Positions 1 to 64,000 of a stretch of DNA of 64,000 nt are shown here, piece by piece. The DNA is from Streptomyces paludis (GTDB lineage Bacteria > Actinomycetota > Actinomycetes > Streptomycetales > Streptomycetaceae). Positions within the stretch are counted from its first letter, which is position 1, and each line of letters begins with the position of its first letter. The stretch lies in assembly GCF_003344965.1 (NCBI RefSeq), contig NZ_CP031194.1, positions 7,874,001 to 7,938,000 of the forward strand, given 5' to 3'. The translations under genes and the position numbers were made by a program. Below the pieces are notes generated by a model. It had not been told where the DNA came from. It saw only the letters and a list, made by a program, of their open reading frames with translations, and did not search any database.

Positions 1-1
1 C

Positions 2-1138
2 GACCTCGATCCGGCGCTGGCCGCGATCTGCGGCGAACAGCCGGTGCTGCGCGTACGCCTGCCCTTCGGCGGCGACGGCTGGCTGGTCACCCGGTACGCG
101 GACGTCAGGACCGTCCTGGCCGACCCCCGGTTCAGCCGCGCCGCCGCGGTCGGTGACCATGTGCCCCGCACGGTCGCCGCCGGGCTGCCCGCCACCTCGA
201 TGCTCAGCATGGACCCACCGGACCACACCCGGCTGCGGCGCAGGGTGGCCAACGCGTTCACCACCCGCCGGATCAGGGAACTGCGCCCGCGCGTCGAGGA
301 GATCGTGCACGGCCTGCTGGACACCATGGTGGCCACAGGCGCGCCCGCCGATCTGACCGAGGCCCTGACCTGGCCGCTGCCGATCACGGTGATCTGCGAA
401 ATGCTCGGTGTGCCGATCGCCGACCGCGACGGATTCACCGAGTGGGTGGACGGTCTGCTGACCCTCTCCGACCCGGCGGAGTCCGCGCGGGCCCGCGAGC
501 GGCTCGACCGGTATCTCGCCGGTCTGATCGACCTGCGCCGCACCGCCCCCACCGGCGATCTGCTCGGCGAACTGGTCGCGGGGGAGCGGGAGGACCCGCT
601 CGGGGAAGAGGCACTCGTCGGCCTCGGAGTCAGTCTGCTCTCCGCCGGCCAGGAGGCCACCGCCAACCAGATCGGCAACTTCGTCTACACCCTGCTGACC
701 CGGCCGGGCCTCTGGCGGCAGCTCGCCGCCGACCCCGCGCTCATTCCCCACGCGGTCGAGGAACTCTCCCGGTTCATTCCGATCAGCGCCACCGCCGGTT
801 TCACCCGTATCGCCACCGAGGACGTGGAACTGGGCGGGCAGACCATCCGGGCCGGCGACGCGGTGGTGGCCGAACTGGGCATGGCCAACCGTGACCCCGA
901 GGTGTTCGACCGCCCCGGGGAGATCGACTTCCACCGGGAACGCGTCCCGCACCTCACCTTCGGACACGGCGTCCACCACTGCCTCGGCGCGCAGCTGGCC
1001 AGGATGGAGCTGAGCGTCGTACTGGAGATCCTGACCGGCCGGCTGCCCGCCCTCCGGCTCGCCGTCGACGAGGACCAGTTGGCCTGGCGGACCGAGCGCC
1101 TCGTCCGGGGAGTGGCCGCACTGCCGGTCCGCTGGTGA
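2..1138 (+). CDS. Cytochrome P450 (5' end outside the window)
   Basis: The reading frame is open from base 2, and the protein already resembles the early part of a P450 ([13 protein letters not shown]), so the start codon lies left of the window. Visible hallmarks are the I-helix oxygen-binding motif AGQEAT, the ExxR motif in VEELSRF, and the haem ligand loop [10 protein letters not shown] with its cysteine near base 980. Bacterial P450s of this class are soluble and use a ferredoxin partner to hydroxylate or otherwise oxidise small molecules. It sits 59 bp upstream of the carboxylic acid reductase on the same strand, so it probably tailors the polyketide. The substrate cannot be read from sequence. 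In glutarimide clusters such as cycloheximide a P450 hydroxylates the side chain, which makes that role plausible but unproven. Confidence 0.93.
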
Positions 1139-1197
1139 GGCGACCGCCGCCACCCCGGCCCGGCGACATCCTCGAACACACCAAGGGAGAGATGTTC

Positions 1198-4100
1198 ATG
1201 GCCGGGAAACACAACGGTACACACAACGAGAATCACAACGGGACACACGACGGGAAACACGAGCCGACCGGGCCCGCTCCCGGCCGGGGACTGGCCGACG
1301 TACTGGCGTCCGTCGACCCGGGCGAGGCGCTCGCCGAGGTCATGGCGGCCATCTTCGAGAACCACGGGGACCGGCCGGCGCTCGGGGAGCGCGCGGTGTG
1401 CCCCACGACCGGCCGTCTGCTCCCGCGCTTCGACACCGTCACCTACCGCGAACTGTGGGCACGCGTCCGCGCCGTCGCGAGCCTCTGGCACCACGCCCCG
1501 GAGTACGCCCTGAGCCCGGGCGACCGCCTCGGCACCCTGGGTTTCACCGGCATCGACTACGCGACGCTCGACCTGGCGTGCATCCACGCCGGCGTCGTGC
1601 CCGTACCCCTCCAGTCCAGCGCGCCGCTGTCGCGGCTGAGACCGGTCGTCGCGGAGACCGAGCCGCGTGTCCTCGCGGCGAGTTCCGAGTATCTGGCCAC
1701 CGCGGTCGACCTGGCGCTCGAAACACCCTCCATCCAGCGCCTGATCGTGTTCGACCACCGCCCCGGCACCACAGACCACCGCCCCGGCACCACCGGTCGG
1801 CACGACGCCCTGGCCGCCGCCCGCCGGCGGCTGGACGAGGCCGGCAGCCCGGTGGTCCTCGACACACTGAGCGACATGATCGAGCGCGGCGGCCGGCTGC
1901 CGCCCGCGCCGCTGTTCACCGCCGGCCCCGGCGAGGACCCGCTGTCCCTGCTCATCTACACCTCCGGCAGCACCGGCGCCCCCAAGGGCGCCATGTACAC
2001 ACAGCGGCTCGTCGGCACCGCGTGGTACGGGTTCAGCTACGGACCGGCGGACACACCCCCGGTCAGTGTGCTCTACATGCCGCACAGCCATCTCGCCGGC
2101 CGCTATGCGCTGATGGGCTCCCTCGTCAAGGGCGGGGTCGGCCACTTCACCGCCCGGAGCGACCTGTCGACACTGTTCGAGGACATCGCGCTGGTGCGCC
2201 CGACGGAGCTGACCATGGTTCCGCGCATCTGCGACATGCTGTTCGAGCGGTACCGCGGCGAAGTGGACCGGCGCGCCGGGGAACCGGGCGACATCGGCGC
2301 GGCGGTCCGCGAGGACCTCCGGGAGAACGTCCTCGGCGGCCGTGTCGCCAAGGCGTTCGTCGGGACAGCCCCGCTCTCCGCCGAGACCGCGTCCTTCGTC
2401 GAGTCCTGCCTCGGCTGCCATCTGTACACCGGGTACGGCTCCACGGAAGCGGGCGGAGTGCTCCTGGACACGGTCGTGCAGCGTCCGCCCGTGACCGACT
2501 ACAAGCTCGTGGACGTTCCCCAGCTCGGCTATTACGGCACCGATGTGCCGTATCCCCGGGGCGAGTTGCTGCTCAAGTCGGAGACGCTCGTCCCCGGGTA
2601 CTACAAGCGCCCCGAGCTGACGGCCGCGCTCTTCGACGAGGACGGCTACTACCGGACCGGCGACGTCTTCGCCGAGCTGGGGCCCGACCGGCTGGTCTAC
2701 GTCGACCGAACCAAGGACACCCTGAAGCTGTCCCAGGGCGAGTTCGTGGCCGTCTCCCGGCTGGAGACCGTCTTCCTCGGCAGCCCGCTCGTCCGGCAGA
2801 TCTACGTGTACGGCAACAGCGAGCGCGCGTACCTGCTCGCGGTGGTCGTGCCCACGCCGGACGCGACGGCCGCCTGCGGCGACGACCCCGCCCGGCTCAA
2901 GCCGCTGATCGCCGCCTCGCTCCGGCACCTCGCCAAGGAGGCCGGCCTCAGCCCGTACGAGATCCCGCGCGACTTCCTGATCGAGACCGAACCCTTCAGC
3001 ACCGGCAACGGGCTGTACACCGAGAGCCACAAACTCCCGCGCGTCCGGCTCAAGGAGCGGTACGGCGACGCCCTCGAACGGCGGTACGACGAGCTGGCCG
3101 GAAGACAGGACCGGCAGCTGCACGCACTGCGGCGGACGGGGCCGGGCCGCCCGGTGGCGGAGACCGTCGGCCGGGCCGCCCAGGCGCTCCTGGGACTGCC
3201 GGCGGCCGACCTGAGCACCGACGCGCACTTCACCGACCTCGGCGGGGACTCCCTGTCCGCGCTCGCCTTCTCCCGGCTGCTCCAGGAGATCTTCCACACG
3301 GACGTTCCGGTCGCGGTGATCATCAGCCCGGCCAACGACCTGGCGCGGGTGGCGGAGCACATCGAGACACAACGTCACACCGCTACGGAACGCGCCACGT
3401 TCGCCACGGTGCACGGCGCGCACAGCACCGAGGTCCGCGCCGCCGATCTCACCCTGGACAAGTTCCTCGACACGGCCACACTCGTCGGCGCCCCTGCCCT
3501 GCCCCGTCCCGACGGGCCCCCGCGAACCGTCCTGCTGACCGGCGCCAACGGCTACCTCGGCCGCTTCCTGTGCCTGGAATGGCTCGGCCGGCTGGCGGCC
3601 ACCGGCGGCAGGCTCATCTGCCTCGTCCGCGGCGGCGACACCGATGCCGCGACGGCAAGACTGGAGGAGTCCTTCGGCAAGGGGGACGACGAACTGCTCC
3701 GGCGGTACCGGGAGTTGGCCGAGGGAACCCTCGACGTGCGCGCCGGGGACCTCGGCGAGCCGCGGCTGGGCCTGACGGAGGCCGCCTGGGACGAGCTGGC
3801 GCGCACGGTGGACATGATCGTCCATCCGGCCGCCCTCGTGAACCACGTACTGCCCTACAGCCAGTTGTTCGGCCCCAACGTCGCCGGCACCGCCGAGGTG
3901 ATCCGGCTGGCCCTCACCGCCCGGCTCAAACCCGTCACCTACGTGTCCACCGTCGCTGTCCACCTCGGGACCGGGGCGGCGGCCCCGGACGAGGACGCCG
4001 ACATCCGCGGCATCAGCCCCGTACGGACCGTCGACCAGGGATACGCGAGCGGTTACGCGACCAGCAAGTGGGCCGGCGAGGTCCTGCTCCGGGAGGCACA

Positions 4101-4704
4101 CGAGCGGTGCGGTCTGCCGGTCGCCGTCTTCCGGTCCAACAACGTCCTCGCGCACAGCGGCTGGCACGGACAGCTCAATGTGCCCGACGTGTTCACCCGG
4201 CTGCTGCTCAGTGTGCTCGCCACCGGCCTCGCGCCGGGTTCGTTCTACCGGGGCAAGGGCGCACGCGCCCATTACGACGGCCTGCCGGCCGACTTCACGG
4301 CCGAGGCGATCACCTCACTGGGCGCGCGGGCCACCACCGGCCACCGGACCTTCAACGTGGTGAACCCCCACGACGACGGCATCTCGCTGGACACGTTCGT
4401 CGACTGGCTCATCGAGGCCGGACACCCCGTCCGGCGGATCGACGGCTACGACGCGTGGCTCACCCGGTTCACGGTCGCCCTGCGCGCCCTGCCGGAGCGT
4501 CAGCGCCGCCTCTCGCTGCTTCCCCTGCTGCACGCCTTCGCCCGGCCCGAGGAGGAGGTCAGCGGTTCGGCGCTGCCCGCCGAGCGGTTCCGGGCCGCCG
4601 TGCGGGCCCGCGAGACCGGGTCCGGCGAGGACATCCCCCGCCTGTCGGCCGCCCTCATCCGGAAGTACGTCACCGACCTGCGCCAACTGGGCCTGCTGCT
4701 CTGA
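1198..4704 (+). CDS. Carboxylic acid reductase (A-T-R, NRPS-like)
   Basis: This 1168-residue protein has the length and order of a carboxylic acid reductase: adenylation domain (core motif [14 protein letters not shown] near residue 252 and GYGSTEAGG), phosphopantetheine carrier site LGGDSLSAL near 686, and a terminal NADPH reductase domain ([10 protein letters not shown] near 780, YATSKW near 953). The family activates a carboxylate with ATP, loads it on the carrier and releases the aldehyde. The ATG at 1198 is preferred because AGGGAGAG lies 6 bp upstream. A GTG at 1135 overlaps the P450 stop but lacks such a site. In this context the enzyme would reduce the TE-released polyketide acid so the aldehyde can undergo aldol ring closure; that step is inference. 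Oddities are a His/Asn-rich N-terminus (residues 4-21) and a tandem DHRPGTT repeat inside the adenylation domain. A PPTase would have to come from elsewhere. Confidence 0.9.
1753..1793 (+). repeat. In-frame 21-bp tandem duplication inside the reductase gene
   Basis: Two 20-bp identical units with a 21-bp period encode DHRPGTT twice in the adenylation domain. It looks like a recent slippage duplication in a surface loop upstream of the ATP-binding core. The frame is preserved. Confidence 0.85.
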
Positions 4705-4728
4705 GAGAGGTGAGCGGCGGCCCGCCCC

Positions 4729-4761
4729 GAAGCCGTGTGCGGTTCTCCCGCACACGGCTTC
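4729..4761. terminator. Stem-loop after the reductase gene
   Basis: A perfect 14-bp inverted repeat (GAAGCCGTGTGCGG and its complement) with a 5-base loop begins 25 bp after the reductase stop. There is no U tract, as is common for Streptomyces terminators. Confidence 0.7.
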
Positions 4762-4779
4762 CGCGCGTCCGGGCGGTTG

Positions 4780-4823
4780 TGTGTCCGTGCGGTCGTGGGT
4801 CCGTGTGTCCGTGGGGTCGTGGG
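4780..4823. repeat. Two-copy 24-bp-period tandem repeat in convergent spacer
   Basis: Two 20-base units, TGTGTCCGTG(C/G)GGTCGTGGG, start at 4780 and 4804 and differ at one base. They lie between two hairpins in the 250-bp spacer between the reductase and PKS genes. I see no gene in this spacer. Confidence 0.7.
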
Positions 4824-4874
4824 CGGTCGCCCGGCTCGGGCTGCGCGCCCGGCGCCCGTACCGCCCCGCTCATG

Positions 4875-4934
4875 CCGGCGGCCTCCGCCCGGTCCGCTCC
4901 CTCACGGAGCACAGGACCGGGCGGAGGCCGCCGG
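4875..4934. terminator. Strong bidirectional terminator between convergent genes
   Basis: A perfect 21-bp inverted repeat (left arm 4875-4895, right arm 4914-4934) has an inner GCTCC/GGAGC stem in its loop. It lies 20 bp past the PKS stop on the minus strand and also downstream of the reductase, so it can serve both transcripts. Confidence 0.8.
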
Positions 4935-4954
4935 CGAACCGCCGTTCCGCAGGC

Positions 4955-24876
<19,922 letters not shown>

Positions 24877-24877
<1 letters not shown>

Positions 24878-26865
24878 CACTTCCCTCCGATCAGCGACGC
24901 GGCCCGGCGGCGGTCGACCACCGTCGTCACCTTCAGCTCGGTGTCCGGCGGAGTACGCATGTAATCGCTCCTGTCCCTCACGAACTGCTGGTTGAGCAGG
25001 GCTGTCGACAGCAGATGAATGAACGCGTGGTCCTCTTTCGTGCTGATGTCCGCCACGGGGGTGGACATGACCTTGGCGGCCAGCCGTTCCGCGAAGACCG
25101 GGTCGATTCCGTCGATCTCCTTGAGTTCCCTTCCGGAGAGCACCAGTTCCAGATAGTCGGGCCGGTGCTCCTGGAAGGATCCGCTGCCCGGCGCGCGGTA
25201 GGGCTGCTTGCGCCGGGTCAGGGGGTCCGCCGGGAGAAGTCCCTTGAACGCCTCTTTGAGGATGGCCTTCTCCTCCCAGCCGTCGTCGAAGCGCAGATTG
25301 ACCGAGGCGGCGGCCCGGACAACGGCCGGGTCGAGGAACGGGCACCGGTTCTCGACACCGTGGGCGAGCCCCATGCGTTCCCCCTGGCTGGACAGCAGAT
25401 AGCCGGCGAGCAAGGTCTTGAACTCCAGCCACTGGGCCTTCTGTGTCGGGGACAGCGCGGCATAGCCGGGGGTGTTCCCGACCAGCGCGAGCAGGTCCGC
25501 GAACGGCTCGGAGCGGTCCTTGAGCAGACGCTGGACGAACCGGCCGTTCTGATAGCGGAGTTCATGGGAGAACAGGCCCGGCAGCCGCTCCGAGGAGAAC
25601 TGGCTGAGCAGCCCCTTCATATGGGTCCGGTGCTCGGGGCCGAAGTGACTCAGCTCCGGATGCAGCACCGCGATCCGCCGGTCCCGTTCCTCATCGGGCA
25701 GGCCGTTCCACGCGGCGCGCAGCATCGTCTCGCGGAAGAGCGAGTAGCCGAGGAACGCCTCGTCGGCGCCCTCTCCGCTCAGGATGGTCTTTGTCCCGGC
25801 CTCGCGCACATGACGCGAGAGCAGATACATCGGGACGAGAGCCGTGCGGAACACGGGGACTTCGGCGTGGTGAACGGCCGCGGGGAAGTTCTCCGTGATG
25901 TCGGCCGTGGAGACCACGATGGAGGAGTGGCGTGTGCCGAGGTACCGCGCGACGGACCGCTGGCTGTCCGACTCGTCGAGGGACCGGTTCTCGAACTCGA
26001 CGGAGAAGGTGCGCACCTCGTGGGGCGAGAGATCGGTGGCGAGCCTGGTCACGATCGACGAGTCGAGACCACCGCTCAGATAGACGCCGACCTCGACATC
26101 GCTGCGCAGCCGTACCTCGACACTGGAGCGCAGCGTCTCGCGCACGAACGCCGCGGCCTGCGCCGCCGTACCCGCGAAAGGCTCGGCCTCGACGGCGAGT
26201 TCCTCGTACGTGTGCAGAGCGGTCCGCCCCGCGCGGACCGTGAGAAGTCCGCCGGGCGGCAGCTGGCGGACGCCCTTGAACGGGGACCGGTCCGGCAGCG
26301 GTGTCCAGAGTCCGAAGACCGACTTCAGCTCGTGCGGGTCGAGTGCGAACCGGAAGCCCGGGTAGGCGCGGAACGCCTTCATCTCCGAGGCGAAGAGGAA
26401 CCCGTCGCGGCCGGCCGTGTAGAAGAGCGGCCGCTTCCCGTACCGGTCACGGGCGAGAAAGAGTTCGTCCCCGACCGCGTCGCGGACGGCGAAGGCGAAG
26501 GCCCCGTTGAAACGCGGCAGACAGGCCGGTCCCCACTGGATCCACGCCTGGAGGACGACCTCCGTGTCCGACCGGGTACGGAACGGCCGGCCGAGCGCTC
26601 GCAGCTCCTCCCGCAGTTCGAGGTAGTTGTACAGCTCGCCGTTGAAGCAGATCGCATACCGCTCCGTGGCATCCGACATGGGCTGCGCGCCCGTCACGAG
26701 ATCGACGATCGACAGCCGTACGGTCCCCATGGCGACGTCGTCGTCGAGGTAGTAGCCCGCCCCGTCGGGTCCCCGATGGTGGATCTCGGACAGCATCGCC
26801 GTGATCACACCGGGGCGGCTGTCCGTGTGGAGCGACGAGGACGCGAAACCCGCTATTCCGCACAC
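24877..26865 (-). CDS. AsnB-like glutamine amidotransferase (malonamyl-ACP formation)
   Basis: This 662-residue asparagine-synthetase-type protein has a class II glutaminase half beginning MCGIAGF, so Cys2 is available as nucleophile once Met is removed. The synthetase half has the ATP-pyrophosphate loop YLSGGLDSS near residue 266. Length is normal for AsnB. In glutarimide polyketide systems the homologue transfers glutamine nitrogen to malonyl-ACP, giving malonamyl-ACP. Its placement between the discrete ACP and the PKS supports that role rather than asparagine supply. The start is a GTG that overlaps the ACP gene by 13 bp, and the stop overlaps the PKS start by one base, so all three are translationally coupled. 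Confidence 0.92.
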
Positions 26866-27134
26866 GGGGCACCTGCCTGCTGTGTGCCTTTCCCGTCCGC
26901 CCTTTCGGCCACGAACCTGTCGATCGCCTCCAGCGTGGTCGGAACCGCGAGGAGGAATTCCGCGCTTTCGGAGGTGAAGGCGAATTCCCGTTCGAGGAAC
27001 GACATCAGATGGATATATCCGAAGGAGTCTATGACTCCTTCCTTGAAAAGGTCGCTCTGCGGTGTGATGTCATCGCCGAACTCGATCAAGAACTGCTTCT
27101 CGATGAACTGGATGATTATCTCTGTCCTGGTCAC
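26853..27134 (-). CDS. Discrete acyl carrier protein (starter ACP)
   Basis: This 93-residue carrier protein has the phosphopantetheine serine in GVIDSFGYIHLM near residue 38. It starts with GTG behind a GAGGA site and is the first gene of the ACP-AsnB-PKS operon. In glutarimide clusters such an ACP carries malonyl while the AsnB homologue amidates it, and then hands malonamyl to KS1. Its helix I and II regions (FIEKQFLIEFGDDI, PQSDLFKEG) are more acidic and less GC-biased than the neighbours. The tail after about residue 80 is probably disordered. Confidence 0.9.
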   Translation of the reverse strand: MTRTEIIIQFIEKQFLIEFGDDITPQSDLFKEGVIDSFGYIHLMSFLEREFAFTSESAEFLLAVPTTLEAIDRFVAERADGKGTQQAGAPCAE

Positions 27135-27262
27135 TGCGCGGTCCTCGTCATTTCGGGAAGGGCGTCGAGCCCGAGCCCGATGACCGCAGCCCGGTGACGG
27201 AAGGTATTGTTGAGAGACTTTCCACGTGCGGGGCGTTCAGAATGCGGGACGCCCAAACGACG

Positions 27263-27291
27263 ACTATCGAGGGTCCGAACAACAGTGTCAA
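27263..27291 (-). promoter_or_regulatory. Promoter of ACP-AsnB-PKS operon
   Basis: On the minus strand TTGACA (27291-27286), a 17-bp spacer and GATAGT (27268-27263) form a good vegetative-type promoter. The predicted start is near 27256, leaving a leader of about 120 bases before the ACP GTG. The same architecture occurs at two other operons in the window. Confidence 0.75.
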
Positions 27292-27309
27292 GAAAATAAT
27301 GTAGATAAA

Positions 27310-27332
27310 CTGGATCGCGTCACGCGATCCAG
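27310..27332. promoter_or_regulatory. LysR-type operator box 1 (perfect palindrome)
   Basis: Arms CTGGATCGCG and CGCGATCCAG flank a TCA centre and are perfectly complementary. The core ATCGC-N5-GCGAT (27314-27328) contains T-N11-A, the LysR-family pattern. Its centre is 30 bp upstream of the -35, about -65 from the predicted start, which is typical for LysR activation. The likely ligand is the LysR protein encoded at 45230. Confidence 0.72.
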
Positions 27333-27518
27333 CGGAATAGCTACACAAAAGCGCGAGAGGCCGCTAACGTCTTCGGTACGACGTCCGGTCCCGCATTCGG
27401 CGTTCATCGCGGCGTCGGCCCCCGGCTGATTCCCGCTGATTTCAGCCCGCCCCCGTGCCCCACGTCCGGCACCGCGGCCGACACCGACACCGACACCGCA
27501 CACACACTGGAGAGGTCC

Positions 27519-28181
27519 ATGAAGATCGGCATCATCGGCGCCGGCAACGTCGGCGGCAACCTCGTCCGGCGGCTCACCGCCCTCGGACACGAGGTGTCCG
27601 TGGCCAACTCGCGCGGCCCCCGGACGCTGACCGCTCTGGCACACGAGACGGGCGCGACCCCGGTCACCGCCGCCGACGCCGCCCGCGGCGCCGAGGTCGT
27701 GGTGGTCACCGTCCCGCTGAAGAGCGTCCCCGACCTGCCCTCAGGGCTCTTCGACGGGGCCGCCGACGGCGTGGCCGTCATCGAGACCTGCAACTACTAC
27801 CCCCAGCAGCGCGACGGCCGGATCGCAGGCATCGAGGACCAGGGGCTGACCGAGAGCCGCTGGACCGAGCGCCACCTCGGCCACCCGGTGGTCAAGGCGT
27901 TCGCCGGCACCTACGCCGAGGATCTCCTGAACCGGCCGCTCCCGGCGGGCTCGCCCGGCCGGCTGGCCGTCCCGGTCGCGTCCGACGACGAGGACGCGAA
28001 GAAGACCGTCCGGGCCCTGATCGACGAACTCGGCTTCGACACCGTCGACGCGGGCGGTCTCGACGACTCCTGGCGCCAGCAACCGGGCACCCCGGTGTAC
28101 GGGCTGAGGGCGGGCGCCGACGCGGTCGTCAGCGCGCTGGCCGCGGCGTCCCCCGAGCGCCCGGCGGAGTTCCGCGGCTGA
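27519..28181 (+). CDS. FNO-like NADP-binding oxidoreductase
   Basis: This 220-residue protein has the N-terminal dinucleotide fold GIIGAGNVGGNL and the phosphate-binding NSRGPRTL that mark the F420-dependent NADP oxidoreductase / ProC-like family (PF03807). Members move hydride between NADP(H) and F420 or reduce small substrates; the specific reaction here is unknown. The ATG at 27519 follows GGAGAGG. It lies 50 bp upstream of the UDP-glucose dehydrogenase on the same strand, so it may head that operon. It could supply reduced cofactor or reduce a ring double bond, which the PKS cannot do for lack of an ER. Both are guesses. Confidence 0.75.
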   Translation: MKIGIIGAGNVGGNLVRRLTALGHEVSVANSRGPRTLTALAHETGATPVTAADAARGAEVVVVTVPLKSVPDLPSGLFDGAADGVAVIETCNYYPQQRDGRIAGIEDQGLTESRWTERHLGHPVVKAFAGTYAEDLLNRPLPAGSPGRLAVPVASDDEDAKKTVRALIDELGFDTVDAGGLDDSWRQQPGTPVYGLRAGADAVVSALAAASPERPAEFRG

Positions 28182-28231
28182 CCCCCACTCCCTTCGCCCC
28201 GCCTCTGTCGCGAGAAGAATAGGCAGCTTCC

Positions 28232-29545
28232 ATGGGACTTTTACGTATCACCATTGTCGGAACCGGCTACGTCGGGCTGACCACCGGGGCCTGCCTGGCC
28301 TCCCTCGGGCACCGGGTGGTGTGCGCGGACGCCGACTGGCGCAAGATCGAACGGCTTCGGCGGGCCGAGGTCGACATCCTCGAACCGGGCCTGCCCGCGC
28401 TCGTCCGCGAGGGACTGGACTCCGGCCGGCTCCGCTTCGTATGGGACACCCGGGCCGCCGTCGAGGGCGCCGAGGTGGTCTTCCTCTGTCTGCCCACTCC
28501 CATGGGTGTCGAGGGCGCCGCAGACCTGGCCGCCGTCGAAGCGGTGGCCGACGAGGTCCGCGACCTCCTGCCGCACGGGTGCACGGTGGTCAACAAGTCC
28601 ACCGTGCCGGTCGGCACCGCCGAGCGCGTCGCGGCTCTGCTCCGCCGCCCCGATGTGACCGTGGCGAGCAACCCGGAGTTCCTCCGCGAGGGACACGCGG
28701 TGGACGACTTCCTCCACCCCGACCGCATCGTGGTGGGCGCCGCCGACCCGGAGGTCGCCCAGCGGGTGGCCGACCTCTACACGGGCATCGACGCGCCACG
28801 GGTGCTGACCGACACCGCCGGTGCCGAACTCGCCAAATACGCCGCCAACTTCTTCCTCGCGATGAAGCTGTCGTTCGTGAACAACCTGGCCACACTCTGC
28901 GAACGGCTCGGTGCGGACATCGACGACGTCGTCGCCGGTGTCGGCCACGACCCGCGCATCGGCGGCGCCTTCCTCAGCCCGGGGCCGGGATGGGGCGGCT
29001 CCTGCCTGCCCAAGGACACCCACGCGCTGCTGCGCCTCTGCGAGGACTCCGGCGTCGACTTCCCGCTGCTGCGGGCCGCCATCGAGACCAACGTCGAACA
29101 CCAGCGGCGGCTCGTCGCACGCGTACGGGCCGGATGCGCGGGGGAGGACGGATCGCTCCGCGGTGTCCGGCTCGCACTGCTCGGCCTCACCTTCAAGGCC
29201 GGCACCTCCGATCTGCGTGACTCACCCGCCCTGGCCCTGGCCCGCCGGCTGCGCGAGCAGGGCGCGGAACTGTACGCCTACGACCCGGCGCTCAGCGAAC
29301 TCCGCCCCGACTTCGGCGACTTGCTCACCATCACCCGCACCCCCTTCGAGGCGGTCGAGGAGGCCCGCGCCTGCGTCGTGCTCACCGAATGGCCCCAATT
29401 CCGCGAGCTGGACTGGGAATCCGTCGCCGCACGGCTCGGCGCGCCGCTCGTCTACGACTTCCGCAATGTTCTCGATCCCGTACGGCTCGACAAGGCCGGG
29501 CTGGTCCTGGAGAGCGTCGGCCGGACGCCGGCGACGGCGCGCTGA
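28232..29545 (+). CDS. UDP-glucose 6-dehydrogenase
   Basis: This 437-residue UDP-glucose/nucleotide-sugar dehydrogenase has an N-terminal NAD fold (VGTGYVGLTTGACLA) and the catalytic cysteine in GGSCLPKDTHAL near residue 258. A conserved C-terminal UDP-binding domain begins around residue 310 with LTFKAGTSDLRDSPA. It oxidises UDP-glucose twice to UDP-glucuronate in the cytoplasm. The next gene encodes a UDP-glucuronate decarboxylase, so the pair should make UDP-xylose. Codon 4 is TTA (28241-28243), the rare leucine codon read by the bldA tRNA, so expression may be developmentally limited. Confidence 0.92.
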   Translation: MGLLRITIVGTGYVGLTTGACLASLGHRVVCADADWRKIERLRRAEVDILEPGLPALVREGLDSGRLRFVWDTRAAVEGAEVVFLCLPTPMGVEGAADLAAVEAVADEVRDLLPHGCTVVNKSTVPVGTAERVAALLRRPDVTVASNPEFLREGHAVDDFLHPDRIVVGAADPEVAQRVADLYTGIDAPRVLTDTAGAELAKYAANFFLAMKLSFVNNLATLCERLGADIDDVVAGVGHDPRIGGAFLSPGPGWGGSCLPKDTHALLRLCEDSGVDFPLLRAAIETNVEHQRRLVARVRAGCAGEDGSLRGVRLALLGLTFKAGTSDLRDSPALALARRLREQGAELYAYDPALSELRPDFGDLLTITRTPFEAVEEARACVVLTEWPQFRELDWESVAARLGAPLVYDFRNVLDPVRLDKAGLVLESVGRTPATAR

Positions 29546-29666
29546 CCTCGCTTCCGCCTCGCCCCACCCGCTGTTCCTACCGCTCCCCACCCGCGGCACC
29601 CACCGCCGCGCGCACATCCGCGCACACCGCCCGTACACCCGCCCCACGACGTGGAGGACAAGCGCC

Positions 29667-30734
29667 GTGCCACACCCTCAAGCACCACATCCTCTCCCGC
29701 GAAACACCGCGGCCGTAAGCGCGTTCGCCGGCCGCACCGCCGTGGTCACCGGGGCCGCGGGGTTCATCGGGTCGCATCTGTGCGAGCGCCTGCTGGACCT
29801 GGGCGCCGAGGTGGTCGGCGTCGACAATCTGCTGACCGGCCGCCTCGACAACCTCTCCCACCTGTGTCCGGCCGACGGCTTCCGCTTCCGGACCGACGAT
29901 GTCGTCCGGCCGTTCACGGTGGCCGGTCCCGTGGACTTCGTCTTCCATCTCGCCTCGCCCGCCTCGCCGCTGGACTACGCCCGCCACCCGCTGGCCACCC
30001 TGAAGGCCGGCGCGACGGGCACCCTCCACGCGCTGGAGCTGGCCGGCGGGAAACACGCCCGGTTCCTGCTCGCCTCGACCTCCGAGGTGTACGGCGACCC
30101 GCTCGTCCATCCGCAGTCGGAGCGGTACTGGGGCAATGTCAACCCGGTCGGCCCCCGCAGTGTGTACGACGAGGCCAAGCGGTACGCCGAGGCCCTGACG
30201 TCCTGTTTCCAGCGCGCCGGTGACGTCAGCACACGTATCGTGCGGATCTTCAACACCTACGGCCCGAGGATGCGCGCCGACGACGGCCGGGCGGTGCCCG
30301 CCTTCATCCAGCAGGCGCTGGCGGGGGAGCCGATCACGGTGGCCGGTGACGGCAGCCAGACCCGCTCGCTGTGCTTCGTGGCCGACACCGTGGAGGGCCT
30401 GCTCGCCGCGGCCGCGGCGGAGCACACCGAACCGGTGAACGTGGGCAACCCGCACGAGATCACCGTGCTCCGGCTCGCCGAGGAGATCCGGGCGATGACC
30501 GGCTCCGCCTCCCCCCTCGCCTTCGTCCCCCTGCCCGCCGACGACCCCAAGCGCCGCTGCCCCGACATCACCGCCGCCCGCGACCACCTCGGCTGGGAGC
30601 CCGTGATCCCGCTGCGGGACGGTCTGCGCCGGACGATCGACTGGGCCGAGAAACACTTCCCCGCCGCCCGGAACACCGCCACCGCCACCGTTGCCACCGC
30701 CGCTGTTGCCACCACCGGAAGGAGCGCCTCGTGA
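29667..30734 (+). CDS. UDP-glucuronate decarboxylase (UDP-xylose synthase)
   Basis: This 355-residue SDR protein has the NAD motif GAAGFIGSHLCE, HLASPASP, the catalytic YxxxK in SVYDEAKRYAE near residue 170, and FNTYGPRM. This combination is characteristic of UDP-xylose synthase rather than 4-epimerases. It converts UDP-glucuronate to UDP-xylose with NAD kept bound. The GTG at 29667 is chosen because GGAGGACAA lies 8 bp upstream. The C-terminal 20 residues are a low-complexity Ala/Thr/Val stretch. The stop overlaps the GT8 start (GTGA). The 121-bp gap to the dehydrogenase shows nothing notable. Confidence 0.9.
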   Translation: MPHPQAPHPLPRNTAAVSAFAGRTAVVTGAAGFIGSHLCERLLDLGAEVVGVDNLLTGRLDNLSHLCPADGFRFRTDDVVRPFTVAGPVDFVFHLASPASPLDYARHPLATLKAGATGTLHALELAGGKHARFLLASTSEVYGDPLVHPQSERYWGNVNPVGPRSVYDEAKRYAEALTSCFQRAGDVSTRIVRIFNTYGPRMRADDGRAVPAFIQQALAGEPITVAGDGSQTRSLCFVADTVEGLLAAAAAEHTEPVNVGNPHEITVLRLAEEIRAMTGSASPLAFVPLPADDPKRRCPDITAARDHLGWEPVIPLRDGLRRTIDWAEKHFPAARNTATATVATAAVATTGRSAS

Positions 30735-31633
30735 CCACCGCCCCGCGCCCGCTGCCCGCACTCGTCTGCGGCGTCGACGACGGATACGCCCGCCCGCTGC
30801 GGACGCTGATGCGCTCGATCGCGGCCGCCCACCCCGGCACCCTCGACGAGCTGCGGCTGATCGTCCTCGACCAGCGGATCGGCAGCGCCAACCGGCAGGC
30901 GATCCTGCGGGACGCCGAACACCTCGGCCTGCACACCGAGTTGAGGCCGGTACCGCTGACCGACCCGCGCTACCCGGTCTCCGACTGGGTGAGCGCCGCG
31001 GTGTACGTACGCCTGGCCATCCCGCAGGTCGTCCCCGACGAACGGCGGGTGCTCTATCTGGACGCCGACACCCTGGTGCTCGGCGACCTCCGCCCGCTGC
31101 TGCGGCAGTCCCTCGGCGGACGCCCGATCGGCGCTGTCCGCGACCCGCAGAACCCGGTGATCGGACGCGGCATCCAGCTGCCGGGCTGGGAACAGCTCGA
31201 AGTCCCGTACGGCCGCGACTACTTCAACAGCGGTGTCATGCTCATCGACCTCGATCGCTGCCGGCGGCTCGGTGTGTTCGACCGGTCGCGGACGTTTCTG
31301 GCCGAGCACCCCGAGAAGGCGCGGTTCTGGGACCAGGACGCGCTGAACTGGGCCGTCGACGACAACTGGCAGCGGCTGGACCGGTGCTGGAACACCTTCG
31401 CCATGTCGCCGCAGGCCGCCCAGCCCGGCTTCATCCACTACGCGGAGGCGGACAGCCCGCTCGACCGGCTCCTGGACGACGAGAAGACCGCCGCCCTGGT
31501 GCACTACGCCGGCCCCGACAAGCCCTGGCAGGAAACCTACCCGGCCGGCCCGCTGCGGGACACCTACCGGCTTTTCCACAACGAAGTCACTGACGAAGTC
31601 ACCGACGACGTCACTGATGACGGTCCCGAGTGA
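30731..31633 (+). CDS. GT8-family retaining glycosyltransferase
   Basis: This 300-residue GT8 protein has the metal-binding DxD in YLDADTLVLGDL near residue 109 and the family-typical DYFNSGVMLIDL and FWDQDALNW motifs. GT8 enzymes use UDP-sugars and keep the alpha configuration; the family includes alpha-xylosyltransferases. Directly after UDP-xylose synthase (4-bp GTGA overlap) it is the best candidate to add alpha-xylose. The acceptor is unknown. Its C-terminus ends in acidic repeats (TDEVTDDVTDDGPE) coded by three 12-bp units. There is no signal peptide or membrane span, so it acts in the cytoplasm. Confidence 0.87.
   Translation: MTTAPRPLPALVCGVDDGYARPLRTLMRSIAAAHPGTLDELRLIVLDQRIGSANRQAILRDAEHLGLHTELRPVPLTDPRYPVSDWVSAAVYVRLAIPQVVPDERRVLYLDADTLVLGDLRPLLRQSLGGRPIGAVRDPQNPVIGRGIQLPGWEQLEVPYGRDYFNSGVMLIDLDRCRRLGVFDRSRTFLAEHPEKARFWDQDALNWAVDDNWQRLDRCWNTFAMSPQAAQPGFIHYAEADSPLDRLLDDEKTAALVHYAGPDKPWQETYPAGPLRDTYRLFHNEVTDEVTDDVTDDGPE
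31583..31618 (+). repeat. Three 12-bp repeats encoding an acidic C-terminal tail
   Basis: Three units of the form GA(A/C)GTCAC(T/C)GA(C/T) end the GT8 gene and encode EVTD/EVTD/DVTD. They extend the protein beyond the recognisable GT8 fold. Confidence 0.8.
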
Positions 31634-33183
31634 CCGGGCGAGGGCGCGGGCCGCTGTGGCGGAGCCCGGTCTGGTGGATCGCCGCGGCCGTGGCCGTACG
31701 CAACCTCAACGGCCAGCGGCAGGTCCGCCGGACGCTGGCCTGGGCCGACCGGCCCGCGCAAACCACGGACCGGATCGCAACGCCTGCGCCGCTGGTGCTG
31801 CACGTCGTCATCCCCGTACTGCGCGAGCAGCCGCACATCACCGGGGCGCTGAAGTGGTTCGTACCGCTGCTGCGCGACTTCCCCGGTTCGACCCTGACCC
31901 TGGTGTCCACGGCGCGCGAGGAGCGCGAGCGCGCGCACCTCGCCGCCGGGCTCGCGGGGGCGGGCGCCGCCGGCCTGACGGCGCGACGCTTCCCGCAGCT
32001 GACCGACGACGAGCTGACCGCCCTCGGCGAGGCCCTGGCCAAGGAGGGCGCGGGGGCGCTCAGCGCGGCGACGGCCGCCGAGACCCTCGCGGCCTTCCCC
32101 ACCACGGCGGATGTCATCGCGTACGAACGCGCGCGCCCGCGGGAGCCCGCCCCGCTGGTACGGCATGTCCACTACCGGGGGGAGGGGCGCAAGGCCGCGC
32201 AGGTGAACGCCGCCGTCGCCCAACTGACGGCCGGCTCCGACGAGTATGTCGCCGTCTACGACGTGGACTCCCGCCCGAGCCCGGAGCTGCTGCGCCGAAC
32301 CGCCGCGTTCGTGGCCCGCCGCCGCACGGAGGACGGCCGGATTCCCCGCGTCATCCAGCAGTCCGCCCGGTTCGTCACCCAGGACATGGCGGCCACCCGG
32401 TGGGAGCGGCGGCTGTGCCGGGGCGCCGCCCGGGCCCAGACGCTGTGGACCCTGCGCCGGGAGATCCCCGGCCTCCGCCGGCACGCCGACGCGGTCCGTA
32501 GCCGGCGCACCGGCTTCGGACCGCGGGGGCTGGCCCAGACCGTCGGCCACGGCCTGCTCGTCCGGGTGGATGTCTTCCGGGAGGTCGGCGGACTGCCCAC
32601 CTTCACGGTGCTCGACGACATGGCCTTCGGCTACCGGCTCACCGTGGCCGGTATCCCGGTCGACAGTCTGCCCTTCACCACCACCGTGCCGGCGGCGGAG
32701 TATCTGCCGGAGCTGCTCTCGCAGAGCGAGCGCTGGTTCCAGAGCTATCTCGACTACCCGAAGTGCGCGGCCCGTTGGTACGCCGAGGGCCACGGCAGCC
32801 GCCTCGGCCACGCGGCGGCGCTCACCATCGGTGCCTACCGGGGCGCGGCGTGGCTGCTGGTCTCCCCCGCGACGGCGGTATGCCTGGCCCTCGCGCTCGG
32901 TCCCCGCACCCGTCCGCCGGTCCGGGCAGCCGCCGCGACGGCGCTCTGGGCGGCGACCGTCGCGCCGGTCCGCTCGCTGGCCGCGGCCGGAGGCCGGCCG
33001 CTGACCGTACGGGAGACCGCCGTGCGGAGCGCGGAGACGCTGGCCGGGCTGCTGCTCAAGAGCCTCGGCCCGATGGCGGCGCTCGGCCGCCGGGCCCTGA
33101 CCGGCAGCCGGCACACCGCGCTCGCACCCAAGAGCAACCGCCGCCCGGGACCGCCGTCCGGGCGCCGGACCGGGCGCGGGTGA
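31630..33183 (+). CDS. GT2-family glycosyltransferase, QxxRW type, membrane-associated
   Basis: This 517-residue protein has GT2 features: HVVIPVLRE near residue 59, the DxD VYDVDSR near 212, an acceptor-side LDDMAFGYRL near 330 and QSERW near 367, matching the QxxRW motif of processive inverting GT2 enzymes. Hydrophobic segments at about 415-435 and 445-460 suggest membrane association. The GTG start overlaps the GT8 stop, so the two are coupled. The pairing could mean a cell-surface glycan rather than decoration of the polyketide; sequence alone does not decide. The C-terminus is basic and Pro/Arg-rich. Confidence 0.8.
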   Translation: MTGRGRGPLWRSPVWWIAAAVAVRNLNGQRQVRRTLAWADRPAQTTDRIATPAPLVLHVVIPVLREQPHITGALKWFVPLLRDFPGSTLTLVSTAREERERAHLAAGLAGAGAAGLTARRFPQLTDDELTALGEALAKEGAGALSAATAAETLAAFPTTADVIAYERARPREPAPLVRHVHYRGEGRKAAQVNAAVAQLTAGSDEYVAVYDVDSRPSPELLRRTAAFVARRRTEDGRIPRVIQQSARFVTQDMAATRWERRLCRGAARAQTLWTLRREIPGLRRHADAVRSRRTGFGPRGLAQTVGHGLLVRVDVFREVGGLPTFTVLDDMAFGYRLTVAGIPVDSLPFTTTVPAAEYLPELLSQSERWFQSYLDYPKCAARWYAEGHGSRLGHAAALTIGAYRGAAWLLVSPATAVCLALALGPRTRPPVRAAAATALWAATVAPVRSLAAAGGRPLTVRETAVRSAETLAGLLLKSLGPMAALGRRALTGSRHTALAPKSNRRPGPPSGRRTGRG

Positions 33184-33188
33184 TCCGG

Positions 33189-33389
33189 CTACGGCGGCTC
33201 GTCCAGCCGGATCGCCCTCCCCGGGCACACGGCGGCCGACTCCCGTACGGTGTCATGCGTCGCGGCGGGAGGGTGCCTGTCGAGAACCACGACCGTGCCG
33301 TCCTTCTCGTCCTGGTCGAAGACCTCCGGGGCGATCATCGCGCACTGCCCCGAAGAGACACACCTGGGGACGTCGACCTTTACGCGCAT
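33189..33389 (-). CDS. 3Fe-4S ferredoxin, P450 redox partner
   Basis: This 66-residue ferredoxin has cysteines in RCVSSGQC and a final CPGRAI, the three-cysteine pattern of Streptomyces [3Fe-4S] ferredoxins that feed electrons to P450s. The ATG at 33389 follows an AGAAAGGG site. A longer frame upstream lacks ferredoxin features and runs into the P450 gene. It is 50 bp downstream of the P450 on the same strand and ends 5 bp from the convergent GT2 gene. Confidence 0.92.
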   Translation of the reverse strand: MRVKVDVPRCVSSGQCAMIAPEVFDQDEKDGTVVVLDRHPPAATHDTVRESAAVCPGRAIRLDEPP

Positions 33390-33439
33390 GGTGGCCCTTT
33401 CTCCCTCAGCCGTACGGGAATTCCGGTCGCTTCCACGCA

Positions 33440-34657
33440 TCACCAGGTGACACGCATCTTCTGCAAGCCGTACACGATGTTGTTGCGTTTGAAGTCGGAT
33501 TCCTTCGGCGGAGTCGCCAGCCGGAGGTCCGGTATCCGGCGAAGCAGCGTGGACAGCGCGATCCGCATCTCGATACGGGCCAGTTGCTGACCGATACACG
33601 CGTGGGCGCCGAAGCCGAATGCCAGATGCCGGCGGCCCCGCCGGTCGAAATCGAGAGCGTCAGGGTCGGGGAACATGCTTTCGTCCCGGTTGCCGGACGG
33701 GGTCGCGGCGATGATCCACTCGCCCGACTTCACCTCGACATCGCCGACGGTGACATCCTCGGTGGCATACCGGATCAGCCCGAACTGAATCACCGAAAGG
33801 TAGCGCAGCAGCTCTTCCACGGCGGCATCGATCAATGAGGGATCGGCCCGCAGCGCGGCCGTCCGGTCCGGATTCTCCAACAGCAGCAGCATGCTCAACG
33901 CGATCATGTTGGCGGTGGAATCATGGCCGGCGACCAGCACCAGCTTGGCCAGCGTGGCCAGCTCACCCACCGCCAGCGGCCGGTCGGTCCCGTTGCCCCG
34001 TGCGATCAGCCGGCTGAGCAGGTCGTCCCGCGGCTCGATGAGCCGCTGCCCGATCAGCGCGCCGAGATAGGACTCCAGCCGGTGGTCCGCCTCCGCGCGG
34101 TCGGCGTCGGTCGCGTCGAAGCTCATCAGCACCTCGCTGGCGAGCTGGAACATCTCATGGTCGGCATAGGGCACACCGAGCATCTCGCAGATCACCATCG
34201 ACGGGATCGGCAGCGCGAAGTCACGCACCAGGTCGGCGCCGGTCCCGGCGAGCATCGCGTCGATGTGCTCGTCGGTGATCCTCTGGATGTACGGGCGCAG
34301 CGCCTCCATGCGCCGCACGGTGAACTCACCGACCAGCAGGCGCCGCAGCCGTGCGTGCTCCTCGCCGTCCAGCTGGGTGATGAAGCCCGGAATCGGGTCG
34401 TGCTCCTCGTAGGACGGCAGCATATGGTCCGACCCCGCGGCCCGGGAACTCAGCCGCTGATCCGAGAGCACCTCGCGGATGTCCTGGTACCGGCTGACCA
34501 GCCACGCGTCCATACCGGCCGGGCAGCGCACCAGCGATACGGGGTCATTCGCCCGCAGCTCGGCATAAGCCCGGTCGGGATCGAAGGGACAGGAATCCGG
34601 TCTGGTGGCCGGGAATTCGGAGATAACGGCATTCGCGTCAAGCCGGCCGATCGTCAT
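33440..34657 (-). CDS. Cytochrome P450 (second in the cluster)
   Basis: This complete 405-residue P450 has the I-helix AGHDSTAN near residue 245, ExxR in EELLRY, and the haem loop FGFGAHACIGQQLAR near 355. The start is ATG 34657 with GGAG 8 bp upstream. Together with the ferredoxin it forms a two-gene operon whose promoter carries a LysR-type box matching that of the PKS operon, so it probably oxidises the same product. It resembles macrolide-type tailoring P450s in motif pattern, but the substrate is unknown. Confidence 0.93.
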   Translation of the reverse strand: MTIGRLDANAVISEFPATRPDSCPFDPDRAYAELRANDPVSLVRCPAGMDAWLVSRYQDIREVLSDQRLSSRAAGSDHMLPSYEEHDPIPGFITQLDGEEHARLRRLLVGEFTVRRMEALRPYIQRITDEHIDAMLAGTGADLVRDFALPIPSMVICEMLGVPYADHEMFQLASEVLMSFDATDADRAEADHRLESYLGALIGQRLIEPRDDLLSRLIARGNGTDRPLAVGELATLAKLVLVAGHDSTANMIALSMLLLLENPDRTAALRADPSLIDAAVEELLRYLSVIQFGLIRYATEDVTVGDVEVKSGEWIIAATPSGNRDESMFPDPDALDFDRRGRRHLAFGFGAHACIGQQLARIEMRIALSTLLRRIPDLRLATPPKESDFKRNNIVYGLQKMRVTW

Positions 34658-34780
34658 GTGAGCAGCTCCAGAATACTGGGAACGGGGTAAATTCTTTTGG
34701 CACTCTCGAATGAGTGCGGGGTGCGCCGCGGTTGACGCAGACGGCCACCGTGGAGAGAGAATTCACCGGCCGCTGCGAAC

Positions 34781-34809
34781 ACTGTCGGTGACCCTGCTGA
34801 AGCGGTCAA
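34781..34809 (-). promoter_or_regulatory. Promoter of P450-ferredoxin operon
   Basis: On the minus strand TTGACC (34809-34804), a 17-bp spacer and GACAGT (34786-34781). The predicted start is near 34774, about 117 bases before the P450 ATG. Confidence 0.65.
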
Positions 34810-34827
34810 GCTGAATATTTCGATCTT

Positions 34828-34850
34828 CTGCATCGCTCTGTGCGATCCTC
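34828..34850. promoter_or_regulatory. LysR-type operator box 3
   Basis: The core ATCGC-TCTGT-GCGAT (34832-34846) has the same palindromic arms and T-N11-A spacing as box 1, and matches 15 of the 23 bases of the full box. Its centre is exactly 30 bp upstream of the minus-strand TTGACC. Confidence 0.62.
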
Positions 34851-34875
34851 GGCCGGCTCCTTCATCCCGTCATTC

Positions 34876-34898
34876 CTTCATCGCGCCACGCGATCCAG
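34876..34898. promoter_or_regulatory. LysR-type operator box 2
   Basis: The core ATCGC-GCCAC-GCGAT (34880-34894) lies in a 23-bp segment sharing 20 bases with box 1. Its centre is exactly 30 bp upstream of the plus-strand TTGACC. Confidence 0.7.
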
Positions 34899-34916
34899 TA
34901 CATCGAGGGAATTATC

Positions 34917-34946
34917 TTGACCGGTTCTCCCGGGGCCGCCGATAGT
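34917..34946 (+). promoter_or_regulatory. Promoter of SnoaL-ABC-GH31 operon
   Basis: TTGACC (34917-34922), an 18-bp spacer and GATAGT (34941-34946). The -10 is identical to that of the PKS operon. The predicted start near 34953 leaves a leader of about 45 bases. Confidence 0.7.
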
Positions 34947-34997
34947 ATGTCCAGTAATCCATGAGTGAGGTCTCGACCCGAAGAAAAGGGGATCGGC

Positions 34998-35369
34998 ATG
35001 GAGCAGATTTCGAGGGCGCGCGTCGGGGAATTCCTGCGGCGACTGGAGGAGTTCGACTTCTCCGGCGCGCTGAAGCTGTGCACCGACTCGGCCGTCGTGT
35101 GGCAGAACGACGGCGAGGGCGAGCAGGCGATGGACAAGCGCCTGGACCATTTCAAGTCCTTCGTCACCACCGTCGCATCCCTGCGGTACGACGTGAACCA
35201 TCAGGTCGGTGAGGCGAACGAGGTGTTCCAGCAGCATGTGCTGCGCCTGGAGATGACCGACGGCTCGTCCGCGGAGGTCCACGCCGCCGTGTACTTCCAC
35301 CTGGACGGCGAACTGATCCACCGGATCGAGGAGTACGTCTACACCGTACCGGCGACCAGTGCGGCGTGA
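34998..35369 (+). CDS. SnoaL/NTF2-like small protein
   Basis: This 123-residue single-domain protein has the pattern of the SnoaL/NTF2 cone fold: an N-terminal helix pair (RVGEFLRRLEEFDFSGALKLCTDSAVVW) followed by beta strands ending AAVYFHLDGELIHRIEEYVY. I base this on pattern only. The family includes polyketide aldol cyclases, hydratases and non-enzymatic binders. The ATG at 34998 has AAGGGG 8 bp upstream; a GTG at 34965 would sit almost on the predicted transcription start. It is the first gene of the exporter operon, coupled to the ATPase by GTGA. Because the polyketide probably needs an aldol closure, it is a candidate cyclase. Confidence 0.68.
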   Translation: MEQISRARVGEFLRRLEEFDFSGALKLCTDSAVVWQNDGEGEQAMDKRLDHFKSFVTTVASLRYDVNHQVGEANEVFQQHVLRLEMTDGSSAEVHAAVYFHLDGELIHRIEEYVYTVPATSAA

Positions 35370-36400
35370 AGACCATCGAGGTACGCGGTCTCCGCAAGGA
35401 GTACCGGATACCGGAGAAGAAGCCGGGGCCGGCGGGCACGGTGCGGCACTTCGTACAGCCCCGGTACCGGACGAAGGTGGCGCTCGACGGAATCGGACTC
35501 GATGTCGGGGCGGGGGAGTCGGTCGGCTATCTCGGCTCCAACGGGGCCGGCAAGTCCACCACGATCAAGATCCTGACCGGTCTGCTGTCCGCGACGGACG
35601 GGCATGTCAGGGTGAACGGCTTCGAACCCCACCGGGACCGCAAGCGGCATGTGCGCGAGATCGGAGCGGTCTTCGGACACCGCACCGCGCTCTGGTGGGA
35701 CCTGCCGGTCATCGACTCGTTCAGGACCCTGAGCAGCATGTACCGGATCCCGCCCGCGGTGTACCGCGCCAATCTCGCCCTGTTCACCGAGCAGTTGGAG
35801 CTGGGGGACTTCCTCACCGTCCCCGTGCGTCAGCTCTCCCTGGGACAGCGCATGCGCGCCGATCTGGCCGCCGCCCTGCTGCACAACCCCAAGCTGATCT
35901 TCCTCGACGAGCCGACGGGCGGACTCGACGTCAACTCCAAGGCGTCCGTACGGCGGTTCATCCGCCGGCTCAACCAACAGCACGGCACAACCGTCTTCCT
36001 GACCAGCCACGACATGGCCGACATCGAGGGGATCTGCGACCGGCTCATCATCCTGGACCACGGCAGCAAGGTCCTCGACGACGACATCGTCAAGGTCAAG
36101 CACCGCCTCGCGGCCGACCGCCATCTCGTGGTGACCGTGGCCGGCTGCGAGGACGTGACCGAGGTCGTCCGCACCGTGTACGCCGCCACCGGCATCACCT
36201 GTACGGTGCTCGACCGGCAGCGGCTGTCCTGCGCGTTCGACCGGACGGAGACCAGCGCCGCGCACCTGGTCGGGGCCCTCATGCGGGACCACGAGATCGT
36301 CGACTTCGAGCTGCGCGAACCGACCCTCGAACACATCGTCCAGCGCCTCTTCCAGCGCTCTCCCGCCGTTCCCCCGGCCGCGGAGGTGCGCTCCCGGTGA
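35366..36400 (+). CDS. ABC transporter ATP-binding protein (ABC-2 type exporter)
   Basis: This 344-residue ATPase has Walker A GSNGAGKST near residue 58, signature LSLGQRMRADLAAALL near 155, Walker B LIFLDEPTGG near 178 and the switch histidine in LTSHDM. An extra C-terminal domain (about 240-335) is typical of ABC-2 antibiotic or lipid exporters. The GTG start overlaps the SnoaL stop, and its own stop overlaps the next start. With the two permeases it should form a heterotetrameric exporter in the cytoplasmic membrane. Product export is the obvious role given the shared LysR-type box. Confidence 0.9.
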   Translation: MKTIEVRGLRKEYRIPEKKPGPAGTVRHFVQPRYRTKVALDGIGLDVGAGESVGYLGSNGAGKSTTIKILTGLLSATDGHVRVNGFEPHRDRKRHVREIGAVFGHRTALWWDLPVIDSFRTLSSMYRIPPAVYRANLALFTEQLELGDFLTVPVRQLSLGQRMRADLAAALLHNPKLIFLDEPTGGLDVNSKASVRRFIRRLNQQHGTTVFLTSHDMADIEGICDRLIILDHGSKVLDDDIVKVKHRLAADRHLVVTVAGCEDVTEVVRTVYAATGITCTVLDRQRLSCAFDRTETSAAHLVGALMRDHEIVDFELREPTLEHIVQRLFQRSPAVPPAAEVRSR

Positions 36401-37185
36401 GCACCTTCCGCGCCCTGGTCGGCGCCGCGGCCCAGGAAGCCTTCATGTACCGCGGCCGGTATGTCGTGGGCGTCCTCATCAGCCTCGTCCAGCTGTCGGT
36501 GCTCTACTACATCTGGCGCGCCGTCATGAGCGGCGGACAGCACCAGGCCGGCTACGACTGGCCGCAGATGCAGACGTATCTGCTGCTGTCCTTCCTGCTG
36601 ACCCTCATGCTCTCCTACGCCACCGAGTACCGGGTGTCGGCCAGCATCCGCGACGGCAGCATCTCCATGGAACTGCTGAAGCCGGTGCACTACATGACAC
36701 TGCGCGCCGCCGAGCTGACCGCCGCGCTCCTCGTCGAGCTGCTGTCCGTCGGACTCTGCCTGGCCGTGGCCGTCCTGACCCTGCTGCCGGCCGTACCGCC
36801 GGAGGCCGGTTCGCGCGTCCTGCTGGCCCTGTCCTTCCTCCTCGCCGTGGCGCTGAAGGCCGTCATCGCGATCACCACGGGAATCCTCGGTCTGTGGACG
36901 ACCAACATGCTCGGACTCATCTCCTGCCGGCAGGCGCTGGCGCTGCTGCTCTCCGGCGCCATGTTCCCGTTGCAGATGCTGCCCGACTGGCTGCGCACCG
37001 TGGCCTACGCGCTGCCCTTTCAAAGCTCCTTCCACACGCCCATGATGATCTACTTCGGCCGGGTCGACGGCGAGGGGGCCGCCGGTCTCGTCGCGGTCCA
37101 GACCGGCTGGCTCGTCCTGCTGGCCGGTACGGCGGGGCTGCTGCTCACCCTGGGCTTCCGGCGGCTGGACAGCTATGGCGGCTGA
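36397..37185 (+). CDS. ABC-2 family permease subunit 1
   Basis: This 262-residue membrane protein has about six hydrophobic spans (first near residues 20-40, last near 235-255) and the features of the ABC2_membrane_6 group, including a cytoplasmic segment RDGSISMELLKPVHY after span 2. The GTG start overlaps the ATPase stop. It has no signal peptide. It pairs with the next permease to form the channel. Confidence 0.87.
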   Translation: MSTFRALVGAAAQEAFMYRGRYVVGVLISLVQLSVLYYIWRAVMSGGQHQAGYDWPQMQTYLLLSFLLTLMLSYATEYRVSASIRDGSISMELLKPVHYMTLRAAELTAALLVELLSVGLCLAVAVLTLLPAVPPEAGSRVLLALSFLLAVALKAVIAITTGILGLWTTNMLGLISCRQALALLLSGAMFPLQMLPDWLRTVAYALPFQSSFHTPMMIYFGRVDGEGAAGLVAVQTGWLVLLAGTAGLLLTLGFRRLDSYGG

Positions 37186-37975
37186 ACCGCGGACACCCGC
37201 CCTCTTCCACTTCACCCTCCTGCTAAGGCTTCAGTACCGGGCCAAGTCCGCCTACCGCGCCGATCTGGCGCTCCAGGTCGTCTCGGCGCTGCTGCGCCAG
37301 GGCACCTGGCTCGTCTTCCTGCTGGTGCTCCTGCGCCGCACACCGGCGGTCGACGGCTGGGACACCTGGAAGATGATCTTCCTCTACGGTCTGGCGACGG
37401 CCCCGCTCGGTCTCAATGTCCTGCTCTTCGACGGCGTCTGGAAACTGGACGAACTCATCCGCAAGGGCGATCTGGACTCCCTGCTGCTGCGTCCCGTCGA
37501 TCCGGTCGTGCAGCTGTTCACCAGGGATGTGAGTCTGCACGGCATCGGTGACCTCACCATCGGCGTCGCCGCCATGAGCCTGGCCGCGGACCATCTGACG
37601 CTTCCCTTCGGTCCGTGGACGCCGCTGATCGCGGTCCTGTGCGTGGTGTCCGGCAGTGTGCTCTACTGCTCCGTCAATCTGGCCTCGGCGGCGCTGGGCT
37701 TCTGGTTCCGGGAGCTGTACAACATCCCTTTTCTCGTGCAGCAGTTCACGGATCTGGCCCGGTTCCCGCTCACGATGTACCCCCGGCTGCTGGCGGCGCT
37801 CTTCCTCTTTCCGCTTCCCTTCGCGTTCGTCACCTATCTTCCGGTGGTCCTGATGACCGAGGGCGGCTCCCTCTGGGTCCTGGTGGCGGCGCCGGCCGCC
37901 GCTCTCGTCGCCCACGTGCTGGCGAGGCGGGTGTTCCTCCTCGGACTGCGGCGCTACGAGAGCGCCGGGAACTGA
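37175..37975 (+). CDS. ABC-2 family permease subunit 2
   Basis: This 266-residue partner of the preceding permease has the equivalent segment KGDLDSLLLRPVDPV and about six spans. The ATG overlaps the previous gene by 11 bp. The two permeases are clearly paralogous in layout, as usual for this exporter family. Confidence 0.87.
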   Translation: MAAEPRTPALFHFTLLLRLQYRAKSAYRADLALQVVSALLRQGTWLVFLLVLLRRTPAVDGWDTWKMIFLYGLATAPLGLNVLLFDGVWKLDELIRKGDLDSLLLRPVDPVVQLFTRDVSLHGIGDLTIGVAAMSLAADHLTLPFGPWTPLIAVLCVVSGSVLYCSVNLASAALGFWFRELYNIPFLVQQFTDLARFPLTMYPRLLAALFLFPLPFAFVTYLPVVLMTEGGSLWVLVAAPAAALVAHVLARRVFLLGLRRYESAGN

Positions 37976-37995
37976 AACACTCGAAAGGAGACCCG

Positions 37996-40317
37996 ATGAA
38001 ATTCACCGATGGCTACTGGACCCTCCGGGACGGGGTCGAGGCGTCCTGCCCCGTCGAGGCGTACCACGTCACCTCCGACCCGGACTCGCTGACCGTCATG
38101 GCCCCGGTCCGCCGGATCAAGCACCCGGGCGATCTGACACTGGGCCCCGTCGTCACCGTCCGCTGCACCAGCCCGATGCCGGACGTCATCGCGGTGGAGA
38201 TCACCCACTTCAAGGGGGTAAGGCCGCGCGAGCCGGAACTCCCGCTCGACGCCCCGGAACCGGCGTCCGTCGAGGTGTCCGTCGACGCCGGAGAGGCCGT
38301 CCTCACCAGTGGCGCGCTGTCGGTGCGCTTCGCCCGCGGTGACACCTGGCGCATGGACTTCCTGGCCGGCGGCCGTGTCCTGACCGGCAGCGGAGCCAAC
38401 GCCATGGCGGTGATCGAGGACGGCGGACAGTCCTATGTGCGCGAACAGCTCGACCTCGGTGTCGGGCAGCACGTCTACGGGCTCGGCGAACGCTTCGGGC
38501 CGCTGGTGCGCAACGGCCAGTCCGTCGACATCTGGAACGCGGACGGCGGCACCTCCACCGAACAAGCCTACAAAAACGTGCCGTTCTATCTGACGGACGC
38601 CGGCTACGGGGTCTTCGTGCACGACAGCGGCAAGGTGTCGTACGAGGTGGCCTCGGAGGCGGCGACCCGTGTCCAGTTCAGTGTGGCCGGCCAGTCGATG
38701 CGCTACCTCGTCGTCCACGGCCCCACACCGAAGGACATCCTCCGCCGCTACACCGCGCTGACCGGCCGCCCCGCCCGGCTGCCGGCCTGGTCCTACGGCC
38801 TGTGGCTGTCCACCTCCTTCATGACCACCTACGACGAGGACACCGTCAGCTCCTTCATCGACGGCATGGCCGAACGGAACCTGCCCCTGTCGGTGTTCCA
38901 CTTCGACTGTTTCTGGATGCGGGAGTACCAGTGGTGCGACTTCACCTGGGACCCGCGGGCGTTCCCCGATCCGCCCGGCATGCTCAAGCGGCTCAAGGCC
39001 CGCGGGCTCAGCATCTGCCTCTGGATCAATCCGTACATCTCCCAGCTCTCACCGCTGTTCGCCGAGGGCCAGGAGAACGGCTACCTGCTGCGCAGGACCA
39101 ACGGCGACATCTGGCAGGGGGACCAGTGGCAACCCGGCCTGGCCATCGTGGACTTCACCAATCCGGCCGCCCGCACCTGGTTCGCCGACAAGCTCGGCGC
39201 GCTCCTGGACATGGGCGTGGACTGTTTCAAGACCGACTTCGGGGAGCGCATCCCCCTGGACGTGGCCTACTTCGACGGCTCCGACCCGGAGCGTATGCAC
39301 AACCACTACGCCTACCTCTACAACCAGGTGGTGTTCGACCTGCTGGAACGGCGCCGGGGCCGGGGGGACGCGGTGCTGTTCGCCCGCGCGGCCTCGCCCG
39401 GCACCCAGCGCTTCCCGGTGCACTGGAGCGGCGACGGTGAGGCGACCTTCGCGGGCATGGCCCAGAGCCTGCGCGGCGGGCTGTCGCTCGGACTGTCCGG
39501 CTTCGGCTACTGGAGCCACGACATCGGCGGGTTCATCGGGCTCCCCGACGCCGCGGTGTTCAAGCGGTGGGTCGCCTTCGGGCTGCTCTCCTCGCACAGC
39601 CGTCTGCACGGAGGCGACTCCTACCGCGTTCCCTGGATCTTCGACGAGGAGGCCGTCCGGGTCCTGCGCGACTTCACCCGGCTGAAGCTCCGGCTCATGC
39701 CGTACCTCGGACGGATCGCCGACGAAGCGCACACCGACGGTCTGCCGATGATGCGTCCCATGGTCCTGGAGTTCCCGGACGACCCGTCCTGCGCCTATCT
39801 GGACACGCAGTACATGCTGGGCGACGCGCTGCTCGTCGCGCCGGTCTTCTCCGCCGAGGGCGATGTCCGCTACTACATACCGGAGGGGCGCTGGACCGGG
39901 CTGCTGTCCGGGGAGACGGTCACGGGCCCCCGCTGGGTCGAGGAACGACACGGCTTCGACAGCCTGCCGCTGCTGGTCAGGCCCGGAACGGTGCTTCCCT
40001 TCGGTGCCGTGGACGACCGGCCCGACTACGACTACGCCACGGGTGTGGTGCTGCGGATCTACTCCCCGCCCGAGTCGATGCGGACGACGACGAGGATCGT
40101 GACGCCCGGGGGCGAGCTGTCCGCGGTCTTCACGGTCGAGCGGGACGGCGGCCGGACACGGGTCACGGCGGACCGCCCGGTACGGGACTGGGCCGTGCTG
40201 CTCGTGGGCGAACCGGTACCCGCCCCGGTCCACGGCGCCGTGGCCGAACGGGTGGCGGAGGGGGCGCTGCTGCGGGCCCTGCCCGGCGCGCTCACCATCG
40301 AGGCCGGTGGTGAGTGA
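37996..40317 (+). CDS. GH31 alpha-xylosidase, YicI type
   Basis: This 773-residue protein is nearly the length of E. coli YicI (772) and shares its layout: an N-terminal start MKFTDGYWTL, the catalytic nucleophile Asp in FKTDFGERIP near residue 418, and the acid/base Asp in HWSGDGEATF near 478, then RGGLSLGLSG. YicI-type enzymes hydrolyse alpha-xylosides with retention. There is no signal peptide, so it acts in the cytoplasm. AAGGAG sits 5 bp before the ATG, 20 bp after the exporter genes, in the LysR-box operon. Together with UDP-xylose synthase and a retaining GT8 it implies a removable alpha-xylosyl group, on product or storage glycan. Alternatively it degrades plant xyloglucan fragments. 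Confidence 0.9.
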   Translation: MKFTDGYWTLRDGVEASCPVEAYHVTSDPDSLTVMAPVRRIKHPGDLTLGPVVTVRCTSPMPDVIAVEITHFKGVRPREPELPLDAPEPASVEVSVDAGEAVLTSGALSVRFARGDTWRMDFLAGGRVLTGSGANAMAVIEDGGQSYVREQLDLGVGQHVYGLGERFGPLVRNGQSVDIWNADGGTSTEQAYKNVPFYLTDAGYGVFVHDSGKVSYEVASEAATRVQFSVAGQSMRYLVVHGPTPKDILRRYTALTGRPARLPAWSYGLWLSTSFMTTYDEDTVSSFIDGMAERNLPLSVFHFDCFWMREYQWCDFTWDPRAFPDPPGMLKRLKARGLSICLWINPYISQLSPLFAEGQENGYLLRRTNGDIWQGDQWQPGLAIVDFTNPAARTWFADKLGALLDMGVDCFKTDFGERIPLDVAYFDGSDPERMHNHYAYLYNQVVFDLLERRRGRGDAVLFARAASPGTQRFPVHWSGDGEATFAGMAQSLRGGLSLGLSGFGYWSHDIGGFIGLPDAAVFKRWVAFGLLSSHSRLHGGDSYRVPWIFDEEAVRVLRDFTRLKLRLMPYLGRIADEAHTDGLPMMRPMVLEFPDDPSCAYLDTQYMLGDALLVAPVFSAEGDVRYYIPEGRWTGLLSGETVTGPRWVEERHGFDSLPLLVRPGTVLPFGAVDDRPDYDYATGVVLRIYSPPESMRTTTRIVTPGGELSAVFTVERDGGRTRVTADRPVRDWAVLLVGEPVPAPVHGAVAERVAEGALLRALPGALTIEAGGE

Positions 40318-40337
40318 CGTAAGTCCGTAGGAAAGCC

Positions 40338-40384
40338 GGCCCGGGGCGCGGTGCCGGTCTCTCGACCGGCCCGTGCCCCGGGCC
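40338..40384. terminator. Bidirectional terminator between GH31 and AfsA genes
   Basis: An outer 10-bp stem (GGCCCGGGGC/GCCCCGGGCC) encloses an inner 7-bp stem (GCCGGTC/GACCGGC). GCTTTT follows on the plus strand. It serves both convergent transcripts. Confidence 0.75.
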
Positions 40385-40407
40385 GCTTTTCGGACCGGTG
40401 GAAGCGC

Positions 40408-41346
40408 CTACAGCGTGGTGATGGCGCTGCTGGCCGTGAAGACGGGTGCGCCGTTCTGGTGGGCGCTCACCTGGGTGCGGCAGCGGGCGCCGGGGGAGAC
40501 CGGAGACACCACATGGGCGTCGATCCAGCAGGGGGAGCCGAACTCGGCGTAGCGGTGAAAGGTGATGTCCATCGCGGTCACCACGCCGGGGGCCGGGTCG
40601 GGGTCCAGCGCGTGGGACGCCTGACGGACCGTCTCCAGCAGCAGCATGCCCGGCACATGGTCGACGGCGTGGTCGAAGAGCACGGGGTGGTCGGTGTCGA
40701 CGCGCATCTGCCAGCGCCCGGCCGATGCCGTCGCCGACAGCACGACGTCCTGGCGACGGGTGCGGCTGACGACATCGCAGGACGCCGGTTCGGGAGGTGC
40801 CGGAGCGTCGGCGAACGCACAGGCGGCGGTGCCCCGTCCGCTCCGCAGCCGCTGGTAGACCTTGGGGGAGTGGCATCCGAACCGGGTCGTGGCCACCGCC
40901 ATCGTGACCCCCGCCCGGAGCACCTCGATCTCCATGGACATCGAGGCCGGCAGACCGCTCCGGAGCCGGATGTCGCCGCAGCGCACCCGTAGTTCGACAT
41001 CGGCGGGGGTGCGCTCGATGCGCATGGCCCGCGGGTCGATGGTGAACCGGAACGACGACCAGCTCAGGTGGTAGCCGAAGGGCAGCCCGTAGGCGGCGTG
41101 GGTCAGCAGGGGGAAGGTCTGGCGGACCGTCTCGCAGAGCATGAGCGGGTCGTGGACACCGTGCTCGACGGTGTAGAAGGCGTGGCTGCGGGGCCATTGG
41201 GCGGTGACGGTGAAGGTGTCGGGCCCGGTCTCGCGCCAGCCGGTCAGGAAGACTTCGGCGAGCGCCGCCCGGTGGACGAACTCCCTGGCGACCGTGGTGG
41301 TAAGGACAGGCTGCGGTGTAACAGTACGTTCCGTGGTGGCATACAT
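40408..41346 (-). CDS. afsA: AfsA-like butyrolactone autoinducer synthase
   Basis: This 312-residue protein consists of two AfsA hot-dog repeats (about residues 20-150 and 185-310; each starts with a conserved block such as VHRAALAEVFLTGW and RRQDVVLSATASAGRW). The family condenses a beta-ketoacyl-ACP with dihydroxyacetone phosphate, the first step to gamma-butyrolactone or related signals. The ATG at 41346 follows GGGAG; a longer upstream frame would run through the regulatory spacer. It faces the receptor gene across a 127-bp spacer, the classic arrangement for a self-regulated signal circuit. Confidence 0.9.
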   Translation of the reverse strand: MYATTERTVTPQPVLTTTVAREFVHRAALAEVFLTGWRETGPDTFTVTAQWPRSHAFYTVEHGVHDPLMLCETVRQTFPLLTHAAYGLPFGYHLSWSSFRFTIDPRAMRIERTPADVELRVRCGDIRLRSGLPASMSMEIEVLRAGVTMAVATTRFGCHSPKVYQRLRSGRGTAACAFADAPAPPEPASCDVVSRTRRQDVVLSATASAGRWQMRVDTDHPVLFDHAVDHVPGMLLLETVRQASHALDPDPAPGVVTAMDITFHRYAEFGSPCWIDAHVVSPVSPGARCRTQVSAHQNGAPVFTASSAITTL

Positions 41347-41432
41347 GCCGCTCCCTCTTGAAGGCGCACATCTCCCCAGATGCGCATGCATTTCCCCCTG
41401 GCCTGGACCAGCGGAGACCCCTGTAAAGTAAA

Positions 41433-41443
41433 GGGTGTTCGTT
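41433..41443. promoter_or_regulatory. Candidate receptor operator between afsA-like and receptor genes
   Basis: The AT-rich segment around GGGTGTTCGTT lies between the divergent synthase and receptor genes, 31 bp before the receptor start and next to a -10-like TAAAGT (41424-41429). The same 11-mer recurs upstream of the transposase gene. Receptors of this family normally bind here, but no clear inverted repeat supports it. Confidence 0.4.
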
Positions 41444-41473
41444 TTGTTTGTCGAGTGGAGCCGAGGATTTTTG

Positions 41474-42100
41474 GTGACAGAGCCGAAGCAGGACCGTGCC
41501 GTGAGGACCCGTGACAGCATCCTGCGCGCAGCGGCGGAGGTCTTCGACGAGTGCGGCTACAGCGGAGCCAGCATCAGCAAGATCATGCACCGGGCGGGAG
41601 TGACCCAGGGAGGAATGTACTTCCACTTCAAGTCCAAGGCGGGACTCGCCCGCGCCGTCCTGGCCAGCCAGCAGGACTTCGTCGAACTGCCCCCGGGCCG
41701 GGACGGGTTGCAGCGTCTCATCGACATCACGTTCCACATATCGAGCGAGCTGCGGAACAACGTCCTGTTCCGGGCGAGCGTCCGGCTGGCGGTGGAACGG
41801 GGCGAGCTGGGCCTCAACGACGACACCGCCTACCAGGAGTGGGTGGAGCAGTTCCATGTGCAGCTCGTCGCGGCGCAGCGGGAGGGCGAGGTGATCGAGG
41901 GCGTCGACACCCGGGAGTTCGCCACCGTTCTGGTGGGCGCCTACAGCGGCACCCAGATCTTCTCCCACGCGGCCACCGACCACGAGGACCTGCCCCAGCG
42001 GGTCAGCGCCCTGTGGCGCTATCTGCTGCCGGCTCTCGCCGAGCCGCGGACCCGGCAGGGACTGCGGGTGGGCCCCGGCCCGCACCCGGCCGACGGGTGA
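41474..42100 (+). CDS. Gamma-butyrolactone receptor, ArpA/ScbR family (TetR)
   Basis: This 208-residue TetR-fold repressor has an N-terminal DNA-binding domain (RTRDSILRAAAEVFDECGY, then VTQGGMYFHFKSK) matching butyrolactone receptors. It includes the KxDRAxRTR start that marks this family. The GTG at 41474 has GAGG 8 bp upstream. These proteins repress their own and target promoters until the autoinducer binds. The stop overlaps the next gene by 4 bp. Confidence 0.88.
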   Translation: MTEPKQDRAVRTRDSILRAAAEVFDECGYSGASISKIMHRAGVTQGGMYFHFKSKAGLARAVLASQQDFVELPPGRDGLQRLIDITFHISSELRNNVLFRASVRLAVERGELGLNDDTAYQEWVEQFHVQLVAAQREGEVIEGVDTREFATVLVGAYSGTQIFSHAATDHEDLPQRVSALWRYLLPALAEPRTRQGLRVGPGPHPADG

Positions 42101-43056
42101 GCGGCCGCCGGATCGTCATCACCGGCGCCACCGGCTTCGTCGGTTCGGCGGTCGTGGACGCCCTGCTGCGCCCGGCCGCCGTCCACCCCGGGGAAGAACC
42201 TGTCCGGATCCTGACTCTCGGACGCGGACCGGGTCCCCACGCGCCGTCCGCCGTCGACTGGAGACCCGCCGACCTGGCGGCCCCGGACACACTGCGCGGG
42301 AGCTGCGAGGGCGCCGATGTGCTGCTGCACCTCGCGTCCTCGCTCGGCCCGCGGGAGGAGGACTGCGTCGCGGTCAACATCGGGGGTACGGCCGCCCTCA
42401 TGGCGGAGGCCGCGCGCGCCGGTGTGAAACGGATCCTGCATCTGTCCACCGCGGCCGTCTACGGACCCGGCCCGCACCGCGGTCCCGAAGTGAACGCGAT
42501 CGCGCCCGCGCCGGTGTCGGCCGCCAGCCGTACCCGCCTGGCGGCGGAGGAACCCGCCCTGGCCGCCGGCGCCCTGGTCCTGCGGCCGGGCCTGGTGACG
42601 GGACCGGGTGACCGGTGGGTGGTGCCCGCGCTGGCCGAACTCGTCGTCCGCGTACCCGCCTTGTGGGACGGCGGGCGGGGCCTGGTGTCCGTGGTCGATG
42701 TCGCCGACCTCGCGCGGCTCATCGCCTGCCTGAGCCGGGCGCCGTACGAGCGGTCCGGGCCGGCGGTCCACCACGCGGGTCACCCCCGGCCCGTACGCAC
42801 AGGAGATCTCCTGGCGTCCCTGGCCCGGCACGGCGTGCTGCCGGAAGTGAGCCGGCACCTGCCCTGGCCGGAGTGTCTGCGGCGGTTCCGGGCGACCGCG
42901 GGGCGCGTGAGCGAACGCCAGTTCTCCCTGCTGGCCCGCGACCACTGGTACCGCAGCGACGAGGTCTGGCGGATCGCCGACTGCCCGCCGGGCCCCGGAC
43001 CGCTGGCCCGTCTGCCCCGGGCCGCGCCCTTCTACCGCGCGCTGCTCACCCCGTAA
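42097..43056 (+). CDS. NAD-dependent epimerase/dehydratase-like protein
   Basis: This 319-residue extended SDR has GATGFVGSAVVDALL at the N-terminus and LHLSTAAVYGPG at the expected core. The YxxxK tyrosine region reads SAASRTRLAAEE, so the catalytic Tyr/Lys pair is not obvious and activity may be altered. SDR genes commonly lie next to afsA-receptor pairs, where some modify the signalling molecule. That role is inferred from the coupled start (GTGA with the receptor). Confidence 0.75.
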   Translation: MSGRRIVITGATGFVGSAVVDALLRPAAVHPGEEPVRILTLGRGPGPHAPSAVDWRPADLAAPDTLRGSCEGADVLLHLASSLGPREEDCVAVNIGGTAALMAEAARAGVKRILHLSTAAVYGPGPHRGPEVNAIAPAPVSAASRTRLAAEEPALAAGALVLRPGLVTGPGDRWVVPALAELVVRVPALWDGGRGLVSVVDVADLARLIACLSRAPYERSGPAVHHAGHPRPVRTGDLLASLARHGVLPEVSRHLPWPECLRRFRATAGRVSERQFSLLARDHWYRSDEVWRIADCPPGPGPLARLPRAAPFYRALLTP

Positions 43057-43075
43057 CAGGGCACCCCGTAGCGGG

Positions 43076-43711
43076 TCACCCGGTGGAGCCGGAAGCGTCC
43101 TCCGGCGGCGTGCGCTGTCCGCGTCCCGGCGAGGAGATCCCCGCGAGGGCCAGCCGCCAGACGCGTTCGAGCTGTGCCGTCGCGCTCTCGAACTCCGCGC
43201 CGGTGCCCAGCCGGGTCCGCAGATACGCCTCGGCCCCGGCGGTGAGGTGCTCCGCCAGGACCGCGACATCCGCGGGCTCCGCATCGCCCCGCAACTGCCC
43301 TTGCGCGTACGCGTGATCGAGCAGGCGGCGTACGGCGGGGACCCACAGGTCCGACCAGAGATCGCTGTCCGGCCGCTCCCGTACGAGCCGCACCGCGGAC
43401 CGGACGATGGCCTCCTCCTCCACCAGCCGGGTGAGTTCGAGCGTGATGTTCACCGCGGCCTGCAACGCCGGTGCCGGCTGCGCGGTCACCCGCTCAAGGG
43501 CGGCCCGGGTCAGCGCGCGCCCCTCGTTCTGCACCGTCTCGGCCAGCTCGTTCTTGGAGGAGAAGTGGAAGGTCAGCGCGCCCATCGAGATGCCCGCCGA
43601 CTTGCTGATCTTCGCCAGGGACGTGCCGTCGTATCCGTCGCGGTCGAACTCCGTGGCCGCCGCCCGTACCAGGGCCGCCCGTGTGCGCAGTGCTCTCTCC
43701 TGCCTGATCAT
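43076..43711 (-). CDS. Second butyrolactone receptor-like TetR regulator
   Basis: This 211-residue protein begins MIRQERALRTRAALVRAA and has SAGISMGALTFHFSSKNELAE, the same receptor-type DNA-binding domain as the ArpA-like protein. Streptomyces clusters often hold such a second pseudo-receptor that responds to other ligands, including antibiotics. The Shine-Dalgarno site is weak. Its stop is 19 bp from the convergent SDR gene. Confidence 0.85.
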   Translation of the reverse strand: MIRQERALRTRAALVRAAATEFDRDGYDGTSLAKISKSAGISMGALTFHFSSKNELAETVQNEGRALTRAALERVTAQPAPALQAAVNITLELTRLVEEEAIVRSAVRLVRERPDSDLWSDLWVPAVRRLLDHAYAQGQLRGDAEPADVAVLAEHLTAGAEAYLRTRLGTGAEFESATAQLERVWRLALAGISSPGRGQRTPPEDASGSTG

Positions 43712-44050
43712 GCAGGCCCCGATCGCGGCCGAGCGGTCCGTTCATTTTTGATCATCTGTGTCTCCGACGTTGTGGGCGTGTGCGGGCTCGCGGTTCGGGC
43801 GATATCAAACCGTTGACAAAGCCTTAAAACATGCCTCGGAGTCTGTAAGGGGTCATGTCGGTTCCGCAACGCGGAGTTGGCGAAGATGCGACGACTCTTT
43901 CGCCGCGGGAGCCGGGGATCCGCCCGGTGGACGCCGACTTGGCGAAGTCGGCCGGGATCGGGGAGATGCCCTCCAAAAAAAGCGGGTGTTCGTTATTCTT
44001 TTCTCGTCCTCGCCGGCTGCCGGCCGGCTTCGAGGGGGAGGAGACACCAC
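43712..44050. other. 339-bp spacer between regulator and transposase genes
   Basis: The spacer holds a TTGACA (43813-43818), short direct repeats of TTGGCGAAG near 43880 and 43930, an A-run, and the 11-mer GGGTGTTCGTT at 43984-43994 seen also before the receptor gene. No terminal inverted repeat of an insertion sequence is visible here. Confidence 0.5.
43984..43994. promoter_or_regulatory. Candidate receptor operator upstream of transposase gene
   Basis: GGGTGTTCGTT is identical to the 11-mer between the afsA-like and receptor genes and is likewise followed by a T-rich tract. It lies 57 bp upstream of the transposase ATG. Confidence 0.35.
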
Positions 44051-45166
44051 ATGACGAGGCACGCCACGGCACCGGCCGCATCGGTCGACCAGTTCGCGGA
44101 GGAGCTTTTTTCCGCGCTGCCCCGTGCTGACCAGCGCCGTTGGGCCCGTATCTATCTGCGGGGCCTGCTGGCCACACCGGGAAAGAAGTCCCTGCGGCGC
44201 ATCGCGTCGGCCGTGGCCGCCTCGCCGACCGCCTCGCAGGCCATGCATCAGTTCATCAATGTGAGCCCCTGGGACTGGGAGCCCGTCCGTGACGAACTCG
44301 CCCGCTGGATCACCGGCCGTCTGGCGCCGGAGGCGTATGTGATCGACGCCGCGTACATCCCCAAGCGGGGTGACCGCAGTTGTGGTGTGCACACGCGTTT
44401 CGTGCCGCAGCTGGGCCGGCACGCGAGCTGTCAGGTCGGTCTCGGTGTCTTCCTCGCCTCGGGGCGGGAGGTGCTGCCGACCCACTGGCGGCTCCATCTG
44501 CCCACCCACTGGCTGACCGAGACGGAGCGCCGGCGCACCAGGATCCAGGGCCGGGACCACGCGCGGACCATGGAGCAGGAGGCGACGGACCTCGCCATGT
44601 CCCGGGGCCACCGGGTGGGCGGCCGACCGCTGCCGGTGGTCGCCGATCTCACGTCCCACACGGACCCACTGCATCTGGTGCGCGCGCTCTCCCGCCGCGG
44701 TCAGCCCTTCGTCGTCCGTGTGCCGCCCCACGCACGGGTCACGACCGCCGACGGGGTGCGGCGCGAGGTACGGTCCGTGACGGACTGTCCGGGACGCTCG
44801 GTGACCTTCACCGCGGGCGGCGCCGACCAGCAGGTCGCCTCCTCGGCCCCGGTGTGGATGCCCGGTGGCGCATCGGCGTCCGGCCTCAGCCGCGGCCGGC
44901 TGTTCGTCACCGGCCGCGGCGGGGACCGCGCACGCGGCTGGTGGCTGACCAGCCTGGTCGACGAGCGGGTGGACCAACTGCTCGCGCTCACCGAGCTGCT
45001 GGACCGGTCCACCCGGTCCGTCGCCGAGATGCGGGAAGGGCTCGGACTCGCCGACTTCGAGGGCCGCTCCTTCCCCGGCTGGCATCACCACATGACCATC
45101 AGCTCCGCGGCGTACGCCTGGCGCCGCCTCCAGGGCGGGACGGCACCCGGCCCGGCCCGGGTGTAA
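44051..45166 (+). CDS. IS701-like DDE transposase, divergent
   Basis: This 371-residue DDE_5-type (IS701-like) protein has a first acidic residue in YVIDAAYIPKRG, where active IS701 enzymes usually have DDT, a second in VVADLTSH, and a C-terminal FEGRSFPGWHHHMTISSAAYAW. The start has a strong GGAGGAG 7 bp before it, unusually good for a transposase. No terminal inverted repeats or target duplications are evident around it. Codon use matches its neighbours. It may be a resident or domesticated protein of the signalling locus rather than a mobile IS. Confidence 0.75.
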   Translation: MTRHATAPAASVDQFAEELFSALPRADQRRWARIYLRGLLATPGKKSLRRIASAVAASPTASQAMHQFINVSPWDWEPVRDELARWITGRLAPEAYVIDAAYIPKRGDRSCGVHTRFVPQLGRHASCQVGLGVFLASGREVLPTHWRLHLPTHWLTETERRRTRIQGRDHARTMEQEATDLAMSRGHRVGGRPLPVVADLTSHTDPLHLVRALSRRGQPFVVRVPPHARVTTADGVRREVRSVTDCPGRSVTFTAGGADQQVASSAPVWMPGGASASGLSRGRLFVTGRGGDRARGWWLTSLVDERVDQLLALTELLDRSTRSVAEMREGLGLADFEGRSFPGWHHHMTISSAAYAWRRLQGGTAPGPARV

Positions 45167-45229
45167 CCCGCCGCACCGCCCGTGCCGGAACGAAATCCGA
45201 GTGGTCACACGGTGAGAGGGTACCTCCGA

Positions 45230-46168
45230 ATGAGCGTTATGACCGATCAGCTGAGCTTCACCCTCACGCAGTTACAGTATTTCGTGGTATCCGCCGAGCT
45301 GGGAAACATATCCGAGGCGGCGGAGAGGTTATGCACCTCGCAGTCAACGGTTTCCTCGGCCGTACGGCGGCTGGAACACCATCTCGGCGTACAGCTCCTT
45401 CTCCGCCATCACGCACGCGGGGTGAGCCTCACCCCGAGCGGCCGGCAGCTGCTGCAAGAGGCGCACATGCTGCTGGGGCAGGCGAGAAGCCTCAAGGCGC
45501 AGAGCGATTCACTGGTGAGTGAGATCTCCGGCACCATCGACGTCGGATTCTTCTTCCCGATCGCCCCGTTCCTCGTTCCGCTGACCTGCCGGCTGGCCAA
45601 AAGGCGCCACGCGGCACTTCAGGTGAATGTGCACGAGGAGTCCGCCGACAGAATCCTGGAGTTCCTCCGGACCGGCAGATGCGAACTGGTCGTCACCTAC
45701 GACTTCCTGTCGGGAGAAGCGGAGTTCCATCCGCTGGTCCGGCTCCCCCTTTACGCCCTTCTGGCCAAGGACGATCCGAGAGCCGTGGAAGGCCGTATTT
45801 CGCTGGGGGAACTGGTGGCGCAACCACTTGTCACCCTGAGTTCCCCCTCTGTTGTCCGTCACTTCGAGCAGCTCTGTGTCAGCGCGGGTGCCCCGGTGCC
45901 CGAAGTGATCAAGACCACCACCCTGGAGACCATGCGCGGGCTGGTCGCCGCCGGCCTCGGGTTCGCGCTGATGTACCAACGCGCTTCGAGCGTGACCACG
46001 CTGGACGGCCGCGAGGTGCGCGCGGTCGAGATCATCGACGACATGAAGCCGTCGTCGATCGGGGTGGCCATTGTGCCCGGAGTCCCGGTGAGCGGCCGGG
46101 GCGAAGCCTTTCTGAAAGTGCTGCGGTCAGCGATCTCGATCAGTTACGGCATGACGGCACGTGGCTGA
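45230..46168 (+). CDS. LysR-type transcriptional regulator with two TTA codons
   Basis: This 312-residue LTTR has an N-terminal helix-turn-helix (LTQLQYFVVSAELGNISEAAERL, then STVSSAVRRLEHHLG) and a C-terminal effector domain. The ATG at 45230 has GAGAGGG 9 bp upstream; an in-frame ATG at 45239 is also possible. Codons 15 (45272-45274) and 34 (45329-45331) are TTA, the bldA-dependent leucine codon, so translation should be delayed to late growth. It lies 44 bp upstream of the trans-AT gene. LysR-type boxes at three promoters in the window make it the likely pathway activator. The effector is unknown. Confidence 0.9.
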   Translation: MSVMTDQLSFTLTQLQYFVVSAELGNISEAAERLCTSQSTVSSAVRRLEHHLGVQLLLRHHARGVSLTPSGRQLLQEAHMLLGQARSLKAQSDSLVSEISGTIDVGFFFPIAPFLVPLTCRLAKRRHAALQVNVHEESADRILEFLRTGRCELVVTYDFLSGEAEFHPLVRLPLYALLAKDDPRAVEGRISLGELVAQPLVTLSSPSVVRHFEQLCVSAGAPVPEVIKTTTLETMRGLVAAGLGFALMYQRASSVTTLDGREVRAVEIIDDMKPSSIGVAIVPGVPVSGRGEAFLKVLRSAISISYGMTARG

Positions 46169-46212
46169 TCCGACCGGCGGCCACGGACGTCCTCAACGCT
46201 CTGGGAGGCATC

Positions 46213-47085
46213 ATGACCTTCGCCGTTCTCTTCCCCGGACAAGGGGCACAGGCCCGAGGGATGGGAGGGGACGTGTTCGGGAGCTACCCCGGACTCACAC
46301 GGTTCGCCTGCGATCTCCTGGGCTACGATCTCGTCGCGCTCTGCCGGGACGACCCGGACGGCAGGCTGGCGCGGACGGAGTACACCCAGCCGGCGCTCTT
46401 CGTCGTGAACGCCCTGCGCACGTTCGAGAGGGAGCGCCGGGAGGCGCGCCGTGCCGACTACTACCTCGGGCACAGCCTCGGCGAGTACAACGCGCTGCTG
46501 GCCGCCGGGGTCTTCGACTTCGAGACCGGCCTCCGGCTGGTCAAGAGGCGCGGTGAACTCATGGCGGCGGCCTCCGCCGGAGGGATGACGGCGGTGCTGG
46601 ACCTGCCGCCGGAGAGCCTTCTCGGCCTCCTCCAGCAGGACGGGGTCGACGGAATCGACCTGGCGGTCCTCAACACCGGCACCCAGTCCGTCGTCGCCGG
46701 CCCCGCCGAAGCCCTGAGCGCCGCGCACGAGGCACTCAAGCGGCGAGGCGTGCGCCATGTCCCCCTGCGGGTCGGCGGGCCGTTCCACTCGCGTTACATG
46801 CACCCGGCGCGCACCGAGTTCGAGACATATCTGAGGGAATTCACCTTCGCGGAACCGCATACTCCGGTGGTGGCCAACGCGACCGGACTTCCCTATGTGA
46901 CGAGCGAGACCGTACGGACACTCTGCGACCAGATTGTCCGGCCCGTACGGTGGTCCGACAGTATCCGCCATCTGCTCGGGCAGGGATCCCCGCTGGAATA
47001 CGAGGAGTTGGGGGGACGATTCCTCTCGAAAATGGTGAAGGAGATCGCTCTTCCACTCCAGGGCCGGGAAATATCTCATGCGTAA
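46213..47085 (+). CDS. Discrete malonyl acyltransferase (trans-AT)
   Basis: This 290-residue acyltransferase has FPGQGAQARGMG at the N-terminus, the active serine in GHSLGEYNALLAAG (Ser near residue 92) and the histidine in GPFHSRYM near 197, the pattern of trans-AT enzymes that load malonyl on AT-less PKS modules. It has no oxidoreductase or proofreading partner domain. GGGAGG lies 4 bp before the ATG. It should serve the starter ACP and all five module ACPs of the PKS 19 kb away. The final residues overlap the GT1 gene by 8 bp. Confidence 0.93.
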   Translation: MTFAVLFPGQGAQARGMGGDVFGSYPGLTRFACDLLGYDLVALCRDDPDGRLARTEYTQPALFVVNALRTFERERREARRADYYLGHSLGEYNALLAAGVFDFETGLRLVKRRGELMAAASAGGMTAVLDLPPESLLGLLQQDGVDGIDLAVLNTGTQSVVAGPAEALSAAHEALKRRGVRHVPLRVGGPFHSRYMHPARTEFETYLREFTFAEPHTPVVANATGLPYVTSETVRTLCDQIVRPVRWSDSIRHLLGQGSPLEYEELGGRFLSKMVKEIALPLQGREISHA

Positions 47086-48493
47086 CGATCGGACGGAAAC
47101 GGTGATCTCATTGACAGAACCGCAGAGCGGTCCCATACTTTTCGCCTGCCTCCCGCACTCCGGTCAGCTCAATGCGGTGATCAGCGTCGCCGCCGAGCTG
47201 TCCCGGCGCGGGGTTCCCGATCTGTGGTTCGCCTGCGACCCCAGCCGGCGGGACGAAATCGAAGCCGCCGCGACCGGCACTCCCCTCCGGTTCATTCCGT
47301 TCGCGTGCGGGCCCACCCGCTCCGAGGTGGACGACTTCATTCTGGAGGAGAAGAAAGTCGGCCCGCGGGATCTGAGCGGACTCGCTCACTGGATATCGCA
47401 ATTGCGTCACTTCGAGCACAGATACGCCGAGTACCGGGACTTTCTCGGCATCATCGACCGGATCCGTCCCGCTCTCATGGTCGTGGACACCATGACACTG
47501 GCCCCCCTCGACGCCGCGATGACCCGGGGGATCCCCTTCGCGGTCACACTCCCGGCCATGCCGAGTTTCGGCTTCACACTGCCATGGCTCTACCCCAGCC
47601 CCATCGCCTATCTGCCGAGGCGGATGAACGCCCGTCAGCACCTCTCGAACGCGGTCTTCAAGATGCGGTCGTCGCTCACCCTGCTCACCCGCACGCCCAC
47701 GGTCGCCTTCGCCGTCAAGCGGAGGATCCTGGGCATCAAGAACGCGTCCGGCAGCCATGATGCCTACTACCGGGCAGCACAGTTGGTGCTCACCTCCTCC
47801 GTCTTCGGCCTGGAGTACGCCTTCCCCGTGCCACCCCATACCCATCTGGTCGGGGCGTTCCTGCCGGAAAACCCTCCTGACCGCATCGAGGATCCCGACC
47901 TGCTGGAGTGGCTGGACCGCGCCGCATCCGTGGTCTACCTCGGCTTCGGCACACTGAGCCGTCTCTCCCGCGACCAGATCCGCGCGCTGCTGACGGCCGT
48001 TCAGCGCCTTGGCCCGGCACACCAGTTCCTGTGGAAGCTGTCGAAGGAGCAGCAGGATCTGCTTCCGCCGCCCGAATCCCGGCCGGGCAACCTGCGCGTC
48101 GAAAGCTGGATTCCCTCACAGCTGAGCGTGCTCGCCCATCCCCATGTGCGGGTGTTCGTCACCCACGGCGGCTCCAACGGGTTCCACGAGTCGGTCCATT
48201 ACGGCAAGCCCGTGCTCGTCCTGCCCGCGTGGCTCGACTGCTACGCCATCGCCCACCGCGCCGTCGACAGCGGCGTCGGGCTGGCCGTCGGCCGGCCCGC
48301 CGAGGTCACGGGCGACGAACTGACGGCCAAGCTCACCCGGCTGCTCACCGAGGACAGCTTCCACCGGAGCGCCGGCCACTGGTCCCAGCGCCTGCGCGCG
48401 GCGGGCGGGGTGACCCGCGCCGCCGACCTGCTGCTGGAACTGCGCGCCGGGCTGCCCGGCGCGGCATCGGACACCGCGCCGGACAGCCCCTGA
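47078..48493 (+). CDS. GT1 (macrolide glycosyltransferase-like) UDP-glycosyltransferase
   Basis: This 471-residue GT-B enzyme has the UGT donor signature FVTHGGSNGFHESVHYGKP near residue 353 and VESWIPSQLSVLAHP before it. The N-terminal acceptor domain begins FACLPHSGQLNAV. Related proteins such as OleD glycosylate small molecules, often macrolides and phenolics, with inversion. Coupling to the trans-AT (8-bp overlap) suggests its substrate is the pathway product; a phenolic actiphenol-like ring would be a natural acceptor. UDP-xylose or UDP-glucose could be the donor. Confidence 0.86.
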   Translation: MRNDRTETVISLTEPQSGPILFACLPHSGQLNAVISVAAELSRRGVPDLWFACDPSRRDEIEAAATGTPLRFIPFACGPTRSEVDDFILEEKKVGPRDLSGLAHWISQLRHFEHRYAEYRDFLGIIDRIRPALMVVDTMTLAPLDAAMTRGIPFAVTLPAMPSFGFTLPWLYPSPIAYLPRRMNARQHLSNAVFKMRSSLTLLTRTPTVAFAVKRRILGIKNASGSHDAYYRAAQLVLTSSVFGLEYAFPVPPHTHLVGAFLPENPPDRIEDPDLLEWLDRAASVVYLGFGTLSRLSRDQIRALLTAVQRLGPAHQFLWKLSKEQQDLLPPPESRPGNLRVESWIPSQLSVLAHPHVRVFVTHGGSNGFHESVHYGKPVLVLPAWLDCYAIAHRAVDSGVGLAVGRPAEVTGDELTAKLTRLLTEDSFHRSAGHWSQRLRAAGGVTRAADLLLELRAGLPGAASDTAPDSP

Positions 48494-48516
48494 CCGCGTG
48501 CTCCCCGCCGAACGCC

Positions 48517-50850
48517 TCAGCGGCAGCCCGCCAGGGTGTTTGCGGCGGGCCCGGCCACCGGCGTCAGCCCGTAGAAGATACGCGGCGCGCCGTCCAGGGT
48601 GAGGGTCACCCGGCCCCGCACCGGTGCCAGGTCACGGCCGCGGCCGATCGAGTCCAGCTCGTGTACGGCGCTGCCCGCGCTGACCGTGAGCGAGGTCTTG
48701 GTCGGCCAGGGGTCGGCCCAGACCTCGGGAGCGGGGAAGTGCCCGACGGTCCGCGTGCCGGAGGTGTTCAGCAGATAGCCGTCGGCCCGGTTCCACAGGA
48801 CGACCGCGGGTCCTTCGGGGGTGTCGAACCACAGACCGAAGGTCTTCGGGTCGGGGAAGGCCAAGTGGCCCCGGAACGTGGCCCGGTCGAGGGCGCGGGC
48901 GGCGGTCGCGTACGCCAGGAGCGACGGCTTCGGGCTGAGGTCGCGGTTCATCAGCCCGTAGTGGTACTCGACGTTGTCCGGGTCGGCGATCTGCGGCATG
49001 CCCAGCACACCGTCGTGGAACTGGTACCAGCACACACAGGTGACCCCTTCGGCCTTCGCCAGGGCCAGGGTCAGCAGGACGTTCTCGGCGGCGTGCCGGT
49101 AGGTGTCGTGCCACCAGCTGTTCGGCTTGGTCGGCGCGTATGCCTCGGTCAGCCAGATCTCCTTCTCGCCGTGCTGGGCCATCAGCGCCTTGAGCTGCTT
49201 CAGGCCGCCGTAGAAGTTCCAGTACGTGCCCTCGGAGCCGGTGCCCCAGCCGCTGCCCGGCGGGATGTAGTCAGGGGTGAAGTTCCCCCGGCCCGGGTGG
49301 TAGGCGAACGCGTCGATCAGATCCCAGCCGCCGGCGGCGATGAAGTTCTCCACCCAGGGCTTGTCCATCCCGGCGAGCCCGTTGTTCATCAGTTTGACGG
49401 CGGCGCCGGTCGCGGCCCGGCGGTCGAAGACCGGGCGCAGCGCCTTGTCCAGGTATGCCTGGGCGGCCACTCCGGTGTTGAACGGCCGGTTGAGTTCATT
49501 GCCGACCTCGAAGTACTCGGCTCCGGCGCCCTGCGCCACGGCCAGTTTGTCGGCCGCCCAGGCCGCGGCCTCCGTGTCGGTCACATCGAGGGACGGTTGC
49601 AGCTCGATGTTGTGGCGCATGCCCCGCGCGTCGAACGCCGAGGGCGGCAGGCCCGGCCCGCCGTCGTAGGCGATACGGACCAGGGAGACCCCGGCCCGCT
49701 GCCAGAGGTCGAGCACGGCATCGGCGCTGGGCCGTTGCAGCCAGGGGTAGTTGGCGACACCGAACATGCTGTCCGCGCCGGCCCGGTAGGTGAACTCCGG
49801 CAGGGTCGCGAGGTTGGTCCGCGCGAACGCCTCGTCGCCCGCGGACCGTACGACGACCTCGGCGAACACGACGCCGGCGGCCGGCGCGGGCACGGTGAAG
49901 GTGTGCTGCCAGGTGCCGGCCGCGGCGATACTGCCGCTCACGGTGGTGGCCGCGACCGTCGCACCGTCGAAGTCCCTTACGGACAGCTCCAGTTCCGCCG
50001 TACGCGCGGCACCGCCATTGGCCACCAGCGCGGTGAGCCGCATCGGCTCGCCGGGGGCGTCGTAGAGGTTGAAGTCGCTGTCGGTGGTCAGCTCGATGCC
50101 GAGTTCCTGTCCGCGGCCGATGGTGGCCGTGGCCGACGGCCTGGTCCCGGTGAAGAAGAAGTCGGCCCGGCTGGTCCACCCGCCGGCCGGGTCGGCCGTT
50201 CCCGGGGCGTGGATCCAGGTCGAGTTCGTCCACGCCTGGCGTGAGCGGTTCAGCAGGTACAGCCCGTGCAGAGTGCCCCAGGTCGAGGTGTGGGCGACAC
50301 CGGCGGCTTCCTCGTACGGGATACCGCCCCCGCTGTCACGCACCCACTCGGCGATCGCGAGGTAGTCGTCGGGCGCGGTCGGGGCCTGGATCGCCCGGCT
50401 GAACAGGAAGCCGTCCGGCACCAGGGTGTCCGCGCCGGTGATCCGCCACTCCAGCCGGGCACGGCCGGTGGTCACACTGAACCAGCCGGTGACGGTGACC
50501 GCGCCGGCGGCGGCGTCGAAGGCGTAGTCCATCCGGATCGCCGGTGTCCCGTCCGGCAGGGCGGCCAGTACGGGAGTGCCGCCGGTCGACAGATGGATCC
50601 CGGTGAGCCGGTCCTTGATCTGGAACTTCGATCCGGCGCTGCGGGTGACCCCGGCCGCGTCACGGATGGCGAGCCGGCCGCCGGCGCTCGCCAGCAGGCT
50701 GATCCCGCCGGCGGCCAGGGTGACATCACCGGCCGCCGCGTGGGCCGTCACGGCGGTGGGTTCGGTGATCAGTACGACGCCGGCCGCGAGCACCGCGCCG
50801 AGCAGCCCGCGACGGCTGAGACGGGTGGGGTGGGCATCAGAGGGATTCAT
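48517..50850 (-). CDS. Tat-secreted glycoside hydrolase, clan GH-A-like
   Basis: This 777-residue protein has a twin-arginine signal peptide (SRRGLLGAVLAAGVVL, cleavage likely after TAHAAA near residue 40), a beta-rich N-terminal region, and a central TIM-barrel-like region. That region has the acid/base Glu in EVGNELNRPF near residue 452 and a nucleophile-type Glu in IWLTEAYAP near 567. A C-terminal beta domain follows. This Asn-Glu plus Thr-Glu pattern is that of retaining clan GH-A enzymes (GH39/GH5-like); the exact family and sugar are uncertain. AGGAG lies before the ATG. It is divergent from a LacI gene with which it shares an operator pair, so it probably feeds the neighbouring sugar importer. 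Confidence 0.8.
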   Translation of the reverse strand: MNPSDAHPTRLSRRGLLGAVLAAGVVLITEPTAVTAHAAAGDVTLAAGGISLLASAGGRLAIRDAAGVTRSAGSKFQIKDRLTGIHLSTGGTPVLAALPDGTPAIRMDYAFDAAAGAVTVTGWFSVTTGRARLEWRITGADTLVPDGFLFSRAIQAPTAPDDYLAIAEWVRDSGGGIPYEEAAGVAHTSTWGTLHGLYLLNRSRQAWTNSTWIHAPGTADPAGGWTSRADFFFTGTRPSATATIGRGQELGIELTTDSDFNLYDAPGEPMRLTALVANGGAARTAELELSVRDFDGATVAATTVSGSIAAAGTWQHTFTVPAPAAGVVFAEVVVRSAGDEAFARTNLATLPEFTYRAGADSMFGVANYPWLQRPSADAVLDLWQRAGVSLVRIAYDGGPGLPPSAFDARGMRHNIELQPSLDVTDTEAAAWAADKLAVAQGAGAEYFEVGNELNRPFNTGVAAQAYLDKALRPVFDRRAATGAAVKLMNNGLAGMDKPWVENFIAAGGWDLIDAFAYHPGRGNFTPDYIPPGSGWGTGSEGTYWNFYGGLKQLKALMAQHGEKEIWLTEAYAPTKPNSWWHDTYRHAAENVLLTLALAKAEGVTCVCWYQFHDGVLGMPQIADPDNVEYHYGLMNRDLSPKPSLLAYATAARALDRATFRGHLAFPDPKTFGLWFDTPEGPAVVLWNRADGYLLNTSGTRTVGHFPAPEVWADPWPTKTSLTVSAGSAVHELDSIGRGRDLAPVRGRVTLTLDGAPRIFYGLTPVAGPAANTLAGCR

Positions 50851-50880
50851 CGTCTGCTCCTGTCTGGCTGAAAGTCATCG

Positions 50881-50901
50881 TGATAATGCGTATCTTCAGC
50901 G
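50881..50901. promoter_or_regulatory. LacI-type operator copy A
   Basis: TGATAATGCGTA(T)CTTCAGCG, inverted and 20/21 identical to copy B 87 bp away. It lies 31 bp upstream of the glycoside hydrolase ATG. Confidence 0.68.
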
Positions 50902-50987
50902 ACGTGGCATGGATGGTCTCCAGCGCGTGGGCCGTTGGTCAAGGGGTATTGCGTTTTTGTTTCGGGCGGTTTAACGTCACCGACGTC

Positions 50988-51008
50988 CGCTGAAGTTACG
51001 CATTATCA
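50988..51008. promoter_or_regulatory. LacI-type operator copy B
   Basis: The reverse complement of copy A with one mismatch. It ends 11 bp before the LacI start codon, so it overlaps the promoter/RBS region. Paired inverted sites suggest looping repression of both divergent genes. Confidence 0.68.
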
Positions 51009-51019
51009 ACGGAGGATCG

Positions 51020-52069
51020 ATGCCAACGAAGCCGCGCCGGGTCACCCAGCGCGAGGTCGCCGAGATCGCAGGGGTCAGTCAGACCACCGTCTCGCTGGTG
51101 CTCAACGACCGTGACGGTACGAACGTGCGTATCCCGGAGGAGACCCGGGCCCGGGTCAAGCAGGCGCTGGAGGAGGCGACCTATGTCGCCGACCCGGCGG
51201 CCCGCCGGCTGGCCGGTCTGGACAACCAGATCATCGGCGTCTTCACCTACGAGGAAGCCCTCTCGCCCGAGAGCCTCGACTTCTACGGCCCGCTGCTCAA
51301 CGGCATCGAGCGCACGGCCGAGGAGATCGGCTGGGACCTGCTGCTCTTCACCTCCTCGCCGGTGGAGAACGGCACCCGCAGCCTGTTCCACCGCAAGACA
51401 CGGCTGCGGCTCACCGACGGCTGTGTCCTGCTCGGCCAGCAGATGGTCGGCTCCGAGCTGGAGCGCCTGGTCGCCGAGCAGTTCCCGTTCGTCGCGGTCG
51501 GCCGCCGGGACGAGACGGCCGCGGCCGTACCGTACGTCGGCATCGACTACGTCACCCCCGCGAACGCCCTGATCGACGAGGCAGCCCGGAGCGGACACCG
51601 GCAGGCCCTCTATGTGCACCGCGGCCGGGACACCGCCACCGCGCGGGACCGGCGCGGCGCGGTCGAGGCCGCCTCGGCGGCGTCCCGGATGGCGTTCATG
51701 CTGGTGGGCGAGGAGCGTGTGGCCGAGCTGCCCCGGCTCGCCCGGGCCACGGACGCCACACTGATCATCGCCGAGGACGCCTTCCTCACCGAGGACGTCA
51801 TCCTCTCGCTCGTCGCCGCCGGGGTGGACGTGCCCGGCGAGATCTCGGTCGCCGCGTTCGGCGAGGTCCGCGGTCATCGCACCGGCGGCCGGGCGCTGAC
51901 GGGCTTCCGCGTACCCCGCAGACAGGTCGCCGCCGAAGCGCTCGAACTGCTCCAGCAACTGATCACCACGGAGCCGCGGGAGTGGGCCGGTCTGGACACC
52001 CAGCGGCTCCTGGTGGCCGAGGTCGAAGAGGGCGACACCATCGCCGCCCCGGCAGGGGGACTCTCATGA
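51020..52069 (+). CDS. LacI-family transcriptional regulator
   Basis: This 349-residue protein has the LacI headpiece RVTQREVAEIAGVSQTTVSL at residues 6-25 and a hinge helix near 45-60 (DPAARRLAG). A periplasmic-binding-protein-like effector domain follows. GGAGG is 5 bp before the ATG. It begins an operon: its stop overlaps the FAD oxidoreductase start (ATGA). It presumably senses a sugar and represses this locus through the inverted operators beside it. Confidence 0.92.
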   Translation: MPTKPRRVTQREVAEIAGVSQTTVSLVLNDRDGTNVRIPEETRARVKQALEEATYVADPAARRLAGLDNQIIGVFTYEEALSPESLDFYGPLLNGIERTAEEIGWDLLLFTSSPVENGTRSLFHRKTRLRLTDGCVLLGQQMVGSELERLVAEQFPFVAVGRRDETAAAVPYVGIDYVTPANALIDEAARSGHRQALYVHRGRDTATARDRRGAVEAASAASRMAFMLVGEERVAELPRLARATDATLIIAEDAFLTEDVILSLVAAGVDVPGEISVAAFGEVRGHRTGGRALTGFRVPRRQVAAEALELLQQLITTEPREWAGLDTQRLLVAEVEEGDTIAAPAGGLS

Positions 52070-53661
52070 ACAGGATCACCACAGAGGTGGCGGTCATCGG
52101 CGGCGGACTCGGATCCGTGGCGGCCGCTCTCGCACTGCTCCAGCGCGGCCACCGCGTGGTCATGACCGAGGAGTACCCCTGGCTGGGCGGCCAGCTGACC
52201 TCACAGGCGGTGCCACCGGACGAACACATCTGGGTGGAGCAGTTCGGTGTGACCGCCCGCTACCGCACACTGCGCGAGAACATCCGCCGCTACTACCGGG
52301 ACCACTACCCGCTGTCGGCCGAGGCCCGCGCCGACCGTGAACTCAACCCGGGGCGCGGCCGGGTGAGCCGGCTGTGCCACGAGCCGCGGGTGGCACTCGC
52401 GGTCATCGAGGCCCTCCTCGCACCGTACCGGTCGAGCGGCCGGCTGACCGTCCTGCAACCGGCGGTCCCGGTCGCGGCCGAGACCGTGGACGGAGTGGTC
52501 CGTACGGTCACGGTCGCCGATCCGCGCACCGGCGCGGAGCATGTGATCACGGCCCGGTTCGTCCTGGACGGCACCGAGACCGGTGACCTGCTGCCGCTGA
52601 CCGGCACCGAGTACGCCGTCGGAGCCGAGGCGCGGTCCGACACCGGCGAGCCGAGCGCTCCCGACGCCGCCGACCCGGCCAATGTGCAGTCGATCGCGTG
52701 GTGCTTCGTCTTCGACCACGTACCCGGGGACCACACCATCGCCCGGCCCGACGACTACGACCACTGGCGCTCGTTCGAACTGCCCTACTGGGGCGCGCCG
52801 ATGCTGTCGTTCACCGCGCCCAACCCGCGCACCCTGGTGCCGGAGCGGCGCACCATGCTCGTCAACCCGGAGCAGGACGTCTCCGGCGACCCGCGGTTCG
52901 ACGCCGGGGACCAGGACCTGTGGCAGTTCCGGCGGATCGCCGCCCGGGGGACCTTCACCGAGGGGCTGTACGACAGCGACATCGTGCTGGCCAACTGGCC
53001 CCAGCTGGACTACGTCGGCGGCTCGATCATCGACACCGACGACCGCGCGTCCCATCTGGCCGCGGCGAAGGCGCAGTCCCGGGCCTACGTCTACTGGCTC
53101 CAGACCGAGGCACCCCGGCCCGACGGCGGCCGGGGCTGGCCGGGACTGCGGCTGCGCGGGGACCTGGTGGGAACGGACGACGGCTTCGCGCAGGCCCCGT
53201 ACATCCGGGAATCGCGCCGGATCAAGGCGCTCACCACCGTCCGGGAGCAGGACATCTCGGTCGAGTCCCGGGGATCGCGCGGGCCGGCCCGGTTCGACGC
53301 GTCCGTCGGGGTGGGGATGTACCGGATCGACCTGCACCCCTCGACCGGCGGCGACAACTACATCGACGTCGAGTGCGCGCCGTTCGAGATCCCGCTGGGC
53401 GCCCTGGTCCCGGTCCGTACCCAGAACCTGATCCCCGCCGCCAAGAACATCGGCACCACCCACATCACCAACGGCGCCTACCGGCTCCACCCGGTCGAAT
53501 GGAACATCGGCGAGTCCGCGGGCGAACTCGCCGCGTTCTGCCTCGACCGCGGAGCGAGCCCGCAGCAGGTCGCCGCCGACCCCGCACTCGTCGAGCGGCT
53601 CCAGCACCGGCTCACCGAAGCCGGCGTCGAACTCCACTGGCCCGAGGTCGTCGGCTACTGA
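52066..53661 (+). CDS. FAD-dependent oxidoreductase (FAD_oxidored type)
   Basis: This 531-residue flavoprotein has the N-terminal dinucleotide motif EVAVIGGGLGSVAAAL, followed by LGGQLTSQAVPPDEH, typical of the PF12831 group. The C-terminal KNIGTTHITNGAYRLHP and NIGESAGE match the FAD-binding end of that family. These proteins sit in sugar-utilisation loci of actinomycetes; the substrate is unknown. It is not part of the polyketide set. It is translationally coupled to LacI. Confidence 0.82.
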   Translation: MNRITTEVAVIGGGLGSVAAALALLQRGHRVVMTEEYPWLGGQLTSQAVPPDEHIWVEQFGVTARYRTLRENIRRYYRDHYPLSAEARADRELNPGRGRVSRLCHEPRVALAVIEALLAPYRSSGRLTVLQPAVPVAAETVDGVVRTVTVADPRTGAEHVITARFVLDGTETGDLLPLTGTEYAVGAEARSDTGEPSAPDAADPANVQSIAWCFVFDHVPGDHTIARPDDYDHWRSFELPYWGAPMLSFTAPNPRTLVPERRTMLVNPEQDVSGDPRFDAGDQDLWQFRRIAARGTFTEGLYDSDIVLANWPQLDYVGGSIIDTDDRASHLAAAKAQSRAYVYWLQTEAPRPDGGRGWPGLRLRGDLVGTDDGFAQAPYIRESRRIKALTTVREQDISVESRGSRGPARFDASVGVGMYRIDLHPSTGGDNYIDVECAPFEIPLGALVPVRTQNLIPAAKNIGTTHITNGAYRLHPVEWNIGESAGELAAFCLDRGASPQQVAADPALVERLQHRLTEAGVELHWPEVVGY

Positions 53662-53701
53662 GCCGGACCGGACAACCCCGCACGCCGCGAAGGGAACCAC
53701 C

Positions 53702-54967
53702 ATGATCAGAACCAGCAGGACGCTCAGTGCCGTCGCCCTGACGACGGTCCTCGCACTCGGTGCCGCCGCCTGTGGCGGACCGGCCACCGGCACCTCGGAC
53801 AAGGCCGTAGAACTGCGGATGACGGTCTGGACCTCGGACAAGGACCAGCTGAAGCTGTTCGACAGCATCGCGGCCGCTTACCGGGCCGACCACCCCGACA
53901 TCGCCAAGATCACCTTCGAGAGCCTCCCGTTCGCCGACTACAACGCGACACTCACCACCCAGATCGCGGGCGGCAACGCGCCGGACCTCGCCTGGATGGG
54001 GGACCTGTCGAAGGACCTCATCGCCTCCGACGCGCTCGTCGGGCTGACCGACACGTTCAAGGCGACCCCCGATTGGAAGTACGACGATCTGCTCGACAGT
54101 GTGACCGCGGAGTTCAGCCGTGACGGCACGCTGTACGCCTACCCGTTCTCCAACTCCCCGTACGCCCTCTACGTGAACACCGACCTGCTGGCCAAGGCCG
54201 GGCAGAAGATCGATCCGGCCGGCCTGACCTGGGACAAGGTCGCGGCAGCCGCGGCGACCGTCCACACCAAGACCGGCAAGGCCGGCCTCGTCATCCGCGA
54301 CTTCGACTACAAGGCGTGGAACACACTGGCCACGGTGTGGACCGGCTGGGGCGCCTCCGCGTGGAGCGAGGACGGCAAGACCTGCACCTTCGACAGCCCC
54401 GAGATGCAGCAGGCGTTCACCTTCCTGCACGACGCGGCGTTCAAGACCGGGGCGATGCCCGGCCCCGGCACCACCGCCGACTTCTTCGCCGGTGACGCCG
54501 CCTTCACAGTCGCGCAGGTCTCCCGCGCCTCGCTGCTCACCGGCTCGTTCGACTTCGGGCTGTACCCGCTGCCCGCCGGCCCCAAGGGCGAGTACTCCGT
54601 CCTCGGCCAGGCCGGGATGGGTGTCCTGGCCTCCAGCAAGCACCGGAAGCAGGCGGCCGGCTTCCTCGCCTACCTGACCGACCCGGAGAACGCCGCCAAG
54701 CTGGCCCAGTACTTCCCGCCGCCGCGCAAGTCCCTGCTGACCGGCGACAAGCTCGCCGCGAACAACAAGGTCCTCAAGGCCGCCCAGCTCAAGGACGTGG
54801 TGGTCGACCAGCTGCCGGGCGCCGTCACCCTGCCCAATCACACCAGCCCGGCGGAGATCGCCCGGAAGGGCAAGACGGCGCTCGACGCGATGTGGCACGC
54901 CGACGCCGACATCCCGGCCGTACTGAAGTCGGTGTGCGCCGCGATCAAGCCGATTCTGGCCAAGTGA
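53702..54967 (+). CDS. Sugar ABC transporter substrate-binding lipoprotein
   Basis: This 421-residue extracellular solute-binding protein of the carbohydrate (CUT1-like) type has a lipobox, LGAAAC, at about residue 24, so it is anchored by a lipid. The body contains the repeats typical of the family (LTVWTSDKDQLKLF near the N-terminus, FFAGDAAF mid-protein). The stop overlaps the first permease start (GTGA). Confidence 0.92.
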   Translation: MIRTSRTLSAVALTTVLALGAAACGGPATGTSDKAVELRMTVWTSDKDQLKLFDSIAAAYRADHPDIAKITFESLPFADYNATLTTQIAGGNAPDLAWMGDLSKDLIASDALVGLTDTFKATPDWKYDDLLDSVTAEFSRDGTLYAYPFSNSPYALYVNTDLLAKAGQKIDPAGLTWDKVAAAAATVHTKTGKAGLVIRDFDYKAWNTLATVWTGWGASAWSEDGKTCTFDSPEMQQAFTFLHDAAFKTGAMPGPGTTADFFAGDAAFTVAQVSRASLLTGSFDFGLYPLPAGPKGEYSVLGQAGMGVLASSKHRKQAAGFLAYLTDPENAAKLAQYFPPPRKSLLTGDKLAANNKVLKAAQLKDVVVDQLPGAVTLPNHTSPAEIARKGKTALDAMWHADADIPAVLKSVCAAIKPILAK

Positions 54968-55956
54968 ACGGGACACGGGCCGCCGAGCGGGCGGCCGCGA
55001 AGTCCACCGCCGGGTCCGCGGCCCCCTCGGGGACCGGGGGCCCGGCGGGTCCCGCGGTCCCCGCGCGTCCGTCCTTCTGGACGACCCGCCGCCGGGACTT
55101 CCTCACCGGCTATCTGTTCATCCTGCCCCAGCTCGTCGGGGTGCTGGTCTTCGTCGTGCTGCCGGTCGGCATGGCGGTCTGGTACAGCCTGAACGACTGG
55201 AACGTCCTCTCCGGCAAGCAGACCTTCGTCGGCGGTGACAACTACGCGGCCCTGGCCGACGATCCGCAGCTGCCCCGCGTGCTGCTGGCGACCGTGCTGT
55301 TCTCCGGCGGAGTGGTGGTCGTCAACATCGCCCTCGGGCTGCTGATCGCCATCCTTCTCAACCGCAAGTTCCGCGGCGCCACCCTGTTCCGGACGCTGTT
55401 CTTCTCGCCGGTGGTGGTCTCCGTGGTCGCCTGGACCCTGGTCTGGGGCTTTCTGCTCCAGGACAACGGCGGCATCAACGGCATGCTGGCCACGGTCGGG
55501 ATCGACGGGCCGAACTGGCTCCAGGAAGGCGACACCGCGATGGTCTCGGTGGTCATCTCCCAGGTGGTGCGCAGCGTCGGTGTCAACATGGTGCTCTTCC
55601 TGGCGGCCCTCCAGGGCGTGCCGCGGGAGCTGTACGAGGCCGCCCGTATGGACGGTGCCAACAGCCGTACGGTCTTCACCCGGATCACCCTGCCGATGAT
55701 CTCCCCGACGGTGCTGCTGACCGTCATCGTCACGGTGGTCGGAGCGTTGCAGTCCTTCGCCCAGATCGCCGTCCTGACCGGCGGCGGACCGGGGCTGTCC
55801 ACCACGGTCCTCGTGTACTACGTGTTCCAGCAGGCTTTCGAGTTCAACAACATCGGCTACGGCTCGACGCTGGCCCTGATGCTGCTGTCCTTCGTCATGC
55901 TGCTCACCATGCTGCAATGGCAGCTGCGCCGTAAGTGGGTGTTCTATGAGGACTGA
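54964..55956 (+). CDS. Sugar ABC transporter permease 1
   Basis: This 330-residue membrane protein has a long Ala/Pro-rich cytoplasmic N-terminus (about 45 residues), then six spans. It has the permease EAA-loop YEAARMDGANSRTVFTRITLP near residue 223, which docks the ATPase. It pairs with the next permease. No ATPase is encoded here, so a shared MsiK-like ATPase is probable, as usual in Streptomyces. Confidence 0.92.
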   Translation: MNGTRAAERAAAKSTAGSAAPSGTGGPAGPAVPARPSFWTTRRRDFLTGYLFILPQLVGVLVFVVLPVGMAVWYSLNDWNVLSGKQTFVGGDNYAALADDPQLPRVLLATVLFSGGVVVVNIALGLLIAILLNRKFRGATLFRTLFFSPVVVSVVAWTLVWGFLLQDNGGINGMLATVGIDGPNWLQEGDTAMVSVVISQVVRSVGVNMVLFLAALQGVPRELYEAARMDGANSRTVFTRITLPMISPTVLLTVIVTVVGALQSFAQIAVLTGGGPGLSTTVLVYYVFQQAFEFNNIGYGSTLALMLLSFVMLLTMLQWQLRRKWVFYED

Positions 55957-56779
55957 CAGAGTCCGGCCGGTGCTGCTGGTGATCGCGCTGAGTGTGATGG
56001 CGATCCCGTTCGTGGTGCCGACGGTCTGGATGGTCGCCGCGTCGGTGAAACCACTCGCGGAGATTTTCGAGGCCCCGCCGTCGCTGTGGACCGACTCGCC
56101 GACCCTGGCCGCGTACCGCGAGGCGTTCACCTTCCAGCCCTTCGCCCGGCAGTACTTCAACAGTGTCTATATCGCCGTACTGGTCACACTGATCACGCTG
56201 CTGGTGTCCAGCCTGGCCGGGTACGCCTTCGCCCGGATCCGGTTCCCCGGTGCCAACGCGCTGTTCCTGGTGGTGCTGACCGGGATGCTGGTGCCGAGCG
56301 AAGTGACGATCGTGCCGCTGTTCCAGCTGTTCAAGTCCGTCGGCCTGATCAACACCCACTGGCCGCTGATCCTGGTGACCGCGCTGGCCGGGCCGTGTGT
56401 GCTGGCCACGTTCATCATGCGGCAGTTCTTCATCGCGCTCCCCGTCGAACTGGAGGAGGCCGGCCGTCTCGACGGTCTCGGCCGTCCCGCGATCTGGTGG
56501 CGGATCTGTCTGCCGCTGGCCCGGCCGGCCCTGTCGGCGGTGGCGATCCTGACGTTCCTCGCCTCCTGGAACCTCTATCTGGAACCCACGGTGTACCTCA
56601 CATCACCGGAACTGTTCACCCTGCCCCAGGCCCTGACCCGGTTCGCCGACTCCTACGGCGGCCCGATGTGGAACACCCAGCTCGCCGCCGCCACGATGAC
56701 CGTCCTGCCGATGCTGACCGTCTTCGTGCTGGCCCAGCGCCACTTCATCGAAGGACTCTCCCACTCCGGCCTCAAATGA
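55946..56779 (+). CDS. Sugar ABC transporter permease 2
   Basis: This 277-residue permease has the EAA loop ELEEAGRLDGLGRPAIWWRI near residue 169 and six spans. It overlaps permease 1 by 11 bp and is coupled to the next gene by ATGA. Confidence 0.92.
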   Translation: MRTDRVRPVLLVIALSVMAIPFVVPTVWMVAASVKPLAEIFEAPPSLWTDSPTLAAYREAFTFQPFARQYFNSVYIAVLVTLITLLVSSLAGYAFARIRFPGANALFLVVLTGMLVPSEVTIVPLFQLFKSVGLINTHWPLILVTALAGPCVLATFIMRQFFIALPVELEEAGRLDGLGRPAIWWRICLPLARPALSAVAILTFLASWNLYLEPTVYLTSPELFTLPQALTRFADSYGGPMWNTQLAAATMTVLPMLTVFVLAQRHFIEGLSHSGLK

Positions 56780-57636
56780 ACCTTCTGGTGCCGCTGTGGT
56801 GCGGGGTGTGGGGGGTGGTGGCGCTGGCCGGGTTCGGTATGTCCGTGGCCGGGGTGACCAGGGAGCAGCGGACGGTGCGGCTGGTGGGCCGGATTGTGCG
56901 GGTGCGGGTGCCTGTGCACGGTGGTTCGCGGGCGGGTGGGGTGTCGGTGGTGGTCTCCTACCGTGATCCGGTCTCGGGCCGGGAGGTGACGGTGACGAAC
57001 GACGGTGAGCGGGGGGATACGGTCGCGGTGGCGTGGGTGGGCCGGGAGATCGGGGTCGCCCATCTGCGGGGCAGGCCGCACGCGTACCGGTTCACCGGTG
57101 TGCCGCTGGAGCCCGGTCGGGGACTGTTCCTGCCGGGGGTCGCGGTCTTCCTCGTCTATGCCGGGCTGGTGGTCCTCGCCGCGGTCGAGTGGGGGTGGCC
57201 GTGGGCGCTGGTCGGCCTCGGCGGGCCGTGGGCGGTCTTCGGCACCGCGCATCTGCCCGGGGCGGTCCGCGCGAAGGACCGCCGTGTCGAGCGGCTGGCC
57301 GCGATGGACACCGTCCCGGGCAGGGTCGTCGCGGTCCTGAAGGACGTCACCGTCGACCAGGACGACGGCCACACCGCGACCACCCTCACCCCCGTCATCG
57401 AATTCACCACCCGCGAGGGCACGGCCGTCACGGCCTACTGCACCACCCACCTGCCGGACCCCGCCCACGCACACGGCCGGGACCTCACCGTCCACTACAC
57501 CCCCACCGACCCGGCCGACTTCACACTGAACCCCACCGCCGACCAGCACGCGGCACAACGCGAAATGATCTTCGACCTCACCGTATCCGCCACACTCGTG
57601 ACGGCACTCATCACCGGGGTCACACTGCTGCTCTGA
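56776..57636 (+). CDS. Membrane protein with two DUF3592-like halves
   Basis: This 286-residue protein has a hydrophobic N-terminal span, a middle pair of spans (about residues 117-160) and a C-terminal one (about 267-285). They separate two soluble beta segments with similar patterns: VVSYRDPVSGREVTVTN and VIEFTTREGTAVTAYC. The layout suggests a duplicated DUF3592-type domain. Function is unknown. Its ATGA overlap with the sugar permease implies co-transcription, but nothing shows it belongs to the transporter. Confidence 0.7.
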   Translation: MNLLVPLWCGVWGVVALAGFGMSVAGVTREQRTVRLVGRIVRVRVPVHGGSRAGGVSVVVSYRDPVSGREVTVTNDGERGDTVAVAWVGREIGVAHLRGRPHAYRFTGVPLEPGRGLFLPGVAVFLVYAGLVVLAAVEWGWPWALVGLGGPWAVFGTAHLPGAVRAKDRRVERLAAMDTVPGRVVAVLKDVTVDQDDGHTATTLTPVIEFTTREGTAVTAYCTTHLPDPAHAHGRDLTVHYTPTDPADFTLNPTADQHAAQREMIFDLTVSATLVTALITGVTLLL

Positions 57637-57637
57637 G

Positions 57638-57660
57638 GCAGTGCCGTTCCGAGGCACTGC
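57638..57660. terminator. Short hairpin after the DUF3592-like gene
   Basis: GCAGTGCC and GGCACTGC form a perfect 8-bp stem with a 7-base loop, just after the stop codon. Confidence 0.6.
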
Positions 57661-57666
57661 TGATCC

Positions 57667-57704
57667 GGGGCGGCCGGGGCGCTTACCAGCGCCCCGGCCG
57701 CCCC
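57667..57704. terminator. Strong terminator before the ribose operon
   Basis: A perfect 16-bp GC-rich stem (57667-57682 with 57689-57704) around the loop TTACCA separates the sugar importer from the ribose operon. Confidence 0.78.
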
Positions 57705-57779
57705 CTCGGCGTTCCGGCGCGCTTTCCGTGCGCCGACGTCGTCCGAAACGCCCGCCGTAGTTCATCTCGACGACACCTC

Positions 57780-57808
57780 TTGACTAGGGACATCCCTGTA
57801 CCTACGCT
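57780..57808 (+). promoter_or_regulatory. Promoter of the ribose operon
   Basis: TTGACT (57780-57785), 17 bp, TACGCT (57803-57808). A palindrome AGGGA-CA-TCCCT overlaps the spacer, and TGTCCC follows 30 bp later, a possible GntR operator; the GntR gene ends the same gene run. Confidence 0.6.
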
Positions 57809-57846
57809 CCAGGTTGTTTATAGTTGTCCCCATACAAGGGTGCGGT

Positions 57847-58770
57847 GTGTCGATGAAGATCGCTGTTGTCGGAAGTTACGGGGCCGGCCTCACCATGCGA
57901 GTGCCCAGGGCGCCCGAGGCGGGGGAGACCGTCTCGGGCGGTGTGTTCGATCCCGGCCCGGGCGGCAAGGGCAGCAACCAGGCCATCGGCGCCGCCCGGC
58001 TGGGCGCCGAGGTCTCCCTGCTGACCGCCGTGGGCGACGACGACTTCGGGCGGGCCGCCCGCGCGCTCTGGCGGGCCGAGGGGGTCGACGCCACGCACGT
58101 ACTGACGGCGCGCGCCCCCACCATGGTCGGTTTCATCCTGGTCGAGCCGTCCGGGGAGAACCGGATCGCCATCGCGCCCGGCGCCCTGGACGAGCTGGAC
58201 GCCGCCGCCGTCGCCCCGTACCGGGCGGAGATCGCCGCGGCCGACATCCTGGTGGTCTCCATGGAGATCCCCGAGGAGGCCGTCGCCGCCGCCCTGCGCG
58301 CGGGCCGGCTGGCCGGGACCACGACCCTGCTCAACCCCGCGCCCGCCCGGCCGCTGCCGCCGGACCTCTGGCCGCTCATCGACGTGATCACCCCGAACCA
58401 GACCGAGGCCCCCGTCCTGCTCGGCCTCGGCGCGGGACACGGGCTCACGGACGAGGAGCTGGTCCAGGCGCTGCGGGAGCGTACGGGAGGCGCCGCCGTC
58501 CTGACCCGGGGCGGCGGGGGAGCACTGGTCGCGCGGCCGGCCGGGGTGACGGCCGTCCCTCCGTACCCCGCCGAGGCCGTCGTCGACACCACCGGCGCCG
58601 GGGACTCCTTCACCGCCGCGCTCGCCGTCGCCCTCGCCGAGGGCCACGACCTGGACCGCGCGGTCGGGTTCGCCGCTGCGGCGGGCTCCCACACCGTGAC
58701 CATCGCCGGGGTCGTTCCCGCCCTGCCCACCAGAGACCAGCTGAACGCCCGGATTGGAAGCACCCGATGA
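57847..58770 (+). CDS. rbsK: Ribokinase
   Basis: This 307-residue PfkB-family kinase has the N-terminal GGKGSNQA near residue 40 and the anion-hole/catalytic motif DTTGAGDSF near 248. It phosphorylates ribose with ATP to ribose 5-phosphate. The GTG at 57847 has AAGGG 6 bp upstream; an ATG two codons later is the alternative. It is the first gene of a ribose uptake operon, and its stop overlaps the permease start. Confidence 0.88.
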   Translation: MSMKIAVVGSYGAGLTMRVPRAPEAGETVSGGVFDPGPGGKGSNQAIGAARLGAEVSLLTAVGDDDFGRAARALWRAEGVDATHVLTARAPTMVGFILVEPSGENRIAIAPGALDELDAAAVAPYRAEIAAADILVVSMEIPEEAVAAALRAGRLAGTTTLLNPAPARPLPPDLWPLIDVITPNQTEAPVLLGLGAGHGLTDEELVQALRERTGGAAVLTRGGGGALVARPAGVTAVPPYPAEAVVDTTGAGDSFTAALAVALAEGHDLDRAVGFAAAAGSHTVTIAGVVPALPTRDQLNARIGSTR

Positions 58771-59768
58771 CCTCGATCACCACACCGGCGAGGGAACTCC
58801 CCCTCCCGCTGCGCAGACTGCTGCACGCCCGCGAGTCCGGGGTCTTCGCGGCCCTCGTCGCGCTCTTCGTCCTGGGTGTGGTGCTCTCCCCGAGCTTCGC
58901 CCAGTCCGACAACCTGCTCTCGGTCGGCCAGCAGATCGCCCAGATCGGCATCATGGCCGCCGGTGTGACCTTCGTGATCCTCAACGGCGAGATCGACCTG
59001 TCCGTCGGCTCCATCTACGCGCTGTCGGCGATCTCCACCGGGATGCTGATCTCGGACGGCTGGAGCTGGCCCCTGGCGATGCTCGCGGGGCTCGTGGTGG
59101 GGGTGCTGGCCGGGCTGCTCAACGGGCTGGCCGTCGTCGTCCTCGGTGTGCCGTCGTTCATCGTCACCCTCGGCACCCTCAGTGTGTTCCGCGGCCTCGC
59201 CCTGCTCATCTCCGACGGCGCCCCCATTTCCCTCAGCTCCTCCCAGCCCGGCGTCGCCGAGTTCAACCTGCTGGGGCAGGGCGAGCTGTTCGGCCTGATA
59301 CCGATGCAGTTCGTCATCTTCGCCGTCGTCGCCGCCATCGGCGTGGTGCTCCTGTCCCGCTCGCGCTTCGGCTTCAACACGTACGCCGTCGGCGGCAATC
59401 AGGAAGCCGCCCGTCTCGTCGGTGTCAACGTCAAGCGGGTCAAGCTGACCGCCTTCGTCCTCTCCGGCTTCACCGCCGCCCTCGCGGGAGTGCTCGGCCT
59501 CTCCTTCCTCTCCTACGTCCAGGGCGTCACCGGACAGGGCATGGAACTCACCGTGATCTCCGCGGTCATCATCGGCGGCGCGGCCCTCTTCGGCGGCTCC
59601 GGCACGATGTGGGGCACCGTCATCGGTGTCGCCTTCATCGGACTGCTCCAGAACATCCTCAACATCAAGGGGATCTCCTCCTTCTGGCAGACCGTCGTCA
59701 CCGGCCTGGTGATCGTCGCCGCCGTCGCGGCCGACACCTGGCAGCGCCGGCGCAAGACCCGGGCCTGA
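58767..59768 (+). CDS. rbsC: Ribose-type ABC transporter permease
   Basis: This 333-residue integral membrane permease of the BPD-transp-2 group has about ten spans and the signature GEIDLSVGSIYALS near residue 76. It includes GGNQEAARLVGVNVKRVKLTAF near residue 213. A coupled start (ATGA) follows the kinase. Confidence 0.9.
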   Translation: MTSITTPARELPLPLRRLLHARESGVFAALVALFVLGVVLSPSFAQSDNLLSVGQQIAQIGIMAAGVTFVILNGEIDLSVGSIYALSAISTGMLISDGWSWPLAMLAGLVVGVLAGLLNGLAVVVLGVPSFIVTLGTLSVFRGLALLISDGAPISLSSSQPGVAEFNLLGQGELFGLIPMQFVIFAVVAAIGVVLLSRSRFGFNTYAVGGNQEAARLVGVNVKRVKLTAFVLSGFTAALAGVLGLSFLSYVQGVTGQGMELTVISAVIIGGAALFGGSGTMWGTVIGVAFIGLLQNILNIKGISSFWQTVVTGLVIVAAVAADTWQRRRKTRA

Positions 59769-59844
59769 CCGGGCCCGCGCCGCCGCCTCTCCCGCCCCGG
59801 CAGCCCTTTCCCCTCAGCCTCGCATCCACGACAAAGGAGTCACG

Positions 59845-60870
59845 ATGTCCCCTCGCACCCTCCTCAGAAGCCTCGTCGCCGCGACCGCCGCGACGGCCGC
59901 CCTCGGCCTCACCGCCTGCGGCGCCGTCACCTCCGCCAACGGCGGCGGCGCCTCCGACGACGGATCCTTCAAGCTCGCCTCCTACATCCAGCAGCGGATC
60001 GACGACGGCAAGCCGATGCGCATCAAGCTCAGCTACCACGACCCCTCCCTGGCCTTCGCCACCCCGATCGGCGCCGGCATGAAGAAGGCCGGCAAGGAGC
60101 TGGGCGCCGAGACCGCCCTCATCGGCCCCACCGGCGGTGACGCCGCCAAGCAGGTGTCGGAGATACAGACACTCATCCAGCAGAAGGCCGTGGACGGGCT
60201 CGCCGTCTCCTCCGCGTCCAGCGACGCGCTGAAGCCGGTCATCGCCCAGGCCCACAAGGCGGGCATCCCCCTCATCTCCTTCAACACCGACAACCCCGAC
60301 TCCCAGCAGATGGGCTTCGTCGGCCAGGACCTCAAGGCATCCGGCGAGGCCCAGGCCACCCGGCTCGTGAAGGAGCTGGGCGCGACCAAGAAGGGCAAGG
60401 TCGTCGTCTTCTCCGTGGACACCGGCGCCGGCTGGTCCCACGACCGGTTCGGCGGCTTCAAGAAGGGCCTGGACGGCAGCGGCCTGGAGATCGTCGGCCC
60501 GGTGAACGTCGGCAACGAGCCCAGCGCCGCGTACAACACCGTCGAGTCCACCATGTCCGGACAGTCCGGTGTGGTGGCCGTCGCCGGACTCGACTGCTGC
60601 TCCACGACCGCCGCGGCCAAGTGGGTCTCCCGCTCCGGCGACAAGGACGCCCTCGTGACGGTCGGCTTCGATCTGCTTCCCCAGACCGCCGAGTACCTGC
60701 GCAGCGGCGTCATCGACTTCACGATCAGCCAGAACCCGGCCAAGCAGGGCTACGAGGCGGTCAAGGTGCTCAACGACTTCCTCACCAAGGGCACCGAGAT
60801 CACCGGTGTGAACACCGGAGCCCAGTTCGTCACCCGCGCCAACCTCGACGAAGCGACGGTGGAGAAGTGA
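59845..60870 (+). CDS. rbsB: Ribose-type ABC substrate-binding lipoprotein
   Basis: This 341-residue periplasmic-binding-protein family (Peripla_BP_4) lipoprotein has a lipobox, LTAC, near residue 26. AAAGGAG lies 6 bp before the ATG. The GTG start of the ATPase gene overlaps its stop. Confidence 0.9.
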   Translation: MSPRTLLRSLVAATAATAALGLTACGAVTSANGGGASDDGSFKLASYIQQRIDDGKPMRIKLSYHDPSLAFATPIGAGMKKAGKELGAETALIGPTGGDAAKQVSEIQTLIQQKAVDGLAVSSASSDALKPVIAQAHKAGIPLISFNTDNPDSQQMGFVGQDLKASGEAQATRLVKELGATKKGKVVVFSVDTGAGWSHDRFGGFKKGLDGSGLEIVGPVNVGNEPSAAYNTVESTMSGQSGVVAVAGLDCCSTTAAAKWVSRSGDKDALVTVGFDLLPQTAEYLRSGVIDFTISQNPAKQGYEAVKVLNDFLTKGTEITGVNTGAQFVTRANLDEATVEK

Positions 60871-62444
60871 CGGCCCCCGCCACGCCCGGAGGCCCCGCGG
60901 ACACCACCGCGCCGGACGGCACCGCGGCGCGGGCGGACACCACCGCGCCGGCCATCAGCGTCCGCGGTCTGTCCCGCAGCTTCGGCGCGGTGCGCGCCCT
61001 CACCGACGTCTCCTTCGACGTACCCGCCGGAGAGGTCACGGCGCTGCTCGGTGAGAACGGCGCCGGCAAGTCGACCCTCCTCAAGATCCTGGCCGGTCTC
61101 CAGCCGCCCAGCGCGGGCGGTGTGACCGTCTTCGGCGAGGAGGTCACCTCCTTCGACCCCAGTACGATGCTCGACCGGCACGGCGTCGCGATCGTCCCGC
61201 AGGAACTCTCCCTGCTGCCCGACCGCAGTGTGGCGGAGAACGTCCTCAGCGGGGTCGAACCGGGACACCGCTGGTTCCCCTCCCGGCGGCAGATGCTGGA
61301 GCGTACCGCCGCGCTCCTCGCCGAACTGGACCTCCGGCTGGACCCGGCGACCCCCGTACGCTCGCTCGACCTCGCCACCCAGCAGCTCGTCGTGGTGGCC
61401 CGGTCCGTCGCCCGTGGCTGCCGCGTCCTGATCCTGGACGAGCCGACGGCGATGCTCACCCCGGCCGAGGCCGAGCGGCTGTTCACCCTGATGGGCAGCC
61501 TCAAGGCGGCCGGCACGACCATGCTCTACGTCTCGCACCGTATGCCCGAGGTCTTCCAACTGGCCGACCGTATCGAAGTGTTGCGCGACGGTGCGCATGT
61601 CGCCTCGTGGCGCAACACGGAGACGACCCCCGAGCGGGCGGTCGCCGCCATGGTCGGCCGCGAGCTGGGACAGTTCACCCGCCGCGCGGCACACCGCGGC
61701 GACCCGGCGGTCCGGCCGGCCCTGAGCGTCCGCGAGCTGAGCGGACGCCGGCACCGCGCCATCTCCTTCGACCTCCGGCCCGGTGAGATCCTCGGCGTCG
61801 CCGGGCTGCCCGACTCCGGCCGGGTGGAGCTGCTCCACAACATCTTCGGCGGCGAGCGGGGCACCGGCGGCACCGTGGAACTGCTCGGCGAGCCCTACGA
61901 ACGGCGCGACCCCATCGCCAGTGTCGGGCGCCGGCTGGCGTTCGTCCCCGGCGAGCGCCGCGCCCAGGGGCTGCTGACCACCATGAGCGTCGGCGAGAAC
62001 GTCGGCGCCCTGACCACCAAGGCGTTCAGCCGCTTCGGACTGCTCCGCCGCGGCGCCTTCGACCGGCGGGCGGCCGAACAGGCGAAGCGGATGCGGGTCA
62101 AGACCGCCACCATGGGCCAGCCCATCACCAGCCTCTCCGGCGGCAACCAGCAGAAGGCCGTCCTGGGCCGCTGGCTGGCGATCAACCCCGGTGTGCTGAT
62201 CCTCGACGAACCCACCCGGGGCGTGGACGTCGGCGCCAAGGCCGAGATCTACGAGCAGCTGTTCGCGCTGGCGGAGAAGGGCCTCGCCATCCTCTGCTCC
62301 TCCTCCGACCTCCCCGAACTCCTCACCCTGACCGACCGGATCGCGGTGCTGAGCGAGGGCCGGCTGGCGGGCACGGTCGAGACCGCGGACGCCACCGAGG
62401 AATCCGTGATGACCCTGGCGACCGGGGCGGCCCCGGCCGCCTGA
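60867..62444 (+). CDS. rbsA: Ribose-type ABC transporter ATPase (double NBD)
   Basis: This 525-residue protein has two nucleotide-binding domains. NBD1 has an intact Walker A, GENGAGKST (near residue 65), and LILDEPTAM. NBD2 has a degenerate Walker A, GLPDSGRVEL, but an intact LSGGNQQKA signature and LILDEPTRGVD, as in other RbsA proteins. The first 28 residues are Ala/Thr-rich and not part of the fold. Confidence 0.92.
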   Translation: MTAPATPGGPADTTAPDGTAARADTTAPAISVRGLSRSFGAVRALTDVSFDVPAGEVTALLGENGAGKSTLLKILAGLQPPSAGGVTVFGEEVTSFDPSTMLDRHGVAIVPQELSLLPDRSVAENVLSGVEPGHRWFPSRRQMLERTAALLAELDLRLDPATPVRSLDLATQQLVVVARSVARGCRVLILDEPTAMLTPAEAERLFTLMGSLKAAGTTMLYVSHRMPEVFQLADRIEVLRDGAHVASWRNTETTPERAVAAMVGRELGQFTRRAAHRGDPAVRPALSVRELSGRRHRAISFDLRPGEILGVAGLPDSGRVELLHNIFGGERGTGGTVELLGEPYERRDPIASVGRRLAFVPGERRAQGLLTTMSVGENVGALTTKAFSRFGLLRRGAFDRRAAEQAKRMRVKTATMGQPITSLSGGNQQKAVLGRWLAINPGVLILDEPTRGVDVGAKAEIYEQLFALAEKGLAILCSSSDLPELLTLTDRIAVLSEGRLAGTVETADATEESVMTLATGAAPAA

Positions 62445-62488
62445 GCCCCGCCCGTACCGCCCCCGCGCCCCACCGAAAGGAACCCACC

Positions 62489-62944
62489 ATGAAGCGAACC
62501 GGCATCCTCAACGCCGAACTGAGCGGGGCCCTGGCCACACTCGGCCACACCGATCTGCTGCTCGTCGTGGACGCGGGCTTCCCCGTCCCGCGCGACGCCC
62601 ACCGGATCGATCTGGCCCTCGCCGAGAACCTCCCGGACCTGCGCACCGTGCTCGGTCTGATCGCCGACGAGCTGGTCGTCGAGGGGGTGGTACGCGCCGA
62701 GGACGTGCCCACCCACAACCCGAGGCTCGACGCATGGCTGCGCGACCGCTTCGCCGGCGCCGAGTTCACCACCCGCCCGCACGCCGAGGTGCTCGGCGAA
62801 CTGGCCCGTACGGCCAAGGTCGTTGTCCGCACCGGCGCCTTCGAGCCCTGGGGCAACATCGGTCTGTTCTGCGGGGTGGACGCCCCCCGCTGGTTCGGCG
62901 GAGAGGGCGTCGTCGTCCCCGAGCAGTACGCGTCCAAGGTCTGA
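62489..62944 (+). CDS. rbsD: D-ribose pyranase
   Basis: This 151-residue RbsD has the catalytic His in LGHTDLLLVVDAG near residue 20 and NIGLFCGVD near 127. It converts the beta-pyranose to the furanose form that ribokinase uses. AAAGGAA precedes the ATG. Confidence 0.9.
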   Translation: MKRTGILNAELSGALATLGHTDLLLVVDAGFPVPRDAHRIDLALAENLPDLRTVLGLIADELVVEGVVRAEDVPTHNPRLDAWLRDRFAGAEFTTRPHAEVLGELARTAKVVVRTGAFEPWGNIGLFCGVDAPRWFGGEGVVVPEQYASKV

Positions 62945-63025
62945 CCGCGCCCCGCCCTCACCCCCATGCGCACCCCCACTTCCCACTCTTCCGTCTCACC
63001 CGCTTCCACCACAGGAGATGCTCCC

Positions 63026-63739
63026 GTGTTCGACACCACCCCCACCGCCACCGAACCGACCCTCAGCCCCGCCGAGTTGGCGCCCTACATTCAGCACACG
63101 AGAATCGAACCGAACGCGTCCCGGGACGATATGGTGGCCCACGCCCAGGAAACGATCACTCACGGCTTCAACGCCGCGATGGTCCCGGCCTCCTGGGTGC
63201 CCCTCGTGGCGGCCGAGCTGCGCGGGACCGGGATCGGTGTCGCCTCGGCCCTCGACTTCCCCACCGTCGGTGTCATGACCAGCGCCGGCAAGGCGGCCGA
63301 GGCCGCCGAGATCGCCCGGCTCGGCGCCACCCAGATCGACATCGGCGTACAGATCGGCTGGCTCAAGAGTGGTATGTACGACGAGTTCCGGGAGGACATC
63401 GCCGGGGTGGTCCGCGCCTCGGGCCTGCCCGTCAAGGTCATGCTGGAGCTGCCGCTGCTCACCGACGCGGAGAAGGAGGCGGCCGTCGAACTCGCGATGG
63501 AGGCCGGCGCCGCCTACCTGAAGAACGCCAGCAGCGGGCAGATCGAGACGGCGAACCCGACCAGTGTTCGCTACCTTGTTGACCGGGCCCGGGACGGCGT
63601 CCTGGTGAAGGCGTCCGGGTCCATCAAGAGCTACGGTCAGGCTCTGGAGCTTCTGCGCGCCGGTGCCGTCCTGCTCGGCACCAGCGCCGGGATATCGATC
63701 ATCACCGACACCGGCGACGCCTCCACCACCAGTTACTGA
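63026..63739 (+). CDS. deoC: Deoxyribose-phosphate aldolase family protein
   Basis: This 237-residue TIM-barrel aldolase keeps the Schiff-base lysine region as AYLKNASSGQ near residue 172 and the second lysine in VKASGSIKSYG near 200. It also has VKVMLELPLLTDAEK. The family cleaves 2-deoxyribose 5-phosphate, or related sugars, to acetaldehyde and a C3 aldehyde. The GTG at 63026 has AGGAG 8 bp before it. Its place in a ribose operon without other deoxynucleoside genes suggests a pentose-phosphate substrate; the exact one is unclear. Confidence 0.82.
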   Translation: MFDTTPTATEPTLSPAELAPYIQHTRIEPNASRDDMVAHAQETITHGFNAAMVPASWVPLVAAELRGTGIGVASALDFPTVGVMTSAGKAAEAAEIARLGATQIDIGVQIGWLKSGMYDEFREDIAGVVRASGLPVKVMLELPLLTDAEKEAAVELAMEAGAAYLKNASSGQIETANPTSVRYLVDRARDGVLVKASGSIKSYGQALELLRAGAVLLGTSAGISIITDTGDASTTSY

Positions 63740-63808
63740 CCAGTGGACGCCGTGCCCCGGGCACCCTCGCCCCGGGGTACGGCGCGACCGCTTCCCGAGA
63801 GGAGCAGC

Positions 63809-64000
63809 ATGACCGCGACGGCCGACGAAGGTGGTCCTGCGGACATCAAACGTGACGTCCCCACGGCGATCCACGTCCAGATCTCGGAGCACATCCGGCT
63901 GCGTATCGCGGGCGGTGAGTGGCCGGCCCACTACCGCCTCAAGAGCGAGCCCGAGCTGGCCCAGGAGTTCGGCGTCAGCCGCGGCACGGTACGGCGCGCC
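63809..64000 (+). CDS. GntR-family regulator (cut by window edge)
   Basis: The N-terminal 64 residues are present: HVQISEHIRLRIAGGEW, then SEPELAQEFGVSRGTVRRA, a GntR winged helix-turn-helix. GAGAGGAG is 5 bp before the ATG. The effector domain is outside the window. It probably controls the ribose operon in front of it. Confidence 0.85.
   Translation, partial: MTATADEGGPADIKRDVPTAIHVQISEHIRLRIAGGEWPAHYRLKSEPELAQEFGVSRGTVRRA

Follow-up and report, generated by a model that had tools for sequence, protein, structure and literature searches.

A cycloheximide-type glutarimide gene cluster of Streptomyces paludis with four promoters predicted to answer to one LysR-type activator

The window analyzed, a stretch of 64,000 nucleotides of the Streptomyces paludis genome, holds a cluster that, judged from its genes, is cycloheximide-like, with a glutarimide core and an AT-less polyketide synthase (PKS). 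We consider it probable (about 0.87) that this cycloheximide-type cluster is run by one cluster-situated LysR activator with four target promoters. The promoters carry the same site in the same exact geometry, and among related genomes the site occurs together with the gene for this regulator. Cluster-situated LysR activators are a known kind of regulator and the regulon described here is a further case; no publication on it was found in the open-licence literature, which was the scope of the search.

The box, defined as ATCGC-N5-GCGAT, is palindromic and has a T-N11-A core. Base-by-base reading proved exact all the box coordinates, spacings and hexamers that the preliminary description had given for three promoters. 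Promoter 1 (27263..27328, minus strand), ahead of ACP-AsnB-PKS, has its box at 27314-27328 (centre 27321), TTGACA at 27291-27286, a 17-bp spacer and GATAGT at 27268-27263, and the arms of its box extend to a perfect 10-bp inverted repeat (CTGGATCGCG-N3-CGCGATCCAG). Promoter 2 (34781..34846, minus strand), ahead of P450-ferredoxin, has its box at 34832-34846 (centre 34839), TTGACC at 34809-34804, a 17-bp spacer and GACAGT at 34786-34781, and promoter 3 (34880..34946, plus strand), ahead of SnoaL-ABC-GH31, has its box at 34880-34894 (centre 34887), TTGACC at 34917-34922, an 18-bp spacer and GATAGT at 34941-34946. The distance from the box centre to the first base of the -35 was 30 bp in each of the three. 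Three exact boxes were observed in the window vs. 0.17 expected, and 0 of 100 shuffles reached three. With up to two mismatches allowed, the box alone was no commoner in the window than expected (49 matches vs. 47.3), and the evidence therefore lies in the exact box together with its promoter.

The 8.45-Mb genome contained 15 exact copies of the box, three of them in the window, and the exact box followed by 22 nt and TTGAC was found genome-wide at the three window sites only. Such a genome-wide motif scan had been proposed in the preliminary description, and no many-copy pattern at unrelated genes of this genome appeared. With one mismatch in the box and the same spacing, three matches were obtained genome-wide, one of them beside the cluster (G000:C1:7872935). 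This promoter 4 (G000:C1:7872935-7872977, plus strand) stands outside the window, 1.07 kb upstream, with its box centre at window position -1058; its layout is ATTGCGCGATGCGAT-22-TTGACC-17-GACACT, the box having one mismatch and the spacing being that of the other three, and it heads a ketoreductase-P450-carboxylic acid reductase operon. The other two one-mismatch matches were unlike the four promoters (10.8 under the 42-bp matrix for one, no match above 5 for the other); all 20 sites collected scored 52-70 under that matrix. The shared regulon put forward in the preliminary description thus gained support, as its geometry had located a fourth promoter outside the window.

The first gene after promoter 4 encodes the ketoreductase (G000:C1:7873050-7873856, plus strand), followed by a tailoring P450 (to window position 1138, plus strand) and, as the third gene, a carboxylic acid reductase with A-PCP-reductase organization (1135-4704, plus strand); the downstream portion of the operon occupies 1..4704 of the window. 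Together with an enoylreductase (OYE family), these enzymes form the cycloheximide-type tailoring set (chxG-H-I-J). The enoylreductase was 77-81% identical to the loci of 13 relatives and the ketoreductase 64-79% to those of 12, its comparison lacking a row for L093, where the gene runs across the L093/L094 cut. The modular PKS (4955..24859, minus strand) displayed three KS, DH, KR and ACPs in its N-terminal 3,222 residues, and no integrated AT domain was found in that part, the part scanned. Beside it lie an AsnB-type amidotransferase of the glutarimide core (24877..26865, minus strand) and an acyl carrier protein (26853..27134, minus strand), the latter recognized by weak family matches and by relatives at the same place, with no match in the Pfam search. 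A discrete malonyl transacylase (AT; 46153..47085, plus strand) follows the LysR gene and would serve the AT-less PKS. Discrete ACP, AsnB amidotransferase, discrete AT and a PKS devoid of AT in the 3,222 residues scanned are the combination expected of an AT-less glutarimide PKS. An apparent conserved gene on the minus strand (46144-47136) was rejected, since it is a frame antisense to the AT gene. Within the PKS, an unassigned segment flanked by the second KS and an ACP leaves room for a glutarimide-closing branching/X domain. Glutarimide polyketides, cycloheximide among them, are classic inhibitors of eukaryotic ribosomes.

Promoter 2 precedes a cytochrome P450 (P450b; 33440..34657, minus strand) and, downstream of it, a ferredoxin-like ORF (33189-33455, minus strand) named from its own sequence and without match in NCBIfam. 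The SnoaL-exporter-GH31 operon (34998..40317, plus strand) comprises a SnoaL-like gene (34998..35369; ATG start picked by eye, ORF from 34965), an ABC ATPase (35366-36400), two ABC-2 permeases (36397-37185 and 37175-37975) and, at its end, a GH31 alpha-xylosidase (about 37996-40317). The gene content previously assigned to the three operons was right, the identities of the ACP and the ferredoxin being weaker.

The LysR-type gene (45230..46168, plus strand) leads a LysR-AT-glycosyltransferase arrangement. Its product belongs to the LysR-type transcriptional regulators (LTTRs), with matches to HTH_1 (PF00126; 1.9e-20) and LysR_substrate (PF03466; 3e-24), and sequence comparison with the PDB returned LTTR structures (best 3fzv, 1.8e-40). 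Mean identity to 13 orthologs was 87% in the winged-helix region vs. 58% in the ligand domain; residues QSTVSS (38-43) were invariant in all 13, and residues 16, 46, 50, and 51 in the HTH region of the window protein were unlike those of any of them. Classical LTTR-activated promoters have a palindromic T-N11-A site centred near -65 of a sigma-70-type promoter. The promoters described here agree with this classical layout, with T-N11-A within ATYGC-N5-GCGAT and the centre 30 bp before the -35, the -65 placement being computed from the promoter hexamers. The divergent autoregulation of classical LTTRs was not apparent: near LysR, nothing scored above 8 under the box-only matrix, either in the window or in those loci of relatives that were scanned, and no box precedes the gene.

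In the 10-kb flanks of relatives, the exact box with strict geometry gave few matches. The short pattern with up to two mismatches gave at least two extra one-mismatch matches in one genome (G003) and at least two in a LysR-less one (G007). Because the short pattern also gave such chance-like matches, a longer one was adopted, TGNATYGC-N5-GCGATNCA-N4-ATCGA followed by TTGACC. This extended motif (up to two mismatches) was present in 9 of 392 genus genomes, and a close relative of the window LysR in the same nine and no others, in a search that scored the best five candidates per genome and in which absences are thus less firm (one-sided Fisher 1.8e-18, ignoring relatedness among genomes that are not independent). 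The reversed-pattern control yielded 0 among the matches listed for the 392 genomes. Of 24 genomes with a glutarimide core, LysR was present in 13, and the motif in precisely these (Fisher 4.0e-7, related genomes not being independent), and in the 11 LysR-less ones the motif with up to three mismatches was absent (0/11). Three-mismatch matches in G086, G114, and G256 were set aside as chance because these genomes gave no LysR match at 1e-50 and the matrix scores were low (6-15 vs. 52-70). The proposal that the LysR at 45230 binds the boxes is favored by this co-occurrence, and since relatives have the switch only with that regulator gene, it very probably controls the pathway.

According to the mechanism that we propose, a LysR tetramer would bind the inverted repeat TGNATYGC-N5-GCGATNCA as recognition site, with its centre some 65 bp upstream of the transcription start. 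It would also occupy, as activation site, a third half-site (TGCATCGA) that follows at a distance of two helical turns, and would recruit RNA polymerase to TTGACC-17/18-GATAGT. Its targets here would be the core ACP-AsnB-PKS, tailoring KR-P450-CAR, P450-ferredoxin and SnoaL-exporter-GH31 operons, which would make or move one product, presumably with a ligand acting on the regulator. The constant target among the relatives examined would be the tailoring operon, the core often lying beside a SARP-like gene instead.

That the boxes are chance matches or inert seems extremely improbable. Coding DNA does contain 15-mers resembling the box, as the 15 exact genomic copies and the lack of enrichment at two mismatches illustrate, but the promoter arrangement at zero mismatches was confined to the cluster copies, shuffles and reversed patterns fell short, and the sites co-occur with LysR. 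It is also very unlikely that another cluster regulator binds the boxes while LysR merely travels along, although palindromic boxes would suit TetR proteins too, and the genes for two of these (41435-42100 and 43076-43711) and for AfsA of a gamma-butyrolactone system (40408-41520) sit between the operons. TetR1, TetR2, and AfsA had no match in the relatives' stretches searched, where the box is present, so that LysR is the only regulator seen in common with relatives; the box tracks LysR in both genome sets, and both its position and its T-N11-A core are in keeping with a LysR activator, as in the lys box of PltR at -74 to -53 (PMC3382589).

A rather unlikely alternative, yet the strongest of these, is that LysR control is limited to the tailoring operon, possibly with some further operons, and that the promoters of core and exporter are alike by descent as copied pieces and obey mainly other signals. 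One site precedes the KR-P450-CAR operon in all 13 LysR-bearing relatives annotated, a point in favor of the main reading. That this is the single site in 11 of them, and that in 9 of the 13 core genomes with LysR a SARP-like gene adjoins the core, would fit the restricted role. A point against the main reading is that the closest relative cluster (L011; AsnB 81%) has the tailoring-operon site only, with none at its core or P450b ortholog, and three of the four targets therefore rest on this genome and two unlinked cases: in G381, 2.1 Mb away from LysR, two divergent sites at an ortholog of P450b (70% identity), and in G173, a site at a SnoaL homolog (52%) on a contig other than that of LysR. 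Convincing counterparts of the exporter, GH31 and glycosyltransferase were absent from the stretches of relatives searched, and the link of the box to the exporter/xylosidase operon was repeated in none of the relatives examined. Against copied promoters, the sequence upstream of the four sites is unrelated whereas the 43-bp element is kept, as seen by eye. SARP control of this core was rejected, the nearest BTAD (SARP-type) match in this genome lying about 40 kb from LysR; a BTAD match alone is no proof of a SARP, since the model also matched 6 of 14 well-known control genomes.

The regulator of the cycloheximide tailoring sub-cluster is chxF, which in S. noursei ATCC 11455 and strain 769 adjoins the glutarimide core, the position of the SARP elsewhere (PMC4853412). 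The LysR at 45230-46168 is probably its counterpart: the same companions (enoylreductase, KR, P450, CAR) are present, a LysR ortholog (61%) occupies that place in the S. noursei A-2-1 locus (L027), in the order LysR-AT-ACP-AsnB-PKS, and in a comparison by position LysR of the S. noursei and S. griseus loci agrees with chxF. The word LysR occurs 0 times in the main text of PMC4853412, and its passages on chxF give no binding site. In contrast to the chxF loci, the window LysR leads LysR-AT-glycosyltransferase and the box is also on the core. PltR of Pseudomonas, according to PMC3382589, is likewise a LysR activator of a biosynthetic operon (pyoluteorin) acting through a T-N11-A palindrome, a 22-bp lys box supported by gel shift and mutations; organism, product and sequence differ, and the account given there concerns a single operon adjacent to pltR, against four promoters here, plus unlinked loci in relatives. 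ChxA/MgsA, described in PMC6627628 as SARP regulators, are cluster-situated with the same kind of core but belong to another protein family; none was found near the window cluster, where the LysR-type box stands at the core promoter instead.

A published model has the core and the tailoring genes of glutarimide polyketides evolving separately, with a later fusion that brought them under one or two regulators (PMC4853412, section 19). For this model the motif offers a direct readout, as it names the promoters expected to answer to LysR, reveals a lineage with the LysR element on the core and no SARP-type gene nearby, flags unlinked candidate pathway genes that clustering alone misses, and, in this strain, brings the exporter and the GH31 enzyme into one predicted regulon with the PKS. 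More tentatively, and with the odds somewhat against it, the 43-bp element might be a portable wiring tag that assembled the cycloheximide-type pathway: genes would enter the regulon by gaining the tag, whether they joined the cluster afterwards or stayed outside it (G381, G173), and in the lineage of the window the tag would have spread to the core operon, displacing SARP control. If this held, tagged unlinked genes would be unrecognised pathway steps. The unlinked tagged operons of G381 encode a P450 and a CoA-transferase.

Read base by base, the three ATCGC-N5-GCGAT boxes agreed with the preliminary description, as did every distance and the hexamers at -35 and -10; that description had assigned three promoters of identical geometry (ahead of ACP-AsnB-PKS, P450-ferredoxin and SnoaL-ABC-GH31) to one regulon and proposed the LysR encoded at 45230-46168 (+) as its binder. 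Exact boxes occurred three times in the 64 kb (0.17 expected; three were reached in 0 of 100 shuffles) and 15 times in the genome of 8,454,852 bases, and the box alone at up to two mismatches was not enriched in the window (49 vs. 47.3 expected). When the whole genome was scanned for the exact box followed by 22 nt and TTGAC, the zero-mismatch matches were the three window promoters only, and one mismatch added three places. One of them is a fourth promoter at G000:C1:7872935, 1.07 kb ahead of the window start (ATTGCGCGATGCGAT-22 nt-TTGACC-17 nt-GACACT), which leads into a ketoreductase gene and then P450 and carboxylic acid reductase genes extending into the window (the tailoring operon); an OYE-family enoylreductase gene is divergent from this operon. 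The other two were unlike these four promoters, one with a matrix score of 10.8 and the other with nothing above 5. Since the extended box without the -35 gave the same four sites at one mismatch and beyond these only three places with three mismatches each, the regulon of this genome appears to consist of the four promoters.

Relatives were drawn from an AsnB genome scan (best 80 of 221 loci), from which the 24 loci that reached 64% AsnB identity (L011-L033 and L058) were followed up over whole genomes. Nine sites (four from S. paludis, the others from G001 and G003-G006, one per genome) went into a 42-bp matrix, which also detected sites in G002 (S. noursei) and G027, two genomes that had contributed nothing to it. 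Alignment of 20 sites from 14 genomes, including the four of S. paludis, gave the conserved pattern TG.ATYGCa..a.GCGATcCAgtgCATCGAaAtaaTca..TTGACC, followed by GATAGT-like hexamers, with little conservation 5' of the element. The same 20 sites yielded a box-only matrix without the -35, on which they score 34.5-62.9 by construction; over our own region and 29 loci it found no further strong box at any other spacing, and none ahead of the LysR gene itself. The next non-mirrored match, outside the training set (score 19), was a degenerate element at L157:10330 in G173 (scores of 19-23). It keeps the spacing to TTGACC, has GACAGT after a further 17 nt and faces away from the SnoaL site; by eye, the ORF behind it resembles a piece of a glycosyltransferase. 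The regulon first proposed stands; it has more members and a wider distribution than can be seen in the window.

A long pattern, written after viewing the sites of S. paludis, G001-G006 and G027, matched 15 sites in nine of 392 genus genomes at up to two mismatches, and three further genomes at exactly three; the reversed pattern gave none among the matches listed for the 392. Close LysR relatives (59-67% identity, our own aside; five candidates scored per genome) were present in the same nine genomes, the next best proteins reaching 44% at most (26 other genomes, E ≤ 1e-50). Deeper scoring of up to 55 candidates per genome found two of 41 genomes positive, S. paludis and G027, both within the nine. 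Among the 24 glutarimide-core genomes, 13 had the LysR (60-68%) and exactly the same 13 had the element at up to one mismatch; the remaining 11 had neither, the element being sought up to three mismatches. The element follows the LysR, not the glutarimide core (Fisher values of 1.8e-18 for the 392-genome set and 4.0e-7 for the 24-genome set, both ignoring relatedness). Because four of the 13 are also in the genus set by identical coordinates (G005/G199, G421/G124, G424/G099, and G428/G139) and two additional pairs have identical sites (G427/G381 and G422/G027), the union of 18 records represents perhaps 16 distinct strains or species; the pattern had been written without sight of G090, G099, G124, G139, G173, G381, G423, and G425, all of them within this union.

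LysR sites usually comprise a recognition site and an activation site. As the palindrome arms and the third half-site fit this layout, the arms TGNATYGC/GCGATNCA would be the recognition site and TGCATCGA, two turns downstream of the palindrome, the activation site. PltR offers an experimentally tested parallel (PMC3382589). Mean identity across 13 LysR orthologs was 87% in the HTH region (residues 12-72) vs. 58% in the ligand domain (54 and 35%, respectively, in 21 more distant LysR proteins), and QSTVSS (residues 38-43) was invariant in 13/13; as counter-evidence, the window LysR is unlike all 13 at residues 16, 46, 50, and 51. The gene order LysR-AT-ACP-AsnB-PKS is found in G002-G005, and in others the LysR lies close to the tailoring operon; the window TetR proteins and AfsA had no match in the relatives' stretches searched. 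We estimate a probability of 0.87 that this LysR binds and activates the tailoring promoter, as a minimum, together with most of the four. A DDE_5 transposase-like ORF (43877-45166) immediately ahead of the LysR gene is perhaps a trace of the separation of LysR and the discrete acyltransferase gene (AT, 46153-47085, +) from the core. The stretch at 40408-43711 may add a second layer of regulation: there, an AfsA/ScbA-type gamma-butyrolactone synthase gene diverges from one TetR gene, and another TetR gene lies close by.

The element was present at the tailoring operon in 13/13 annotated relatives; G422, G423, G425, and G427 also carry it and fall outside the annotation behind this count. In G381, a divergent pair of sites 2.1 Mb from the LysR serves on one side a P450 70% identical to the window P450b and on the other a CoA-transferase III operon (L155 8509-9750 and upstream), a candidate for an unrecognised pathway step; the same pair occurs in G427 on a different contig from its LysR. 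In G173, a site on a separate contig from the LysR precedes a SnoaL homolog (52%). P450b and SnoaL are the lead genes of two window operons, and because unlinked sites serve both, their link to the LysR is not just a peculiarity of one genome. As evidence to the contrary, the P450b and SnoaL genes of the nearest cluster (L011) had no site of their own. The exporter and GH31 have no comparable support from unlinked sites in relatives; that all four promoters, theirs included, respond to the LysR is still likely, if less firmly so. A macrolide-type glycosyltransferase gene (47078-48493) overlaps the AT gene end and so probably belongs to the LysR-AT operon; together with the GH31 alpha-xylosidase in the regulon, it makes a glycosylated product form possible. 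Sugar-use genes at 51020-63739 (LacI regulator, sugar ABC transporters, PfkB kinase, RbsD) are probably outside the cluster, past its right edge.

The glutarimide core comprises an AsnB amidotransferase, an ACP (called from weak family matches, none in Pfam, and from its relatives), an AT-less PKS (scanned over its N-terminal 3,222 residues) and a discrete acyltransferase. Taken with the enoylreductase, ketoreductase, P450, and carboxylic acid reductase genes, this core corresponds in gene content to the cycloheximide set that PMC4853412 describes. BTAD domains were searched in 16 genomes and evaluated in the 13 LysR-bearing core genomes, at least nine of which (G001, G006, G421-G425, G427, and G428) have a BTAD-domain (SARP-like) gene about 1.5 kb or less from the acyltransferase gene of the core; G002-G005 had none beside it among the matches listed. 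S. paludis has at least 16 BTAD matches, the nearest among those listed being about 40 kb from the LysR, and its core promoter bears the LysR element; we infer that control of the core switched from SARP to LysR.
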